Part shown: one piece after another, positions 1 to 64,000 of the stretch
Position numbering within the stretch: the first letter of the stretch is position 1
Layout of the letters: each line of letters starts with the position of its first letter
From: Pararhizobium qamdonense
Lineage (GTDB): Bacteria > Pseudomonadota > Alphaproteobacteria > Rhizobiales > Rhizobiaceae
Assembly (NCBI RefSeq): GCF_029277445.1
Contig: NZ_CP119566.1
Span: 1,614,001-1,678,000, forward strand
Direction: 5' to 3'
DNA length: 64,000 nt
Program-made: the position numbers and the translations under genes
The notes under the pieces: model-generated
Seen by the model: the letters and a program-made list of their open reading frames with translations, nothing else
What the model was told of the DNA's origin: nothing
The model's database searches: none

Positions 1-663
1 TATTCCGACCGGCCGGTGTCGAAACTGTCCGGCGGCCAGCGGCAGCGCGTGGCGATTGCCCGGGCGCTGGCGATCTCGCCGAAACTGTTCCTGCTCGACG
101 AGCCGCTCTCCGCACTCGACGCGAAATTGCGCGAGGCGATGCAGGTGGAGTTGCGCCAGCTGCAGCAGCAGCTCGGCATCACCACCATCGTCGTCACCCA
201 TGACCAGCGCGAGGCGATGACCATGGCCGATACGGTCGTTGTCATGAAGGGCGGCGAAATCCGCCAGGCCGCGTCGCCGATCGAGATATACCGCCGCCCG
301 GCCGATACGTTCGTTGCCGATTTCATCGGCTCGACCAATCTGCTCGAGGCCGAAGCCGACAGCGCCGGCCGCGTCACCGTGCTCGGCCAGCCGGTGTCCG
401 GCGTGTCTCTCGGTGCCGCTACCAGCAAGGCGACGCTGTCGATCCGGCCGGAAGACGTGCATCTGACGGCGCCTGGCGATGGCGCGCTGTCCGGCACCGT
501 CACCTTCGTGCGTGACCTCGGCGGCACGATCGAAACCTTCGTCGATATCGCCGGCCGCCAGATCGTTGCGGTCTCGACGCCGCGCGCCCGGCCGGATGTT
601 ACCGTCGGCCAGCCGGTCGGCGTGGTGTTGCTTCCCGATGTTTGCGTGGTGCTGGCCAAATGA
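1..663 (+). CDS. Polyamine-type ABC transporter ATPase, 5' truncated
   Basis: This is the ATPase of an ABC importer, energising the two membrane proteins encoded directly downstream. The reading frame is open from base 1, so the gene starts upstream of the window and the Walker A region is missing. Visible are the ABC signature (KLSGGQRQRVAIARAL), Walker B (LFLLDEPLSALD), the D-loop and the switch His (VVTHDQREA). A C-terminal TOBE-like region of about 120 residues follows, as in PotA/UgpC-type ATPases. The stop overlaps the next start (ATGA at 660-663), so the genes are translationally coupled. The PotB/PotC-like permeases point to polyamines or a similar small organic cation, but the binding-protein gene is not in view, so the substrate is open. 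Confidence 0.9.
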   Translation, partial: YSDRPVSKLSGGQRQRVAIARALAISPKLFLLDEPLSALDAKLREAMQVELRQLQQQLGITTIVVTHDQREAMTMADTVVVMKGGEIRQAASPIEIYRRPADTFVADFIGSTNLLEAEADSAGRVTVLGQPVSGVSLGAATSKATLSIRPEDVHLTAPGDGALSGTVTFVRDLGGTIETFVDIAGRQIVAVSTPRARPDVTVGQPVGVVLLPDVCVVLAK

Positions 664-1514
664 GACGCGAAGCCCCGCAAAAACTCGGCGATTACGGACC
701 GCTGTTCTTTCCGGCGATGATGCTCATCGTCTTCTTCGTCGTGCCGTTTGCGACGATGATCGCCGTCTCCTTCTTCCAGCGCCAGCAGGGCGGCTTCTAC
801 GTGCCGGCGTTCGAGCTCGCCAATTACCAGCGCTTCCTCAGCCTGTTCTTTGCCAATGTGCTGGGCTTCTCGCTGATGCTCGCGGTCACGGTGGCGATCT
901 GCTGCGTCGTGCTCGCCGTTCCCTTCACCTATCTCCTGACCCGCATGGCCCGGAAGGTGCAGATCATCTGGCTGGTGGCGCTGCTGTCGGTTCTGTCGCT
1001 GTCCGAGGTTATTATCGGTTTTGCCTGGTCAACGCTGTTTTCGCGCACGGCCGGGATCACCAATCTTCTGGTCATGGCCGGTATCATGAGCGAGGCCAAG
1101 GCGCTGTTGCCGAGCTTCGGCGCGGTGCTGACCGGCATGGTCTACCAGGCCTTTCCCTACACGGTCCTCGTGCTTTATCCCGCACTGGTGCGGCTTGATC
1201 CAACACTCACCGAAGCGGCGAGAACGCTCGGCGCGTCGCCTATCAAGGCGTTCTTCACGGTCGTCATTCCAGCCCTTCGCAATACGATTACGGCGACGCT
1301 GATCATGGTGTTCATCTTCGCGCTCGGCTCCTATCTCCTGCCGCAGCTTCTCGGCCGGCCGCAGCACTGGACGCTGTCGGTGCTGATCACCGACCAGGCG
1401 ATCTACCAGTCGAACATGCCGTTTGCCGCAGCAATGGCGGTGTTTCTGGTGCTGGTGACGCTGGGGCTGGTCGCTTTGACCGTGCTTGCCGGACGCAAGG
1501 GAGAAGCGGCATGA
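660..1514 (+). CDS. ABC transporter permease, PotB-like
   Basis: Inner-membrane subunit of the ABC importer begun upstream, 284 residues. The start is the ATG at 660 that overlaps the ATPase stop; an upstream in-frame GTG at 642 lies inside the ATPase gene and has no ribosome site. The protein shows about six hydrophobic helices. Its EAA loop, the contact for the ATPase (EAARTLGASPIKAFFTVVIP), sits near residues 190-210. Order and size match the first permease of spermidine/putrescine-type systems. It overlaps the next gene by four bases. The substrate is inferred only from family resemblance. Confidence 0.88.
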   Translation: MRREAPQKLGDYGPLFFPAMMLIVFFVVPFATMIAVSFFQRQQGGFYVPAFELANYQRFLSLFFANVLGFSLMLAVTVAICCVVLAVPFTYLLTRMARKVQIIWLVALLSVLSLSEVIIGFAWSTLFSRTAGITNLLVMAGIMSEAKALLPSFGAVLTGMVYQAFPYTVLVLYPALVRLDPTLTEAARTLGASPIKAFFTVVIPALRNTITATLIMVFIFALGSYLLPQLLGRPQHWTLSVLITDQAIYQSNMPFAAAMAVFLVLVTLGLVALTVLAGRKGEAA

Positions 1515-2311
1515 CGGGGGCGCTGAGCAAAGTCTATTTCTTCCTGATCGGCCTGTTCCTGGCTGCGCCCATGATCGTCGTTGCCGGCGTGTCAGTGAAT
1601 GCCCGGCAGACGCTCGCCTTTCCGCCCAAGGGATTTTCGCTCTCCTGGTACGGCGAGATTTTCCTTAATCCGGAATGGCGCAATGCGCTGTTTGCCTCGC
1701 TGACGCTCGCCGTCCTGTCGGCCGCCCTGGCGGTTGCCATCGCGCTGCCGCTTGCCTGGTTCCTGTGGCGGCGGGTTGCGCCCTGGGCCAACATTTTCCA
1801 GCTTCTCGGCATCGCGCCGTTCACGCTGCCGCCCGTCATCACGGCGCTTGGCCTTTTGACCTTCTGGGCAACGACCGGTTTCTATGGCCAGCCCTGGACC
1901 GCCGTTGTCAGCCACGCGATCTTTTTCGTGACGCTGCCGCTGGTGACGCTGTCGCTCGGCTTTACCGCGATCGACCGCTCGCTGGTCGAGGCTGCGGCGA
2001 CCATGGGCGCCGATGACCGGACGATCTTCCGCACCGTCGTGCTGCCGCTGATCCTGCCCTATATCGTTTCGGGCTATGCATTTGCCTTCGTGCTGTCGCT
2101 TAACGAATATATCATTGCCTATATGACCGTCGGCTTCACCATGGAAACGCTGCCGATCAAGATTTTCAACGCGCTGCGCTACGGCTATACGCCGACCATG
2201 GCGTCGGTCACCATCCTGTTCGTCGCAACGGCGGCGGTCATCTTCTCCCTTGTCGCGCGGTTTGGTGATCTGCCCAAGCTGCTCGGCGCCATGTCATCGG
2301 ACGACACATGA
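1511..2311 (+). CDS. ABC transporter permease, PotC-like
   Basis: Second inner-membrane subunit of the same importer, 266 residues, forming the translocation pore with the upstream permease. About six membrane helices are visible, plus an EAA loop (EAAATMGADDRTIFRTVVLP) near residues 160-180. The family-typical segment SLNEYIIAYMTVG near residues 197-209 favours PotC-type transporters. The start ATG at 1511 overlaps the previous stop by four bases, and its own stop overlaps the start of the nitrilase gene (ATGA at 2308-2311). All four genes therefore look like one polycistron. Confidence 0.88.
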   Translation: MTGALSKVYFFLIGLFLAAPMIVVAGVSVNARQTLAFPPKGFSLSWYGEIFLNPEWRNALFASLTLAVLSAALAVAIALPLAWFLWRRVAPWANIFQLLGIAPFTLPPVITALGLLTFWATTGFYGQPWTAVVSHAIFFVTLPLVTLSLGFTAIDRSLVEAAATMGADDRTIFRTVVLPLILPYIVSGYAFAFVLSLNEYIIAYMTVGFTMETLPIKIFNALRYGYTPTMASVTILFVATAAVIFSLVARFGDLPKLLGAMSSDDT

Positions 2312-3084
2312 TCACGCTCGCCGCCTTGCAGATGAAATCGAAAAGCGGCGATACCGCCGCCAATCTCGCCCGCGTCGAAGACGCAGCGCGTGAGGCTGCG
2401 GCCAAGGGTGCGAGCCTCTTGATCACGCCGGAACTCGGGCTGACCGGCTATGGCGCCGGCGATGTCATCAGCGAACTGGCGGAGCCTGCCGACGGGCCGC
2501 TGGTGCGGCAACTGCAGGCGATTTCGGTTAAGCTTGGCATTGCCATCATCGCCGGTTTTGCCGAAAAGGCCGAAGACACCGTCTTCAACAGTTGCGTCTA
2601 TGCCGATGGTGCGGCCGCCCCCGTCATCTACCGGAAATCCAATCTTTACGGCGATTACGAGCGGGGGCTGTTTTCCGCTGCCGCGCCGGGCACGGTGCTG
2701 TTTGATCACCGCGGCGTCAGATGCGGCATGCTGATCTGCTACGATGTCGAATTCCCGGAAAATGTCCGGCGCCTGGCGCTTGCCGGTGCCGATGCGGTTC
2801 TGGTGCCGACGGCGCTGCCTGCCGGCTATTCCGGCACGTTCATTGCCGATCACATGATCCAGACCCGCGCTTTCGAAAACCAGGTTTTCGTCGCCTATAT
2901 CAACCATAGCGGCGCTGACGAGCGCTTCAGCTTTGCCGGATCGTCGCGGGTCGCGGCACCCGATGGCACTTTGCTTGCCAGCGCAGCACCGCAGGGCGAA
3001 GTGCTGATGGTGGCAGTGCTCGATCCGGCCGCCTTCAAGGAGTCCAGAAGCGAGAATACCTATCTGGCCGACAGGCGGGCGTGA
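2308..3084 (+). CDS. Carbon-nitrogen hydrolase (nitrilase superfamily)
   Basis: Cytosolic amidase-type hydrolase of 258 residues that should cleave a C-N amide bond of a small substrate. The Glu-Lys-Cys triad of the superfamily is readable: E42 in ITPELGLTGY, K110 in IYRKSNLYG and C144 in MLICYDVEFPE. Length fits single-domain members. It is translationally coupled to the importer genes, so its substrate is probably something that importer brings in, for example an N-carbamoyl or acyl amine. N-carbamoylputrescine amidase is one idea, but specificity cannot be read from sequence. Confidence 0.88.
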   Translation: MITLAALQMKSKSGDTAANLARVEDAAREAAAKGASLLITPELGLTGYGAGDVISELAEPADGPLVRQLQAISVKLGIAIIAGFAEKAEDTVFNSCVYADGAAAPVIYRKSNLYGDYERGLFSAAAPGTVLFDHRGVRCGMLICYDVEFPENVRRLALAGADAVLVPTALPAGYSGTFIADHMIQTRAFENQVFVAYINHSGADERFSFAGSSRVAAPDGTLLASAAPQGEVLMVAVLDPAAFKESRSENTYLADRRA

Positions 3085-3138
3085 CCAGCAACCGGTGCGG
3101 ATGGTAGGGTGCTTCATTGCGCGTGTTGAGGAGCCGCC

Positions 3139-3477
3139 ATGACCGGAAGGGTGACGGGACGCTGCCATTGCGGTGAAGTTCAGGTGTCGGTGATCTCAGC
3201 GCCCGCTGAGGTAACCGAGTGCCATTGCTCGATCTGCCGCCGCTACGCACCGCTCTGGGCCTACTACCAGACGGGCGACGTCCAGTTGAGCGGCCCGACC
3301 GATATTTACCGCTGGGGCAGACAGCATATCGACTTTCACCGCTGCCGCCAGTGTGGTTGCGTGATGGCCTGGATGCCGCGCGGTGATTACCCCGAATGCG
3401 GCATCAACGCGCGCATGCTCGATGGCTTTGATCTCCGCGCAGTCACGCTGATTGTGGAAGAGGATTCCTCGGTCTAA
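3139..3477 (+). CDS. GFA / CENP-V-fold zinc protein
   Basis: Small zinc-binding protein (112 residues) of the GFA family, named after glutathione-dependent formaldehyde-activating enzyme. The family zinc ligands are all present: C9 and C11 (GRCHCG), C28, C30 and C33 (ECHCSIC), and C69, C72 and C74 (CRQCGC). Most family members have no proven enzymatic role and bind glutathione or related thiols, so formaldehyde activity should not be assumed. A GAGGAGCCGCC run just before the ATG at 3139 serves as ribosome site. The TAA stop coincides with the start of a repeat motif also found at the ureG stop. Confidence 0.85.
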   Translation: MTGRVTGRCHCGEVQVSVISAPAEVTECHCSICRRYAPLWAYYQTGDVQLSGPTDIYRWGRQHIDFHRCRQCGCVMAWMPRGDYPECGINARMLDGFDLRAVTLIVEEDSSV

Positions 3478-3490
3478 AGCGCTTCATCTT
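3475..3490 (+). repeat. Short copy of the TARAGCGCTTCATCTT repeat end
   Basis: TAAAGCGCTTCATCTT begins on the stop codon of the GFA gene. Apart from one base it equals the terminal repeat of the palindromic element at 52415-52686, which likewise begins on the stop codon of ureG. Only one arm is evident here, so it is probably a degenerate or shortened copy. Confidence 0.5.
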
Positions 3491-3593
3491 CAGACGCCAC
3501 CAGCCTGCAAAAGCGATGAAAACATGGAATCGGCATCGGTTGCGGAACCATCGGTGCTTTCCGTCCGTATTCTTCTCAACAGAGGAGAAAGAC

Positions 3594-4094
3594 ATGAAAC
3601 GCATCCTGTTTTCGCTGACCGCTCTTGCCCTTCTATCCGCTCCATTGCCGGCCTTCGCCAAAGACACGATGATGGAGACGTTCTTTCGCGGAAAAACCAC
3701 CGCGAAGGGTTCCTTTTCCGCCATCAACGGCGTCAACCGCCAGTTCGACGTCGTGCTCACCGGCAGGCTGCGTGGCGACGTGCTGACCGTGCGGGAGGAT
3801 TTCGTCTATTCCGACGGTGAAAAAGACCGCAAGACCTGGCGTTTCGTTCGCACGGGGCCTTCGACCTATTCCGGAACGCGCGAGGACGTGATCGGCAAGA
3901 CGACAGTGCGTGTCGATAGCAACACAGCGCGCTTTAACTATCTCGTTGATCTCGATCCAGGCCCTAAGAAGAATGTCGTGCGTTTCTACGACAAGATGGT
4001 TCTGGCCGGGGATGGCGCCACGATCGCCAATACCGCGACCGTCTGGAAATATATCTTCCCGGTGGCGCGTGTGAAGGTCGATTTCAAGCGCTAA
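3594..4094 (+). CDS. Secreted DUF3833-like protein
   Basis: Predicted exported protein of 166 residues with no known biochemical role. The start ATG at 3594 is preceded by a strong GAGGAGAAAGAC ribosome site; an in-frame upstream ATG has none. The N-terminus (MKRILFSLTALALLSAPLPAF) is a signal peptide with cleavage likely after AFA near residue 21. The rest is rich in beta-strand pattern and resembles DUF3833 proteins: a G..KG.FSA opening, a VREDFVYSDGE-like centre, RFYDKMVL, and the closing NTATVWKYIFPVARVKVDF. Unlike many family members it lacks a lipobox. The family match is from memory of its pattern. Confidence 0.7.
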   Translation: MKRILFSLTALALLSAPLPAFAKDTMMETFFRGKTTAKGSFSAINGVNRQFDVVLTGRLRGDVLTVREDFVYSDGEKDRKTWRFVRTGPSTYSGTREDVIGKTTVRVDSNTARFNYLVDLDPGPKKNVVRFYDKMVLAGDGATIANTATVWKYIFPVARVKVDFKR

Positions 4095-4207
4095 ACTCTC
4101 TGGGTTCGTTCATGAATGGTGAACAATCTGTCCGTGCCGGGCCTCTTTATTAAACGGGCGCGCAGGCCGATATTGCCTTCACACAGTCACGAATGGAGGC
4201 GAGAGCC

Positions 4208-5161
4208 ATGAGCTTGCAACTGACCGGAATTCATCATCTGACCGCGATCACCGCGAACGCCAAGGAAAACCTGCGTTTCTACACGCAGGTTCTCGGCATG
4301 CGGCTGGTCAAGAAGACCGTGAACCAGGACGATACCACCGCCTATCACCTGTTTTATGCCGACGGCGAGGCGACGCCGGGAACGGACCTGACCTTCTTCG
4401 ACTGGCCGGTCAACCGCGAGACCCGTGGCACCCATAGCGTTTCGCGCACCGGGCTTCGTGTCGGCAGTCCGGAAAGCATCGAATGGTGGAAGGCCCGCTT
4501 CGGCGAACTGAGCATCGCGTCCGAAGATATCGGCGAGATCGACGGCCGCCTGTCGCTTGATTTTGAAGATGGCGAGGGCCAGCGGTTCCGGCTGATCGAC
4601 GATGGCGGCCTTGCGCCGTCGCATCCCTGGGACCGCAGCCCGGTTCCCGCCGAACATCAGATCAAGGGGCTTGGCCCCATCACCATGAGCGTTCCGGATA
4701 TTACCAATACGCAGCTGGTTCTCGAGCAGGTGATGAACATGACCAGACAGCGCCAATATCCGTCACCGGATGGCAAGGGCGAGGTGCATGTGTTTTCCAT
4801 GGGTGAGGGTGGACCGGCTGCCGAACTGCATGTGGCCGTTCAGCCCGGCCTGCCGACCGCCCGCCAGGGTGCCGGTGCCGTTCATCATGTCGCGTTCCGC
4901 GCGCCGGATGAGGCTGCGCTGCACGCATGGACCGAACGGCTGCAGGAGTTCCGCCTACCGTCGAGCGGCGAGGTCGAACGGTTTTATTTCCGGTCGCTCT
5001 ATTTCCGCGAGCCGAACGGCGTCCTGTTCGAAATCGCCACAGACGGACCCGGTTTTGCCGTGGACGAGCCGATGGAGACCATGGGCGAGGGCCTGTCGCT
5101 GCCGCCCTTCCTGGAGCACAAACGCTCCCAGATCGAGGCCCGGCTGAAGCCGCTGGTCTGA
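4208..5161 (+). CDS. Ring-cleaving dioxygenase, VOC family (MhqO-like)
   Basis: Predicted cytosolic metal-dependent dioxygenase of 317 residues made of two vicinal-oxygen-chelate halves. Metal-site candidates are H9/H10 (GIHHLTAIT), the second-half His in [10 protein letters not shown], and the Glu in [13 protein letters not shown]. The family includes MhqO/MhqE and LinE-like proteins that open hydroquinone or catechol rings. The start at 4208 follows a GGAGGCGAG ribosome site. A terminator follows, then an FMN reductase gene. A paralogue fused to a hydrolase lies beyond the insertion sequence at 7340-8896, suggesting a quinone/aromatic electrophile detoxification group. The true substrate is unknown. 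Confidence 0.85.
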
Positions 5162-5172
5162 TATCGTCAACA

Positions 5173-5197
5173 GCCGGGAACAATATTCCCGGCTTTT
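5173..5197 (+). terminator. Rho-independent terminator after dioxygenase
   Basis: GCCGGGAA (5173-5180) pairs perfectly with TTCCCGGC (5186-5193) around a five-base loop, and TTTT follows. It lies 12 bases after the stop of the ring-cleaving dioxygenase. Confidence 0.8.
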
Positions 5198-5259
5198 GTG
5201 TCTGTACTTTTGCCGGTTTCGCAGCATGCTTCCGGCAAGAGTAAAAAGGAATCGTGCGC

Positions 5260-5817
5260 ATGACAAAACTGATCGGCATTTCCGGAAGCCTGCGAAAGGG
5301 CTCGTTCAACACCGCTCTCTTGAACGCGGCGATCCCGCTTGCGCCCGAGGGTGTGACGTTTACATCCGGCACGATCGAGGGCATTCCGCTCTATAATGCC
5401 GATATCGAGCGCGAAGGCGTACCGCAGGCCGTGCAAGCGTTGAAGGACCAGATTGCCGCTGCCGATGGCGTCATCCTGTTCACGCCGGAATATAACAATT
5501 CCATTCCCGGTGTCTTCAAGAACGCCATCGACTGGGTGAGTTCGTCGATGACGGGTGCGCCCAACATCTTTGCCGGCCGCGCCTTTGCCCTTGCCGGGAC
5601 ATCGCCCGGGCCGTTCGGAACCCTGCTCAGCCAGAACGCCTGGTTGCCGGTCCTGCGCACGCTCGGCGCCGACCTCTGGTCGGGCAAGCGGCTGATGCTG
5701 CCGAAGGCGGGGTCGCTGTTCGACAAGGACGGCCAACTGACCGACGAAGAGGCCACGGCAAGGCTGAAAGGGTTTGTCGAGGCTTTTGCGGCCTATGTGG
5801 CTGCGAAACCGGCGTAA
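5260..5817 (+). CDS. NADPH-dependent FMN reductase / quinone reductase
   Basis: Flavodoxin-fold reductase of 185 residues expected to use NAD(P)H and bound FMN to reduce quinones, azo compounds or chromate. The FMN phosphate loop is at the N-terminus (ISGSLRKGSFNTALL). The second FMN contact is FTPEYNNSIPGVFKNAIDW near residues 73-91. An SSMTGAPNIFAGRAFALAG region follows, all typical of the ChrR/YieF-type family. The start at 5260 is preferred over the GTG at 5254 because AAGGA lies nine bases upstream. It is adjacent to a dioxygenase of the hydroquinone-cleaving type, so a joint role in quinone detoxification is plausible. Confidence 0.87.
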   Translation: MTKLIGISGSLRKGSFNTALLNAAIPLAPEGVTFTSGTIEGIPLYNADIEREGVPQAVQALKDQIAAADGVILFTPEYNNSIPGVFKNAIDWVSSSMTGAPNIFAGRAFALAGTSPGPFGTLLSQNAWLPVLRTLGADLWSGKRLMLPKAGSLFDKDGQLTDEEATARLKGFVEAFAAYVAAKPA

Positions 5818-5894
5818 GGTTTCGCGGGAACATCAATCCTCGCTGAAGGCTAACATATTTGCTTTTTTTGATCGTTTTAAAGCCTTCATTTCTT

Positions 5895-5913
5895 CCGTCA
5901 TGCCCGCCCGTGT
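5895..5913 (+). repeat. Left stub of palindromic repeat split by IS
   Basis: CCGTCATGCCCGCCCGTGT matches the reverse complement of the far end of the repeat at 7172-7275 (CCACAGGGGCGAGGATGACGG) and also pairs with GTGTGGCGGGCAT at 7173-7185. It therefore looks like the left end of one rhizobial-type palindromic element now interrupted by the insertion sequence. Confidence 0.6.
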
Positions 5914-5941
5914 TGTAAAGCCCGGAGACATCCCTGACAGG

Positions 5942-7143
5942 TGTTCGGAGACATGCTTTACACATTTGGCTGGGCATTGAGGTCGATGGTCGCGATCTGG
6001 GTGGCGCCGAAACAGACGCTGTAACGTCCGTCTCTTGCGCGCGGCCTGAGTGCGACGGTCTCGCCGAGGAAGGCCGAAGGCACGGGCCAGAGGCGGTCCT
6101 TGAAGGATATGTAAGCTTTCGTGGTGCCAACCCGGCGCAGGATTTCGCCCGCCGCATAGTCCGGCTGCGGCAGGGTTTTTGGAAAGCTGCGCGCCGAGGG
6201 CGTGTAGCGGCTGGCCGGGACCTTGAAGTCGAGGGCCTGATGGGGACGCTCGCGATTATAGACATGCCGCCAGCGATCCAGCGCCTGTTGTGCCTGGTCA
6301 AGGCCATGAAGGGTTGCCAGCGAGAACACTTCGGCCTTCAGCGTCCTGTGGAATCGCTCGTTCTTGCCGCGCGCCTGCGGATGATATGGGCGGGCGTGCA
6401 GGGTGTGGATGCCCAGCTTGAGCAGCCAGACGGTCAGGCATGTCCATCGCCCGGGGACGGCACAGCCCCAGGGCGAACCGTTGTCGACATAGATCGCGCA
6501 GGGCAAGCCATTGTGCCGGAATGCTTTTTCCAGCCGCGCCTGGACAGTGTCAGCGCGTTCGTCGCCACAGGCTTCCAGCGCCACGGCAAAGCGGGAATGA
6601 TCGTCGATAACCGTCAGCGTGTGGCACCAGCGGCCGCAGGAAAGCTTCAGCCGGCCCTTGAAGTCCATCTGCCACAACAGGTTTGGCACCTCCTTCTCGA
6701 AGCGCTCATAGGCCTTGCCCGGACCGGCATCGGGGGCAATGCGCCCGTGCCGCTTGAGCACGGCATGCACGGTGGATGCCGCCGGTACGCCAGACATTCC
6801 GGCCTGGCGCAAGCAGGCCCAGATCTTGCGCGCGCCCCAGGCGGGATGCGCATCACGCACCGAAAGCACGGCCGTTTCGATCTCAAAGGGCGAACGGCGC
6901 GGACTTGTGAGAGGCCGCCGGGACCGGTCCGCCAGCGCCTCCAGACCGGAAAACCGCCTCAGCCAGAGGTAACCGGTCTGCCGGCTGATATCAAAGCGCC
7001 GGCAAAGCTCGGCCACATTGGCCCCCTCACAGGACGCAAGCATCACAAAGTCCTGCCGCTGATCCACAATCGACACATCCCGCCAAACCATCCGCCCGAC
7101 CTCCTTTGCCAAACGGCAAAAGTGTCAGGGATGTCTCCGAACA
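5942..7143 (-). mobile_element. IS481-type insertion sequence, about 1.2 kb
   Basis: A compact element with one transposase gene. The ends are imperfect terminal inverted repeats: TGTTCGGAGACATGCTTTAC at the left, and (reverse complement) TGTTCGGAGACATCCCTGAC at the right. The first 13 bases are identical. The transposase stop codon lies inside the left repeat. I see no convincing target duplication in the flanks (left ends CTGACAGG, right begins CATGTCAA). Just outside the left end, CGGAGACATCCCTGACAG (5923-5940) repeats the inner sequence of the right end, so an extra IS end or an earlier insertion may be present. Confidence 0.88.
5958..7091 (-). CDS. IS481-family transposase
   Basis: DDE-type transposase of 377 residues that cuts and joins the ends of the surrounding IS. 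The start is the ATG at 7091, preceded by AAAGGAGG at good spacing; an in-frame ATG at 7112 lacks a site. Residues about 1-60 form a helix-turn-helix (LCRRFDISRQTGYLWLRRF). A second HTH region (WGARKIWACLRQAG) follows, then an integrase core with D143 (QMDFKG), D203 (YVDNGSPWG) and E245 (GKNERFHRTLK). All catalytic residues and a full length are present, so it may be active. Confidence 0.92.
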   Translation of the reverse strand: MVWRDVSIVDQRQDFVMLASCEGANVAELCRRFDISRQTGYLWLRRFSGLEALADRSRRPLTSPRRSPFEIETAVLSVRDAHPAWGARKIWACLRQAGMSGVPAASTVHAVLKRHGRIAPDAGPGKAYERFEKEVPNLLWQMDFKGRLKLSCGRWCHTLTVIDDHSRFAVALEACGDERADTVQARLEKAFRHNGLPCAIYVDNGSPWGCAVPGRWTCLTVWLLKLGIHTLHARPYHPQARGKNERFHRTLKAEVFSLATLHGLDQAQQALDRWRHVYNRERPHQALDFKVPASRYTPSARSFPKTLPQPDYAAGEILRRVGTTKAYISFKDRLWPVPSAFLGETVALRPRARDGRYSVCFGATQIATIDLNAQPNV

Positions 7144-7171
7144 CATGTCAACTATGTCTCAAGGCCATACA

Positions 7172-7275
7172 CGTGTGGCGGGCATCCAGCCAGCTCAAGT
7201 CCTTGAGCTGAAAGGGTCTTTTGACCCGACGGACGTCGGGTCGCTGGATCCCCGCCACAGGGGCGAGGATGACGG
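7172..7275 (+). repeat. Rhizobial-type mosaic palindromic repeat, main part
   Basis: A run of nested hairpins. GCGGGCATCCAGC near 7179-7190 pairs imperfectly with GCTGGATCCCCGC near 7243-7255. Inside these are CAGCTCAAG-TC-CTTGAGCTG (7191-7210), GGGTC-TTTT-GACCC (7214-7227) and GACCCGAC-GGAC-GTCGGGTC. The outer end GGGGCGAGGATGACGG pairs with the stub at 5895-5913 across the insertion sequence. It is non-coding. Confidence 0.65.
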
Positions 7276-7339
7276 AGAGTGGGGTATCGCTCTCGCAGAT
7301 CATTATTTCAGGGATCGGCGCTGGCCTTTACAAGGGGCA

Positions 7340-8896
7340 TCAGTTCCCGGGCAATTCCAGCCAATCGCGAACGGCCTCAGCATCCATCGGGCCGATCTCG
7401 TGGCCGGCCTTCAGCGTGACGGTCGTGAGCGTCGCGCCCGCCTTGCGCAGGACGTCCTCCAGCGGCGCGGCGTAGCGGGAATAGCCATCGGTCTTGCCGG
7501 TCACCGTCAGGATTTCGGTGCCGGAAAGATCCGCGTGCGGCACCGTGTCGAGCGGGTTCATCATGCGCAGAAGTGCTGCCTTGTGGATCAGTCCGGGGTG
7601 CAGCAGCATGGTGGCGATCAGCATGTTGGCGCCGTTGGAATAGCCGACGAACACCATCTTTTTGCGATCGAGGCCATAGGCTGAGACGGCTCCATCGATC
7701 ATCGCGACGAACGCTTCGACTTCCGAGGCGATGTCCTTCTGGTCGAAGGTGAAGGGCGTCAGCCTGCGGAAGAAGCGCGGGTGGCCTTCCTCGGTGCTGC
7801 GGCCTCTGAGGCTGAGAAGCAGCGCGTTCGGGGCAATCCGGCGGCCAAGCGGCAACAGGCTGGTTTCGTTGGCGCCGCTGCCGTGCAACAGCACCAAGGT
7901 CGTGCCATCGGGATGGTCCGCCTGGTGCAGGCGGTGGATGAACGGCAGGTCGCGCTCCGTGAAGCGTTCCTCGCCGGGCAGTCCGAATTGCGGCAGCATG
8001 ACAAGGCTGTCCTGTTGATTTCCGCCGAAATGTTCGGGAACGAACAGTTTGGTTCCGAGCGTCTGCAGGCTTTCGTCCACCGTCATGCCCGGCGCATCGG
8101 TGGCGAATTCGAACAGCGTTCCGCCGGGCTCGCGGACATAGAGCGAATAGAAATATTTGCGGTCATGGGCGTTGATTTCACCGGCATCCTCCGCCTCGAG
8201 CTGCACGCGCAAGGCCTTGACCGCATCCTCGCTTCCGGCGCGAAAGGCGATATGGTCGATCGTTCCGGTGCCGGGCGCCGCCGTCCAGAAGCCGCCGGCA
8301 TCGCGCACATCGATGATATCGCCGGAATCTGAGACAAGGCGCCGGATCGCGTCGGTCCTGTCAGCCTCGGCATAATCGAAATGGCGGGCGACGAACGCGG
8401 CGGTGCCATCGGGCGTCGCCGTCAGGATCGTTGCGCCGCGCAGCCGCCGGATTGCGTCTTGCTGCGGAATATCGGATGTGACATGCGTGGCCGGGCCGGT
8501 CACGGCCTCGCTGCCGACAAGCTTGACGATAACGCCATCCGGATCCTTCAGCCGGATCACCGGCTCGCCGAATTCATGCGTCGGTCCGGTTGCCGCCACA
8601 TTGTAGCGAAGCGCCCGGGTGAGCCAGAAACCGAGGCTGTCCGGGGCGATGGCAAAGGCGATCTCGCTGGGCTGGCCATGTCCGACACGGCCGGGCGCGC
8701 CGTCCTCCCAGACGAGAAATGTCACCAGCGATCCCGGTGATCCGGTCTCGTCGCCGTAGATCAGATGCAACTGTGCCGCATCCTCGAAACCTGCCGTCCG
8801 CTTCACGAGGCGCAGGCCGAGAAAGCCCGTATAGAAATCGACGTTGGGCTGAACTTTGCGCGTGATCAGGGTAATATGGTGAATGCCGCTTGTCAT
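7340..8896 (-). CDS. Fusion: VOC ring-cleaving dioxygenase + alpha/beta hydrolase
   Basis: A two-enzyme fusion of 518 residues. Residues 1 to about 295 are a full two-module VOC dioxygenase, with candidate metal ligands H6/H7 (GIHHITLI), H215 (TIDHIAFRA) and E263 (GTLFEFATDAPGM), paralogous to the gene at 4208-5161. Residues about 310-518 are an alpha/beta hydrolase of the carboxylesterase/phospholipase type: oxyanion region LVLLHGSGANE, nucleophile S420 (VGYSNG), D470 (GKTDGYS) and H499 (KAGHEIG). The start at 8896 is where the VOC homology begins; the frame is open further upstream without a plausible start. Separate genes of these two kinds are neighbours in the Bacillus quinone-response genes mhqO and mhqD, so sequential ring cleavage and hydrolysis is a reasonable inference. 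Confidence 0.88.
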   Translation of the reverse strand: MTSGIHHITLITRKVQPNVDFYTGFLGLRLVKRTAGFEDAAQLHLIYGDETGSPGSLVTFLVWEDGAPGRVGHGQPSEIAFAIAPDSLGFWLTRALRYNVAATGPTHEFGEPVIRLKDPDGVIVKLVGSEAVTGPATHVTSDIPQQDAIRRLRGATILTATPDGTAAFVARHFDYAEADRTDAIRRLVSDSGDIIDVRDAGGFWTAAPGTGTIDHIAFRAGSEDAVKALRVQLEAEDAGEINAHDRKYFYSLYVREPGGTLFEFATDAPGMTVDESLQTLGTKLFVPEHFGGNQQDSLVMLPQFGLPGEERFTERDLPFIHRLHQADHPDGTTLVLLHGSGANETSLLPLGRRIAPNALLLSLRGRSTEEGHPRFFRRLTPFTFDQKDIASEVEAFVAMIDGAVSAYGLDRKKMVFVGYSNGANMLIATMLLHPGLIHKAALLRMMNPLDTVPHADLSGTEILTVTGKTDGYSRYAAPLEDVLRKAGATLTTVTLKAGHEIGPMDAEAVRDWLELPGN

Positions 8897-9036
8897 GTCT
8901 TCCGATCCATTGCTTTGACCGCACAAAAGCAGCAAACAGAGTACGGCGCCAGCACTTCTGCGGAAACAGCCAGCACTTCTGAGGAAACAGATTGTCCACC
9001 GCATGAACACGCGGACTGCCAACGTTCGCCGCCGTC

Positions 9037-9903
9037 CTAAGCGATATCCGGCCGGTCCTTCGCCAGGAACGCCTTGAAGGCATCGGCATAGTCCGGATGC
9101 CAGCGCGACAATGGCGGGCGGTTTTCGACGATATCGCCGGCCGCCCAAAGGATGCGTTTTTCATCGGTCGGACGGGCCACGTCATTGTCGGGGCACAGAA
9201 TATAGAAATCGCCCCCTTCCAGGCTCTGCATCATGAAATCGACCGTCTCCTGCGACGTCCAGGCGGCATCCGGCTTTTCCGTGCGGCCGTTTGCGGTGAG
9301 CCCGGTATAGACGAAGCCGGGGATCAGCAGATGCGCCGTGATGTTGCAATCGGCGGTGTTGCGCAGTTCATGCTGAAGCGCTTCGGTAAAGGTTTTGACG
9401 CCGGATTTTGCGACATTGTAGGCGGGGTCGCCGGGTGGGGTGGTGATGCCCTGCTTGGAGCCGGTATTGATGATCAGCCCGCTCTGGCCATGGGCGATCA
9501 TGGCGGGCGCAAAGATGCGCGCGCCGTTGATCACGCCCCAGAGATTGACCGCGAACACCTTTTCCCAGGCTTCCTGGCCGCCGAAAATCGCGCTGCCGGG
9601 CTGGATGCCCGCATTGTTCATCAGCACATGCACCCGGCCGAAATGTTGGACGGCTGCCTGTTCGAGCGCCTTCAGCGATTCGATATCTGCCACATCCGTG
9701 GCGATCGCGACGGCATTGGCGGGCCCGTGCGGGGAGAGCGCCGACGTCTCGCGCGCTGCCGTGTCCAGCCGCTCGCCGGGCAGGTCGGCCAGGACGACCT
9801 TCATGCCGAGGCCAGCGAAGCGTTTGGCTGCGGCAAGGCCGATCCCGGAGGCGGCGCCGGTGACGACGGCAACGTGATGATTGGCGAAGGCTGGATGATT
9901 CAT
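9037..9903 (-). CDS. SDR family oxidoreductase
   Basis: NAD(P)-dependent short-chain dehydrogenase of 288 residues. The cofactor loop TGAASGIGLAA lies near residues 14-24. NNAG follows near residue 100, the catalytic Ser is in NTGSKQG, and the Tyr-Lys pair is in YNVAKSG. The start at 9903 has GGAAGAG just upstream; an in-frame ATG at 9924 has no clear site. An Asp after the second beta strand (VVLADLPGE) suggests NAD rather than NADP preference. The substrate is not readable. Its neighbour downstream on the same strand is the dioxygenase-hydrolase fusion, about 140 bases away. Confidence 0.87.
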   Translation of the reverse strand: MNHPAFANHHVAVVTGAASGIGLAAAKRFAGLGMKVVLADLPGERLDTAARETSALSPHGPANAVAIATDVADIESLKALEQAAVQHFGRVHVLMNNAGIQPGSAIFGGQEAWEKVFAVNLWGVINGARIFAPAMIAHGQSGLIINTGSKQGITTPPGDPAYNVAKSGVKTFTEALQHELRNTADCNITAHLLIPGFVYTGLTANGRTEKPDAAWTSQETVDFMMQSLEGGDFYILCPDNDVARPTDEKRILWAAGDIVENRPPLSRWHPDYADAFKAFLAKDRPDIA

Positions 9904-10094
9904 TTGCTCTTCCGTCTCGTTCATGCGCTGATGATCGGGCTTACCGGCCCGAGCTTGAGCGGAAAACTAGGCGCGCGGTGTGGAGAAGTCCACACTTGCG
10001 CTTAAAACGCCTCTTGCCCGAACCTGGAAAGGCTCTAATTTTCAGCGGGAATCAATGACCTGGTCTCCCGCCGGACAACGCTTAGAGGACCCGA

Positions 10095-10850
10095 ATGGCT
10101 GCGCCGAAAACCCGGAACAACCGACAGACGCCATGCGAACAATGTCCCTTGCGGTCACTCCCGCATTTCCGCGAATTCCAGCCGGAGGAGCTTGAATTCG
10201 TGTCCAACTTCAAGACTGGCGAACTGGCTGTCGATGCCGGCACCACGATCCTGGTGGAGGGATCGCACAGCGCCCATCTCTTCACCGTGCTGTCGGGCTG
10301 GGGGTTCCGCTACAAGATGCTCGATGACGGGCGCCGGCAGATCCTGAACTATATGATGCCGGGCGACCTGATCGGCCTGCAGGGCAGCCTGATGGGAGAG
10401 ATGCAGCATTCGGTCGAGGCGCTTTCGCCGGTGACCCTCTGTGTCTTCGAGCGCGACAAGCTCGGCACGCTCTACCGCAACTATCCCGATCTTGCCTATG
10501 ATCTCACCTGGATTGCCGCACAGGAGGAACGCATTCTCGATGAAAACCTCCTGAGTATCGGGCGGCGTTCGGCGCTGGAGCGGGCGGCCTATCTGCTGGC
10601 TTTCCTCTATCAGCGCGCCAAGGCCAGCAATCTTTTCAAGGGCGAACGCGTGTCCATTCCGATCACGCAGCAGCACGTCGCCGATACGCTGGGATTGTCG
10701 ATCGTCCATACCAACAAGACGCTGAAAAAGCTCGGCGAGCGCAAGCTCATCCGCTGGGCGGATCGCGGCTGCGATATTCTCGACGACGAGGGATTGATGA
10801 AGATTTCGGGTTGGGAAGGCTATCGCGAGCAGCATCGCCCGTTCATCTGA
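10095..10850 (+). CDS. Crp/Fnr family transcription regulator
   Basis: DNA-binding regulator of 251 residues. Residues about 30-140 form the cyclic-nucleotide-binding beta-barrel (LFTVLSGWGFRYKML, NYMMPGDLIGLQGSL). A dimerisation helix follows, and a winged helix-turn-helix is at about 190-225 (TQQHVADTLGLSIVHTNKTL). There is an N-terminal CEQCPLR Cys pair but not the full four-Cys set of oxygen-sensing Fnr, so an iron-sulfur cluster cannot be claimed. GAGGACCCGA precedes the ATG. It is divergent from the SDR gene, which it might control. Its ligand is unknown. Confidence 0.9.
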   Translation: MAAPKTRNNRQTPCEQCPLRSLPHFREFQPEELEFVSNFKTGELAVDAGTTILVEGSHSAHLFTVLSGWGFRYKMLDDGRRQILNYMMPGDLIGLQGSLMGEMQHSVEALSPVTLCVFERDKLGTLYRNYPDLAYDLTWIAAQEERILDENLLSIGRRSALERAAYLLAFLYQRAKASNLFKGERVSIPITQQHVADTLGLSIVHTNKTLKKLGERKLIRWADRGCDILDDEGLMKISGWEGYREQHRPFI

Positions 10851-11006
10851 AGGCTGATTTCGTCGATACCGGTCTCAAAGCTGCCGGTGCGGAATTGCGC
10901 CGCTACGTGTCTTATTTAAATGCCGTCGCGGCTTTCTTGTCCTACTTGTCGGTTTCAAGCCTGCGCTCGACCAGCGCTGGGTGATTTGCAGACAGGACCC
11001 TTATCG

Positions 11007-11390
11007 GTGACGCCCACGGAAATTCCAGTGTCGATCAAACGTGTGCTGGTGCTGGAAGACAATTTCATCATCGCCATGGAAGCCGAAGACATTTTGAAGT
11101 CGATCGGCGTCGATTATGTCGAGATTGCCGGAAATGTAGCCGAGGCAGAGGCTCTGATCGCGGAGCAGTCCTTCGATTTTGCCCTTCTTGACGTCAATCT
11201 GGGTTCGCAAACGAGTTTCGACTTTGCCGCCATCCTGATCGAGCGCGGCATCGCCTTCGGTTTTGTCAGCGGTTACGGCGACGATTTCGTCTTTCCGCCG
11301 GCATTGCGCGACATTTCCCGCATCACCAAACCGTTCAACGAAAGCTCGGTGGCAGGGCTTCTCGCCACTGCCGTTGCCAGCGGTTCGTAA
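11007..11390 (+). CDS. Single-domain response regulator (receiver only)
   Basis: A stand-alone receiver domain of about 127 residues with no output domain, so it probably acts in a phosphorelay or by protein contact. The acidic pair is in LVLEDNFI, the phospho-acceptor Asp in FALLDVNLG, the switch Thr/Ser position in FGFVSGYGD, and the conserved Lys in ITKPFNES. The start is uncertain: GTG at 11007 has AGGA upstream, GTG at 11028 and ATG at 10920 are alternatives, and the last has no ribosome site. No cognate kinase is adjacent. Confidence 0.8.
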   Translation: MTPTEIPVSIKRVLVLEDNFIIAMEAEDILKSIGVDYVEIAGNVAEAEALIAEQSFDFALLDVNLGSQTSFDFAAILIERGIAFGFVSGYGDDFVFPPALRDISRITKPFNESSVAGLLATAVASGS

Positions 11391-11426
11391 GCCTAGTCTC
11401 ACGATGTTTTGTCTCCCGCGTCCTGT

Positions 11427-11459
11427 TTGAGCTTTGAGAAGCTCAACCGGCGGTTTTTT
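11427..11459 (+). terminator. Possible terminator after receiver gene
   Basis: TTGAGCTT (11427-11434) pairs with AAGCTCAA (11439-11446) around TGAG, and a T run follows at 11454-11459 after a short GC stretch. The gap between stem and T run is longer than usual. Confidence 0.45.
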
Positions 11460-11655
11460 CTATGCTTGTCCTAAAAATCCGCATACCTTCTCTTTGACCG
11501 TCACTGCGTGGCCGTCACGGGTATGAGGGGCATATCAGCTTATCGTGTAACGAATGATTTCCGTCGATCCCATCCGCTTGTCATGGATGCGGGCCGCGTA
11601 TATTGAGGGGCCACAATAAATGGTTCGGCTTGAATATCGGAATGAGCGGGCGCAG

Positions 11656-12753
11656 ATGAGTAAACAACGGAAATTCCCCTGGCGCGGCTGGTGGCTGGTG
11701 CCGCTTGCAGCCTTGGTTCTGACGTCCTGCGAGGGCGAAACCAAGCCGCGGGAAACGGCAAAGATGGCGGTGCGGACGCAGAGCGCCGAATTCGCCGATC
11801 ACCGGCAGACCGTGACGCTGACCGGCGAGGTCGTCGCCCATGTGCAGACCAATCTCTCCTTTCGCGTCAGCGGCCAGATCACCGAATGGCTGGCGGATGT
11901 CGGTTCGCATGTGACGGCCGGCGAGGTTCTGGCCCGCATCGATCCCAGCGAACAGAAAGCGGATGTCGAGGCGGCCGAGGCGGCGGTGCGGGCAGCCGAA
12001 GCGCAGGTCCGGCAGGCATCGTCAGCGTTTGAGCGGCAGAAGTCCCTTTTGGCGAAGAACTCCACCACACAGGAAACCTTCGATCAGGCACAGACGGCCT
12101 TGCAGACGGCTCAAGGGTCGCTCGATTCGTCCAAGGCGTTGCTGGGCACGTCGCGTGATGCGCTGTCCTACACGGAACTGAAGGCGGATGCCGATGGCAT
12201 CATCACCGTGCGCAATGCCGAGACAGGCCAGGTGGTTCAGGCTGCGCAAACGATGTTTTCCGTGGCCCGCGACGGCCCGCGCGATGCGATCTTCGACGTT
12301 TACGAATCGCTGTTGTTTGAAAAACCCTCCGAGCCGAAAATTCAGCTGTCGCTGGTCAGCGATCCCTCGGTCAAGACGGAAGGCGTGATCAGCGAGGTCT
12401 CGCCGACCATGGATACGGCGACGGGAACCGTGCGCGTCAAGATCGCCATGGATACGACGCCCGACCGCATGACGCTCGGCGCTCCGGTGATCGGATTTGC
12501 CAGCTCGAAACCGGCCAAACTGATCAACCTGCCCTGGACCTCGCTGTCTGCCCTGGATGGCCAGCCGGCCGTCTGGGTGGTCGATGGCAAGGATGGCACG
12601 GTCAGCCGCAAGCCGGTGAAGGTCGCGTCCTACGAGACGGGACGGGTGCTGATTTCCGAGGGGATTGAGAAAGGCGAGAACGTGGTGGTCGAAGGGGCGA
12701 AGATGCTGCGTCCCGGCCAGTCGGTCGATGTCATCAAGGAGCAGGCGCCATGA
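11656..12753 (+). CDS. RND efflux periplasmic adaptor (lipoprotein), first of two
   Basis: Membrane-fusion protein of 365 residues that bridges an inner-membrane RND pump to an outer-membrane channel. A lipoprotein signal is visible (LAALVLTSC, lipidated Cys near residue 25). Then come a split lipoyl/barrel-sandwich domain (SFRVSGQITEWLADVG, VTAGEVLARID), an alpha-helical hairpin at about 85-150 and a beta-barrel region. The start at 11656 gives a normal signal length. An ATG at 11620 has a better GAGGGG site and would lengthen the N-terminus by 12, so the start is open. It overlaps the second adaptor gene by four bases. Confidence 0.88.
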   Translation: MSKQRKFPWRGWWLVPLAALVLTSCEGETKPRETAKMAVRTQSAEFADHRQTVTLTGEVVAHVQTNLSFRVSGQITEWLADVGSHVTAGEVLARIDPSEQKADVEAAEAAVRAAEAQVRQASSAFERQKSLLAKNSTTQETFDQAQTALQTAQGSLDSSKALLGTSRDALSYTELKADADGIITVRNAETGQVVQAAQTMFSVARDGPRDAIFDVYESLLFEKPSEPKIQLSLVSDPSVKTEGVISEVSPTMDTATGTVRVKIAMDTTPDRMTLGAPVIGFASSKPAKLINLPWTSLSALDGQPAVWVVDGKDGTVSRKPVKVASYETGRVLISEGIEKGENVVVEGAKMLRPGQSVDVIKEQAP

Positions 12754-13829
12754 ACCGGATATTGCTCGGACTGCTGTTTGCACCCATCACGCTCCTCGTT
12801 CTCGCCGGTTGCCAGAAAAAGGAAGAGCCGGCGGAAAAGGCCGCCCGCCCGGTGCTGTCGCAGATCGTGGTTGCCCAACAGCTGCCGGCCCCCAGTTTTG
12901 CGGGCACCGTGCAGCCGAAAATCCAGACCGATTTCGGGCCGCGTGTGACTGGCCTGCTCGTCGCCCGCGATGTCGATACCGGCGATACGGTGACACAGGG
13001 CCAGCTTCTGGCGGCGCTCGATCCGACTTCGCTTGAACTGGCCGTCGGATCGGCACGGGCCGATCTTGCAAATGCAGAAGCGACGCTTGCAAACGCGGTT
13101 TCCGTCGAGCGGCGTACGAAAGCGCTGTTCAAGATCGGTACCGAAACGCAGGCTTCGGTTGAGAGCACCGAACAGGCGAGTGCTGCGGCGGATGCCTCGG
13201 TCGTCCAGGCGCGTGCGTCCCTCTCCAAGGCCGAAGAACAGCTTTCCTATGCGCAGATCAAGGCGGCATTCGACGGTGTGGTGACGCAGACCGGCGCGGA
13301 GGTCGGCCAGGTGGTTGCCGCCGGTGCCGCTGTCGTTACCGTCGCCCGCCCGGATGCGCGCGATGCCGTGGTCGATGTTCCCGATGGCAACGCGCTCTTG
13401 CCGGTGGGCACGCCATTCCTGGTGTCCCTGCAGATCGACCCGGCGATCATGGTCGGCGGGACGGTGCGTGAGGTGGCGCCGGCAGCCGATCCGGCAACGC
13501 GCACGCGCCGCGTCAAGATCGCGCTGGACAATCCACCGGCCGCCTTCCGGCTGGGAACCACGATCACCGCCACGCTGAAGGAAGCCATTGTTGAACAGCT
13601 GGTGCTGCCGGCAACCGCGATCCTGGAGCGTGACGGCAAATCCTATGTCTGGGTGGTCGATGAGGGCGGCGCGACGGTCAAGACCCGTGAAGTGGTGACC
13701 GGCGCGCAGGCTGCCAACGGGATCGTTATCACCTCGGGCATCGAGCCCGGCCTGCGGGTGGTGACGGCCGGTGTGCACAGCCTTGAGGACGGCCAGAAGA
13801 TCAAAGTTGAAGACGAGGCGCAGTCATGA
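12750..13829 (+). CDS. RND efflux periplasmic adaptor (lipoprotein), second of two
   Basis: A second, diverged membrane-fusion protein of 359 residues encoded immediately after the first. The lipobox is LVLAGC, with Cys near residue 20. The lipoyl halves (GTVQPKIQTDFGPRVTGLL, DVDTGDTVTQGQLLAALD), helical hairpin and beta-barrel are in the normal order. Systems with two adaptors per pump are known (TriABC of Pseudomonas aeruginosa), where both are needed. It overlaps both neighbours by four bases, so adaptors and pump are made from one message. No outer-membrane TolC-type gene is present here. Confidence 0.88.
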   Translation: MNRILLGLLFAPITLLVLAGCQKKEEPAEKAARPVLSQIVVAQQLPAPSFAGTVQPKIQTDFGPRVTGLLVARDVDTGDTVTQGQLLAALDPTSLELAVGSARADLANAEATLANAVSVERRTKALFKIGTETQASVESTEQASAAADASVVQARASLSKAEEQLSYAQIKAAFDGVVTQTGAEVGQVVAAGAAVVTVARPDARDAVVDVPDGNALLPVGTPFLVSLQIDPAIMVGGTVREVAPAADPATRTRRVKIALDNPPAAFRLGTTITATLKEAIVEQLVLPATAILERDGKSYVWVVDEGGATVKTREVVTGAQAANGIVITSGIEPGLRVVTAGVHSLEDGQKIKVEDEAQS

Positions 13830-16800
13830 AGAAGTTCAACCTGTCGGACTGGGCGCTCGATCACGCATCGATGGTCTGGTATTTCATGATCGTCTTCGGC
13901 CTGCTCGGTTTCTTCTCGTATCTGAGCCTTGGCCGCGAGGAGGATCCCTCCTTTACCATCAAGACCATGACGATCTCGGCGCAATGGCCCGGCGCCTCGG
14001 TCGAGGAGACCACGCTGCAGGTGACCGAGCGGATCGAGCGCAAGCTCGAGGAGCTGGAATCGCTCGATTATACCCGCAGCATCACCACGCCCGGACAGAC
14101 GCTTGTTTTCGTCAATCTGAAGGATACGACCAAAGCACGCGATGTGCCCTCGATCTGGCTGACCGTGCGCAACATGATCGGCGATATTCAGGGGCAGTTT
14201 CCCTCCGGCGTTGTCGGTCCGTCCTTCAACGACCGTTTCGGCGACGTGTTCGGCAATATCTACGCATTTACCGCCGATGGCCTGACGCAGCGGCAGTTGC
14301 GCGACTATGTCGAGACGGCGCGGCGCGAGATCCTGACGGTCCCGAATGTCGGCAAGGTCGATATCGTCGGAGCGCAGGACGAGGTGATCTATCTGGAGTT
14401 TTCGACGCGGCAGCTGGCGGCGCTCGGGATCAACCAGAACGAAGTCATTGCCACCTTGCAGGCCCAGAATGCCATTGCGCCCTCCGGCGTCGTGCAGGCG
14501 GAGGGCGAGCGCGTCAGTGTGCGCGTCAACGGCCAGTTCTCGTCCGAAGACAGTCTGCGGGCCGTCAATCTGCAGGTCAACAACCGGTTCTTCCGCCTCA
14601 CGGACATTGCCAGCATCAGCCGGGGCTATACCGATCCGCCGTCGGCTTTGTTCCGCTATAACGGCCAGTCTGCGATCGGCCTTGCCATCGGCATGAAGCA
14701 GGGCGCCAATCTTCTGGAATTCGGCGATCACGTCGAGGAAAAGATCAGCCAGGTGGAAGCGGAGCTTCCGGTCGGCGTCGGCGTGCATCTGGTCTCCGAC
14801 CAGCCGCTGATCGTCGAGGAGGCGGTGTCGGGCTTTACGCGGGGCCTGGCAGAGGCCGTGGTGATCGTCCTTCTCGTCAGCTTCGTCAGCCTGGGCGTGC
14901 GGGCAGGGCTTGTCGTTGCCCTGTCGATCCCGCTGACGCTGGCGATCACCTTCGTCGTCATGTCCTATTTCGGCATATCGCTGCAGCGGATTTCGCTGGG
15001 GGCGTTAATCATCGCGCTGGGACTTCTGGTCGATGACGCGATGATTGCCGTGGAAATGATGGTGGCGCGGCTGGAGGCGGGCGATTCGCTGCGCAAGGCG
15101 GCGACCTATGTCTATACGTCCACGGCGTTTCCGATGCTGACAGGCACGCTGGTTACCGTCGCCAGCTTCATTCCCGTCGGCCTCAACAACAGTGCTGCCG
15201 GCGAATTCACCTTCACGCTCTTCGTCGTCATCGCGGTTTCGCTGGTTGTGTCCTGGATCGTCGCGGTGGTGTTTGCGCCGCTGCTCGGGGTGACCATCCT
15301 GCCCAAAACCATGAAGCAGCACCATGACGAAAAAGGCCGTGTTGCACGCGTCTTTTCCCGCGTGCTTGCCTGGTGCATGCGCTGGAAATGGACGACCATT
15401 GGCTTGACGGTCGTGGTCTTTGCCCTCTCGCTGTTCGGCATGACCCATGTCCAGCAGCAGTTCTTCCCATCCTCGGACCGGCTTGAGCTGATCGTCGATT
15501 GGTCGCTGCCGCAGAACGCCTCGATTACCGATACCAATGCGCAGATGGCGAAGTTCGAGCAGGACAAGCTGGCCGGCAATCCCGATGTCGAGCGCTGGTC
15601 CACCTATGTGGGGCAGGGCGCGGTCCGCTTCGTTCTCTCCTTCGATGTGCAGCCGCCGGATACGTCGTTCGGCCAGACGATCATCGTCACCAAGAGCCTG
15701 GAGGTCCGCGATAAGCTGCGTGCCGACCTGCAGAAATATCTGAAGGAAACCTTCGTCGGCACGGATGCCTATGTGAAGCTGCTCGACATCGGTCCGCCGG
15801 TCGGCCGTCCCGTGCAATACCGGGTGAGCGGTCCGGATATCGGCAAGGTGCGCGAGCAAGCGCTGGAATTCGGCAGCGTTCTTGGCCGCAATCCGCTGCT
15901 GGGCGACGTGGTCTACGACTGGAACGAGCCGGCGCGCGTGATCAAGGTCGATGTCCTGCAGGACAAGGCTCGCCAGCTGGGCGTCACCTCGCAGGATATC
16001 GCCTCTGCGCTCAACGGCATTGTCGGCGGAACGACCGTGACGCAGGTGCGTGACGATATTTATCTCATCAACGTCGTTGCCCGGGCCAAGGCGTCCGAGC
16101 GGCAGTCGATCGAGCTGTTGCGCGATCTGCAGCTGCCGGGAACCAACGGCAACTCCGTGCCGCTCGCCGCCGTCGCCAGCTTCCGCTACGAAATGGAGCA
16201 GCCGGTCGTCTGGCGCCGCTCGCGCCTGCCGACGCTGACAGTCAAGGCGGGTATTGTCGATGCGACGCAGCCGGCGACGATCGTCGCGCAGCTGTCCAGG
16301 GACGTGAACGCTTTTGCGGAAAAACTGCCGCCCGGATACAAGATCGAGGTCGGCGGCAGCGTCGAGGAAAGCGGCAAGAGCCAGGCGCCGATCGCCGCTG
16401 TCGTGCCGCTGATGCTGTTCGTGATGGCCACGATCCTGATGATCCAGCTGCAGAGTTTCTCGCGGTTGTTCCTCGTCTTTGCCGTTGCACCGCTGGCGCT
16501 GATCGGGGTGGTGGTGGCCTTGCTCTCCAGCAATTCGCCCATGGGCTTCGTTGCCATTCTCGGCATCCTGGCGCTGATCGGCATTCTCATCCGAAACTCG
16601 GTGATCCTGGTGGTGCAGATCGAGCATCTGCGCAGCGAAGGCGTTGCGCCCTACGACGCGGTGCAGGAGGCGACCGAGCACCGGATGCGGCCGATCATGC
16701 TGACGGCAGCTGCCGCCAGTCTGGCGCTGATCCCGATCGCCCGGGAAATCTTCTGGGGGCCGATGGCCTATGCCATGATGGGTGGCATCATCGTCGGCAC

Positions 16801-16930
16801 AGTTCTGACGCTGCTGTTCCTGCCGGCGCTCTACCTCGCCTGGTTCCGCATCAAGCCGCCGGAAAAAACCAAAGAGGTGACGCTGGAGGGGGCGCCAGTC
16901 GTGACGACGGACGATGCCGTTCCCGTTTAG
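13826..16930 (+). CDS. RND family efflux pump, inner-membrane subunit
   Basis: Proton-driven multidrug-type pump of 1034 residues with the RND duplication: helix 1, a large periplasmic loop, six helices, then the same again. The helix-4 proton-relay motif GLLVDDAMIAVEMMVARLE is at about residues 398-416. The second-half motif IGILIRNSVILVVQIEHL has Asn where some pumps carry other residues, as usual. The short N-terminal amphipathic segment (KFNLSDWALDHASMVWYF) and REEDPSFTIK fit the AcrB-related HAE1 group. It is coupled to two adaptor genes upstream. Substrates cannot be predicted. Confidence 0.92.
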   Translation: MKKFNLSDWALDHASMVWYFMIVFGLLGFFSYLSLGREEDPSFTIKTMTISAQWPGASVEETTLQVTERIERKLEELESLDYTRSITTPGQTLVFVNLKDTTKARDVPSIWLTVRNMIGDIQGQFPSGVVGPSFNDRFGDVFGNIYAFTADGLTQRQLRDYVETARREILTVPNVGKVDIVGAQDEVIYLEFSTRQLAALGINQNEVIATLQAQNAIAPSGVVQAEGERVSVRVNGQFSSEDSLRAVNLQVNNRFFRLTDIASISRGYTDPPSALFRYNGQSAIGLAIGMKQGANLLEFGDHVEEKISQVEAELPVGVGVHLVSDQPLIVEEAVSGFTRGLAEAVVIVLLVSFVSLGVRAGLVVALSIPLTLAITFVVMSYFGISLQRISLGALIIALGLLVDDAMIAVEMMVARLEAGDSLRKAATYVYTSTAFPMLTGTLVTVASFIPVGLNNSAAGEFTFTLFVVIAVSLVVSWIVAVVFAPLLGVTILPKTMKQHHDEKGRVARVFSRVLAWCMRWKWTTIGLTVVVFALSLFGMTHVQQQFFPSSDRLELIVDWSLPQNASITDTNAQMAKFEQDKLAGNPDVERWSTYVGQGAVRFVLSFDVQPPDTSFGQTIIVTKSLEVRDKLRADLQKYLKETFVGTDAYVKLLDIGPPVGRPVQYRVSGPDIGKVREQALEFGSVLGRNPLLGDVVYDWNEPARVIKVDVLQDKARQLGVTSQDIASALNGIVGGTTVTQVRDDIYLINVVARAKASERQSIELLRDLQLPGTNGNSVPLAAVASFRYEMEQPVVWRRSRLPTLTVKAGIVDATQPATIVAQLSRDVNAFAEKLPPGYKIEVGGSVEESGKSQAPIAAVVPLMLFVMATILMIQLQSFSRLFLVFAVAPLALIGVVVALLSSNSPMGFVAILGILALIGILIRNSVILVVQIEHLRSEGVAPYDAVQEATEHRMRPIMLTAAAASLALIPIAREIFWGPMAYAMMGGIIVGTVLTLLFLPALYLAWFRIKPPEKTKEVTLEGAPVVTTDDAVPV

Positions 16931-17042
16931 GATTGGTGTTTCGGGTGATGGCGTTCGGGCTCAGCCAGTGTCCTTCCAGCCATAGGGCGGGGAGGACACA
17001 GAAAACTGGCTTGCCGTGGATGAATCGGCATGATCGTTGCCG

Positions 17043-18074
17043 TCACAGCATCACCGCCGTCAGCTCGGTCTTGTCATAGTTGAAGTCGAGCGGCGTGGTG
17101 CCGGTATGCTCCAGCACCAGCCAGTTGCCGGCAGTCAGGATCGCCATGCCGATGGCGCAATTGCCGTAGGATGCCGAGGCTGCGTCATTATCGTTCATGC
17201 TGGCGATGACGGTGGTGCCATTGACCTTGACGGTCACGGAAAAAGCGCCGGCCGGATTGGCTTCGACGCCGAGACAGATGAGATAGGGGCCTGTGACCGG
17301 CACGATCAGGCGGCTGCCACCACCAGCAACGGCGGCACCGAGCGTAAAGCCGCCCTGGTTGACGCTGAGGGTAGAAAAGCCGGTTTGCGATCCCGATGCC
17401 GGTGTCAGCACGCCGCCGCCGCGCGTTGCGCGCACCAATGGCCGCTGCGGCATGCGGACCTGGCCCTGTCCGGTGATGCTCAACGCCGATAGCCAGGTGC
17501 TGCCATTGGCGCTCACCTTGACGGCGAATTCGTCTGAGCCGGTCAGCCCCATTTCCGCCCGGCCGGACCAGTTCGTCTGGAACAGCAGGCTCGCCGTATC
17601 GCCTGCTGCCGCCTTGTTGACTTTGATCTGATGTCCGCTGCCCTCATGCGTCAGCAATGTGGCGCCGGCTGCGACCGCCAGCCGGTTGGTGCTGTCGGCG
17701 GTGGTGTTAACGCCGAAAAAGGGCGGCGTTCCAATGGGGTCGAAGATGATCCAGCCGCTGCCGTCGTGAATTTTCATCCGGTCTTCAGCCATGAACCAGC
17801 CATGCCAGCCTTCCCGTGGCGTAATGAAGATCCAGTCGCCGTCCTGGCGCAAGGCAAGCTTGCCGTCCTTTCCGGCAAAGGCCGCCGCTGCCGGTGCCGT
17901 GACGTGGAAACAGGTTCCCTCCTGCGGATCGGATGGCGGGGTCGCCAGCGAAGCGGTAATCGTCAGTTGGGTGAGCGCGTCGAGGCGCTGCAGGGCTTCA
18001 TTGTGGGTGACGTGCTTTTGCGCCTGCGAGGGCAGGATATAGGGCAGTTCCAGGTTGATGGTTGCTTCGCTCAT
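17043..18074 (-). CDS. DUF2793 protein with C1q-like C-terminal domain
   Basis: Protein of 343 residues of unknown role. The N-terminal half opens with the DUF2793 pattern (NLELPYILPSQAQKHVTHNE, EGTCFHVTAPA, WIFITPREGW), found in alphaproteobacterial phage and phage-remnant genes. The last 110 residues (LSVNQGGFTLGAAVAGGGSR, VPVTGPYLICLGVEA, LTAGNWLVLEHTGT) have the strand pattern of a C1q/TNF-like jelly roll, a common receptor-binding tip. No other phage genes are near. There is no signal peptide. It may be a phage tail or gene-transfer-agent-linked surface protein kept as an orphan; that is inference. Confidence 0.75.
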   Translation of the reverse strand: MSEATINLELPYILPSQAQKHVTHNEALQRLDALTQLTITASLATPPSDPQEGTCFHVTAPAAAAFAGKDGKLALRQDGDWIFITPREGWHGWFMAEDRMKIHDGSGWIIFDPIGTPPFFGVNTTADSTNRLAVAAGATLLTHEGSGHQIKVNKAAAGDTASLLFQTNWSGRAEMGLTGSDEFAVKVSANGSTWLSALSITGQGQVRMPQRPLVRATRGGGVLTPASGSQTGFSTLSVNQGGFTLGAAVAGGGSRLIVPVTGPYLICLGVEANPAGAFSVTVKVNGTTVIASMNDNDAASASYGNCAIGMAILTAGNWLVLEHTGTTPLDFNYDKTELTAVML

Positions 18075-18227
18075 CGGGTTGCGTTCTCCTTTGCGGGTCA
18101 GGAGAAGGGTATCCGTTGATCGATAAGCGGGGACGGGCGCTGGGTAGTTCGATTGTTTGTAAAGGGAAATGCCGGTGATATTTGCCCGTCAATTCACGGG
18201 GCAACATTCAGCGCCTGCGCGAAAACA

Positions 18228-19004
18228 TCAATCCTTGCCGCGCGAGACGAAAAACGGATTGGCGAAATCGACGTCGGATGTCTGGTTGCGCTTTCCGTAG
18301 ATCAGCGCATTGCCATCCATCGTCAGGGTTTCGCCGCCCGCGGCCCGCAGCACGGCGTCGCCCGCTGCCGTATCCCATTCCATCGTCCGGCTGAGGCGCG
18401 GATAGATATCGGCGAGACCCTCGGCCAGAAGGCAGAATTTCAGGGAAGAGCCGATCGATTCGTAGTCGGTGATCCCGTGTTCGGCCAGATAGGTCATGGT
18501 TTCCTGGCTGTTATGCGAGCGGCTGGCCAGCGCCACCAGCCGGTCGCCACGGCTGCGGCAGCCGATGATCGTCGGCGGGCCGATCACATGCTGGCCGGAC
18601 ACCACGGATTTCTTGGCCTTGTTGCGGGTGGCTGCATAGAGAATGCCGATGGCCGGCGCATAGACGACGCCGACGACCGGCTCGCCTTTTTCGATCAACG
18701 CGATATTGACGGTGAAATCGTCGTTGCGGGCAACAAATTCCTTGGTGCCGTCGAGCGGATCGACCAGAAAGAACGATTTGCCCTGGATATCGGGAATATG
18801 GCCGGCAGCCACGGCTTCTTCGGCAACCACCGGAATATCGGGAAACGCTGATGCCAGAACATCGAGGATGATCTTTTCGGCGCACTCGTCGGCATCGGTG
18901 ACGGGGGAACAGTCGGCCTTGTAGCTGACTTCCGGTCCGGCATGATAGACGCCGAGGATCGCTTTCCCCGCAGCCACCGCCGCCTGTTCCAGAATGTCGA
19001 GCAT
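18228..19004 (-). CDS. cysQ: 3'(2'),5'-bisphosphate nucleotidase
   Basis: Magnesium-dependent phosphatase of 258 residues that converts 3'-phosphoadenosine 5'-phosphate, a by-product of sulfate assimilation, to AMP. Inositol-monophosphatase-fold motifs are present: the first metal Glu pair (VVAEE), DPLDGTKEF with its paired metal Asp residues, and the C-terminal WDTAAGDAVLRAAGG. The start at 19004 follows an AGGA ribosome site; the frame extends further upstream without one. It is divergent from soxB across 298 bases in which I see no further gene. Confidence 0.92.
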   Translation of the reverse strand: MLDILEQAAVAAGKAILGVYHAGPEVSYKADCSPVTDADECAEKIILDVLASAFPDIPVVAEEAVAAGHIPDIQGKSFFLVDPLDGTKEFVARNDDFTVNIALIEKGEPVVGVVYAPAIGILYAATRNKAKKSVVSGQHVIGPPTIIGCRSRGDRLVALASRSHNSQETMTYLAEHGITDYESIGSSLKFCLLAEGLADIYPRLSRTMEWDTAAGDAVLRAAGGETLTMDGNALIYGKRNQTSDVDFANPFFVSRGKD

Positions 19005-19302
19005 GGTTGCTTCCTGTGCCTTTCCGCCGTCCACGGCCACGGTTTTCAGATGTCGCGCCGGTGTTGAATGCCAACATCCTGCGCGAGCATCATACATCCG
19101 CATTCCTTACCGCTCTTTGCAAGATTTGCGTGTGAAATTTTCTCGACTGTGCTGCATTTGGCACTGTGTCTTGCGCTGCGTTCGGATAGAGCTGCGACAG
19201 CACGGCGCAGCATATTCCGGCCCTCTTTGCCCGCGCAGTCTTTGCGCTCGTGCCGGCATATGCAAATGTGCGTTGCAACATCGATCGTTAAACGGGACTG
19301 GC

Positions 19303-20553
19303 ATGCGGTATTCGGCATTTTCCATCGTCAAAAACGCGCTGACGGGCAACGTCAACTGGAAGCCGGCTTGGCGCCAGCCGGAACCGAAGCCGTTTTACGA
19401 TGTAATCATCGTCGGTGGCGGCGGCCATGGGCTGGCGACGGCCTATTATCTCGCCAAGGAATTCGGCCTCAAAAACATCGCCGTCCTGGAAAAGGGCTAT
19501 CTCGGCTCCGGCAATGTCGGCCGCAACACCACGATCGTGCGCTCCAATTACATGCTGCCGGGCAACGAGCCGTTCTACGAGTTCTCGATGAAGCTCTGGG
19601 AGCGCATGGAGCAGGATCTCAACTACAATGCCATGCTGTCGCAGCGCGGCATCATCAATCTCTACCATAATGACGGCCAGCGCGATGCCTATATCCGCCG
19701 TGGCAACGCCATGTGGATGGAAGGCGTCGCGGCCGAGCTTCTGGACCGAGCGGCCTTGAAGAAGATGCTGCCATTTTTGAATTTCGCCCATGCCCGGTTT
19801 CCGATCATGGGTGGCCTGTTGCAGAAGCGCGGCGGCACGGCGCGCCACGATGCGGTTGCCTGGGGCTATGCCCGCGCCGCCGACCGGCTCGGCGTCGATC
19901 TCATCCAGAATTGCGAGGTCACCGGCATTCGCCGCGAAAACGGCGTCGTGACCGGCGTCGAGACTTCGAGAGGGTTCATCGGCTGCGGCAAGCTCGGGCT
20001 GGCGGCCGCCGGTAATACGTCGCGCGTCGGGCAGATGGCCGATCTGAAACTGCCGATCGAAAGCCATGTGCTGCAGGCCTTCGTCACCGAGGGGCTGAAG
20101 CCGGCCATCGATCACGTCATCACCTATGGCGCCGGGCATTTCTACATTTCCCAGTCGGACAAGGGCGGCCTGGTCTTCGGCGCCGAGATCGACGGCTATA
20201 ATTCCTATGCCCAGCGCGGCAACCTGGCGACCGTCGAGCATGTGATGGAAGAGGGGGTGACGATGATCCCCGGCCTGTCGCGCGTGCGGGTGCTGCGCTC
20301 CTGGGGCGGCGTCATGGACATGAGCATGGACGGCTCGCCGATCATCAGCCATACGCCGATCGACAATCTCTATTTGAACTGCGGCTGGTGTTACGGCGGC
20401 TTCAAGGCGACACCGGCCTCCGGCTTCTGTTTTGCGCATCTGATCGCCAAGAACGAAACCCATCCTGTTGCGCGCTTCTTGCGCCTCGATCGCTTCGAGC
20501 GCGGTTATCCGATCGACGAACACGGCGCTGGTCCCCAGCCCAACCTGCATTGA
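19303..20553 (+). CDS. soxB: Sarcosine oxidase, beta subunit
   Basis: Flavin subunit (416 residues) of heterotetrameric sarcosine oxidase, which demethylates sarcosine to glycine with oxygen and tetrahydrofolate. The N-terminal leader KNALTGNVNWKPAW is characteristic. The dinucleotide-binding loop VGGGGHGLATAYYLAKE covers residues 37-53. The FAD-contact segments VLEKGYLGSGNVGRNTTIVR and the C-terminal NCGWCYGGFKATPASG are conserved. The ATG at 19303 is where homology starts; the upstream extension of the frame covers intergenic DNA. It is first gene of soxBDAG. Confidence 0.94.
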   Translation: MRYSAFSIVKNALTGNVNWKPAWRQPEPKPFYDVIIVGGGGHGLATAYYLAKEFGLKNIAVLEKGYLGSGNVGRNTTIVRSNYMLPGNEPFYEFSMKLWERMEQDLNYNAMLSQRGIINLYHNDGQRDAYIRRGNAMWMEGVAAELLDRAALKKMLPFLNFAHARFPIMGGLLQKRGGTARHDAVAWGYARAADRLGVDLIQNCEVTGIRRENGVVTGVETSRGFIGCGKLGLAAAGNTSRVGQMADLKLPIESHVLQAFVTEGLKPAIDHVITYGAGHFYISQSDKGGLVFGAEIDGYNSYAQRGNLATVEHVMEEGVTMIPGLSRVRVLRSWGGVMDMSMDGSPIISHTPIDNLYLNCGWCYGGFKATPASGFCFAHLIAKNETHPVARFLRLDRFERGYPIDEHGAGPQPNLH

Positions 20554-20561
20554 GATCTTGA

Positions 20562-20837
20562 ATGGCAAGCCTCATCCCCTGTCCGCATTGCGGCATCCGG
20601 CCCAAGGAAGAATTTTCGATCCGCGGCGATGCATCGCTCATTCGCCCCGATCCCGACGCTTCGGACGAGGCCTGGAACGACTACGTTCATATCCGTGCCA
20701 ATCCGCGCGGGGCTTACCGCGAACATTGGCAGCATGTTGCCGGTTGCCGCCGCTTCCTGGTGGTCGAACGCGATACGTTTACCCATGAGGTGTTTTCGGT
20801 CACCGATGCCGCCGCCGCGCGGGAGGTTTTGCGATGA
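20562..20837 (+). CDS. soxD: Sarcosine oxidase, delta subunit
   Basis: Small zinc-binding subunit (91 residues) of the heterotetrameric sarcosine oxidase. Zinc ligand candidates are the two Cys of IPCPHCGIRPKEEF and, at the other side, H and C in HWQHVAGCRRF. The length is normal for SoxD. It lies eight bases after soxB and overlaps soxA by four bases. Confidence 0.94.
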   Translation: MASLIPCPHCGIRPKEEFSIRGDASLIRPDPDASDEAWNDYVHIRANPRGAYREHWQHVAGCRRFLVVERDTFTHEVFSVTDAAAAREVLR

Positions 20838-23791
20838 CGGCCTATCGTCTCACCACCGGCGGTCTGGTCGATCGCAGCGCGCCGCTTGATTTCCGCTTCG
20901 ACCACCGCAACCTGACGGGATTTTCCGGCGATACGCTGGCCTCCGCGCTGCTTGCCAATGATCAGCTGCTTGTCGGCCGCAGCTTCAAATATCACCGGCC
21001 GCGCGGCATCGTCACCGCCGGGGCGTCCGAGCCGAACGCGCTGGTCACGATCGGCAAGGGTGCGGGCAGCGATCCCAACACCAAGGCAACGGTGACTGAG
21101 CTCTATTCCGGCCTCGATGCCCGCAGCCAGAACCGCTTTCCGTCGCTGAAGTATGATTTTGGCGCGATGAATGGTCTTTTGTCCCCTTTTCTCGGGGCCG
21201 GGTTCTACTACAAGACCTTCATGTGGCCGGCCGCCTTCTGGGAAAAGGTCTATGAACCGATCATCCGCAGAGCGGCGGGGCTTGGGCGCGCCGTGCTGGA
21301 GCGGGATCCGGACACCTACGAGAAATGCTGGGCGCATTGCGACCTTCTGGTTGCCGGCTCCGGCCCGACGGGGCTGATGGCGGCGCTGACGGCGGGCCGG
21401 GCGGGTCTGCGGGTCATCCTTGCGGACGAGGATTTCAGGCTGGGCGGGTCGCTGCTGGGCGACACCACGCGCATCGATGGAGTTTCCGCCCCGGATTTTG
21501 CCGAGACGGCGCTTTCGGAACTGCGGTCCCTGCCGAATGTGACGATCATGGCGCGCACCACCGTGTTCGGCTGGTACGACGACAATGTATTTGGCGCGGT
21601 CGATCGGGTGCAAAAGCATGTGGCGGTGCCGCAGGCGAAGCTGCCTGTCGAGCGGCTGTGGCGCATCGTGGCCAGGCGGGCGCTGATGGCGACCGGTGCC
21701 GAGGAGCGGCCGCTGGTGTTTGGCGGCAATGACCGTCCGGGCGTGATGATGGCAGGTGCCATGCGCACCTATGCCAACCGGTTCGGCGTCGCCGGCGGAA
21801 AGTCGGTGGCGATCTTTACCAATGGCAGCGCCGGTTACCGCACCGCCTCGGATCTGGCTGTTCATGGCGTCGAGATCGCTGCCATCATAGACAGCCGCGC
21901 CGATGCCGCCGATCGTGCCCCAGACGGCGTCCGCGTCATCCGGTCGGCATCCGTCATCGACACAAAGGGACGCCAGCGGGTGTCCGGGCTGGTGGTCGAG
22001 CGTTCGGGTTTCGAGGAGACGATCGTCTGCGATGCGATCGGCATGTCCGGCGGCTGGAACCCCGTCATCCATCTTGCCTGTCAGCGCGGCGGCAAGGCCG
22101 TCTGGTCGGCGCAGTTGCAGACATTCCTCGCCCCGGATGTGGGTGGCGGGCTCGTTGCCGCAGGCTCGGCGGCGGGGCGCTACAGTCTGGCCGATTGCCT
22201 CAAGGATGGCGCGCAAAAGGCGGCTGCGATCGCCACTGATCTCGGGTTTTCCGTTGCTGCCGCACCATTGCCCACCGTCGAAGGCGAGATCGATCCCTCC
22301 TTTACCGCGCTCTGGTATGCGCCGGGCGCGCGGGGCAAGGCCTTTGTCGATTTCCAGAACGATGTGCATGTGAAGGATATCGGGCTTGCCCTGCGCGAAG
22401 GCTTTGGCCATGTCGAACATGCCAAGCGCTATACGACGAACGGCATGGCGACCGATCAGGGCAAGCTTTCCGGCATCAATGCGACCGGACTTCTGGCCGC
22501 CATGCAGGGCATCAGCCCGGCCGATGTCGGCACCACCACATTCCGGCCGTTCTACACGCCGGTTGCCTTCGGGGCTTTGGCAGGGTCATCGCGCGACGAG
22601 CATGCGGCCCCGGTGCGCAAATCGCCGCTGCATGGCTGGGCGCAGCGAAACGGCGCTGTCTTCGTCGATTCCGGTCTCTGGTTCCGCCCTGCCTATTTTG
22701 TGCGCGGCGGCGAAAAGATGTGGCGTGACAGCACGGACCGCGAAGTCCGCAACGTCAGGGAAAACGTCGGCATCTGCGATGTTTCGACGCTCGGCAAGAT
22801 CGAAATTTTCGGGCCGGATGCTGCGGAGTTCCTGAACCGCCTCTATTGCAATCCTTTCCTGAAACTGCCCGCCGGCAAGGCGCGCTATGGTCTGATGCTG
22901 CGCGAAGACGGCATGGTCTATGACGATGGCACCACCAGCCGTCTGTCGCCCGGCCATTTCGTCATGACCACCACCACGGCGCTTGCCGGCGGGGTGATGT
23001 CCCATATGGAATATTGCGCGCAGGTGCTGTGGCCGGATCTGAAGGTGCGTTTCTGTTCGTCGAGCGATCAATGGGCGCAGATGGCGATTGCCGGACCAAA
23101 AGCCCGGCTCGTCATGCAGGCGCTTGTCGAGGACGATCTGTCCGATGCCGCATTCCCGTTCCTTGCCGCCGGGATCGTCACACTGAAGGGTGGCGTCACG
23201 GCGCGGCTGTTCCGGATTTCGTTTTCCGGCGAACTGGCCTATGAGCTGGCGGTGCCGGCAAGCCTTGGCGAGGCGGTTGCGGACGCCGTCATGGACGAGG
23301 GCCGGGCGCACGGGATCTGCGCCTATGGGCTTGAGGCGCTGAATGTGCTGCGTATCGAGAAGGGTCATGTCACCCATGCCGAATTCGATGGCCGGGTGAC
23401 ACCGGACGATGCGGGTTTCGGGCGTATGGTGTCGGCGCAAAAGCCGGATTTCATCGGCAAGCGGCTTTCCACCCGCTATGGGCTGACCGCTGCCGACCGC
23501 ATGCAGATGGTCGGGCTGAAGCCGGTGGAAACGGACCAGCATATCCGCGCCGGCGCCCATCTTTTGCGCGAAGGGGCGAAGCCCTCGACGCTGAACGATC
23601 AGGGCTATGTCAGCTCCGCCTGCTTTTCGCCAACGCTGGGCCACGATATCGCACTCGCCTTTCTGAAATCCGGGCGCGAGCGCTATGGCGAGCGCGTCGT
23701 CGTCTGGGACAAGCTGGCAGGCGCGGAGGTCGTCGCCGAGGTCTGCAACCCGGTCTTCGTCGATCCCGGCAATGTGAAGCTGAACTCGTGA
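20834..23791 (+). CDS. soxA: Sarcosine oxidase, alpha subunit
   Basis: Largest subunit (985 residues) of sarcosine oxidase. The N-terminal ferredoxin-like domain (residues about 15-105: GFSGDTLASALLANDQLLVG, SFKYHRPRGIVTAG) is followed by an NAD(P)-binding pyridine-nucleotide oxidoreductase region (DLLVAGSGPTGLMAALTAGR near 171-190). From about 600 to the end there is a GcvT-like folate-binding half that accepts the one-carbon unit (FVDSGLWFRPAYF, ELAYELAVPA, YGLEALNVLRIEKGH). Length and domain order are normal. It is coupled to soxD. Confidence 0.94.
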   Translation: MTAYRLTTGGLVDRSAPLDFRFDHRNLTGFSGDTLASALLANDQLLVGRSFKYHRPRGIVTAGASEPNALVTIGKGAGSDPNTKATVTELYSGLDARSQNRFPSLKYDFGAMNGLLSPFLGAGFYYKTFMWPAAFWEKVYEPIIRRAAGLGRAVLERDPDTYEKCWAHCDLLVAGSGPTGLMAALTAGRAGLRVILADEDFRLGGSLLGDTTRIDGVSAPDFAETALSELRSLPNVTIMARTTVFGWYDDNVFGAVDRVQKHVAVPQAKLPVERLWRIVARRALMATGAEERPLVFGGNDRPGVMMAGAMRTYANRFGVAGGKSVAIFTNGSAGYRTASDLAVHGVEIAAIIDSRADAADRAPDGVRVIRSASVIDTKGRQRVSGLVVERSGFEETIVCDAIGMSGGWNPVIHLACQRGGKAVWSAQLQTFLAPDVGGGLVAAGSAAGRYSLADCLKDGAQKAAAIATDLGFSVAAAPLPTVEGEIDPSFTALWYAPGARGKAFVDFQNDVHVKDIGLALREGFGHVEHAKRYTTNGMATDQGKLSGINATGLLAAMQGISPADVGTTTFRPFYTPVAFGALAGSSRDEHAAPVRKSPLHGWAQRNGAVFVDSGLWFRPAYFVRGGEKMWRDSTDREVRNVRENVGICDVSTLGKIEIFGPDAAEFLNRLYCNPFLKLPAGKARYGLMLREDGMVYDDGTTSRLSPGHFVMTTTTALAGGVMSHMEYCAQVLWPDLKVRFCSSSDQWAQMAIAGPKARLVMQALVEDDLSDAAFPFLAAGIVTLKGGVTARLFRISFSGELAYELAVPASLGEAVADAVMDEGRAHGICAYGLEALNVLRIEKGHVTHAEFDGRVTPDDAGFGRMVSAQKPDFIGKRLSTRYGLTAADRMQMVGLKPVETDQHIRAGAHLLREGAKPSTLNDQGYVSSACFSPTLGHDIALAFLKSGRERYGERVVVWDKLAGAEVVAEVCNPVFVDPGNVKLNS

Positions 23792-23798
23792 GGCGGAT

Positions 23799-24359
23799 AT
23801 GACCAGAACCTATATTTCCCGCCATCCGCTCAACGATCTCCTGCCGCTGGAGCCCGGCATTCGCGCTGTCGATCACCTGGACATTCCGCGCTTTCAGGCG
23901 ATCGTCTCGGTGCTGGCCGTTCCCGGTGAAGAGGCCGATGTGACGGCGGGGCTGGCGGCATCGGGCGACGTCTCCATCCGGTTTGCAAGCCCCGGCGAAT
24001 GGCTGGTCCTGTCGCAAACGGAAACGCCCGATAGCCTGCACCGCTCTCTTTCGCTGCTTCTGGCCGAGACAGCCTATATCATCGACCAGAGCGATGGCCG
24101 TGTCGTTTTCAGGCTGTCAGGCCCCAATATCCGGCGTATCCTTGCCAAGGGCATTGCCACCGACCTGCACCCGGCCATGTTTGACATCGGCACCTCGTCC
24201 AACGTTCTGTGCGGCCATATCAGCGTCAATCTGGCGCGCACCGGTGAAAACGAGTTCGAATTGATCGTCATGCGCAGTTTCGCGGTGGCGCTTTTTGACG
24301 ATTTGAGACGAATGGGCCGGGAATTCGATCTCTCCGCCGATTTCTCCGCGCAAGGGTAA
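23799..24359 (+). CDS. soxG: Sarcosine oxidase, gamma subunit
   Basis: Gamma subunit (186 residues) of the heterotetramer, a GcvT-like fold that packs against the alpha subunit. Recognised by its place after soxA (seven-base gap) and by the pattern YIIDQSDGRVVFRLSGPNIR, KGIATDLHPAMFDIG and NEFELIVMRSFAVALFDDL. No catalytic residues are expected. A 180-base gap to the next flavoprotein gene holds no clear terminator. Confidence 0.92.
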   Translation: MTRTYISRHPLNDLLPLEPGIRAVDHLDIPRFQAIVSVLAVPGEEADVTAGLAASGDVSIRFASPGEWLVLSQTETPDSLHRSLSLLLAETAYIIDQSDGRVVFRLSGPNIRRILAKGIATDLHPAMFDIGTSSNVLCGHISVNLARTGENEFELIVMRSFAVALFDDLRRMGREFDLSADFSAQG

Positions 24360-24539
24360 ATGCGTCATCGCGTGCCGCTTTTATGGCGCGGCTGAAGCTG
24401 GCAATGGCGGGATTGGGCAAGACCTGTTCGCGCAGATGTCTTTATCCGCACCGGCTTTGCGGCTACGGTTTCCATGCCCAAGATTTCGCTTAAACGCGGG
24501 ATGCTCTTTGACGAGCGATCCCGGAACCGGAGAATATCC

Positions 24540-26966
24540 ATGAAAAGCCATGCCAGGGTCGTCGTTATCGGCGGCGGCGTCGTCGGTTGTTCGATCCTTT
24601 ATCACCTGACGAAATTCGGCTGGACCGATGTGGTTCTTCTGGAGCGTTCGGAGCTCACCTCCGGCTCCACCTGGCATGCGGCCGGCGGCATGCACACGAT
24701 CAATGGCGATCCGAACGTTGCCAAGCTGCAGAAATACACCGTCGAGCTCTACAAGGAAATTCAGGACTATTCCGGCCAGGACATCGGCCTGCACATGACC
24801 TCCGGCATGATGCTGGCGGCGACCAAGGAACGGTTCGACTGGATGAAGTCGATCCTTGCCAAGGGCCGCTATATGGGGCTCGAAGCCGAGCTTTTGACGC
24901 CGAAGGAAGCGCATGAACTGATGCCGCTGCTTGATCCCACGCAGTTCGTTGGCGCCGTGTTCGATCCGGTCGAAGGTCATCTCGACCCCTATGGCACCAC
25001 CCATGCCTATGCGAAATCGGCCAAGAAGAACGGCGCCGATATCTACCTGCACACCAAGGTGGAAGACCTTGTCCAGCTGGAGGACGGCTCATGGCGGGTG
25101 ATTACCAACAAGGGCGAGATCATTGCCGAGCATGTGGTCAATGCCGCCGGTCTCTGGGCGCGCGAAGTCGGCCGCATGACCGGGCTCGAGCTGCCGGTGC
25201 TTGCCATGGAGCACATGTATCTTATCACCGAGGACATGCCCGAAGTCATCGAATTCAACCAGACGCGCGGCAAGGAGCTGATGCACTGCGTCGATTTCGA
25301 CGGCGAGATCTATTTGCGCCAGGAGCGCAACGGCATGCTGATGGGCACCTATGAAAAGGCCTGCCGTCCGTGGTCGCCGATCACGACGCCCTGGGATTTC
25401 GGCCATGAACTGCTGGCCGAGGATATCGAGCGGATCACCCCGGAACTCGAAGTCGGCTTCCGCCACTTCCCAGCCTTCAACAAGGCCGGCATCAAGAAGA
25501 TTATCAACGGCCCCTTCACCTTCTCGCCGGATGGCAATCCGCTGGTCGGGCCGGTGCGCGGGCTCACCAATTACTGGTCGGCCTGCGCTGTCATGGCCGG
25601 TTTCAGCCAGGGCGGCGGCGTTGGCCTGGCCCTTGCCAACTGGATCATCTACGGCGATCCGGGCTTTGACGTCTTTGCCATGGACGTATCGCGCTACGGC
25701 GATTTTGCGACGCTCGGCTTTACCAATGCCAAGGTGCGCGAAAACTATTCCCGCCGCTTCTCCATCCGCTATCCGAACGAGGAACTGCCCGGCGCGCGCC
25801 CGTTCCTGACCACGCCGATCTATGACAAGCTGAAGGACGCGGGCGCCGTGTTCGGCGCGTCCTATGGGCTGGAAGCGCCGCTGTGGTTTGCGCCAAAGGG
25901 CGAGGAAGACACGTTTTCCTGGCGCCGTTCCAACGATTTCGATGTCGTCGGGGCGGAAGCAAAGGCCGTGCGCGACAGCGTGGGTCTGATGGAAACATCG
26001 GGCTTTGCCAAATACACGATCACAGGCAAAGGGGCCGAAGCCTGGCTCGACCGGATGCTGACCTGCCGCATCCCGGCTGAAGGACGCATGGCGCTGGCGC
26101 CGATGCTCAAGGATGACGGCAAGCTGATCGGCGATTTTACGCTGGCAAAGCTCGGCGAGGGGGATTTCCTTTTGATCGGCTCGGGCATTGCCGAGGACTA
26201 TCACATGCGCTGGTTCGAGAGCCACCTGCCCAAGGACGGCTCGGTGACGCTGAAGGCGCTGAACCTGCAGCTGGTCGGCTTGTCGATCGCAGGACCCAAT
26301 TCGCGCGCATTGATCTCCAAGCTGACGCATCTGGATATGTCCGACGCGGCATTTGCCTTCATGGACATCCGCCGCATGGATCTTGGCATGGCACCGGCGA
26401 TCGTCGGCCGTGTCAGCTATACCGGCGATCTCGGCTATGAAATCTGGATGAAGCCGGAATATCAGCGCTATCTGTACGACCTGATCATGGAGGCCGGCGC
26501 CGAGTTTTCCATCACGCCGTTCGGCCTGCGGGCGCTCAACGCGCTGCGCGTCGAGAAATCGTTCGGCAGCTGGTCGCGGGAATACCGGCCGCTCTACGGT
26601 CCGTTCGAAGCTGGGCTCGGGCGATTCGTGGCCTTGAAGAAGGAAACGGACTTCATCGGCAAGCAGGCGGCCGTGAAGGAAAAGGCCGAAGGTGGCACTT
26701 TGCGGCTGAGAACTTTCATCATCGAGGCGAGGGATGCGGACGTTATCGGCGACGAACCGATCTCGCTGAACGGCAAGGTTTGCGGCTGGGTCACTTCCGG
26801 TGGCTATGCGCACACATCCGGCGTTTCGGTGGCGATCGGCTATGTGCCAAAGGAGGTTGCGGACGAAACCGAGGGATGGCAGGTCGAACTTTTGGGCGAA
26901 ATGCTGTCTGCCCGCCTGCAGTCACAGCCGCTTTTCGATGCCAACGGTTCGCGCATGCGCTCCTGA
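24540..26966 (+). CDS. Dimethylglycine/sarcosine dehydrogenase-like flavoprotein (DAO-GcvT)
   Basis: Two-part oxidoreductase of 808 residues. Residues 1 to about 385 are a DAO-type FAD domain: VVVIGGGVVGCSILYHL at 7-23, and GSTWHAAGG with H46 at the place of the covalent FAD-His of dimethylglycine and sarcosine dehydrogenases. The C-terminal half is GcvT-like, expected to pass the released methyl group to tetrahydrofolate (SIAGPNSRALI, YTGDLGYEIWMKPEYQRYLY, FGLRALNALRVEKSFGSW). The start at 24540 has CCGGAGAA upstream. Placed after soxBDAG, it suggests stepwise N-demethylation of betaine derivatives. The exact substrate is not determined. Confidence 0.88.
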   Translation: MKSHARVVVIGGGVVGCSILYHLTKFGWTDVVLLERSELTSGSTWHAAGGMHTINGDPNVAKLQKYTVELYKEIQDYSGQDIGLHMTSGMMLAATKERFDWMKSILAKGRYMGLEAELLTPKEAHELMPLLDPTQFVGAVFDPVEGHLDPYGTTHAYAKSAKKNGADIYLHTKVEDLVQLEDGSWRVITNKGEIIAEHVVNAAGLWAREVGRMTGLELPVLAMEHMYLITEDMPEVIEFNQTRGKELMHCVDFDGEIYLRQERNGMLMGTYEKACRPWSPITTPWDFGHELLAEDIERITPELEVGFRHFPAFNKAGIKKIINGPFTFSPDGNPLVGPVRGLTNYWSACAVMAGFSQGGGVGLALANWIIYGDPGFDVFAMDVSRYGDFATLGFTNAKVRENYSRRFSIRYPNEELPGARPFLTTPIYDKLKDAGAVFGASYGLEAPLWFAPKGEEDTFSWRRSNDFDVVGAEAKAVRDSVGLMETSGFAKYTITGKGAEAWLDRMLTCRIPAEGRMALAPMLKDDGKLIGDFTLAKLGEGDFLLIGSGIAEDYHMRWFESHLPKDGSVTLKALNLQLVGLSIAGPNSRALISKLTHLDMSDAAFAFMDIRRMDLGMAPAIVGRVSYTGDLGYEIWMKPEYQRYLYDLIMEAGAEFSITPFGLRALNALRVEKSFGSWSREYRPLYGPFEAGLGRFVALKKETDFIGKQAAVKEKAEGGTLRLRTFIIEARDADVIGDEPISLNGKVCGWVTSGGYAHTSGVSVAIGYVPKEVADETEGWQVELLGEMLSARLQSQPLFDANGSRMRS

Positions 26967-27272
26967 CCGCGGCGCTCCTGATCACGCGTTTTTGCAAGCC
27001 CCGGATGGTGCCGAACAGGCGCTACGGGGCTTGCGCATTGTCCACCGTAGAAATCACGGTCTGATGCCCAAAAACAGGGCCTAAACTGCACCAATTTTGA
27101 TTTTTCGGCTGTTTAAGCGTCAATATCACTAAAATGGGAAAGAAATTCGGCAAAGCATCATTTTGCGCTTCACTTTTGATCCGAAAGCATTATGGAATCC
27201 TCTATCGAAAAGGCTCAAAAAGAGCCGCGAAAAGAAGAGGTCTGACCTTACTAGGATCAGACCCGGGGGATA
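26967..27272 (+). promoter_or_regulatory. Non-coding leader of the liv operon with three hairpins
   Basis: There is no gene here. GCAAGCCCC (26994-27002) pairs with GGGGCTTGC (27026-27034) soon after the flavoprotein stop. Nearer livH are GGCTC-AAAAA-GAGCC (27212-27226) and GGTCTGA (27239-27245) pairing with TCAGACC (27257-27263), the last ending ten bases before the livH start. The stretch is AT-richer than its surroundings, as expected for a promoter and leader. A post-transcriptional control role for the hairpins is possible but unproven. Confidence 0.45.
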
Positions 27273-28178
27273 TTGATGGAGTATTTTGTCCAGCAGCTCG
27301 TCAATGGGCTGACTCTTGGCTCGATTTACGGTTTGATTGCCATTGGTTATACAATGGTTTACGGCATTATCGGCATGGTGAACTTCGCCCACGGCGATAT
27401 CTTCATGCTGGGCGGTTTTGCAGCACTGATTGTCTATCTTATTCTGGTCGGGTTGTTCGGCGGTGTTCCGATTGCACTTGCCCTGTTCATCATGCTCATC
27501 GTGGCGATGGTGATGACGGGTTTGTGGAACTGGGTCATTGAAAAGATGGCCTACCGGCCGCTTCGCGGCTCCTTCCGCCTTGCGCCGCTGATCACCGCGA
27601 TCGGCATGTCGATCGCGCTGTCAAACTTCATCCAGGTGACGCAAGGTCCGCGCAACAAGCCGATCCCGTCCATGGTGTCGTCGGTCTACGACGTGTTCGG
27701 CATCTCGATCTCGCTGAAACAGATCATCATCGTTGTCGTGACGGCGGTTCTGTTGACGATCTTCTGGTATATCGTCAACTACACGCCGCTGGGCCGGGCG
27801 CAGCGCGCCACCGAGCAGGACCGCAAGATGGCCGCGTTGCTCGGCATCGATGTCGACAAGACAATCTCGATCACCTTCATCATGGGTGCGGCACTGGCTG
27901 CCGTCGCCGGTACCATGTACCTGATGTATTACGGCGTCATCGTCTTTACCGACGGCTTCACGCCGGGCGTCAAGGCCTTCACGGCCGCTGTTCTGGGCGG
28001 TATCGGCTCGCTGCCGGGCGCTGTGCTGGGCGGTCTGATGATCGGTCTGATCGAGTCCCTCTGGTCCGCCTATTTCACCATCGACTACAAGGATGTCGCG
28101 ACATTCTCGATCCTCGCCATCGTGCTGATTTTCAAGCCGTCGGGTATTTTGGGTCGGCCGGAAGTCGAGAAGGTATAA
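27273..28178 (+). CDS. livH: Branched-chain amino-acid ABC permease
   Basis: First inner-membrane subunit (301 residues) of a high-affinity branched-chain amino-acid importer. About eight helices are visible, with the LivH signatures [20 protein letters not shown] (residues 10-29), [13 protein letters not shown] and [31 protein letters not shown] precedes the ATG. It heads a six-gene set livHMGF-DUF6867-livK. Broad amino-acid specificity, as in rhizobial Bra systems, is possible. Confidence 0.92.
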
Positions 28179-28182
28179 ATCC

Positions 28183-29568
28183 ATGGCAAACATCACCAAC
28201 ACACCTGAGAGCGCCGGCAGCAACCTGATGGCGCGGGCTCTGCGCGAGGGTTTTTATGCCGGCCTCGTCGCTCTCGGTCTCTTCGTGCTGTTCGTCGGTC
28301 TGAAGACCGACCAGAACATTCTCAACGAATTGATCCTCGTTCAGCGCTGGGGATTGCTCGCAATCTTCGTCGTCATTGCCGCAGTCGGCCGTTTCCTGTC
28401 GGTCGCCTTCATCCGGCCTTACCTGGCCGCGCGAAAGGCTGAAAAAGCCGCCGCGCCGGTCAAGGACGCCAACTTCTTCGTGCGCAATTTCAGCCTGATC
28501 GCCATTGCGGTCCTGATCGTCTATCCGCCCATCATGGTCGGACTGTTCGGCTTCCAGGGCTCGTTGAAATGGGTGGATAATTTCGGCATCCAGATCCTGA
28601 TTTATGTGATGCTGGCCTGGGGTTTGAACATCGTCGTCGGTCTCGCCGGCCTGCTCGACCTGGGCTATGTCGCCTTCTATGCGGTGGGTGCCTATTCCTA
28701 CGCATTGCTATCGTCGCATTTCGGCCTGTCCTTCTGGATCCTCCTGCCTTTGGCCGGCATCTTCGCCGCCCTTTGGGGCATGATCCTCGGCTTCCCGGTT
28801 CTGCGGCTCAAGGGTGACTACCTGGCAATCGTGACGCTGGCCTTCGGGGAAATCATCCGGCTGGTGCTGATCAACTGGACGGCCGTCACCAAGGGCACAT
28901 TCGGGATCTCGGGCATTGCAAAGGCATCGGTCTTCGGCATCTGGTCTTTCGATGTCAGCGCGCCGAACAACTTTGCCAAGGCCTTCGCGCTGCCGATGTC
29001 GTCGTCCTATTACAAGATCTTCCTGTTCTATCTGATCCTCGCGCTCTGCCTGCTGACGGCGTTCGTCACCATCCGCCTGCGCCGCATGCCGATCGGCCGT
29101 GCCTGGGAAGCGTTGCGCGAAGACGAAATCGCCTGCCGCTCGCTCGGCATCAATACGGTGACGACCAAGCTTACCGCATTTGCAACAGGGGCGATGTTCG
29201 GCGGGTTTGCAGGCTCCTTCTTTGCCGTGCGCCAGGGCTTCGTCTCGCCGGAATCCTTCGTCTTCCTGGAATCGGCCATCATCCTTGCCATCGTGGTTCT
29301 CGGCGGCATGGGGTCGCTGATCGGTATCGCCGTTGCGGCGACGCTGATGATCGGCGGCACCGAGCTGTTGCGTGAAATGGAATTCCTGAAGCACATCTTC
29401 GGCCCCGATTTCACCCCGGAACTGTACCGCATGCTGATCTTCGGTCTGGCCATGATCATTGTCATGGTGTGGAAACCACGCGGCTTTGTCGGCTCGCGCG
29501 AACCCACAGCATTCCTGCGCGAACGCAAGAGTGTCTCCGGCAGCTTCACCAAGGAAGGTCACGGTTGA
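28183..29568 (+). CDS. livM: Branched-chain amino-acid ABC permease
   Basis: Second permease (461 residues) of the Liv importer. It has an N-terminal extension of about 120 residues with two helices (DUF3382-like) before the core. The core is recognised by [40 protein letters not shown] and [20 protein letters not shown]. It starts four bases after the livH stop. The length is usual for the long LivM form. Confidence 0.92.
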
Positions 29569-29570
29569 TC

Positions 29571-30458
29571 ATGGCCGGAACGAATACGATGACGAAAGAT
29601 CCAATCCTCAAGGTCGACCATCTGTCGATGCGCTTCGGCGGCCTGATGGCCATCAACGACCTGTCGTTCGAAGCCTATCGCGGCGACATCACTGCACTGA
29701 TCGGCCCGAACGGGGCCGGCAAGACCACGGTGTTCAACTGCATCACCGGCTTCTACAAGCCGACGATGGGCATGATCACGATGCGGCAGAAGGCGGGCAA
29801 GGAATATCTGCTCGAACGCATGTCGGATTTCGAGGTCAACCGCGACGCCAAGGTCGCCCGGACGTTCCAGAACATCCGGCTTTTCTCAGGTCTGACGGTG
29901 CTGGAAAACCTTCTGGTGGCACAGCACAACAAGCTGATGCTGGCATCGGGCTATACGATCCTCGGTCTCTTGGGCTTTCCGGCCTACAAGAAGGCTGCGG
30001 CGCAGTCGATCGAGCAGGCAAAATACTGGCTCGACAAGGCAAACCTGACCGACCGCGCCGACGATCCGGCCGGCGATCTGCCTTACGGCGCCCAGCGCCG
30101 TCTGGAAATTGCCCGCGCCATGTGCACCGGCCCGGAATTTCTCTGCCTCGACGAGCCGGCGGCCGGTCTCAACCCGCGCGAATCGCTGGCGCTCAACGAA
30201 TTGTTGCGCAGCATCCGCCAGGATACCGGCACCTCGATCCTTTTGATCGAGCATGACATGTCGGTGGTCATGGAAATTTCCGACCATGTCGTGGTTCTGG
30301 AATACGGCCAGAAGATTTCGGATGGCAATCCGGACCATGTGAAGAACGATCCGAAGGTTATTGCGGCCTATCTCGGTGTGGAAGATGATGAGGTCGAAGA
30401 GGTGTTCGAAGAGATCGAGGAAATCGCTGTCGCTGCGCCGGGAGATACGCCCAAATGA
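29571..30458 (+). CDS. livG: Branched-chain amino-acid ABC ATPase LivG
   Basis: First of two ATPases (295 residues) of the Liv importer. Walker A is IGPNGAGKTTVFNC. The signature is degenerate (DLPYGAQRRLEIARAM), as typical of LivG. Walker B is LCLDEPAAGLN and the switch His is in LIEHDMSVV. The C-terminus has an unusually acidic tail (about 25 residues, rich in E/D/V) after the ATPase fold. The start at 29571 lies two bases past the livM stop, and the next in-frame ATG is at 29589. The stop overlaps livF by four bases. Confidence 0.92.
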   Translation: MAGTNTMTKDPILKVDHLSMRFGGLMAINDLSFEAYRGDITALIGPNGAGKTTVFNCITGFYKPTMGMITMRQKAGKEYLLERMSDFEVNRDAKVARTFQNIRLFSGLTVLENLLVAQHNKLMLASGYTILGLLGFPAYKKAAAQSIEQAKYWLDKANLTDRADDPAGDLPYGAQRRLEIARAMCTGPEFLCLDEPAAGLNPRESLALNELLRSIRQDTGTSILLIEHDMSVVMEISDHVVVLEYGQKISDGNPDHVKNDPKVIAAYLGVEDDEVEEVFEEIEEIAVAAPGDTPK

Positions 30459-31180
30459 GCGATAACCTTCTGCATGTCAAAGACGTCGAGACATATTACG
30501 GCAATATCCGGGCGCTTGGCGGCGTCGAAGTCGAAGTCAAGCGCGGCGAAATCGTCTGCATGATCGGTGCCAATGGCGCCGGCAAATCGACGCTGATGAT
30601 GACGATCTGCGGCAGCCCGCAGGCAAAGACCGGCTCCGTCACGTTTGACGGCCAGGACATTACCCGGATGCCGACGCACGAGATCGCGCGTCTGCGCATC
30701 GCCCAGTCGCCGGAAGGCCGCCGGATCTTTCCGCGCATGACCGTCTATGAAAATCTTCAGATGGGCGCCAGCCTCGACAATCTGAAATATTTCAACGAGG
30801 ACGTGGAAAAGATCTTCACGCTCTTTCCGCGCCTGAAGGAACGCCAGGCGCAGCGCGGCGGAACGCTTTCGGGCGGCGAACAGCAGATGCTGTCGATCGG
30901 CCGCGCGCTGATGGCGCGCCCGAAGCTGCTGCTTCTCGACGAGCCGTCACTCGGTCTGGCGCCCTTGATCGTCAAGGGCATCTTTGCGGCGATCAAGAAG
31001 CTCAATGAAGAGGAAGGGCTTACCGTCTTCCTCGTCGAGCAGAATGCGTTCGCAGCCCTGAAACTGTCCCATCGCGGCTATGTCATGGTCAATGGCAAGG
31101 TGACGATGAGCGGGACGGGCAAGGAATTGCTCGCCAATCCAGAAGTGCGCGCGGCCTATCTCGAAGGCGGTCATCATTGA
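30455..31180 (+). CDS. livF: Branched-chain amino-acid ABC ATPase LivF
   Basis: Second ATPase (241 residues) of the Liv importer. Walker A is IGANGAGKSTLMMT, the signature is LSGGEQQMLSIGRALM and Walker B is LLLLDEPSLGLAP. The LivF hallmark VPQ-type region is AQSPEGRRIFPRMTVYENLQ. It is coupled to livG by a four-base overlap. A 118-base gap follows before the small DUF6867 gene. Confidence 0.93.
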   Translation: MSDNLLHVKDVETYYGNIRALGGVEVEVKRGEIVCMIGANGAGKSTLMMTICGSPQAKTGSVTFDGQDITRMPTHEIARLRIAQSPEGRRIFPRMTVYENLQMGASLDNLKYFNEDVEKIFTLFPRLKERQAQRGGTLSGGEQQMLSIGRALMARPKLLLLDEPSLGLAPLIVKGIFAAIKKLNEEEGLTVFLVEQNAFAALKLSHRGYVMVNGKVTMSGTGKELLANPEVRAAYLEGGHH

Positions 31181-31298
31181 TGGCAGACCGGCTCATGGCA
31201 AAGGTATTTCTGCGCCGGGGCCGGTTTGCCCATCCGACACGTTGGGGCGTTCGCACGCGGTTTGAAAACCGCCCGGCGCTTTGAAGGGGAGAAACGGA

Positions 31299-31643
31299 AT
31301 GCAAGGCATTCTCTACGAAGAACCTTCGGTTCTATACTTTGCGCTCATCACCATCGTGATGGGCGGATGGACGGCCTGGCGCACTGGAAAGAGCGCTGCC
31401 GAAGGCTGGAGCAGCTACGGCGTTCTGGTCGTCTACACGCTGCTTCTTGGCGTGGCGATCCGCTTCATTCACCACGCGCTTTTCAACGGCAGCATGCTGG
31501 TTTTGCAGTACTATGTCGTGGACACGATCATTCTTTTGCTGTTTGCTACGGCAGGTTACCGTTACTACCGCACGCAGCAGATGACCAACAATTACTACTG
31601 GCTCTATGAGAAGGTGACACCCTTTTCGTGGAAGTCCAAATGA
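31299..31643 (+). CDS. Small membrane protein, DUF6867-like
   Basis: Membrane protein of 114 residues with no known function. Three hydrophobic stretches are evident (about residues 12-27, 41-56 and 68-84), and the tail is charged and tyrosine-rich (YRYYRTQQMTNNYYWLYEKV). The start at 31299 has GGGGAG seven bases upstream; an earlier in-frame ATG at 31281 is less likely. It lies between livF and livK in the same direction, so it may be an accessory of the importer. The DUF6867 label is from memory of rhizobial liv loci. Confidence 0.75.
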   Translation: MQGILYEEPSVLYFALITIVMGGWTAWRTGKSAAEGWSSYGVLVVYTLLLGVAIRFIHHALFNGSMLVLQYYVVDTIILLLFATAGYRYYRTQQMTNNYYWLYEKVTPFSWKSK

Positions 31644-31765
31644 CAGAGGGAACCCCGCATATAAGTCGTTAAGGCTTGATGCGGAGATAAGAATACCGGC
31701 GCGATTATGGTGGGTATCGTGACTGGTTTAAAATGCACCCGCTCAATTTTTTTGGGAGTAACAAG

Positions 31766-32887
31766 ATGAAAAAGTCACTTTTGTCAGCTGTTGCGCTGAC
31801 TGCAATGGTCGCTTTCAGCGGCACTGCATGGGCTGATCTGCTGGTTGGTGTTGGTGGCCCGCTGACAGGCCCGAACGCCGCTTTCGGCGCGCAGCTCCAG
31901 AAGGGTGCCGAGCAGGCCGCAGCTGACATCAATGCTGCCGGCGGCATCAACGGCGAGCAGATCAAGATCGTGCTCGGCGACGACGTTTCCGATCCGAAGC
32001 AGGGCGTTTCCGTTGCCAACAAGTTCGTTGCCGACGGCGTCAAGTTCGTGATCGGCCACTTCAACTCCGGCGTTTCGATCCCGGCTTCGGAAGTCTATGC
32101 TGAAAACGGCATCTTGCAGATCACTCCTGCATCCACAAACCCGGTCTTTACCGAGCGTGGCCTGTGGAACACCTTCCGTACCTGCGGCCGTGACGACCAG
32201 CAGGGCGCTGTTGCCGGTGCCTATATTGCTGCAAACTTCAAGGACGCCAAGGTTGCCGTCGTTCACGACAAGACACCTTACGGCCAGGGCCTGGCTGACC
32301 TGACCAAGGCTGCCATGAACGAAGCCGGCGTCAAGGAAGCCGTCTACGAAGGTATTACGGCTGGCGACAAGGACTTCTCGGCGCTGATCGCCAAGATGAA
32401 GGAAGCCGGCGTCACGCTGGTTTACTACGGCGGCCTGCACACGGAAGCTGGCCTCATCATGCGCCAGATGGCTGACCAGGGCCTGAAGGCAACCCTGATG
32501 TCGGGCGACGGTATCGTTTCGAACGAACTGGCTTCGATCGCTGGCGACGCTGTTGACGGCACGCTGATGACGTTCGCTCCGGATCCGCGCAAGAACCCGG
32601 CTGCAAAGGAACTGGTCGAAAAGTTCCGCGCAAACGGCTTTGAGCCGGAAGCCTACACGCTCTACTCCTACGCAGCCCTCCAGGTCATCGCAGAAGCTGC
32701 CAAGACAACCGGCGGCAACGACCCGCAGGCTGTTGCCGAAAACATCAAGGGCAAGGGTCCGTTCAAGACCGTTATCGGCGAGTTCGGCTATGACGAAAAG
32801 GGCGACATCACCCGCCCGGACTACGTCATGTACACCTGGAAGAAGGGTGACGACGGCAAGTTCAGCTACTTCGAAAACGACAAGTAA
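31766..32887 (+). CDS. livK: Branched-chain amino-acid-binding periplasmic protein
   Basis: Periplasmic binding protein (373 residues) that presents amino acids to LivHMGF. A signal peptide is clear ([19 protein letters not shown], cleavage near residue 23). The mature protein has the LivJ/LivK pattern: [40 protein letters not shown] and [20 protein letters not shown]. The start at 31766 follows GGGAGTAACAAG; an upstream ATG at 31733 would spoil the signal peptide. Codon use is noticeably optimised, which suggests high expression. A strong terminator follows. Confidence 0.93.
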
Positions 32888-32929
32888 TCGTTTTTCGATG
32901 TCAGTGTGAATGGGTCCTTGTGGACCGCG

Positions 32930-32956
32930 AAAGGCCCGGTATGTCCGGGCCTTTTT
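32930..32956 (+). terminator. Terminator of the liv operon
   Basis: AAGGCCCGG (32931-32939) pairs perfectly with CCGGGCCTT (32945-32953) around a five-base loop, and a run of T continues to 32956. It lies 43 bases after the livK stop. With A residues on its other side it can also stop transcription arriving from the opposite strand. Confidence 0.9.
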
Positions 32957-33126
32957 GCGTGGCGGAGTTCAATCTTCCAAACAGGGATGCGGGCTCGAAA
33001 AATGTTCTCCTCCTGCCGCATTCGAGCAATAAGCTCAATGAGCGCGCAACGCCGTGGGCATGACGGGTGGTGGACAAGATCACCGCGTTTTTCGATCGCC
33101 AAGAGCCATTTGGCAGGGTGAGGTGA

Positions 33127-34050
33127 CTATTCCTGCCGCAACGCATTCGCCGCCTTGACGGCGGCGGAGGCGCGGTTTTCGACGCCGAGTTTGACGTAGA
33201 TCTGTTCCAGGTGCTTGTTGACCGTTCGGGCGCTGAGGCCGAGGATTTCGCCGATGTCGCGATTGGATTTGCCCTTGGCGATCCAGAGCAGAACCTGGCC
33301 TTCGCGCACCGTCAGGGCAAAGTTTTGGCGCAAAACCTCGTCGTCGCTGGTCTGGCTGACGCCGGTCAGACGGAACAGGTATTCGTCGCCGCCGATCGCG
33401 CCGAGATAGGCGAGTTGCAGCACCGGCTGGCCGTTCTGGTGGATCATCAGCGGGCCGTCCTTGGAGACGCCATGTTTTGCGCGCTCCTGCAGCCAGCCGC
33501 GAATATGGTCCGCGAGCGTGTCCAGGCCGTCGTCGCGGCCGGTCGCCGCGTTGACGAGCCGGGTTGCCTGCGGTGTCGACCATTGGATGGTGCCATTGCT
33601 GCGCACGGCGAGCAGATGCCGTCCTGCCGCGTCGAGCGCCACGCGTGCACTTTGCGCCGAACGCGCATTGGCCAGATGCACCCGGATGCGGGCGCGCAGT
33701 TCGTCGATGTTGATCGGCTTGGAGAGATAATCGACGCCGCCGGATTCGAGCGCGTGGACGATATGTTCGGTCTCGGTCAGCCCGGTCATGAAGATCACCG
33801 GCACCTGCGCCACGGCCGGATTGGTCTTCAGCGTCCGGCAGGTTTCAAAACCGTCCATGCCGGGCATGACGGCATCCATCAAAATTACGTCCGGCGTGAT
33901 GCGATCGACGACATTGATGGCGGCATTGCCGGAGGTGGCGATCAGTACGGAAAAGCCGGATTGCTCCAGCGCGTCGGTGAGAAAGCCCAGCGTTTCCGGG
34001 GAATCGTCCACGATGAGCACGATGTCGCGCGGATGCACTGCTTCATTCAC
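33127..34050 (-). CDS. Response regulator, receiver + linker + LuxR-type HTH
   Basis: DNA-binding response regulator of 307 residues, the likely partner of the hybrid kinase encoded just upstream. The receiver is at about 10-125: acidic pair IVDDSPE, phospho-acceptor D59 (VILMDAVMPGMDG) and Lys in YLSKPIN. A middle region of about 110 residues has a PAS-like look (GRHLLAVRSNGTIQWSTPQA). The C-terminal NarL/LuxR helix-turn-helix is LTVREGQVLLWIAKGKSNRD followed by ILGLSARTVNKHLEQIYVKL. The GTG start at 34050 overlaps the kinase stop by eight bases, so the two are translationally coupled. Probable target: the divergent urt promoter. Confidence 0.88.
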   Translation of the reverse strand: MNEAVHPRDIVLIVDDSPETLGFLTDALEQSGFSVLIATSGNAAINVVDRITPDVILMDAVMPGMDGFETCRTLKTNPAVAQVPVIFMTGLTETEHIVHALESGGVDYLSKPINIDELRARIRVHLANARSAQSARVALDAAGRHLLAVRSNGTIQWSTPQATRLVNAATGRDDGLDTLADHIRGWLQERAKHGVSKDGPLMIHQNGQPVLQLAYLGAIGGDEYLFRLTGVSQTSDDEVLRQNFALTVREGQVLLWIAKGKSNRDIGEILGLSARTVNKHLEQIYVKLGVENRASAAVKAANALRQE

Positions 34051-37000
34051 CAGCCGGTCTCCCCTGTTTGTTGATGTTCTGCAGGAAGTCGGCATAGCCG
34101 GCAAGGTCGAAAGCCTGGACGTAGGTCTTGACCGCGTCGGTAAAGGGCTGGTTCTCCTCAAGGCGGGCGAGATCGGCGAGCTTGGCCTCGATGCCGCGGA
34201 CATAGCCGATTTCGCCGAGCCGGATCAATTCCTCGATATGGGCGGCGCCGGGGTTGGTCATGGTGCGCCGGGGTTTGGCCGTCTGCACCGGCTGCACCGT
34301 GTCGCTATAGATCCATTCCAGCGCCAGATGCACCGCCAGCTTGTCCTGCAGCTGGCGGATATCGAAGGGCTTGGCGAGCGTGTCGTTATGGCCGGTATGG
34401 GTATCTGCCGCGGTCCCGTCACCGATATTGGCCGACAGCATGATGACCGGCGCCGTCTGGCCGTGGTCGCGCAGCCGCGTCACCAGCTGCCAGCCGTTCA
34501 TGCCCGGCATCGAGATATCGATGAGGAAAAGATCGGGCTTGATGCCCTCGATCAGGGTGACGCATTCCATACCGCCTGCAGCCGTCAAAACCACGAAATC
34601 GAGCGGCATCAGCACTTCGCGCATCAGGTCGCGATGGTCCTCGTTGTCATCGACGACGACGATGGTGCGGCGCGGGCCGGCATAACCGGCGATCTTGCGG
34701 ATGGAGGGAAGCGACGCGGTCGGCCGGCTGATCGCCGACAGCATCAGCCGGACGCGAAAGGTGGAGCCCCGGTCGCGCTCGCTCTCGACGACGATCTCGC
34801 CGCCGAGCGTCTGGGTGAGAAGCTGGGTGATGGTGAGCCCCAGGCCAAGCCCTGGCATCGGCCGGATATGCTCGGCCTCGCCGCGCTGGAAGGGCTCGAA
34901 GATGCGCGGCAGGTCGGCCTGAGAAATGCCGCGGCCGGTATCGGAGACGGTGAAGGTCGCAACCTGGCTGCGATAGGTGACGTCGAAGCGGATTTTGCCG
35001 GTATCGGTGAACTTGATGGCATTGGACAAGAGATTGACGAGGATCTGGCGCAGGCGCTTCTCGTCGGTGCGGACATATTGCGGCAGGGCGCTTGCCCGGT
35101 CATGCTCGAAAATGAGGCCCTTGGCCTGCGCCTGCGGGCGGAACATGTCGGTGATCTGGTCGAGGAAATCCTGGATGTTGATCTCGTTGGAATAGACCTG
35201 CAGGCGGCCGGCCTCGATCTTGGAAATGTCGAGAAGGCCGTCGATCAGGCCGGAGAGGTGGTCGGCGCTGCGCTTGATGACCTTGATGGCGGATTGCCGG
35301 GGTGCCGGGATGGTCTCGTCGCGCTCAAGGATCTGGGCATAGCCGAGTACGGCGTTGAGCGGGGTGCGCAATTCGTGGCTGAGGCCGACGACATAGCGGC
35401 TTTTGGCCCGGTTGGCGGCCTCGGCGGTCTCCTTGGCATATTGCAGGGCGGCGTCGGTTTTCTTGTGCGCGGCGATTTCCTTCAGGAGCAGGGTATTCTG
35501 GCGCGAGGATTCCTCTTCCGCCACCAGCCGGCTGTCATGGGCGAGCACATAGAACCAGCAGACGACGCCGGTCACGACGGCAAAGACGAAGAAGACCACG
35601 CCGACTGTCCGGTTGATCACCGATGCGGTTTCGGGCGAGGCGGTGCCGGTCTGGTGGGCGATCATCGCCAGGATGATGCCGATACAGGCAACCGACAGCA
35701 CGACGGCGATGCCATAGCGGCCGAGCCGCGTGGACAGCGTCTCCATCACCTTTTGCGGCAGCAAAGCTTTGGCCACCACGGCTGTCTGGGCGTTGAAGCT
35801 CGCGTGCGGTTTGCACATGTCGTGGCAGCGGCTGTCCAGCGAGCAGCAGAGCGAACAGATCGGCGCGGAATAGGCCGGGCACCAGGCCATGTCCTCGGGC
35901 TCGAACGGATGTTCGCAGATCGAGCAGGTGACGGTCGAGAGTTTCTTCCAGCTCTGGCGGGGCTTGCGGGCGAGGTAATATTTGCCCTTCGTCGCCCAGG
36001 CGATGGCGGGGGAGACGATAAAGGCGGTGATCAGCGCGATATAGGGCGCAAGTGAGGCGGCCATGGCGCCGAACACGCCGAAATGGGCGGTCAGCGCAAT
36101 CAGCGCCGATGCCGTCATGGCGCCGGTGCCGACCGGGTTGATATCGTAGAGATGGGCGCGCTTGAACTCGATATTGGGCGGCGCCAGCCCCAGCGGCTTG
36201 TTGATGAACAGATCGGCCGAGATGGTGCAGAGCCAGGCCATGGCGATGATGGAGAAAATGCCGAGCGTTTCCTCAAGCAGCTTGTAGATGCCCAGCTCCA
36301 TCAGGAGAAGCGCGATCGCCACGTTGAACATCAGCCAGACGACGCGGCCGGGATGGCTGTGGGTGAGGCGGGAGAAGAAGTTCGACCAGGCGAGCGAACC
36401 GGCATAGGCATTCATCACGTTGATCTTCAACTGCGACACGACGACGAAGGCGGCCATCAGCAAAAGCGCGGCATTGTGCCAGGGGATCATGTAGCCAAAC
36501 GCGGTCAGGTACATATGCGCGGGATCGGCGGCATGTTCGACAGGCACCCCGGCGCTCAAGCACAGAACCACGAGGAACGAGCCCGCCAGCAGTTTTGGCG
36601 CCCCGACGATCACCCAGCCGGCGCCGGCGAGGAACACGGCAACCCGGTGATGCAGCTTGCGCTGGCCCTCCGGCGGCAGAAAGCGCAGGAAATCCACCTG
36701 CTCGCCGATCTGCGCCATCAGGGCGAGAATGACGGCGGAGGCAGCGCCGAACTCCAGCAGCGAGAATGGCGCCAGTGCGCCGGGCTCGCCCATCGGCTTG
36801 CCGGTACCGGGAAAGGCAAGCCACAGGTCGAACTTGCTCCAGTCCGCGAGCGCGATGAAAATGAACGGGGCTATGTTGAGGATGATCCAGAACGGCTGGG
36901 TCAGAAGCTGGAATTTGCTGATCAGCCGCACGCCGTGAGTGACCAGCGGAATGACCATGACGGCGCTGATGATATAGCCGATCCAGACGGGGATGCCGAG

Positions 37001-37432
37001 CGCCAGTTCCAGCGCTGCCGACATGATGGATGCCTCAATGGCAAACAGCATGAAGGTGAAGCTCGCATAGATCAGCGAGGTAACGGTGGAGCCGATATAG
37101 CCGAAGCTCGCGCCGCGCGTCAAAAGGTCGATATCGACGCCGTGGCGGATGGCATAGCGGCTGATCGGCAGGCCGACGCCGAGCATGACGAGGCTGGCTG
37201 CGAGAATGGCGATGATGGCGTTGGTGGTGCCATAGGACAGCGTGATGGCGCCGCCGATCGCCTCGAGCGCCAGGAAGGAGATCGCCCCAATCGCGGTCTG
37301 CGAGATGCGCTGCGAGGAGAATTGCCGGGCGCTCTTGGCCGTGAAGCGCAAGGCATAGTCTTCCAGCGTTTGGTTGGCGACCCAGCGGTTATATTCGCGC
37401 CGGACCGGAATGATGCGCTGGCGTGCCGTCAT
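34043..37432 (-). CDS. Transporter-like hybrid sensor kinase (NCS1 permease-Cys-rich-HisKA-REC)
   Basis: Multidomain inner-membrane sensor of 1129 residues. Residues about 40-490 resemble NCS1 (cytosine/allantoin/uracil) permeases with about 12 helices (SRYAIRHGVDIDLLTRGASF). Residues 503-540 hold eight Cys (503, 506, 518, 526, 529, 530, 536, 540), a probable metal module. Two more helices are at about 573-593 and 608-630. The kinase core has H686 (GLSHELRTPLN), an N-box NLLSNAIKF and G-boxes DTGRGIS and GLGLGLT. The receiver is at about 922-1035: D928/D929, D972 (LIDISMPGMNG), K1021. The tail of about 70 residues is helical (EIGYVRGIEAKLADLARLEE). Divergent from urtA and coupled to a LuxR-type regulator, it probably senses urea or a related amide; the ligand is inference from context. 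Confidence 0.87.
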   Translation of the reverse strand: MTARQRIIPVRREYNRWVANQTLEDYALRFTAKSARQFSSQRISQTAIGAISFLALEAIGGAITLSYGTTNAIIAILAASLVMLGVGLPISRYAIRHGVDIDLLTRGASFGYIGSTVTSLIYASFTFMLFAIEASIMSAALELALGIPVWIGYIISAVMVIPLVTHGVRLISKFQLLTQPFWIILNIAPFIFIALADWSKFDLWLAFPGTGKPMGEPGALAPFSLLEFGAASAVILALMAQIGEQVDFLRFLPPEGQRKLHHRVAVFLAGAGWVIVGAPKLLAGSFLVVLCLSAGVPVEHAADPAHMYLTAFGYMIPWHNAALLLMAAFVVVSQLKINVMNAYAGSLAWSNFFSRLTHSHPGRVVWLMFNVAIALLLMELGIYKLLEETLGIFSIIAMAWLCTISADLFINKPLGLAPPNIEFKRAHLYDINPVGTGAMTASALIALTAHFGVFGAMAASLAPYIALITAFIVSPAIAWATKGKYYLARKPRQSWKKLSTVTCSICEHPFEPEDMAWCPAYSAPICSLCCSLDSRCHDMCKPHASFNAQTAVVAKALLPQKVMETLSTRLGRYGIAVVLSVACIGIILAMIAHQTGTASPETASVINRTVGVVFFVFAVVTGVVCWFYVLAHDSRLVAEEESSRQNTLLLKEIAAHKKTDAALQYAKETAEAANRAKSRYVVGLSHELRTPLNAVLGYAQILERDETIPAPRQSAIKVIKRSADHLSGLIDGLLDISKIEAGRLQVYSNEINIQDFLDQITDMFRPQAQAKGLIFEHDRASALPQYVRTDEKRLRQILVNLLSNAIKFTDTGKIRFDVTYRSQVATFTVSDTGRGISQADLPRIFEPFQRGEAEHIRPMPGLGLGLTITQLLTQTLGGEIVVESERDRGSTFRVRLMLSAISRPTASLPSIRKIAGYAGPRRTIVVVDDNEDHRDLMREVLMPLDFVVLTAAGGMECVTLIEGIKPDLFLIDISMPGMNGWQLVTRLRDHGQTAPVIMLSANIGDGTAADTHTGHNDTLAKPFDIRQLQDKLAVHLALEWIYSDTVQPVQTAKPRRTMTNPGAAHIEELIRLGEIGYVRGIEAKLADLARLEENQPFTDAVKTYVQAFDLAGYADFLQNINKQGRPAGE

Positions 37433-37747
37433 GCCTAATTTATATTCCCATTTTCAATGTGATCAATGATTAGGCAATGTCCTCCGGTCAAGGATTTTTT
37501 GCAAGTGCGAGAATCGGTTCGCCTCGGGAGTGGCATTATTGTTTGCGCAAGTGCGGCGTTGCGCTCCCATGCCCGCAAGTTAGGGCCTTGCGTCCGGTCA
37601 AAGGGACGATGATGTGTGCTGCAGTGCACAGTTCGCCCCGGTCACTACGTCAATTGACGTATACAGAATCCGGCACCCTCAACGGATAGTTCCAGCACGA
37701 ACGGCATCCGCAAAAGCCGTCGTCAAAAGAACGAGAGGGGTTCACAC
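37433..37747 (+). other. Divergent intergenic region, sensor kinase / urtA
   Basis: 315 bases with no gene, holding the start regions of both the hybrid kinase (leftward) and urtA (rightward). The notable elements are a perfect 16-base palindrome at 37646-37661 and a GAGAGGGG ribosome site just before urtA. The part next to the kinase is AT-rich (TTTATATTCCCATTTTCAAT). I found no sigma-54 element with correct spacing here. Confidence 0.7.
37646..37661 (+). promoter_or_regulatory. Candidate operator, perfect 16-bp palindrome upstream of urtA
   Basis: TACGTCAATTGACGTA is a perfect palindrome 87 bases before the urtA start. NarL/LuxR-type response regulators bind as dimers to inverted short half-sites of this size, and such a regulator is encoded in the adjacent divergent operon. 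The internal TTGACG could also serve as a -35 box, though the expected -10 region is poor. Confidence 0.5.
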
Positions 37748-39037
37748 ATGACATACAAATCCCAGATCCTGGGCGCGTTCCTGGCTGGCGCGCTGGCCAC
37801 GACAGCATTTTCCAGCGTCCAGGCTGCCGAAGACACGATCAAGGTCGGCGTTCTGCATTCGCTGTCCGGCACCATGGCCATCTCCGAGACGACGCTCAAG
37901 GATGCCATGCTGATGCTCATCGAAGAGCAGAACAAGAAGGGCGGCCTTCTCGGCAAGAAGCTTGAGGCCGTCGTTGTCGATCCCGCCTCCGACTGGCCGC
38001 TCTTTGCCGAAAAGGCCCGTGAACTGATCTCCGTCAACAAGGTCGCAGCCGTGTTCGGTTGCTGGACGTCGTCGTCGCGCAAGTCGGTCCTGCCGGTGTT
38101 CGAAGAGCTGAATTCGATCCTGTTTTACCCGGTCCAGTACGAGGGTGAGGAATCCTCGCGCAACATCTTCTATACCGGTGCTGCCCCGAACCAACAGGCC
38201 ATCCCGGCCGTCGATTATCTGATGAACACCGAAGGCGTCGAGCGTTTCGTGCTTGAAGGCACCGACTATGTCTATCCGCGCACGACCAACAAGATTCTGG
38301 AAGCCTACCTGATTGCCAAGGGCATTCCGAAGGAAGACATCCTGATCAACTACACGCCGTTCGGTTTCTCCGACTGGCAGACGGAAGTGGCCAAGATCAA
38401 GGAATTCGGTTCGGCCGGCAAGAAGACCGCCGTCGTCTCGACCATCAATGGCGATGCCAACGTGCCGTTCTACAAGGAACTTGGCAACAAGGGCATCAAG
38501 GCCACCGATATTCCGGTCGTCGCTTTCTCGGTCGGCGAAGAAGAGCTTGCCGGTCTCGACACCAAGCCGCTGGTCGGCCATCTCGCTGCCTGGAACTATT
38601 TCCAGTCCGTCGATGCCCCGGCCAATGCCGAGTTCATCAAGCAGTGGCATGCCTTCACCAAGAACGACAAGCGCGTCACCAATGATCCGATGGAAGCCGC
38701 CTATATCGGCTTCAATGCCTGGGTAAAGGCGGTCGAAGCGGCCGGAACCACCGAAACGGACGCCGTTCTCGACACGATCATCGGCACCAGCGTTCCCAAC
38801 CTTTCGGGTGGCTACTCCACCGTGATGCCGAACCACCACATCACCAAGCCCGTTCTGATCGGCGAAATCCAGGCGGACGGCCAGTTTGAAATCGTCCAGC
38901 AGACCCCGCAGGTCGTTGGCGACGAATGGTCGGACTTCCTGCCGGACTCCAAGGATCTGATTTCCGATTGGCGCAAGCCGATGTCCTGCGGCAACTTCAA
39001 CGTTGCAACGGGCAAGTGCGGCGGCAAGGGTTCCTGA
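37748..39037 (+). CDS. urtA: Urea ABC transporter, substrate-binding protein
   Basis: Periplasmic urea-binding protein (429 residues). Signal peptide LGAFLAGALATTAFSSVQAA, with cleavage near residue 26. The mature protein carries UrtA hallmarks: IKVGVLHSLSGTMAISETTL, VFGCWTSSSRKSVLPVFEEL, LFYPVQYEGEESSRNIFYTG and the C-terminal RKPMSCGNFNVATGKCGGKG. These separate it from LivK/AmiC relatives. It is first of urtABCDE, and a strong hairpin and a long gap follow before urtB, allowing more binding protein than membrane subunits. Confidence 0.95.
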   Translation: MTYKSQILGAFLAGALATTAFSSVQAAEDTIKVGVLHSLSGTMAISETTLKDAMLMLIEEQNKKGGLLGKKLEAVVVDPASDWPLFAEKARELISVNKVAAVFGCWTSSSRKSVLPVFEELNSILFYPVQYEGEESSRNIFYTGAAPNQQAIPAVDYLMNTEGVERFVLEGTDYVYPRTTNKILEAYLIAKGIPKEDILINYTPFGFSDWQTEVAKIKEFGSAGKKTAVVSTINGDANVPFYKELGNKGIKATDIPVVAFSVGEEELAGLDTKPLVGHLAAWNYFQSVDAPANAEFIKQWHAFTKNDKRVTNDPMEAAYIGFNAWVKAVEAAGTTETDAVLDTIIGTSVPNLSGGYSTVMPNHHITKPVLIGEIQADGQFEIVQQTPQVVGDEWSDFLPDSKDLISDWRKPMSCGNFNVATGKCGGKGS

Positions 39038-39142
39038 TTCGACGCATACCGGCTGTTTCATCAAGATCAGCATAATCCGGCAATGGCCTGACCGCCGTTT
39101 CCCGAAGTCCATTTTCAGAACGTCCTGATTAAAATGCGAATA

Positions 39143-39172
39143 CCCTCCGCTCAGACCCGTCTGGGCGGAGGG
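39143..39172 (+). terminator. Strong hairpin after urtA, partial terminator or mRNA stabiliser
   Basis: CCCTCCGC (39143-39150) pairs with GCGGAGGG (39165-39172), continued inside by CAGAC-CCG-TCTG. There is no T run after it, so full termination is unlikely. Such hairpins behind binding-protein genes often leave a stable short transcript. Confidence 0.55.
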
Positions 39173-39191
39173 ACCTGATCCCGCCCCCATG

Positions 39192-39207
39192 TGGCATGGT
39201 TTCTGCA
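39192..39207 (+). promoter_or_regulatory. Candidate sigma-54 (-24/-12) promoter between urtA and urtB
   Basis: TGGCATGGTTTCTGCA has the invariant GG and GC separated by exactly ten bases and agrees with the sigma-54 pattern TGGCAC-N5-TTGCA at most positions. It points toward urtB, 166 bases upstream of its start, and would place urtBCDE under nitrogen (NtrC-type) control. No NtrC site was identified with confidence. Confidence 0.5.
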
Positions 39208-39372
39208 TGGCTGAGCTTAAGGATGCGGTTGCGGGGCCGGTCCCTGTTCGATGTGATCGCCGGGCGAGCGGATTGCGGAAATCTTAAGCAACAGCGCCGG
39301 CATCAAGCATCTCCCGTCAATGCGCGGTGCCCAAGCCGACGAACAACCCAAGCGAACGGACAAGAAGAGCTC

Positions 39373-40980
39373 ATGTATCGCGCCCTCCAGACCTTTCTTG
39401 TTGCCCTCTGCCTGCTGGTCAGTTGCCTTGCAACGGGCCTGCGTGCGCAGGAAGATATCCGGCCGCTGGTCGATGCACTGGGGGCAACCGCGTTCCCGCA
39501 GAAGATCGAGGCCGTCAAGGCGCTGGCCGCATCGGGCAATCCGAAAACCGGCGAAATCCTGCAAAATCTCAGCGACGGCAAACTCTATGCGCCAAGGACC
39601 GGCGGCCCGGTCTTTCTCGAAGGCCCGTCTGACGGCACCTATCTCGATGTGCTGACCGGCGTTGCCGCCGCCGGGGTGCCGGGGAACCTGGCCAAGATCC
39701 GGCTGAACAATGGTTTGCGCGGTGCCATCGGCGCGGCGCTCAGCCAGTTGACCCTTTTAAGCCCCGAGCGCCCGGCACGCCTTGCGGCCGCGCAGGACCT
39801 GCTCAAGAGTGCCCATCCAGATAATCTCGCGCTGTTGAATTCCGCGCTTTCGCAGGAGCAGGATACCGAGGTCAAGGCGACGATGGAGGCCGCGCGCGCC
39901 GTTATCCTGCTCAAGACCGATGCCAGCGCTGCGGACAAGAAGTCCGCCATCGACACGATCGCGGCACGCGGCAATCGCGATGCGCTGACAATCCTGACGG
40001 CTGCAATGGCGACTGCGCCGGATGATCTGAGGCCGGCGATCGAGGCGCATATTGACACCATCAACCGCAGCCTTGCCGCCTGGGATGTGGCGCAGAACGT
40101 CTGGTACGGCCTGTCGCTCGGCTCGGTGCTTTTGCTGGCGGCAATCGGCCTTGCCATTATCTTCGGCGTCATGGGCATCATCAACATGGCGCATGGCGAA
40201 ATGGTCATGCTCGGCGCCTATACGACCTATGTGGTGCAGCAGACGGTGGCGGCCGTCGCCCCCGGCATGACCGATTATTCGCTGGCTTTTGCCGTTCCCG
40301 CCGCATTCCTGTTTACCGGCCTGGTCGGGGTCGGCATCGAGCGCAGCGTCATCCGCTGGCTCTACGGCCGGCCGCTCGAAACGCTGCTCGCCACCTGGGG
40401 TATTTCGCTGATCCTGCAGCAGGCGATCCGCACCATTTTCGGCCCGACAAACCGGCAGGTGGACAATCCCAGCTGGATGTCCGGCGTCTTTGAGGCCGGT
40501 GGTCTCGCCATCACCTATAACCGTATGTGGATCATCGTCTTCTCGCTCGGTGTCTTCGTGGCGCTGCTCCTGCTGCTCAAGCGCTCCAAGTTCGGCCTGC
40601 AGATGCGCGCGGTCACGCAGAACCGGCGCATGGCGTCGTCGATGGGCATTCGCACCCCTTGGGTCGATGCGCTGACCTTTGGCCTCGGTTCCGGTATTGC
40701 CGGCATGGCGGGCGTGGCGCTCAGCCAGATCGACAATGTCTCGCCCAATCTCGGCCAGAACTACATTATCGACAGTTTCATGGTCGTGGTGTTCGGCGGC
40801 GTCGGCAATCTCTGGGGCACGCTGGTCGGCGCCTTGACGCTCGGGATCGCCAACAAGTTCCTTGAGCCCTATGCCGGCGCGGTGCTCGGCAAGATCCTCA
40901 TCCTCGTCTTCATCATCCTATTCATCCAGCGGCGGCCTCGTGGCCTGTTCGCGCTCAAGGGAAGGGCGGTCGAACAATGA
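39373..40980 (+). CDS. urtB: Urea ABC transporter, permease UrtB
   Basis: First membrane subunit of the urea importer (535 residues). It is longer than LivH because of an N-terminal export signal (LQTFLVALCLLVSCLATGLR) and about 220 helical, repeat-like periplasmic residues (alternating pairs of helices such as KIEAVKALAASGNPKTGEIL). This is a known trait of UrtB. The LivH-like pore follows (GSVLLLAAIGLAIIFGVMGI, MAHGEMVMLGAYTTY). The start at 39373 follows AAGAAGAG and begins the signal peptide. The stop overlaps urtC by four bases. Confidence 0.93.
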   Translation: MYRALQTFLVALCLLVSCLATGLRAQEDIRPLVDALGATAFPQKIEAVKALAASGNPKTGEILQNLSDGKLYAPRTGGPVFLEGPSDGTYLDVLTGVAAAGVPGNLAKIRLNNGLRGAIGAALSQLTLLSPERPARLAAAQDLLKSAHPDNLALLNSALSQEQDTEVKATMEAARAVILLKTDASAADKKSAIDTIAARGNRDALTILTAAMATAPDDLRPAIEAHIDTINRSLAAWDVAQNVWYGLSLGSVLLLAAIGLAIIFGVMGIINMAHGEMVMLGAYTTYVVQQTVAAVAPGMTDYSLAFAVPAAFLFTGLVGVGIERSVIRWLYGRPLETLLATWGISLILQQAIRTIFGPTNRQVDNPSWMSGVFEAGGLAITYNRMWIIVFSLGVFVALLLLLKRSKFGLQMRAVTQNRRMASSMGIRTPWVDALTFGLGSGIAGMAGVALSQIDNVSPNLGQNYIIDSFMVVVFGGVGNLWGTLVGALTLGIANKFLEPYAGAVLGKILILVFIILFIQRRPRGLFALKGRAVEQ

Positions 40981-42170
40981 TTGCGCAAATGCTGTTCATG
41001 CGGCACGAGAAAAAGACGCTCTGGGCCGTGTTCCTGATCCTGCTGGCCGCAGCCCTGGTGCCGCTTGCCAATCTGCTCATCCCGCAAGACAGCGCCTTCC
41101 ATGTGCCCGGCTATCTCGTGCCGTTGCTTGGGAAATATCTCTGCTACGCGCTTCTTGCGCTCGCACTGGATCTCGTCTGGGGCTATTGCGGCATTCTTTC
41201 GCTCGGCCATGGCGCATTTTTTGCGCTCGGCGGATATGCCATGGGCATGTATCTGATGCGTCAGATCGGTGATCGCGGCGTCTATGCCAATCCGCTGCTG
41301 CCGGATTTCATGGTCTTTCTGAATTGGCAGGAATTGCCCTGGTACTGGTACGGCTTCAACCATTTCGCCTTTGCGGCGCTGATGGTGCTCCTGGTGCCGG
41401 GACTGCTTGCCTTCGTTTTCGGCTGGTTCGCCTTCCGCTCGCGCGTCACCGGCGTCTATCTGTCGATCATCACCCAGGCCATGACCTACGCGCTGCTGCT
41501 TGCCTTCTTCCGCAACGAAATGGGCTTTGGCGGCAATAACGGCCTCACCGACTTCAAGGAAATCCTCGGCTTCAACGTCCAGGCGGGGGGTACGCGGGCC
41601 GCATTGTTTGCCGCAACCGCTATCGCCTTGGCGCTGGCTCTGCTGCTCAGTTCCGCCATCGTCCGCTCGAAATACGGCAAGGTGCTGGTCGGCGTGCGCG
41701 ATGCCGAAAGCCGGACCCGGTTTCTGGGTTACCGCGTCGAGAACATGAAGCTGTTCATCTTCACCGTCTCGGCGATGATGGCCGGTGTGGCCGGTGCGCT
41801 CTACGTGCCGCAGGTCGGCATTATCAACCCCGGCGAATTCGCCCCGGCAAACTCGATCGAAGTGGTGATCTGGACGGCGGTCGGCGGGCGCGGCACGCTG
41901 ATCGGACCGATCATCGGCGCCATCCTCGTCAATTTCGGCAAGAGCATCTTCACGGCCGCCTTCCCGGAATTCTGGCTGTTTGCGCTCGGCGCGCTGTTTG
42001 TGGCGACCACGCTGTTCCTGCCCAAGGGCGTGGTCGGGACCGTCCAGCAGTTCCTTGCCCGGCGCAAGGAGCAGAAAAAAGCGGATGCCGTGGAGCAGGC
42101 CTACCAGGACAAGGCGGCTGCCAAGGCGGACAGCCAGCTTGCGACACTGAAACCCCAGGCTGCGGAGTAG
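40977..42170 (+). CDS. urtC: Urea ABC transporter, permease UrtC
   Basis: Second membrane subunit (397 residues) of the urea importer. LivM-like core: YALLALALDLVWGYCGILSL, GHGAFFALGGYAMGMYLMRQ, GVYLSIITQAMTYALLLAFF and the loop GVRDAESRTRFLGYRVENMK that contacts the ATPase. The C-terminal 40 residues are charged and Ala/Lys-rich. It overlaps urtB by four bases and is followed after five bases by urtD. Confidence 0.94.
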   Translation: MIAQMLFMRHEKKTLWAVFLILLAAALVPLANLLIPQDSAFHVPGYLVPLLGKYLCYALLALALDLVWGYCGILSLGHGAFFALGGYAMGMYLMRQIGDRGVYANPLLPDFMVFLNWQELPWYWYGFNHFAFAALMVLLVPGLLAFVFGWFAFRSRVTGVYLSIITQAMTYALLLAFFRNEMGFGGNNGLTDFKEILGFNVQAGGTRAALFAATAIALALALLLSSAIVRSKYGKVLVGVRDAESRTRFLGYRVENMKLFIFTVSAMMAGVAGALYVPQVGIINPGEFAPANSIEVVIWTAVGGRGTLIGPIIGAILVNFGKSIFTAAFPEFWLFALGALFVATTLFLPKGVVGTVQQFLARRKEQKKADAVEQAYQDKAAAKADSQLATLKPQAAE

Positions 42171-42175
42171 AACCG

Positions 42176-42928
42176 ATGGATGAAAAGACCTCCCGCAGCC
42201 TGCTGTATCTCGATGGCGTTTCGGTCTCGTTTGATGGGTTCAAGGCGCTGAATTCGCTGTCCTTCGTGGTCGAACCCGGCGAGCTCCGGGCGATCATCGG
42301 GCCGAACGGGGCCGGCAAGACGACGATGATGGATATCATCACCGGCAAGACCCGGCCCGATAGCGGCCAGGTGTTCTTCAACGGCGATATCGATCTGACC
42401 AAGAAGGACGAGGCTGATATTGCCCAGCTGGGTATTGGCCGCAAGTTCCAGAAACCGACGGTGTTTGAAAGCCATACGGTCTGGGACAATATCGAACTGG
42501 CGCTCAACCGGAAACGCGGGGTGTTTTCAACGCTGTTCTACCGCCTGACACCGGCCGACAAGGCGCGCATCGAGGAGATCCTCGAAACGGTGCGCATGAC
42601 GTCCCGCAAGGACGACCTCGCCGCCAATCTCTCGCATGGGCAAAAACAGTGGCTGGAAATCGGCATGCTTCTGGCGCAGGAGCCAAAACTGCTTCTGGTC
42701 GATGAACCGGTGGCCGGCATGACCGACGCGGAAACGGCCGAGACCGCCATCCTGCTCAAAGAAATCGCCAAGACCCGCTCGGTCGTCGTCGTCGAACATG
42801 ACATGGGCTTCATCCGGGATCTCGGCGTCAAAGTGACCTGCCTTGCCGAGGGCTCGGTGCTCGCCGAAGGCTCGATCGATTTCGTCAGCAACGATCCGAA
42901 AGTGATCGAGAACTATTTGGGGCGGTGA
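42176..42928 (+). CDS. urtD: Urea ABC transporter, ATPase UrtD
   Basis: LivG-type ATPase (250 residues) of the urea importer. Walker A is IGPNGAGKTTMMDI, the signature region is NLSHGQKQWLEIGMLLAQ (degenerate, as usual for UrtD), Walker B is LLLVDEPVAGMT and the switch His is in VVEHDMGFI. The N-terminal sequence SLLYLDGVSVSFDGFKALNS is typical. It is separated from urtE by a palindromic repeat. Confidence 0.94.
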   Translation: MDEKTSRSLLYLDGVSVSFDGFKALNSLSFVVEPGELRAIIGPNGAGKTTMMDIITGKTRPDSGQVFFNGDIDLTKKDEADIAQLGIGRKFQKPTVFESHTVWDNIELALNRKRGVFSTLFYRLTPADKARIEEILETVRMTSRKDDLAANLSHGQKQWLEIGMLLAQEPKLLLVDEPVAGMTDAETAETAILLKEIAKTRSVVVVEHDMGFIRDLGVKVTCLAEGSVLAEGSIDFVSNDPKVIENYLGR

Positions 42929-42939
42929 GGATGCGTTTA

Positions 42940-43058
42940 CCCTCCCCTTGAGGGGGAGGGTCGGCGCGAAGCGGCGGGGTGGGGTGATTTTCAGCGTCAA
43001 ACAATGGGTCACCCCCACCCGCAGCGTTGCTGCGACCTCCCCCCTCAAGGGGGAGGTG
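42940..43058 (+). repeat. Mosaic palindromic repeat between urtD and urtE
   Basis: A roughly 119-base inverted repeat. CCCTCCCCTTGAGGGGGAGG at the left (itself a hairpin) pairs with CCTCCCCCCTCAAGGGGGAG at the right. The inner arms GGGTGGGGTGA and TCACCCCCACCC also pair. A related element with the core CCTCCCC-ACAAG-GGGGAGG lies at 61170-61396. It is non-coding, of the kind common between rhizobial genes, and sits inside the transporter operon. Confidence 0.75.
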
Positions 43059-43113
43059 TTACCGAGACAACGCCACCACCCAGATCGCCGGGATGGACAG
43101 AAGGAAGAAGAGC

Positions 43114-43809
43114 ATGCTGACCGTCGACAACATCAATCTGCACTACGGCGCGGCCCAGGCCCTTCGTGGCGTCTCCATTACTGCGCCGATGGGTAAGATC
43201 ACCTGCGTGCTCGGCCGCAACGGTGTCGGCAAGACCAGCCTGTTGCGCGCGATCACCGGCCAGCATGGGCCGAGCGCCGGCACCATCGCCTTTAACGGCA
43301 CGGTGCTGAACGGCATGGCGCCCTATAACCGGGCCAAGCACGGTATTGGGTTCGTGCCGCAGGGCCGCGAAGTCTTTCCGCTTTTGACGGTCAAGGAAAA
43401 CCTGGAATCGGGCTATGCGCCGGTGGCACGCAAGGACCGGTACATTCCCGAGGATATTTTCAACCTGTTTCCGATCCTGCGCTCGATGCTTGGCCGCCGC
43501 GGCGGTGATTTGTCGGGCGGGCAGCAGCAGCAGCTGGCGATTGGCCGGGCGCTGGTGACGCGGCCGAAAATCCTGGTTCTGGACGAGCCGACCGAGGGCA
43601 TCCAGCCGTCGATCATCAAGGATATCGGCCGGGCGATCCAGTATCTGCGCGATTCCACCGGGATGGCAATTCTGCTTGTGGAACAATATCTTGACTTCTG
43701 CCGTGAGCTTGCAGACCATGTCTATATCATGGACCGCGGCGAGATCGTGCATGAAGGCCCGGCCGAAACGCTGGATACGCCGGAAGCGCGCCGCCACCTC
43801 ACAGTGTGA
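43114..43809 (+). CDS. urtE: Urea ABC transporter, ATPase UrtE
   Basis: LivF-type ATPase (231 residues) of the urea importer. Walker A is LGRNGVGKTSLLRA, the signature is LSGGQQQQLAIGRALV and Walker B is ILVLDEPTEGIQPSII, the EGIQPSI part being typical of UrtE. The start at 43114 has AAGGAAGAAG upstream and begins the homology; an in-frame extension reaches into the palindromic repeat and is discounted. ureD follows after six bases, which links import to urease assembly in one transcription unit. Confidence 0.95.
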   Translation: MLTVDNINLHYGAAQALRGVSITAPMGKITCVLGRNGVGKTSLLRAITGQHGPSAGTIAFNGTVLNGMAPYNRAKHGIGFVPQGREVFPLLTVKENLESGYAPVARKDRYIPEDIFNLFPILRSMLGRRGGDLSGGQQQQLAIGRALVTRPKILVLDEPTEGIQPSIIKDIGRAIQYLRDSTGMAILLVEQYLDFCRELADHVYIMDRGEIVHEGPAETLDTPEARRHLTV

Positions 43810-43815
43810 CATCGG

Positions 43816-44652
43816 ATGGCAATGGCTGAGGCAGCAGGGATCGCTCCGCAAAGGGCATGGGGCAAAGGGCGGCTGGTGGCAAAGCCATTTGCGGGGCGTA
43901 CCCGGCTTTGCGAATTCTACCAGGAGGGCTGCGCCAAGATCAGGCTGCCCGATACGTTCGACACGACGATGGAAGCGGTGCTGATCAACAGTTCCGGCGG
44001 CCTGACCGGTGGCGACCATATGGAGTGGTCGTTCGTGGCCGGCGAGGGCACGCATCTCACCCTGACCACCCAGGCCTGCGAGAAGATCTACAGGGCAAGC
44101 GCCGGCACCGCTGATGTGACCGCGCAGATTTCGGTTGGCGCGGGGGCCACTGTCCATTGGCTGCCGCAGGAAACCATCCTGTTCGACCGCGCCTCGCTGT
44201 CACGCAAGCTGGAGGTCGATCTGGCCGAAGGGGCGGAATTTCTGGCGGTCGAGGCCGTGCTTCTCGGCCGCAAGGCGATGGGCGAGGCAATGCGCGAAGG
44301 CCTGTTTCAGGACCGCTGGCGCATCCGCAGCAACGGCGCGCTGCTGCATGCGGAAAACCTCAGGCTGAACGGTGATATCACCGGCCTGACGCGCGAGAGC
44401 GCGGTGCTCGGCGGGCAGGTGGCTTTTGCGACACTGTTTTACACCGGCGCCGATTGCGAGCGGCACGTCGATACTCTGCGCGGCCTGATCGGCGGCATTG
44501 CCGGCGGGGTGAGCCATTATCAGGTTGTTGGCAAGGACAAGCTGATTGCCCGCCTCGTTGCGCCGGATGGTTTCGCCTTGAGAAAAATCCTCATCCCGGT
44601 CATTTCGCACTTGCGCAAGGGCGCCTCTGTGCCGAAAGTCTGGAACCTGTAA
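43816..44652 (+). CDS. ureD: Urease accessory protein UreD
   Basis: Scaffold protein (278 residues, also called UreH) that binds apo-urease and, with UreF and UreG, lets nickel reach the active site. Typical segments are present: [55 protein letters not shown] and the C-terminal [16 protein letters not shown] end. The start is ATG 43816, or ATG 43822 two codons later. It begins the ure part of the operon. Confidence 0.94.
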
Positions 44653-44677
44653 TCGACCCGCAATCTGGTGACCGCGC

Positions 44678-44980
44678 ATGAACCTGACACCCCGTGAAAA
44701 AGACAAACTGCTGATTTCGATGGCAGCGATGGTCGCCCGCCGGCGGCTGGAGCGCGGCGTCAAGCTCAATCATCCTGAAGCGATCGCGCTGATCACCGAT
44801 TTTGTCGTCGAGGGCGCCCGCGACGGCCGCTCGGTGCCGGATCTGATGGAAGCGGGGGCGCATGTCATCACCCGCGCCCAGGTGATGGAGGGCATCCCCG
44901 AGATGATCCACGACATCCAGATCGAGGCGACCTTTCCGGACGGGACCAAGCTGGTCACCGTTCACGAACCCATTCGCTGA
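44678..44980 (+). CDS. ureA: Urease gamma subunit
   Basis: Smallest structural subunit of urease (100 residues) of the (UreABC)3 enzyme. Essentially family standard throughout: [40 protein letters not shown] and [20 protein letters not shown]. The length is exactly as usual. It is followed after ten bases by the small DUF1272 gene rather than directly by ureB. Confidence 0.97.
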
Positions 44981-44990
44981 GGGAACGGCC

Positions 44991-45245
44991 GTGCTGCAAC
45001 TGAGACCCAATTGCGAATGCTGCAACAAGGACCTGCCGCCCGGCAGCCGCGAGGCGATGATCTGCAGTTTCGAATGCACCTTCTGCACCCAGTGTGTTTC
45101 CGAGGTTCTCGACGGACAATGCCCGAACTGCAGCGGCGAACTTGTGCGCCGCCCGGTTCGCCCTGCCGCCAAGCTCGGCAAGTTCCCGGCCTCCACAGAG
45201 CGGGTCTTGAAGGCCGAAGGCTGTGCGCCGATCAAGGCTGCCTGA
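44991..45245 (+). CDS. Small Cys-rich DUF1272 protein in urease operon
   Basis: Protein of 84 residues, function unknown. The N-terminal 50 residues are a dense cysteine zinc-ribbon-like pattern ([39 protein letters not shown]), matching DUF1272. The C-terminal third is basic and probably flexible. It starts with GTG at 44991, ten bases after ureA, and ends 17 bases before ureB, so it is expressed with urease. A metal-handling or regulatory role in urease assembly is a guess; DUF1272 proteins also occur away from urease. Confidence 0.82.
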
Positions 45246-45262
45246 ACAGGAGAGATGATACG

Positions 45263-45568
45263 ATGATCCCCGGTGAAATTATTGCGGCAAGCGGTGATAT
45301 CGAGCTGAATGCAGGGCTGGAAACCGTGTCGCTGGAGGTCTCCAACAGCGGCGACCGGCCGGTGCAGGTGGGCAGCCATTATCACTTCGCCGAGACGAAT
45401 GCGGCCCTTCTGTTCGACCGCCCGGTGGCGCATGGCAGGCGGCTCGATATCCCGGCCGGAACGGCCGTGCGTTTCGAGCCCGGGCAGACCCGCAGCGTCA
45501 CGCTCATTCCCTTTGCCGGAAAGCGCGAGGTCTATGGTTTCCGCCAGAAGGTGATGGGTAAGTTATGA
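45263..45568 (+). CDS. ureB: Urease beta subunit
   Basis: Structural subunit of urease (101 residues). Standard sequence: [40 protein letters not shown] and the [20 protein letters not shown] region. The ATG at 45263 is preceded by AGGAGAGATGATACG. The stop overlaps the next gene (ATGA at 45565-45568). Confidence 0.97.
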
Positions 45569-45999
45569 GGCGTTTTTTCTTCGTATCAGGCCTGATTACC
45601 GCCACGCTTTTTCAAGGCATTGTTTCTGCGCAGGCGCAAGACCAACCGAATGTCGATTGCGCCAATGCCGAGACCCAAACTGACATGACGATCTGCGCCA
45701 ACAAGGATTATGAGGCGGCCGATACCGAGCTGAACGCGGTCTATAAGAAGGCCATGGCGGCGATGAAGAATGCCGATAAGGACCTTGGTGAGATCGACGC
45801 AAATTATCCCGGCGCCGTCGATGCCCTGAAGAAAGCGCAGCGGGCCTGGATCGATTATCGTGACGGGCAGTGTGAGCTGGCCGGGTTTGAAGCGCGGGGA
45901 GGATCGCTTGAGCCGATGCTGGTATCCGTCTGTCTTGCCGGCCTGACGAAGAAGCGTAGCGAGGAACTGAAGGGCTTTACCGAAAGATTTGGAAACTGA
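45565..45999 (+). CDS. LprI-like periplasmic protein (DUF1311)
   Basis: Predicted secreted protein of 144 residues. The signal peptide [20 protein letters not shown] has cleavage near residue 25 (AQA). The mature part fits the lysozyme-inhibitor LprI/DUF1311 family: [20 protein letters not shown], a helical AAMKNADKD stretch, [20 protein letters not shown] and a final Cys in [18 protein letters not shown], giving two probable disulfides. It is translationally coupled to ureB though periplasmic, and its link to urease is unknown. Confidence 0.82.
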
Positions 46000-46031
46000 A
46001 AGATGGGAAACCGAGCGATAGGGAAACCGAA

Positions 46032-46703
46032 TTGCCCGTGACCGCGCGCCGGACCATCATGATTGTTGGAAACGGGACGATGCCAAAAGGCGCGGCCGCT
46101 GTTATCGACGCTGCCGACCTGGTGATCCGCTTCAATGATTGCCGCTCCTGTGGCGCGGGCGGCGAGAAGACGGATATTGTCGCCGTCTGCAACACCGGGC
46201 GTCCGGCGCTTTCCATGCTGGGTGGCGGTGTCTGGAAGAGCCATGCGGCCGTTCGGCAGGCGGCTTCGATCTGGTGTGTCCGTGATGGCGCCAAGTTCCA
46301 GGCTCTGCGCGGGAAACTTAATGTCACGCATCCGGATCTCGGCGATCTCTGCGACGACTATACCGATGGTTTTTTCGCCTTTGCGCAGGCGACCGGGCGG
46401 GGCTTCCATACGGTTCCGGCCTTGACGCATGAGAGCGTCGATGCGGCGCTGGAGCGGTTCGATCCGGGTGCCTATGTCGTGCCGAGCAGCGGCCTGATCG
46501 TCATCGCCGAAATCCTCGCACATTGGCGCCAGCCGGGCGACCGCGTGGTGCTTGCCGGTTTCGGCCATGCGGGCTGGGAGGGGCATCCGTTTGCGGCGGA
46601 AAGGGAAATGGTCGAAGACTTTATTCGCGAAGGGAAGCTGGAGAGGCTCGAACCTTCCATTGCTAAGTCGTCAGAAAATCCTTACATTTTGGCAGAAAGG
46701 TAA
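46032..46703 (+). CDS. GT29-like 'urease operon accessory' protein
   Basis: Protein of about 223 residues. The opening (IMIVGNGTMPKGAAAVIDAA followed by DLVIRFNDCRS) resembles the nucleotide-binding start of sialyltransferase-like GT29 folds (NG...G..ID..D.VIRFN). The centre has SSGLIVIAEILAHWRQPGDR and VVLAGFGHAGWEGHPFAAER. It has no signal peptide. Similar rhizobial genes are called urease operon accessory protein because of their place only. The start is uncertain: TTG 46032, GTG 46038 and ATG 46059 are in frame, with GGGAAA just upstream of the first. A sugar-transferase role is inference. Confidence 0.72.
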   Translation: MPVTARRTIMIVGNGTMPKGAAAVIDAADLVIRFNDCRSCGAGGEKTDIVAVCNTGRPALSMLGGGVWKSHAAVRQAASIWCVRDGAKFQALRGKLNVTHPDLGDLCDDYTDGFFAFAQATGRGFHTVPALTHESVDAALERFDPGAYVVPSSGLIVIAEILAHWRQPGDRVVLAGFGHAGWEGHPFAAEREMVEDFIREGKLERLEPSIAKSSENPYILAER

Positions 46704-46713
46704 GGAAATAATT

Positions 46714-46977
46714 ATGGCTGAATCTGCAAAAATCACGTCGAAGAATCAGATCACGCTGCCTGCGCGGGTCCGCAAAACGCTGGGGATCGGCGTGGGCGAC
46801 AAGGTGGATTTTGTTGCCACAGCCAATGGCACGTTCGAACTGAGGTCCCGCAAGGAGACGCTGGCCGGTCTGCGCGGCGCGATCAAACCCGGCCAGACGA
46901 TATCGGATGGGGACATCGACAGCTGGATACAGGACGCGCGCTCGGCGGGCGGGAAAGTCAGCGATGATTGGAATTGA
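46714..46977 (+). CDS. AbrB/MazE-type antitoxin
   Basis: Swapped-hairpin DNA-binding protein of 87 residues, the probable antitoxin of the following PIN ribonuclease. The AbrB core covers about residues 5-50 (ITSKNQITLPARVRKTLGIG, GDKVDFVATANGTFELRSR). The C-terminal 35 residues (GAIKPGQTISDGDIDSWIQD) would wrap the toxin. TAAGGAAATAATT precedes the ATG. It overlaps the toxin gene by 14 bases and lies 10 bases after the GT29-like gene, inside the urease operon. Confidence 0.88.
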   Translation: MAESAKITSKNQITLPARVRKTLGIGVGDKVDFVATANGTFELRSRKETLAGLRGAIKPGQTISDGDIDSWIQDARSAGGKVSDDWN

Positions 46978-47371
46978 TACCAACGTCCTGCTGCGCTGGC
47001 TTGTCGATGCCGGGACGATGGATGACGCGCCGGATCAGACATGCGTCGTTGAAGACCTGATCCTTCACAGTGAGGAGCAGTTTTTCGTCAATCATATCGT
47101 CATTGCGGAAACGATATGGGTGTTGCGAAACAGAATGGGCCAAAAGAAGACGATCATTCGCGACATCATCGAGCGCATCTTGCACGCGGCCAATGTGACC
47201 GTTCTCGATCCCGACAGTGTCAGCAGCGCTCTGAACAGCTTTTTGAACTATCCCGGTGATTACTCTGACCATCTCATCGGAGAGGTCAACAGGAAAAACG
47301 GTTGCCGAATGACGATGACGTTCGACAAGGCAGCATCGAAATCTCCCAATTTTTCCGAACTTCAGAGGTAG
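46964..47371 (+). CDS. PIN-domain toxin (VapC-like)
   Basis: Ribonuclease-fold toxin of 135 residues. The first PIN Asp is in MIGIDTNVLLRWLVD, a conserved Glu in IVIAETIWVLRNRM, and later acids in YPGDYSDHLIGEVNRKNGCR with the terminal MTMTFDKAASKSPNFSEL. The spacing matches PIN toxins of the VapC type. The frame is intact, so the module may be active. The start at 46964 lies within the antitoxin gene. The gene ends three bases before ureC, so its transcription must continue into the catalytic urease subunit. Confidence 0.88.
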   Translation: MIGIDTNVLLRWLVDAGTMDDAPDQTCVVEDLILHSEEQFFVNHIVIAETIWVLRNRMGQKKTIIRDIIERILHAANVTVLDPDSVSSALNSFLNYPGDYSDHLIGEVNRKNGCRMTMTFDKAASKSPNFSELQR

Positions 47372-47374
47372 ACC

Positions 47375-49084
47375 ATGTCCTACAAAATGTCGCGCGCGGC
47401 CTATGCCAGCATGTTTGGTCCCACCACCGGCGACAAGGTTCGGCTGGCGGATACCGAATTGTTCATCGAGGTGGAGAAGGATTTCACCACCTATGGTGAC
47501 GAGGTGAAATTCGGCGGCGGCAAGGTCATTCGCGACGGCATGGGCCAGAGCCAGGCAACGCGGGCTCAAGGCGCTGTCGATACCGTCATCACAAATGCGC
47601 TGATCGTTGACCACACCGGCATCGTCAAGGCCGATATCGGTTTGAAGAACGGCCGGATCGCGGCGATCGGCAAGGCTGGCAATCCGGATACGCAGCCGGG
47701 CGTGACCATCATCGTCGGCCCGTCCACCGAGGTGATTGCGGGCGAGGGCAAGATCGTCACGGCAGGCGGCATGGACGCCCATATCCATTTCATCTGCCCG
47801 CAGCAGATCGAGGAAGCGCTGATGTCGGGGATCACCACGATGCTCGGCGGCGGTTCCGGCCCTGCGCATGGCACGCTGGCGACAACCTGCACGGGCGCCT
47901 GGCATATCGAGCGGATGATCGAGAGCTTTGACGGCTTTCCGATGAATCTGGCGCTGGCCGGCAAGGGCAATGCCTCGCTGCCGGCGCCGCTGGAGGAGAT
48001 GATCCTTGCCGGCGCGTCCAGCCTGAAGCTGCACGAGGACTGGGGCACGACGCCTGCCGCCATCGACAATTGCCTGTCGGTCGCCGATGCCTTTGACGTT
48101 CAGGTGATGATCCACACCGACACGCTGAACGAAAGCGGCTTCGTCGAGGATACGATCGACGCCATCAAGGGCCGCACGATCCATGCCTTCCACACCGAAG
48201 GGGCAGGCGGCGGTCATGCGCCTGACATCATCAAGATCTGCGGCCAGTCGAACGTCATCCCGTCCTCGACCAACCCGACCCGGCCCTACACGATCAACAC
48301 CTTGGCCGAACATCTCGACATGCTGATGGTCTGCCATCACCTGTCGCCGTCCATTCCTGAAGATATCGCCTTTGCCGAAAGCCGGATCCGCAAGGAAACC
48401 ATTGCGGCCGAAGACATTCTCCACGATATCGGCGCCTTCTCGATCATTTCCTCCGATAGCCAGGCGATGGGCCGGGTCGGCGAGGTGGCGATCCGCACCT
48501 GGCAGACCGCCGACAAGATGAAGCGGCAGCGGGGAAGGCTGGCTCAGGAGACCGGCGACAACGATAATTTCCGGGTGCGCCGCTATATCGCCAAATACAC
48601 CATCAATCCCGCCATCGCCCAGGGTCTTTCCCATGAGATCGGCTCGATCGAACCGGGCAAACGCGCCGATCTGGTGCTGTGGAACCCTGCCTTCTTCGGC
48701 GTGAAGCCCGACATGGTCCTTCTCGGCGGCATGATCGCGGCCGCTCCGATGGGCGATCCCAACGCCTCCATCCCGACGCCGCAACCGGTGCATTACCGGC
48801 AGATGTTCGGCGCTTTTGGCAAGGCACGGACGAATTCCTCGGTCACCTTCGTGTCGCAGGCCTCGCTGGACGGCGGCCTGCAGGCGCGCCTTGGTGTTGC
48901 CAAGCAGTTGATCGCGGTGAAAAACACCCGTGGCGGCATCAGCAAGGCCTCGATGATCCACAATAGCCTGACGCCGCATATCGAGGTCGATCCCGAAACC
49001 TACGAGGTGCGCGCCGATGGCGAGCTTTTGACCTGCGAACCGGCAACCGTCTTGCCGATGGCGCAACGCTACTTCATGTTCTAG
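47375..49084 (+). CDS. ureC: Urease alpha (catalytic) subunit
   Basis: Nickel metalloenzyme subunit (569 residues) that hydrolyses urea to ammonia and carbamate. All active-site residues are visible: H136 and H138 ([10 protein letters not shown]), the carbamylated Lys K218 ([11 protein letters not shown]), H247 and H273 (nickel), the catalytic flap VCHHLSPS with H321/H322, and D361 (SSDSQAMGR). The length is normal. An AGAGGTAGACC site precedes the ATG, which follows the toxin stop by three bases. Confidence 0.98.
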
Positions 49085-49106
49085 AATAGTTGCTCATCAA
49101 GAAAGA

Positions 49107-49793
49107 ATGCCGATGTCCTGGAGAAGGCCCTTGCGCTGGCTGGCGGCCGTCCTGCTCACGGCAATCCTGTGCGTTGCCGCCGGGACATTCGTGCCGCGTC
49201 CCCTGTGGCCTGTGGCGAAGGCCGGAACGGCTGTGGGCGAAACGCACCGGATCCTCGTGCTCTCCAATCCCATCCACACGGATATCGCCATTCCGGTCAC
49301 CGCTGAGACGCTGGCCCGGTTTCCGTTTCTGTCGGAAAGCGGCATGCCGGTTGCGCATCCGGATGCGCGCTGGCTGATTTTTGGCTGGGGCGGGCGGGCC
49401 TTTTATATGGAAACGCCGGCCTGGTCGGATCTGAAGCCGGTGCCGTTGTTCAAGGGATTGACGCTGGACCGCTCCGTCGTCCACGCCGATGTTGCCGGCG
49501 AGATCATCGAGCCTGCCGATCATATTGCCAGTTTCGAGATCGGCACGGAGGGATATCAACGCCTGCTGTCTTTCATCGAGGCCAGCTTCGCGACGGTGGA
49601 TGGGCGCATCGCGGCGATACCGGATGCAGGTTACGGAGAAAACGACCGTTTCTTCGAAGCCAATGGCTGGTTCAGCGCTTTGAGAGGTTGCAATACCTGG
49701 ACGGCGAAGGCCCTGCGCGAGGCTGGGTTGCAGACCGGCTGGTGGAACCCATTGCCGGTTTTGCTGTCGGCATCGCTGACGCTGTATAACTGA
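49107..49793 (+). CDS. TIGR02117/DUF2459 urease-region membrane-anchored protein
   Basis: Conserved protein of 228 residues of the TIGR02117 group, a family first noted beside urease genes and without a known activity. It has one N-terminal anchor or signal helix (LAAVLLTAILCVAAGTF). Family motifs are NPIHTDIAIPV, WLIFGWGGRAFYMETPAWSD and the C-terminal RGCNTWTAKALREAGLQTGW, where a Cys and several His/Asp suggest a hydrolase-like or metal site. The start is ATG 49107 or 49113. It follows ureC by 22 bases. Confidence 0.85.
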   Translation: MPMSWRRPLRWLAAVLLTAILCVAAGTFVPRPLWPVAKAGTAVGETHRILVLSNPIHTDIAIPVTAETLARFPFLSESGMPVAHPDARWLIFGWGGRAFYMETPAWSDLKPVPLFKGLTLDRSVVHADVAGEIIEPADHIASFEIGTEGYQRLLSFIEASFATVDGRIAAIPDAGYGENDRFFEANGWFSALRGCNTWTAKALREAGLQTGWWNPLPVLLSASLTLYN

Positions 49794-49977
49794 ATTCATT
49801 GGCTTTTCGCCGCAGGCATAGACATGCGCGCGGTGCAGGTCAGCCATGCGCGGCATGTTTTTCGTGCCCTTTGTGCTGCATCGCAACAGGACTTGCTGTA
49901 GAAAACAGGTGACCTCCTGTGCCTTGTTCCTCCCAAGACCTGCCGCGCGGGGGCGTCTGTCTTTCAAGGAGTTTATC

Positions 49978-50520
49978 ATGATCATTGGCAGAAAAGTGCC
50001 GTCCGTTACCTTCCGTACGCGCGTTCGCGACGAAGCCGTTGGTGGTGCCAATCCATTCCGTTGGCAGGATGTTTCGTCGGCGGATTATTTCGGCGGCAAG
50101 CGCGTCATCCTGTTCTCGCTGCCGGGCGCCTTCACGCCGACCTGCTCGACCTTCCAGCTTCCCGATTTCGAAAAGCTGGCGGCTGATTTCCGCGCAGAGG
50201 GCATTGACGAGATCTACTGCATTTCCGTCAACGACGCCTTCGTCATGAATGCCTGGGGCAAGTCGCAGAACCTTGAAAACGTCAAGCTGATCCCGGATGG
50301 GTCCGGCGAGTTCACCCGCAAGATGGGCATGCTCGTGTCCAAGGACAATCTCGGCTTCGGCATGCGCTCCTGGCGTTATGCTGCCGTCATCAATGATGGT
50401 GTCGTCGAGCAGTGGTTCGAAGAAGACGGCTATTGCGACAATGCCGACAGCGATCCCTATGGCGTTTCCGCGCCGCAGAACATTCTTGGCGCGTTGCAGT
50501 CGGAAAAGATCGCGGCCTGA
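49978..50520 (+). CDS. Peroxiredoxin, Prx5/AhpE-like thioredoxin fold
   Basis: Thiol peroxidase of 180 residues that reduces hydrogen peroxide or alkyl hydroperoxides. The peroxidatic Cys is in the classical LPGAFTPTCSTFQLPDFEKL near residue 57. Further Prx5-type segments are GIDEIYCISVNDAFVMNAWG and DNLGFGMRSWRYAAVINDG, and another Cys is in EEDGYCDNADSD. The ATG at 49978 has AAGGAG seven bases upstream. It lies between TIGR02117 and ureE with a terminator behind it, so it probably has partly independent expression. Confidence 0.92.
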   Translation: MIIGRKVPSVTFRTRVRDEAVGGANPFRWQDVSSADYFGGKRVILFSLPGAFTPTCSTFQLPDFEKLAADFRAEGIDEIYCISVNDAFVMNAWGKSQNLENVKLIPDGSGEFTRKMGMLVSKDNLGFGMRSWRYAAVINDGVVEQWFEEDGYCDNADSDPYGVSAPQNILGALQSEKIAA

Positions 50521-50546
50521 TCTCAGGCCTATGTCCTTTCCATGAC

Positions 50547-50587
50547 ATCCGGCGCCGGGTTTCTTTGGTCTGGCGCCGGATTTTTTT
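50547..50587 (+). terminator. Terminator after peroxiredoxin gene
   Basis: ATCCGGCGCC (50547-50556) pairs perfectly with GGCGCCGGAT (50572-50581) around a 15-base loop, and a T run to 50587 follows. It separates ureEFG from the upstream urease genes. Confidence 0.88.
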
Positions 50588-50626
50588 GTTGTTACAGTGG
50601 CATGAATGAATTTGAAGGCTTGCTGA

Positions 50627-51103
50627 ATGCCCTATCGCTCGACCGAAATCCTGTCGCCCGGCCCGGCCGGCATCATACCGCTGCACACCATTGCGCTTGC
50701 CCACGATCAGCGCCATCTGCGCCGCAAACTGCTGCATCTCGACAATGACGATGTGGTGATGCTCGATCTCAAGGAAGCCGTCATGCTGGCTGACGGTGAT
50801 CTTCTGGTGCTCGATAGCGGCGATCATGTGCGCATCGCAGCCATCTCCGAGCCGCTTTACGATATCCGCCCGCGCGATCCGCTCCACCTGATCGAACTCG
50901 CCTGGCATCTGGGCAACCGGCATCTGGCCGCCGAAATCCGGCCGGACCGGATTTTGATCCTGCGCGATCCCGTCATCAAGGCGATGCTGGAAGGTTTGGG
51001 CGCGACGATCGGCGAGGTCACGGAACCGTTCCAGCCGATGCGCGGCGCCTATCACGGGTCCGGCGGGCATTCGCACGGCGGCCATCATCACGCCCATGAC
51101 TGA
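50627..51103 (+). CDS. ureE: Urease accessory protein UreE (nickel chaperone)
   Basis: Nickel-binding chaperone of 158 residues that hands nickel to UreG for urease maturation. The N-terminal domain ([20 protein letters not shown]) and the metal-binding domain ([20 protein letters not shown]) are followed by a histidine-rich tail ([16 protein letters not shown]) for extra nickel binding. The start ATG at 50627 is 39 bases after the preceding terminator. The 3' end overlaps ureF by eight bases. Confidence 0.95.
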
Positions 51104-51767
51104 TCTGGCCGGGACGCAGGCGCTTTTGCGGTTGGTGACATGGTTGTCGCCGGCTTTTCCGGTCGGCGCGTTCTCCTATTCCGGCGGGCTCGAACAGGCG
51201 GTGCACGATGGTCTGGTGACCGATGCGCCAGGGCTTGCGGCATGGCTGCAGGCGCTGATCGAGCATGGTTCTGCCTGGAATGACGCCGTGCTGTTGGCCG
51301 AGAGCTACCGTGCCTGTGGCGATGCGCCAAGATTGGCGGCGGTGCGGGAACTGGCGGAAGCTTTGGCCGGATCGCGCGAGCGGCACATGGAAACGATGCT
51401 GCAGGGCGAGGCGTTCCTGACGGCCGCAGCCCATTGGCCGCATCCGGGCCTTGAAACGCTCCACGGTGCTATCGCCTATCCCGTTGCCGTCGGTGCGGTT
51501 GCGGGCATCCATGGAACGGGGCTGGAGGCAGCGCTTGCGGCCTACCTGCATGCAAGTGCCTCCAATCTCGTTTCGGTGGCGATCCGGTGTGGCGTTACCG
51601 GGCAAACGCATGGTCTCGGCGTGCTGGTCAAGCTCGAGCCGGTGATCTCCGCGACGGCGGCGCGGGCCGCAGCCACGACGCTGGACGATCTCGGCTCTGC
51701 CACCATCACGGCCGATATTTCGGCCCTGCGCCATGAGACATTGCATTCGCGGCTCTTCCGGTCCTGA
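51096..51767 (+). CDS. ureF: Urease accessory protein UreF
   Basis: Helical accessory protein (223 residues) that joins UreD and UreG in the apo-urease activation complex. Family-typical parts are [56 protein letters not shown] and the C-terminal [16 protein letters not shown]. The length is normal. It overlaps ureE and lies 38 bases before ureG. Confidence 0.96.
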
Positions 51768-51805
51768 CGGTTTCGAGCGCCCGCTTTCTTGAAAGGAATA
51801 TTGCG

Positions 51806-52414
<609 letters not shown>

Positions 52415-52417
<3 letters not shown>

Positions 52418-52686
52418 AGCGCTTCATCTTTAAACGGAAGCGATTCTGTTGGCTCAAAACGGCCGTTCCACACGAAGGATGGCGCAGAGCGATGCCGACC
52501 CATCGGGCCAGCCATCCGACACAGTGGACGGCCGTTTTCAGCCAACCCGGAGGGCCGGATGAATTTCGGCCATGACCGGCTGCGCCCGTCTCGACCGCAG
52601 CTTCTGCTGCGCTCTTCGCCAGCCACCTTGGTTCTGGCCGAAATTCCTTCCGGCAGAATGCTTCCGTTTAAAGATGAAGCGCTCTA
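52415..52686 (+). repeat. Nested palindromic element with 27-bp terminal repeats
   Basis: The ends are perfect inverted repeats of 27 bases (52415-52441 and 52660-52686) beginning TAGAGCGCTTCATCTTTAAA, and the pairing continues with a one-base slip. Inside are two more nested pairs: GGCT-AAAACGGCCGT near 52451-52467 with its complement near 52536-52553, and GAATTTCGGCC near 52561-52571 with GGCCGAAATTC near 52637-52647. It encodes no protein. The left end supplies the ureG stop codon. It looks like a MITE or mosaic intergenic element; a shortened relative begins at 3475. Confidence 0.75.
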
Positions 52687-52709
52687 AGCTTTGCCGTCCA
52701 AACAAAAAA

Positions 52710-52744
52710 GCCCGGCCGCATCCACGATGCGGCCGGGCTTTTTT
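52710..52744. terminator. Bidirectional terminator between ureG and RND pump gene
   Basis: GCCCGGCCGCATC (52710-52722) pairs perfectly with GATGCGGCCGGGC (52726-52738) around CAC. Six T follow on the plus strand and a run of A precedes it, so it can end both the urease operon and the convergent efflux operon. Confidence 0.93.
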
Positions 52745-52763
52745 ATAAGGCAGGCCCGCACCC

Positions 52764-55700
52764 CTATTCGGCTGCGAGATGGATGACGTTGCCGCTGCGT
52801 TTGGGGCCTTCCAGCTTGTCGAGCCGTTTTTCCAACGCGTCGATCGTCTTGGCCTGATCGGTGACGATGCCGGTCAAAGCTTCGTTTTCAAGAACATCCA
52901 GTTCGTCGTCCTTCTTGCCGACGAAGCGGCCGAACAGCCAGCCGATCAGGCGCGAGACGTCGTCCATGATAAGAAAGAACGACGGAACCACGAGAAGCGA
53001 CAGCACGGTGGAAACGATGATGCCGCCGATCACGGCAATTGCCATCGGCGCGCGGAACGAACCGCCTTCGCCGACGCCAAGTGCTGAAGGGATCATGCCG
53101 GCCGACATGGCGATCGACGTCATGATGATCGGCTGGGCGCGCTTGCGGCCGGCTTCGATCATGGCCTGGACCCGCTCCATGCCATGGCGCTTCATCTCGA
53201 CGGCGAAATCGACGAGAAGAATGGCATTCTTGGTGACGATCCCCATCAGCATCAGCACCCCGATCATGACCGGCATCGAAAACGCGTTGCGTGTCAGGAT
53301 CAGCGCCACCGCGACGCCGCCAATCGCCAGCGGCAGCGACAACAGGATGGTGAACGGCTGGATCACATCCTTGAACAACAGGATGAGCACCACCAGAACC
53401 ATCAGCAGGCCAAGCAGCATGGCGTTGCCGAAGCTCTGCATCATCTCGCTCTGGATCTTGGCATCGCCGCTTTCGGCAAGCCGCACGGTCGAGGGCAGCT
53501 GCGTTTCATCGACGATCCGCTTGAACTCGGCTGTCGAGGTATCGAGTGCCGTGCCCTGCGGCACGTCGGAACCGATCGAGGCGACACGATTACGCGCATT
53601 GCGCAGAATCGAGCTCGGTCCTTCCGAGTAGCTGATATCAGCGACACTATCGATCGGAACAGTCGCCCCCGATGCGGTCTTCACCTTCAGGGCACCGATC
53701 GACTGCAGATCACGGCGGACGTCGAGCGACGTCTGGACGCGGATCGGGATCAGCCGGTTATCGAGCGAGATCTTGGTCAGGGCTGCATCGACATCGCCTG
53801 TCGTGGCAACGCGGATGGTCTGCGAGATCTGCTGTGGCGTGATGCCGAGACGGGCGATTTCATCCTTGCGCGGATGGATCTGCAATTCCGGCCGGGGCAG
53901 GGCCCCTTCGGAACTGACATTGGACAGGATGGGTGAGGCGCGCAGCTTGCCTTCCAAGAGGCCGATGGCTTCATTCAGGTCGTCCTCGTTGGATGACAGG
54001 AAATTGAAGGTCAATTCACGCTCGCCGCGATCGTTGAGCTTGGTGATGCGCACATCCGGGATGCCGCGCAGGTTGGCGAAAATATCCTTCTCGACATCCC
54101 ACTGCGGACGCGTGCGGCCATCCATCTGCATTTTCGGCATATATTGCCCGATCAGCGGAAGATTGCCGAGGCCCTTGTTGACAAGGGTTTTCACCAGCGA
54201 GTGATCGATCGTGCCGAGAATGATGCGGACGGTGGCGCGGCGCAGTTCGAGATCGCCCTTCGGAGACGCACCGCCGAGAATGAAGACGCTCTCGACGCCA
54301 TCGATACCACGGACCGCATTGTAGATCTGCTCGGTCGTGTTGTCGGTTTCAACCAGCGTCGCGTTGGGGGGCAATTCGACCGAAAGCACGACACGCGAAG
54401 CATCGTCCGGCGGCATGAAGCTGCCGGGGACCTGCGCCATCAGGAAAAGCGAGCCGGCCAGGAACGCGAAAGCGGCCAGCATCGTGGCATAGCGCATGTA
54501 CCAGCGCCGGGTCGTGGCGCTGACCAGCCAGGTATAGCCCTTCATCAGGCGGCCGTCATTGTCGTGATGGTCGTCGACGCCATCCTCGGGCTTCATCAGA
54601 TAGGCTGCCATCAGCGGCGTGATCAGGCGCGCCACCATCAACGAGAAGAACACGGAGAAGGCGACGGTCAGGCCGAACTGGATGAAATATTGCCCGGCAA
54701 CACCCGGCATGAACGAGACCGGCACGAAGACCGCGATGATCGTGAAGCTGGTGGCAATAACCGCCAGACCGATTTCATCGGCGGCATCGAGCGACGCCCG
54801 GTACGGCGTCTTGCCCATCTTGATATGCCGGGCGATGTTCTCGATTTCGACGATGGCGTCATCGACGAGAATACCCGTCGCCAGCGTCAATGCCAGGAAG
54901 CTGACGAGATTGAGCGAGAAGCCCATCAGGTCCATGATCCAGAATGTCGGGATCGCAGACAGGGGAAGAGCGACGGCGGCGATCAGCGTGGCACGCCAGT
55001 TTCTGAGGAACAGAAGCACGACGATGACGGCGAGGATCGAGCCTTCGAGCAGCGTATGCAGGGCTGCTTCATAGTTGCCGTAGGTGAAATAGACGGCGTC
55101 GTCCACCATCGCGATGTTGACCTCGGGATGGGCCGCGCGGACGGTTTCAAGGCTTTTTGCCACCGTTTCGGCGACCGAGACTTCGCTGGCGCCCTTGGAC
55201 CGGAACACCGCGAAGGTGACCGATGCATCGCCATTGAAGCGCGAGAAGGATTTCTGCTCCTCGTAGGTATCGGTGACGGTGCCCAGATTGGAGAGTTTGA
55301 CAAACCGGCCATTGGGAAGCGCGATCGTCGTATTGGCCAGCTCGGCGACGTTGCGGGCGTCGCCCAGCGTGCGGATGGTCTGCTCGTTGCCGCCGATCTG
55401 GCTGCGGCCCGAGCCAAGATCGACATTGGTGCTGCGCAGCTGGTTGTTGACGTCAGGCGCGGTGATGCCGAAGGAATCGAGCTTGCTCGGATCGAGCTCT
55501 ACCTTGATCTCGCGGTCGGAGCCGCCGTAGCGGTCGATCCGGCCGACACCGACCTGGCCCTGCAGCGCGCGCTTGATCGTGTCATCGACAAACCAGGACA
55601 GCTCTTCGAGCGTCATGTCCGGCGAGGTGACCGAGAAGGTCTGGATCGCCTGGCCTTCGACATCGATCTTGGTGACGACCGGTTCTTCGACATCGGCGGG

Positions 55701-56057
55701 CAGGTCGCTGCGGATGCGGTCGATGGCGTCCTTGGTGTCCTGAACGGCTTCTTCCGTCGGCTTTTCGATGCGGAAAACAACGCTGGTGAGCGATTGTCCG
55801 TCGGTCACCGTGGACTGGATTTCATCGACGCCGGCGATCGAGGCGACAGCGTCCTCGACCTCCTTGGTCACCTGCATTTCCAGTTCCGACGGCGACGCGC
55901 CGTTCTGGGTCACGGTTATGGCCACCACCGGAACGTCGATGTTGGGAAACTTGGTGATCGGCAAGGCATAGAAGGATTGAATGCCGAGGTAGAGCAGCAG
56001 CGCAAAACCCAGGATCGGTGCGATCGGATTGCGGATGGACCAGGCGGAAAAGTTCAT
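52764..56057 (-). CDS. RND family multidrug efflux pump
   Basis: Inner-membrane proton-driven pump of 1097 residues, HAE1-like. N-terminal MNFSAWSIRNPIAPILGFA. The first-half helix-4 acids are in LATGILVDDAIVEIENIARH. Second-half helices include MPVMIGVLMLMGIVTKNAIL and LVDFAVEMKRHG. It is longer than AcrB by about 50 residues because of a cytosolic tail with a heptad-like stretch (VTDQAKTIDALEKRLDKLEG). It lies 15 bases after its adaptor gene on the same strand. No outer-membrane channel is encoded here. Confidence 0.92.
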   Translation of the reverse strand: MNFSAWSIRNPIAPILGFALLLYLGIQSFYALPITKFPNIDVPVVAITVTQNGASPSELEMQVTKEVEDAVASIAGVDEIQSTVTDGQSLTSVVFRIEKPTEEAVQDTKDAIDRIRSDLPADVEEPVVTKIDVEGQAIQTFSVTSPDMTLEELSWFVDDTIKRALQGQVGVGRIDRYGGSDREIKVELDPSKLDSFGITAPDVNNQLRSTNVDLGSGRSQIGGNEQTIRTLGDARNVAELANTTIALPNGRFVKLSNLGTVTDTYEEQKSFSRFNGDASVTFAVFRSKGASEVSVAETVAKSLETVRAAHPEVNIAMVDDAVYFTYGNYEAALHTLLEGSILAVIVVLLFLRNWRATLIAAVALPLSAIPTFWIMDLMGFSLNLVSFLALTLATGILVDDAIVEIENIARHIKMGKTPYRASLDAADEIGLAVIATSFTIIAVFVPVSFMPGVAGQYFIQFGLTVAFSVFFSLMVARLITPLMAAYLMKPEDGVDDHHDNDGRLMKGYTWLVSATTRRWYMRYATMLAAFAFLAGSLFLMAQVPGSFMPPDDASRVVLSVELPPNATLVETDNTTEQIYNAVRGIDGVESVFILGGASPKGDLELRRATVRIILGTIDHSLVKTLVNKGLGNLPLIGQYMPKMQMDGRTRPQWDVEKDIFANLRGIPDVRITKLNDRGERELTFNFLSSNEDDLNEAIGLLEGKLRASPILSNVSSEGALPRPELQIHPRKDEIARLGITPQQISQTIRVATTGDVDAALTKISLDNRLIPIRVQTSLDVRRDLQSIGALKVKTASGATVPIDSVADISYSEGPSSILRNARNRVASIGSDVPQGTALDTSTAEFKRIVDETQLPSTVRLAESGDAKIQSEMMQSFGNAMLLGLLMVLVVLILLFKDVIQPFTILLSLPLAIGGVAVALILTRNAFSMPVMIGVLMLMGIVTKNAILLVDFAVEMKRHGMERVQAMIEAGRKRAQPIIMTSIAMSAGMIPSALGVGEGGSFRAPMAIAVIGGIIVSTVLSLLVVPSFFLIMDDVSRLIGWLFGRFVGKKDDELDVLENEALTGIVTDQAKTIDALEKRLDKLEGPKRSGNVIHLAAE

Positions 56058-56072
56058 CGCGAATGACCTCGA

Positions 56073-57266
56073 TCAGTTCGATACTGTTTCGGCGACTGCA
56101 GGCACCGGCTTGATGCGATCGCCATCGCGCACGAAGGCGCCTGCTTTGGTGATCACGCGGTCGCCCTCCTTCAGGCCGGTCCGGATTTCGATCAAGCCGT
56201 TATCCTGTATGCCGGTTTCAACCTGAGCCACATGGGCGACGTCGTCCTCGACCTTGCGGGCGACCATGCCGTCCTTGGTATTGGTGACCGCCGAAAGCGG
56301 CAGGACCAGCGCCTGCTTTTCCGTGACGATGATCTGTGCCCGGGCATACATGCCCACTCTGGCTTTTTCAGGTTCCAGCAGGGTGATATAGACATTGCCG
56401 AGGCGTGTCTGGCTATCGACCACCGGCGAGATCAGCCGGATTTGCCCATCGACCTGAGTCTTGCCGTCGGCTAGCGTCACCTTTGCCTTCTGGCCGATCT
56501 CCAGCTTCGGCAGGTCGGCTTCGATAATATCGGCCTTCATCTCGACGGCGCCGTCGCGGATGATGGTGAACAGCGGCTCGCCCGTGCCGTTTGCGATGGC
56601 GCCGACCTTTGCTGTGCGGGCCGAGACCACGCCGGCGACCGGCGTTTTCACATCCGTGCGCACCAGGCGCAGGTCGACATCGGAAATCTGCGCTTCGACG
56701 ACCTTGATATCGGCCTTGGCAACGGAGACCAGCTGATCGGCCGAGCGAACGCGCGCAAGTGCTGCGGTTGCGGAGGCCTTTTCCTGGTCGCGCTGCGCCG
56801 TCGACATCGATCCCGCCTCGGCGAGCTTTTTCGAGCGGTCGCTGACCCGGACCGCTTCGTCGGCATTGGCCTGCGCTTCGGCGAGCTGCGCCTCATATTG
56901 GGCAAAGGCGGCCTCGGCCTTGGCTAGGCTTGCGGCATACTGGCTCTTCTGTAGCACCAGCATATCCGGGTTGAGGGTCGCCAGCGTGCTTTCAGCCTCG
57001 ACCCGGTCGCCGACATCGGCATTCAGCGTGCGAATGGAAAGGCCATCGACAAGCGGGGACACATAGGTTTCGTCCACGGCCTTGACGGCGCCGGTTGCCA
57101 TAACCCGGTCAACGATCAGCCTTGTCTCGACCTGGCTGACGACGATCGACGGCAATGCCTGTTCGGTTTTTTGGGGAGCTGCGGCCTGCGCCAATGCGGT
57201 ACCCGACGATAGCGTCAGGAGCAGGGCAGCGGACATTCCAAACGCAAACGTCGTGTAACGGGCCAT
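56073..57266 (-). CDS. RND efflux periplasmic adaptor protein
   Basis: Membrane-fusion protein of 397 residues serving the downstream pump. The signal peptide ALLLTLSSGTALAQAAAP has cleavage near residue 26; there is no lipobox, unlike the two adaptors at 11656-13829. The lipoyl halves (VDETYVSPLVDGLSIRTLNA, TPVAGVVSARTAKVGAIANG) flank a long Ala/Glu-rich helical hairpin at about 115-190. The beta-barrel follows (KAKVTLADGKTQVDGQIRLI). AGGAAAG precedes the ATG at 57266. Confidence 0.92.
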   Translation of the reverse strand: MARYTTFAFGMSAALLLTLSSGTALAQAAAPQKTEQALPSIVVSQVETRLIVDRVMATGAVKAVDETYVSPLVDGLSIRTLNADVGDRVEAESTLATLNPDMLVLQKSQYAASLAKAEAAFAQYEAQLAEAQANADEAVRVSDRSKKLAEAGSMSTAQRDQEKASATAALARVRSADQLVSVAKADIKVVEAQISDVDLRLVRTDVKTPVAGVVSARTAKVGAIANGTGEPLFTIIRDGAVEMKADIIEADLPKLEIGQKAKVTLADGKTQVDGQIRLISPVVDSQTRLGNVYITLLEPEKARVGMYARAQIIVTEKQALVLPLSAVTNTKDGMVARKVEDDVAHVAQVETGIQDNGLIEIRTGLKEGDRVITKAGAFVRDGDRIKPVPAVAETVSN

Positions 57267-57620
57267 CGGCTCACTTTCCTAAAATTCCAGTTAAGTCTGT
57301 TTCCTGACGCTGCCCGCCTTCATGGAAGGTTCGCTGCCGCCGTCTGCCGGAAGGAAGGGAATGCCGCTTCAACCGTGTTGAGCAAATGTTCCCCCGCATC
57401 CTCCTCAAGATGCCTCGGGCCGTATTTAGTCAGGCCCATCAGGCGATGCAAGATGATAGAAATAAAGAATGGTTCCTCATTATTTTATTTGTTGAGACCC
57501 ATCAACGCAACTTCTGTTTTATGTCCTTTTGTTGCGCATCCGTGTTTTTCCTGTGTCTTAAATGCGAAACGCGCGGGACCAGCCCGCGCGTTTCCAAAGC
57601 GAAAACAGATGTAAAACCGC
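57267..57620. other. Non-coding gap with one hairpin
   Basis: 354 bases without a gene. The middle (about 57440-57560) is AT-rich and should hold the promoter of the efflux operon. GAAACGCGCGGG (57566-57577) pairs perfectly with CCCGCGCGTTTC (57583-57594), 27 bases after the stop of the minus-strand binding-protein gene, and may end that operon although no T run follows. Confidence 0.6.
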
Positions 57621-58613
57621 CTACTTGAGGGCGGCGTCGGTGATCTCGTGGGTGAAAGCGCCTGTCGGCTCCTTGCTGATGACGGGATCGGAGCCGCCCT
57701 TCAGCAGCGAGGCAACGGTGCGTTTGTAGTCGGCGTCATCCAGCGCGCCGTTCGAGCCCGCCGTCAGTTTGGCGACTTCGCTCATCATGCGCTTCTGGTG
57801 TTCTTCCGTCTGGGCGCCGGTTGCGTCGTTCTCCAGAACGATCCCGGCGGCTTCGTCGGTATGCTCCTCGGCATATTTCCAGCCCTTCATCGAAGCGCGG
57901 ACGAACTTGACCATCTTTTCCTTGAAGGCCGGGTCCTTGAGCTTGTCCTCCAGCACGTAGAGCCCGTCTTCCAGCGTGGCTACACCCTGATCCTGATATT
58001 TGAAGACGGTCAGGTCTTCCGGCTTGATGCCGGCGTCGATCACCTGCCAATATTCGTTATAGGTCATGGTGGAGATGCAGGCTGCCTGCTTCTGGATCAG
58101 CGGATCGACGTTGAAGCCCTGCTTGAGGACCGTGACGCCATCCGGGCCGCCATCGGTCTTCAGACCGAGCTGGCTCATCCAGGAGAGGAACGGATATTCA
58201 TTGCCGAAGAACCAGACGCCGAGCGTCTTGCCCTTGAAATCGGCAGGCGAGGCGACGCCGGATTCCTTCAGGCAGGTCAGCATCATGCCCGAGGCCTTGA
58301 ACGGCTGGGCGATGTTGACGAGGGCAACGCCCTTTTCGCGGGTTGCAAGTGCCGACGGCATCCAGTCGACGACCACATCGGCGCCGCCACCGGCGATCAC
58401 CTGCGGCGGTGCGATATCAGGGCCGCCCGGCTTGATTTCGACATCGAGGCCTTCGGCTTCATAAAAGCCCTTGTCCTTGGCGACGTAATAGCCAGCGAAC
58501 TGGGCCTGCGTGACCCATTTCAGCTGCAGCACCACCTTGTCGGCGGCCATGGCATGGAATGCGGACAGCGAAAAAGCGCTTGCCAGCAGCAATGATGCAA
58601 GTCTCGTCTTCAT
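57621..58613 (-). CDS. NMT1/ThiY-type ABC substrate-binding protein
   Basis: Periplasmic binding protein (330 residues). The signal peptide SLLLASAFSLSAFHAMAA has cleavage near residue 23. The mature start KVVLQLKWVTQAQFAGYYVA, with KDKGFYEAEGLDVEIKPGGP, is the hallmark of the ThiY/NMT1 group, which binds pyrimidine-like or other heteroaromatic ligands. The start at 58613 follows AAGGGAACTGAC; an upstream in-frame ATG lacks a signal. It is last gene of the transporter set, beside a dihydropyrimidinase, so a pyrimidine or hydantoin ligand is likely but unproven. Confidence 0.87.
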   Translation of the reverse strand: MKTRLASLLLASAFSLSAFHAMAADKVVLQLKWVTQAQFAGYYVAKDKGFYEAEGLDVEIKPGGPDIAPPQVIAGGGADVVVDWMPSALATREKGVALVNIAQPFKASGMMLTCLKESGVASPADFKGKTLGVWFFGNEYPFLSWMSQLGLKTDGGPDGVTVLKQGFNVDPLIQKQAACISTMTYNEYWQVIDAGIKPEDLTVFKYQDQGVATLEDGLYVLEDKLKDPAFKEKMVKFVRASMKGWKYAEEHTDEAAGIVLENDATGAQTEEHQKRMMSEVAKLTAGSNGALDDADYKRTVASLLKGGSDPVISKEPTGAFTHEITDAALK

Positions 58614-58634
58614 GTCAGTTCCCTTTTTTGTTGT

Positions 58635-58655
58635 GCCGGCCCGACGCGGGCCGGC
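58635..58655. other. Intra-operon hairpin before the binding-protein gene
   Basis: GCCGGCCCG (58635-58643) pairs perfectly with CGGGCCGGC (58647-58655). On the minus strand it precedes the binding-protein gene and has A runs on both sides; on the plus strand a T run follows. It may stabilise the downstream message, giving extra binding protein. Confidence 0.5.
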
Positions 58656-58695
58656 GGCTTTTTTATGGTGCCTGCCCACCACGGACAGGCATTTC

Positions 58696-59568
58696 TCAGG
58701 CCGTCCGCGAATTGCGCACGGACGGATGCCAGAACGTGACAGCCCGCTCGATCAGCGCCACTATCCCGTAAAACGCCGAGCCTGCCACTGCCGCGACAGC
58801 GATTTCGGCCCAAACCATATCGACATTCATGCGCCCCACTTCGGTGGAGATCCGGAACCCCATGCCGACGATCGGCGTGCCGAAGAATTCGGCGACGATG
58901 GCGCCGATCAGCGCCAAGGTGGAGTTGATCTTGAGCGCATTGAAAATGAAAGGCCAGGCCGCCGGCAGGCGCAGCTTGATCAACGTCTGAAACCAGCTGG
59001 CGGCATAGGTATGCATCAGGTCGCGCTCCATCGAACTGGCCGCAGACAGGCCGGAAACCGTGTTCACCAGCATCGGGAAGAAGGTCATGATGACGACAAC
59101 GGCGACCTTCGACTGCCAGTCGAAGCCGAACCACATGACCATGATCGGCGCGACGCCGATGACGGGCAGGGCGGAGACGAAATTGCCAAGCGGCAGCAAC
59201 CCCTTCTGCAGGAAGGGCGAGCGGTCGATGGCAACGGCCACAAGGAAACCCAGGCTGCAGCCCAATGTATAGCCGATGATCACCGCCTTGAGGAACGTCT
59301 GCTGGAAATCGGCCCAGAGCGTCGGCACGGAATTGATCAGCCGCGTCCAGATCATCGAGGGCGGCGGCAGGAGGACGGACGGTACGTTAAACCCCCGCAC
59401 GACGCCTTCCCACAGAACCAGGATGCTGACGCCGAACAGCAAGGGCACTGCAAGGCGAACCGCCCGGTTGGCGGGCACGTTTCTGAAATTCTGGCGCACC
59501 AGCCATTCATTGGTGGCCCAGGCTGCAATCCAGAAGGCGATGGCGCTGAACAGAATACCGGAATTCAT
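58696..59568 (-). CDS. ABC transporter permease (ThiX/SsuC-like), second
   Basis: Inner-membrane subunit of 290 residues with about six helices in the core and an extra N-terminal helix. The ATPase-contact loop is MERDLMHTYAASWFQTLIKL, and SVLLPPPSMIWTRL is the usual family entry before the core. It overlaps the other permease gene by four bases, so the two probably form a heterodimeric channel. An 82-base gap with a strong hairpin separates it from the binding-protein gene. Confidence 0.88.
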   Translation of the reverse strand: MNSGILFSAIAFWIAAWATNEWLVRQNFRNVPANRAVRLAVPLLFGVSILVLWEGVVRGFNVPSVLLPPPSMIWTRLINSVPTLWADFQQTFLKAVIIGYTLGCSLGFLVAVAIDRSPFLQKGLLPLGNFVSALPVIGVAPIMVMWFGFDWQSKVAVVVIMTFFPMLVNTVSGLSAASSMERDLMHTYAASWFQTLIKLRLPAAWPFIFNALKINSTLALIGAIVAEFFGTPIVGMGFRISTEVGRMNVDMVWAEIAVAAVAGSAFYGIVALIERAVTFWHPSVRNSRTA

Positions 59569-60449
59569 GGCTTGACCCCCATGCGTTTGAGGACGGCGGT
59601 ATGGGCAAAGCCGACGATGATCACCAGGGTTGCCGCAAGCGCTGCCGCCATGAACAGGGCCGACCAGATCTGCACCGTCTGGCCGTAATAGGAGCCGGCA
59701 AGCAGCCGGGCGCCAAGACCGGAGACGGCCCCGGTCGGCAGCTCGCCGACGATCGCACCGACGAGCGAAATGGCGATGGCAACCTTCAGCGAGGCGAACA
59801 GATAGGGCATGGACGACGGCCAGCGCAGCTTCCAGAAGGTTTGCGCCGGGCTGGCATAATAGGTGTGCATCAGGTCAAGCTGGATCTGCTCGGGACTGCG
59901 CAGCCCCTTCACCATGCCGACGACGATCGGGAAGAAGCTGAGATAGGTGGAGATCAGCGCCTTGGGCAAAAGCCCGGATATGCCGATGGCATTGAGCACG
60001 ACGATGATCATCGGCGCGATGGCCAGGATCGGGATGGTCTGGCTGGCGATGACCCAGGGCATCAGCGAGCGGTCCATCGCCCGGTTGTGGACGATGCCGA
60101 CGGCAAGCAGAATGCCGAGCACGGTGCCGATGCCAAAGCCGAGCAGGGTCGCCGAAAGCGTGATCCAGGCATGATAGACAAGGCTGCGCTTGGAGGTGAT
60201 CGGCATCAGGAAGGTCGTGTTCCAGATCTCGGCGATCACCTGATGCGGGGCAGGAAGCACCGGCCGCTGCTGGAACATGGTTTTCGGCAGGATTTCCGAG
60301 AAGGTGATCTCAGATCCGGCGCGCGCCGCCGTATCGCGCTCGAACGGCGCATTGAGAAACACCACCGCCAGATACCAGATGACGAGCACGGCAAGGAGGA
60401 TGACGCCCACCGGCATGATCCTGTCTTTGATGATATTTGGCTTTTCCAT
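59565..60449 (-). CDS. ABC transporter permease (ThiX/SsuC-like), first
   Basis: Inner-membrane subunit of 294 residues, paralogous to its neighbour. An anchor helix is at about 12-31, a periplasmic stretch of about 60 residues follows, then the core with LPAPHQVIAEIWNT, the helices after HAWITLSATLLGFGIGTVLG, and the loop IQLDLMHTYYASPAQTFWKL. Two different permeases in one NMT1-type system is characteristic of the pyrimidine-linked variants. Two bases separate it from the small membrane protein upstream. Confidence 0.88.
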   Translation of the reverse strand: MEKPNIIKDRIMPVGVILLAVLVIWYLAVVFLNAPFERDTAARAGSEITFSEILPKTMFQQRPVLPAPHQVIAEIWNTTFLMPITSKRSLVYHAWITLSATLLGFGIGTVLGILLAVGIVHNRAMDRSLMPWVIASQTIPILAIAPMIIVVLNAIGISGLLPKALISTYLSFFPIVVGMVKGLRSPEQIQLDLMHTYYASPAQTFWKLRWPSSMPYLFASLKVAIAISLVGAIVGELPTGAVSGLGARLLAGSYYGQTVQIWSALFMAAALAATLVIIVGFAHTAVLKRMGVKP

Positions 60450-60451
60450 GC

Positions 60452-60787
60452 TTAAGCCTTCCCGCCGGCAGGCATCAGCATCAGCCCCATCGCCACGACC
60501 CCAAGGGCGACACCTGCCATCTGCGGCAGGGTCATTCGTTCGCCGAAGACGGCAAAGGCGATGAAATTGACCAGCAGCAGCTGCGCAATCGCCGAGGCCG
60601 AAATAGCCAGCCCCAGCCCGCCCTCGCGCATCAGCCGCACCATCATCAGATTGCCGAGGCAGTAAAGGCCGAGTGACAGGAGAAGGATCAGGATGTTGTT
60701 GGTGGACACATAATAGCGCGATGCGGTGGCGGCGCTGAGGAAGATGGCCATGGAGGCGGAGAGCCAGAGGATGAAGGAGAGGTTCAT
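60452..60787 (-). CDS. Small four-helix SMR/EamA-like membrane protein
   Basis: Membrane protein of 111 residues with four hydrophobic helices (about 5-20, 30-50, 58-78, 86-106). The last helices read ISASAIAQLLLVNFIAFAVF and GERMTLPQMAGVALGVVAMG, the half-size EamA/SMR pattern in which two copies form a dimeric transporter. The usual membrane Glu of drug-exporting SMR proteins is not evident near the N-terminus, so drug export is doubtful. It overlaps the DUF559 gene by four bases and abuts the permeases, so it belongs to the transporter operon. Confidence 0.78.
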   Translation of the reverse strand: MNLSFILWLSASMAIFLSAATASRYYVSTNNILILLLSLGLYCLGNLMMVRLMREGGLGLAISASAIAQLLLVNFIAFAVFGERMTLPQMAGVALGVVAMGLMLMPAGGKA

Positions 60788-61167
60788 GGATTCGGCTCGC
60801 TCTGCAGAAATTGCGAAATGGCGCGCTCTATCGTCAGGAAAACATAGTCTGGAGCGTCGATGACATCCGCATTGTCGAAGCGCAGGACGGTGAAGCCCTG
60901 GGCCTTCAGGAACCCGTCTCTCTGCCTGTCGTGTTTTCGCCCCTCCGGTGTCTCATGGCTATCACCATCGACTTCGATGACAATCCGGGCTGACAGCCAG
61001 GCGAAGTCAGCGATGTATGGGCCAATTGGCGTTTCCCGACGGAACCGGCCGCCGCGCGCACGAAAATCCCGCAGCATGTTCCACATTCTCGCTTCGGCCT
61101 TGGTCAACTCGGTGCGGAGTTTTTTTGCTCTGGTGCGGGTTTTGGGGTCGATATTCGAGTGCGGCAA
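60784..61167 (-). CDS. DUF559 endonuclease-like protein
   Basis: Protein of about 127 residues related to very-short-patch-repair-type nucleases. Conserved parts are LRTELTKAEARMWNMLRDF, RGGRFRRETPIGPYIADFAW and IVIEVDGDSHETPEGRKHDR, in which the D-E-D residues match the PD-(D/E)xK-like site, then GFTVLRFDNADV. The proposed TTG start at 61167 has GGGAGGGG six bases upstream, supplied by a palindromic repeat; longer in-frame starts would translate the repeat itself. Its stop overlaps the SMR-like gene. Its biological role is unknown. Confidence 0.78.
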   Translation of the reverse strand: MPHSNIDPKTRTRAKKLRTELTKAEARMWNMLRDFRARGGRFRRETPIGPYIADFAWLSARIVIEVDGDSHETPEGRKHDRQRDGFLKAQGFTVLRFDNADVIDAPDYVFLTIERAISQFLQSEPNP

Positions 61168-61169
61168 GA

Positions 61170-61396
61170 AAGACCCCTCCCGGTTCGCTGCGCTCACCAC
61201 CCTCCCCACAAGGGGGAGGGAGGAACCTGCGGCCCCCACATCGGCCACCATCAATTTTCCAGGCTGCTGCCACACTTTGAAACTTGCTGGATAGCGAGTA
61301 CTCCGCGTCCTGGCTGTTGCCTTGTCAAAAGAAGAAGCTGCGGCAAGCGCGGTCGAGCCCCTCCCCCTTGTGGGGAGGGGTTGGGGAGGGGTCTTC
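61170..61396 (+). repeat. Mosaic palindromic repeat, G/C-run type
   Basis: AGACCCCTCCC near 61171 pairs with GGGAGGGGTCTT near 61384-61395, and CCCTCCCCACAAGGGGGAGG at 61200-61219 pairs with CCTCCCCCTTGTGGGGAGGG near 61360-61379. About 140 bases of unrelated DNA lie between the arms. The core matches the element at 42940-43058 apart from ACAAG versus TTGAG in the loop. It is non-coding. Confidence 0.7.
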
Positions 61397-61414
61397 GCCA
61401 CAATCCCAATCATC

Positions 61415-62206
61415 CTACTCGTCATAACTATGCCCCGCTCTCAATCCTTCACGCACCCGGTGCGCAATCGCAAGGAATTCCGGGGTTTCGCGGATACCGA
61501 GCGGGCGCTCGCGGGGCAGGGTGGATTCGATGATGTCGGTGACGCGGCCGGGGCGGGGGCTCATGACGACGATCTTGGTGGAGAGGTAGACCGCTTCCGG
61601 GATCGAGTGGGTGACGAAGCAGATGGTCTTGTTGGTGCGGTCCCACAGTTTCAGCAATTGTTCGTTGAGGTGATCGCGGACGATTTCATCGAGTGCGCCG
61701 AATGGTTCGTCCATCAGCAGAAGATCGGCATCGAAGGCAAGGGCTCTGGCGATCGAGGCGCGCTGCTGCATGCCGCCGGACAGTTGCCAGGGGAATTTCT
61801 TGCCAAAGCCCGTCAGGTTGACCAGGTCCAGCGTGCGCTCGATCCGCGCCTTCTGGTCGGCTGCGCTATAGCCCATGATCTCCAGCGGCAGGGCGATGTT
61901 CTTTTCGATGGTGCGCCAGGGGTACAATGCCGCCGCCTGGAAGACATAGCCATAGGAGCGGTTCTTGCGGGCGTCCTGCGGTGTGGTGCCATTGACGGTG
62001 ATCGAGCCGGAGGTAGGCTTTTCAAGATCGGCGATGACGCGCAGGAAGGTGGTCTTGCCGCAGCCGGAGGGGCCGATGAAGGAGACGAAATCGCCTTTGT
62101 TGACGTCGAGATTGACGCCTGTCAGGGCGTTGACCGGGCCGTCATTGGTCTCAAAGGTCAGGCCGAGATCGCGCGCCGAAACGACGGATGCTGGTGTTGT
62201 TGTCAT
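61415..62206 (-). CDS. ABC transporter ATPase (ThiZ/SsuB-like)
   Basis: ATPase of 263 residues for the two-permease importer encoded downstream. Walker A is IGPSGCGKTTFLRV, the Q-loop region is YGYVFQAAALYPWRTIEKNI, the signature is LSGGMQQRASIARALAF, Walker B is LLLMDEPFGALDEI and the switch is FVTHSIPEAVYLS. The start at 62206 opens the homologous part; ATGs at 62263 and 62305 are in frame but weaker. A palindromic repeat and the DUF559 gene separate it from the permeases. Confidence 0.9.
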   Translation of the reverse strand: MTTTPASVVSARDLGLTFETNDGPVNALTGVNLDVNKGDFVSFIGPSGCGKTTFLRVIADLEKPTSGSITVNGTTPQDARKNRSYGYVFQAAALYPWRTIEKNIALPLEIMGYSAADQKARIERTLDLVNLTGFGKKFPWQLSGGMQQRASIARALAFDADLLLMDEPFGALDEIVRDHLNEQLLKLWDRTNKTICFVTHSIPEAVYLSTKIVVMSPRPGRVTDIIESTLPRERPLGIRETPEFLAIAHRVREGLRAGHSYDE

Positions 62207-62655
62207 TGTATCCGATGCGCTCCGCCCTGAATGCCATTGCTGGGAAAGTTGATGTGATGTCATCCCGCCCCCTGCTTGCGATAGTCGTACTGCATATTTT
62301 TCCAACGCGGTATGCCGTTGGCGATATCGTTGTCACGCAGATGTGGACATGCCTGCGGGGTCAGTTCTCGCCGGCGGATTTCCCCAGAGCGGCGCCGCGC
62401 AAACAGGGAAGTGTCATCCCAATGTCTGAACGGGAGGTTCGTTATCGGTGCCGCGTTGGCTGGCCCATGGAGCCGCCTCTTGCCCGCCGGCGGGGGACAG
62501 AGCGACCGGGTTGATGGAAGGCAGCGGCTCATCTGCATTTTTTCAGCGGTCCCCAGCGTGTTTGTTTTGAAGCGAATTATTTCCGGTGCAGCCGAAGTGC
62601 CCGGTATCATTAGAGATACGGCCACCGCTATCAAATGCTGCGCAATCCTGGGTTT
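62207..62655. other. Intergenic stretch without recognised gene
   Basis: 449 bases between the ATPase and a membrane-protein gene. No convincing open frame with a ribosome site was seen on either strand. Part of it (62210-62305) could belong to the ATPase if a longer start is used. It should contain the promoter of the transporter operon, which I could not place. Confidence 0.5.
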
Positions 62656-63120
62656 TCAACGATCAATCTCCCGCTCAAAACATGGCTTTAGACTCATGCG
62701 ATAGAGAATGTAGAACGTGACCATTCCTGCGGGAATGGTGTCAAATGACAGAACGAACGAAGCACTGTTGTTCGACCGTCCTGTGGTCAAGTTTGAAAAC
62801 ATGCCTATGAGCGACTTGGCCAAAAATATTGCGACCGATGGTGCGACCGCTCCGCCTAGCAGAAGCACTGTCAGGCTGCGAATGCGGAAATATCGCATCA
62901 CCCAAAGGAAAGCCAAAGTAAACGGCAGACCGAGAACGATCAGCGCCGCCAGCGCGAAAGGAAGATGAAATACAGAGAAGATGCCCACACCGATCGGCGT
63001 GGGGAAGAAAAAGAGTTCTGCGGCCACGATCCTCGTCACCAACCATGCGACAAAACCTGCGGGCACGGCCAGTATGTAGCCGTACATCACCTGCCACACA
63101 TCAACTGGACCTGCCCCCAC
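62656..63120 (-). CDS. Unrecognised four-helix membrane protein
   Basis: Predicted inner-membrane protein of about 154 residues that I do not recognise. Four hydrophobic segments are visible (starting near YILAVPAGFVAWLVTRIVAA, then FSVFHLPFALAALIVLGLPF, SLTVLLLGGAVAPSVAIFLA and a last one near the C-terminus around IPAGMVTFYILYRM). The C-terminus is charged. The start is uncertain: GTG 63120 or ATG 63087. The codon pattern is weaker and AT-richer than the neighbours, so it may be recently acquired. It lies just downstream of the dihydropyrimidinase gene. Confidence 0.6.
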   Translation of the reverse strand: MGAGPVDVWQVMYGYILAVPAGFVAWLVTRIVAAELFFFPTPIGVGIFSVFHLPFALAALIVLGLPFTLAFLWVMRYFRIRSLTVLLLGGAVAPSVAIFLAKSLIGMFSNLTTGRSNNSASFVLSFDTIPAGMVTFYILYRMSLKPCFEREIDR

Positions 63121-63125
63121 GATGA

Positions 63126-64000
63126 TCACACCCCGCTGGCCGGGATGCCGGTCCGCTGCACCTTGCGGGGTGCGGTAATGTCCTTCCAGGTCGAGAGCGC
63201 CTTGTTGACGGCGGTGTAGGGCTCGCGTTTGACGAATTTGCCCTGGCCTTCGCGGGTCTTCACCGTCGATTCCTCGATGGCGACAATGCCGGCGGTCAGC
63301 GTGTAGCGCGGCAGGCCGGTGACCTGTTTGCCCTCGAAGACGTTGTAATCGATCGCCGATTGCTGGGTTGCGGCCGAAATGGTCTTTTCGCGCTTCGGGT
63401 CCCAGACGACGAGATCGGCATCGGCGCCGACCAGGATCGCGCCCTTCTTCGGATAGATGTTGAGGATCTTGGCGATATTGGTCGAGGTAACGGCCACGAA
63501 CTCGTTCATGGTGATGCGGCCGGTGGCGACGCCGTGCGTCCACAGCATCGGCATGCGGTCTTCAAGCCCGCCGGTGCCGTTGGGGATCTTGGTGAAATCA
63601 CCGGCGCCGAAGCGTTTCTGCGCCGTGGTGAAGGCGCAGTGATCGGTAGCGACCACCTGTAGGGACCCGGCTGAAAGTCCAGCCCAGAGACTGTCCTGAT
63701 GCTGCTTGTTGCGGAACGGCGGCGACATCACGCGGCGCGCGGCATGGTCCCAATCGGGATTGGCATATTCGCTTTCATCCAGCGTCAGGTGCTGGATCAG
63801 CGGCTCGCCATAGACGCGCATGCCGTTTTGACGGGCGCGGCGGATGGCCTCATGCGCCTGTTCGCAGGACGTGTGCACCACATAGAGCGGGCTGCCGGCC
63901 ATATCGGCGATGATGATGGCGCGGTTGGTGGCTTCGCCCTCGACGGCGGCCGGGCGCGAATAGGCGTGGGCCTCGGGGCCATTATTGCCGTCCGCCAGCA
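63126..64000 (-). CDS. Dihydropyrimidinase / hydantoinase, 5' truncated
   Basis: C-terminal part (about 291 residues) of an amidohydrolase that opens the ring of dihydrouracil or dihydrothymine in reductive pyrimidine breakdown. The gene runs off the right end of the window, so the first metal His pair and the carboxylated Lys are missing. Visible are the metal-ligand His in PLYVVHTSCEQA, the LIQHLTLDESEY region, the catalytic Asp in VVATDHCAFTTAQK, substrate-loop IPNGTGGLEDRMPMLWTHGV, and GADADLVVWDPKREKTISA. Next to an NMT1-type importer it indicates pyrimidine use. Confidence 0.93.
   Translation of the reverse strand, partial: LADGNNGPEAHAYSRPAAVEGEATNRAIIIADMAGSPLYVVHTSCEQAHEAIRRARQNGMRVYGEPLIQHLTLDESEYANPDWDHAARRVMSPPFRNKQHQDSLWAGLSAGSLQVVATDHCAFTTAQKRFGAGDFTKIPNGTGGLEDRMPMLWTHGVATGRITMNEFVAVTSTNIAKILNIYPKKGAILVGADADLVVWDPKREKTISAATQQSAIDYNVFEGKQVTGLPRYTLTAGIVAIEESTVKTREGQGKFVKREPYTAVNKALSTWKDITAPRKVQRTGIPASGV

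Follow-up and report, generated by a model that had tools for sequence, protein, structure and literature searches.

Which signal is read by a histidine kinase whose sensor resembles a transporter, and does that signal govern the urea genes beside it? This question is raised by a locus of Pararhizobium qamdonense, within a stretch of 64,000 nucleotides (hereafter the window), in which a transporter-fused kinase stands next to a urea uptake and urease operon. The kinase and its co-encoded regulator probably form a two-component sensor for urea (in the window's clade) or short-chain amides, with the regulator acting at TACGTCA-N2-TGACGTA near urtA. The pair comprises the following features.

34043..37432, minus strand: hybrid histidine kinase, 1129 aa, NCS1-Cys8-2TM-HisKA-HATPase-REC
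35981..37369, minus strand: NCS1-fold sensor domain, residues 22-484
35813..35926, minus strand: eight-Cys (Cys8) module, residues 503-540, Cys invariant in 41/41 sensors
35537..35728, minus strand: two extra membrane helices, residues 569-632, from model and hydropathy
35207..35404, minus strand: HisKA with H686 (Pfam PF00512)
34739..35068, minus strand: HATPase_c (Pfam PF02518)
34337..34663, minus strand: REC with D972 (Pfam PF00072)
34046..34255, minus strand: C-terminal tail, residues 1060-1129, poorly conserved (mean conservation 0.44)
33127..34050, minus strand: response regulator, REC plus LuxR-type HTH, 307 aa, putative GTG start

An earlier note on this DNA had described an NCS1-permease-like domain, an eight-Cys module, two helices, HisKA with H686 and REC with D972 in a kinase that is divergent from the urt-ure operon and coupled to a LuxR-type regulator, and this architecture and arrangement were confirmed. 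With its HisKA His, HATPase and REC Asp, the protein is a hybrid histidine kinase (H686 and D972 in 39/39), and Pfam together with fold comparison places a transporter domain in fusion with HisKA-HATPase. According to the model and hydropathy, the second extra helix continues into the signalling helix. No PAS domain upstream of HisKA was matched by Pfam at E<=1, an SSS/SLC5 domain is absent, and the Pfam search gave no STAC match from a library whose possession of a STAC model is uncertain. The regulator, combining REC with a GerE HTH as LuxR/NarL-type proteins do, overlaps the kinase stop with its putative GTG start.

Since the kinase has no direct Pfam match to NCS1 (PF02133) at E<=1, fold and profile evidence was sought for the sensor domain. 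The structure model retains the full NCS1 fold, its nearest structural neighbours are permeases of amide-bearing rings, and sequence homology to NCS1 was obtained at an hhalign probability of 99.5% with a standalone permease (L167) as the bridge. Solved structures searched by sequence profile yielded no NCS1 chain, and the own genome gave no PF02133 match at E<=0.001. Residues were mapped onto Mhp1 through L164 and profile alignment, placing N338 and N341 at N314 and N318, E133 at Q121, F53 at Q42, L/F129 at W117, A231 near W220 (plus or minus one), and K336 and I337 at S312 and T313. The latter two we take to belong to the Na2 site of Mhp1, and the roles of the other mapped residues, including the two TM8 Asn, are likewise presumed. 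The polar TM8 pair is therefore kept and the ring-holding aromatic sandwich looks reduced, while K336 and I337 at the Na2-site positions make the sodium site look replaced by a fixed charge and Na+ coupling look lost. Permease L167 carries Arg at the place of K336, so that K336 is not by itself a sensor marker; it also carries Glu at the position of E133, whereas E57, invariant in 41/41 sensors, is Phe there. This standalone NCS1 permease, akin to the sensor, adjoins a 614-aa protein with two CN_hydrolase stretches (L167 1327-2817; L177 7324-9168) and is possibly an amide or nitrile permease.

The apparent loss of Na+ coupling at the presumed Na2-site positions and the ABC transporter already carried by the urt and fmd operons argue against a true transceptor, in which the NCS1 domain would also transport urea or amides and the kinase would read transport cycling or flux instead of static binding. 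Such a role would suit the complete NCS1 fold and the position of the nearest standalone permease seen beside the two-CN_hydrolase protein, as might be expected of an amide permease, and it has a precedent proposed for CbrA and histidine in the cited parts of PMC13022988 and PMC7918813; overall, it is regarded as possible but unlikely. For a sensor that binds its ligand, the conservation pattern fits a pocket under selection, as TM3, TM8, TM9 and the loop 412-435 reach 0.82-0.89, above HisKA (0.73), HATPase (0.67) and REC (0.55), with lower values in other sensor parts (TM11-12, 0.59; TM13, 0.47).

The Cys module, cytoplasmic by helix count, gave weak matches when searched alone, with many zinc fingers (RING, PHD, FYVE, ZZ) among them and none significant. 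Comparison with the two-zinc cross-brace finger returned RING 1wim (E 0.53, probability 0.82; module model pLDDT 72.7), and no structural match reached E<=0.001. Elsewhere, the module was matched in 13 of 120 genomes, 11 times in the kinase itself and twice weakly in non-kinases. A metal relay, as the earlier note had it, is not supported by these matches despite the invariant Cys, and a zinc-held coupler is a guess.

Upstream of the kinase, on the opposite strand, lies the urea operon.

37748..39037, plus strand: urtA (TIGR03407, 548.5 bits, cut-off 492.75)
39373..40980, plus strand: urtB, start predicted (TIGR03409)
40977..42170, plus strand: urtC (TIGR03408)
42176..42928, plus strand: urtD (TIGR03411)
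43114..43809, plus strand: urtE, start predicted (TIGR03410)
43816..44652, plus strand: ureD, by position, no NCBIfam match at 1e-20
44678..45568, plus strand: ureA (44678-44980, NF009712) and ureB (45263-45568, NF009682)
47375..49084, plus strand: ureC (Pfam Urease_alpha)
50627..52417, plus strand: ureE (50627-51103), ureF (51096-51767, by position only) and ureG (51806-52417)

Because the TIGR03407 label is given to true UrtA and to the amide-type binding protein alike, the name UrtA cannot separate urea from amide operons; the UrtB-E models support urea for the window, and FmdA is the marker of amide operons. The urease cluster also holds ORFs for LprI (45565-45999), a protein with no Pfam match (46032-46703), a PIN domain (46907-47371) and DUF2459 (49107-49793). 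On the other side, positions 27273-32887 contain a liv-type ABC operon with its binding protein at 31733-32887, and such an operon adjoins the kinase pair in many urt loci as well. At the end of the window (57621-63998), an NMT1-type binding protein (57621-58682, minus strand) and an amidohydrolase (63126-63998, minus strand) perhaps serve pyrimidine or hydantoin use.

A search with the sensor alone scored at least 8000 proteins, all at E<=1e-10. In a sample drawn evenly from the phylum, the kinase was present in 38 of 299 genomes, own included, and in 27 of 154 genera; the sample's 42 kinases count two G019 fragments as one, with one standalone permease set aside. Identity to the window's sensor ranges over 45-85% among the 40 fetched ones, and some of their genomes share only the phylum with the window. 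Beside the window's own, 40 loci of up to 20 kb were fetched; the one remaining kinase, in G224, is on a 4.8-kb contig, which is not enough for an evaluation. An amide-type ABC operon was found in 27 of these loci, urt in 8 (7 with ure in the span), ure only in 2, formamidase only in 2, and nothing in 1 (L078), because its contig ends. Every evaluable kinase (40/40, own included, L078 and G224 out) thus has urea or amide genes in the span. With 80 added loci, the best 80 of 578 confirmed, which are heavy in Rhizobiaceae and probably repeat at least one genome, urea or short-amide genes surround the kinase in 116 of 120 loci: 45 are of amide type (42 with fmdA, 25 with amiE), 67 have urt (34 with ure in the span), 2 ure only and 2 fmdA only. 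The regulator was matched in 119/120, in some weakly. Most neighbour labels rest on BLAST against proteins of the window or of L058; they were confirmed on examples for formamidase (NF045496, 773 bits), aliphatic amidase (NF009802, 716 bits) and urease alpha, the L076 formamidase being labelled by BLAST only (68%).

Among the 4 loci without such genes, L078, L118 and L129 stop at contig ends and L124 is a true exception: kinase and regulator are present and a perfect palindrome precedes the kinase, yet urt, ure and fmd are all missing within 10 kb. A liv-type operon lies close by, and the metabolic genes were perhaps lost or moved. Short NCS1-Cys8 kinases of about 890 aa without REC occur near formamidase in L075 (6376-9060) and L076 (6358-9015) and form a separate tree branch, and in L075 a 422-aa ORF overlapping the kinase end resembles a receiver protein by eye.

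A placement of homologues mostly beside unrelated genes is rejected by the 116/120 loci. The same count, along with the kinase-linked palindrome at urtA, supports the transporter-shaped urea/amide sensor of urea genes envisaged in the earlier note; its choice of urea as the partner holds for the operon type of the window's clade, but most relatives in the even sample stand with short-chain amides (27/40 loci with amide operons and 2 with formamidase alone).

The urea label must change four times on a tree built from 41 sensors, where well-supported branches force at least three of these changes, and urea-linked sensors sit on long branches among amide-linked ones; G158, G225 and G246 each have one kinase of either type. 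The tree suggests that an amide sensor was recruited to urea more than once, a direction that we infer, as the root is the drawing root. Because urea- and amide-linked sensors hardly differ in their pocket helices, these helices leave the specificity unexplained. Positions 327 and 401-403 differ between the groups in 3 or 4 of 4 origins, but the differing positions are only a lead, since their number, 20, is not above the 18, 24 and 22 of three amide-clade control sets; positions 83, 274, 402 and 403 are notable only as otherwise nearly invariant (25 to 27 of 28).

Control of the operon is approached through its promoter, where two elements were located.

37646..37661, no strand: TACGTCAATTGACGTA, candidate operator of the regulator, 7-2-7 inverted repeat
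37685..37690, plus strand: GATAGT, a -10-like element, 23 nt past the palindrome towards urtA

The palindrome TACGTCA-N2-TGACGTA is 86 bases ahead of the urtA ATG. A consensus drawn from 40 non-redundant urtA promoters places CCGATAGT at a fixed distance, although not every promoter carries it. Placing the -35 hexamer by the usual -35/-10 promoter spacing, the palindrome then abuts it with its centre near -43, an activator-like position; fmd promoters have no comparably clear -10-like element. The palindrome emerged from dyad counting in de-duplicated upstream regions (51 urea-type, 32 amide-type), in which TACGT-N6-ACGTA occurred in 18/51 urea-type and 9/32 amide-type regions and TACGC-N6-GCGTA in 12/32 amide-type regions, while the commonest dyad over five pooled shuffles reached 3 and 4. 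Merged as TACGY-N6-RCGTA, the pattern had a perfect copy no more than 450 bp ahead of the kinase start in 68 of the 119 regions used (the window plus 118 loci, L091 and L129 being left out) versus 1 of 1190 first-order Markov simulations, and other controls weigh more than these simulations because the pattern was drawn from the same 119 regions.

Over 2,441,288 bp of loci, 113 perfect sites were counted, with none in 16 of 120 loci, and 106 precede the kinase, urtA, urtB, fmdD, fmdE, ureA or fmdA by at most 900 bp. Searching -600 to +150 nt of the ORF start, as starts are uncertain, with 10 loci lacking a usable gene, gave a perfect site at 60/65 urtA and 27/45 fmdD (34/45 with at most one mismatch), leaving 5/65 and 18/45 without. 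In G142 and G158, where the kinase is at one end of urt-ure, the site is about 12 kb off, at urtA; where DNA is inserted between kinase and urtA, it is near urtA, mostly about 100 bp away. Whole-genome scans of 15 kinase carriers gave a perfect site at the kinase-linked urtA or fmdD in 10; in two (G174, G193) it lay only inside the operon, and three (G012, G186, G162) had none at those genes. The own genome has three perfect places in 6.24 Mb, 37646-37661 among them; the other two (G000:C1:939360 and G000:C2:543778; L184, L185) are near ORFs not linked to urea and are probably chance. Additional perfect palindromes are inside amide operons in L181, L182 and L186; the one in L182 (1971), about 100 bp before fmdA, suggests a second promoter under the same control.

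Across genomes, the palindrome is associated with the kinase. In 700-bp stretches at urtA, a perfect site was found in 0/20 kinase-less genomes, two reaching 9 of 10, and at a second urtA in 2/20 kinase-bearing genomes. These two, G019 and G225, are the sole genomes among the 20 whose kinase adjoins urease genes with urt elsewhere; in the remaining 18, with kinases only amide- or formamidase-linked, the separate urt promoter has a perfect site in 0/18, a split made after the count was seen. The system thus looks partner-specific instead of a general nitrogen switch, and this result, with the closest folds being permeases of amide-bearing rings, speaks against a sensor of some shared consequence of amide use (ammonium, nitrogen status or pH), even though ammonia is released by hydrolysis of both urea and amides and the pocket helices are almost alike in the two groups; that reading is judged improbable. 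Still less credible is that the palindrome serves a different regulator while the kinase pair has other targets: L124, with kinase, regulator and palindrome but no metabolic genes, would accommodate it, as would the putative assignment of the site, yet all 20 kinase-less urtA promoters lack a perfect site and NarL-type regulators recognise a 7-2-7 inverted repeat starting TAC, as here.

Considering the neighbouring urea and amide genes and the matching DNA site, the kinase probably senses those nitrogen sources. In the proposed mechanism, a small amide would bind in the transporter-like central pocket of the NCS1-fold domain, and the conformational change would pass through the Cys8 module and the two extra helices to HisKA. 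Phosphate would move from H686 to D972 and/or directly to the LuxR-type regulator, which would bind TACGTCA-N2-TGACGTA next to the -35 position of urtA and most probably activate the uptake and hydrolysis genes. In the cited passage of PMC10781810, fmdCABDEF of Methylophilus is induced by formamide and by urea.

Taking the relatives together, we lean slightly towards an undescribed, widespread class of transceptor-like kinases whose NCS1 fold turned into a receptor of short amides and passed repeatedly from amide to urea operons, with a Cys8 two-metal coupler (mechanical or redox) and a shared TACGTCA-N2-TGACGTA regulon code. If true, this would directly answer how bacteria of several classes of the phylum sense urea and small amides and would bring a second transporter family into the small group of known kinase fusions, while the predicted operator and the natural amide/urea switches would make ligand recognition testable. 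The NCS1-kinase fusion is already visible in databases, because the JGI name of a close homologue, 'signal transduction histidine kinase/purine-cytosine permease-like protein', states both parts. The term NCS1 is absent from the main texts of PMC13022988 and PMC7918813, and no paper on such a fusion or such a urea/amide two-component system was among the matches listed, in a coverage mostly outside subscription papers.

Compared with the NCS1 permeases CodB and Mhp1, the window sensor shares the fold and retains the two TM8 Asn (N338, N341), but differs in its kinase fusion, its Lys at a Na2 ligand position and its lack of a direct Pfam match. For fmdCABDEF of Methylophilus methylotrophus, the passage in PMC10781810 names a putative positive regulator in the cluster and no kinase. 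Transporter-kinase fusions are known from the SSS family, namely CbrA, MxtR and PrlS, according to the cited parts of PMC13022988 and PMC7918813. PrlS/PrlR of Brucella melitensis resembles the window pair in joining a transporter-domain hybrid kinase to a LuxR-family partner, but PrlS has an SSS domain and a proposed signal of ionic strength (PMC7918813, in part). CbrA/CbrB and MxtR (CrbS)/ErdR are described in the same parts of PMC7918813 and PMC13022988 as SLC5(SSS)-STAC-PAS-histidine kinase transceptors, in which, as in the window, a transporter domain is joined to a histidine kinase through a linker, in MxtR also with REC. The window kinase differs from them in having an NCS1 fold instead of SSS, the Cys8 module and two helices at the position where they carry STAC and PAS, and urea/amide genes as its neighbours.
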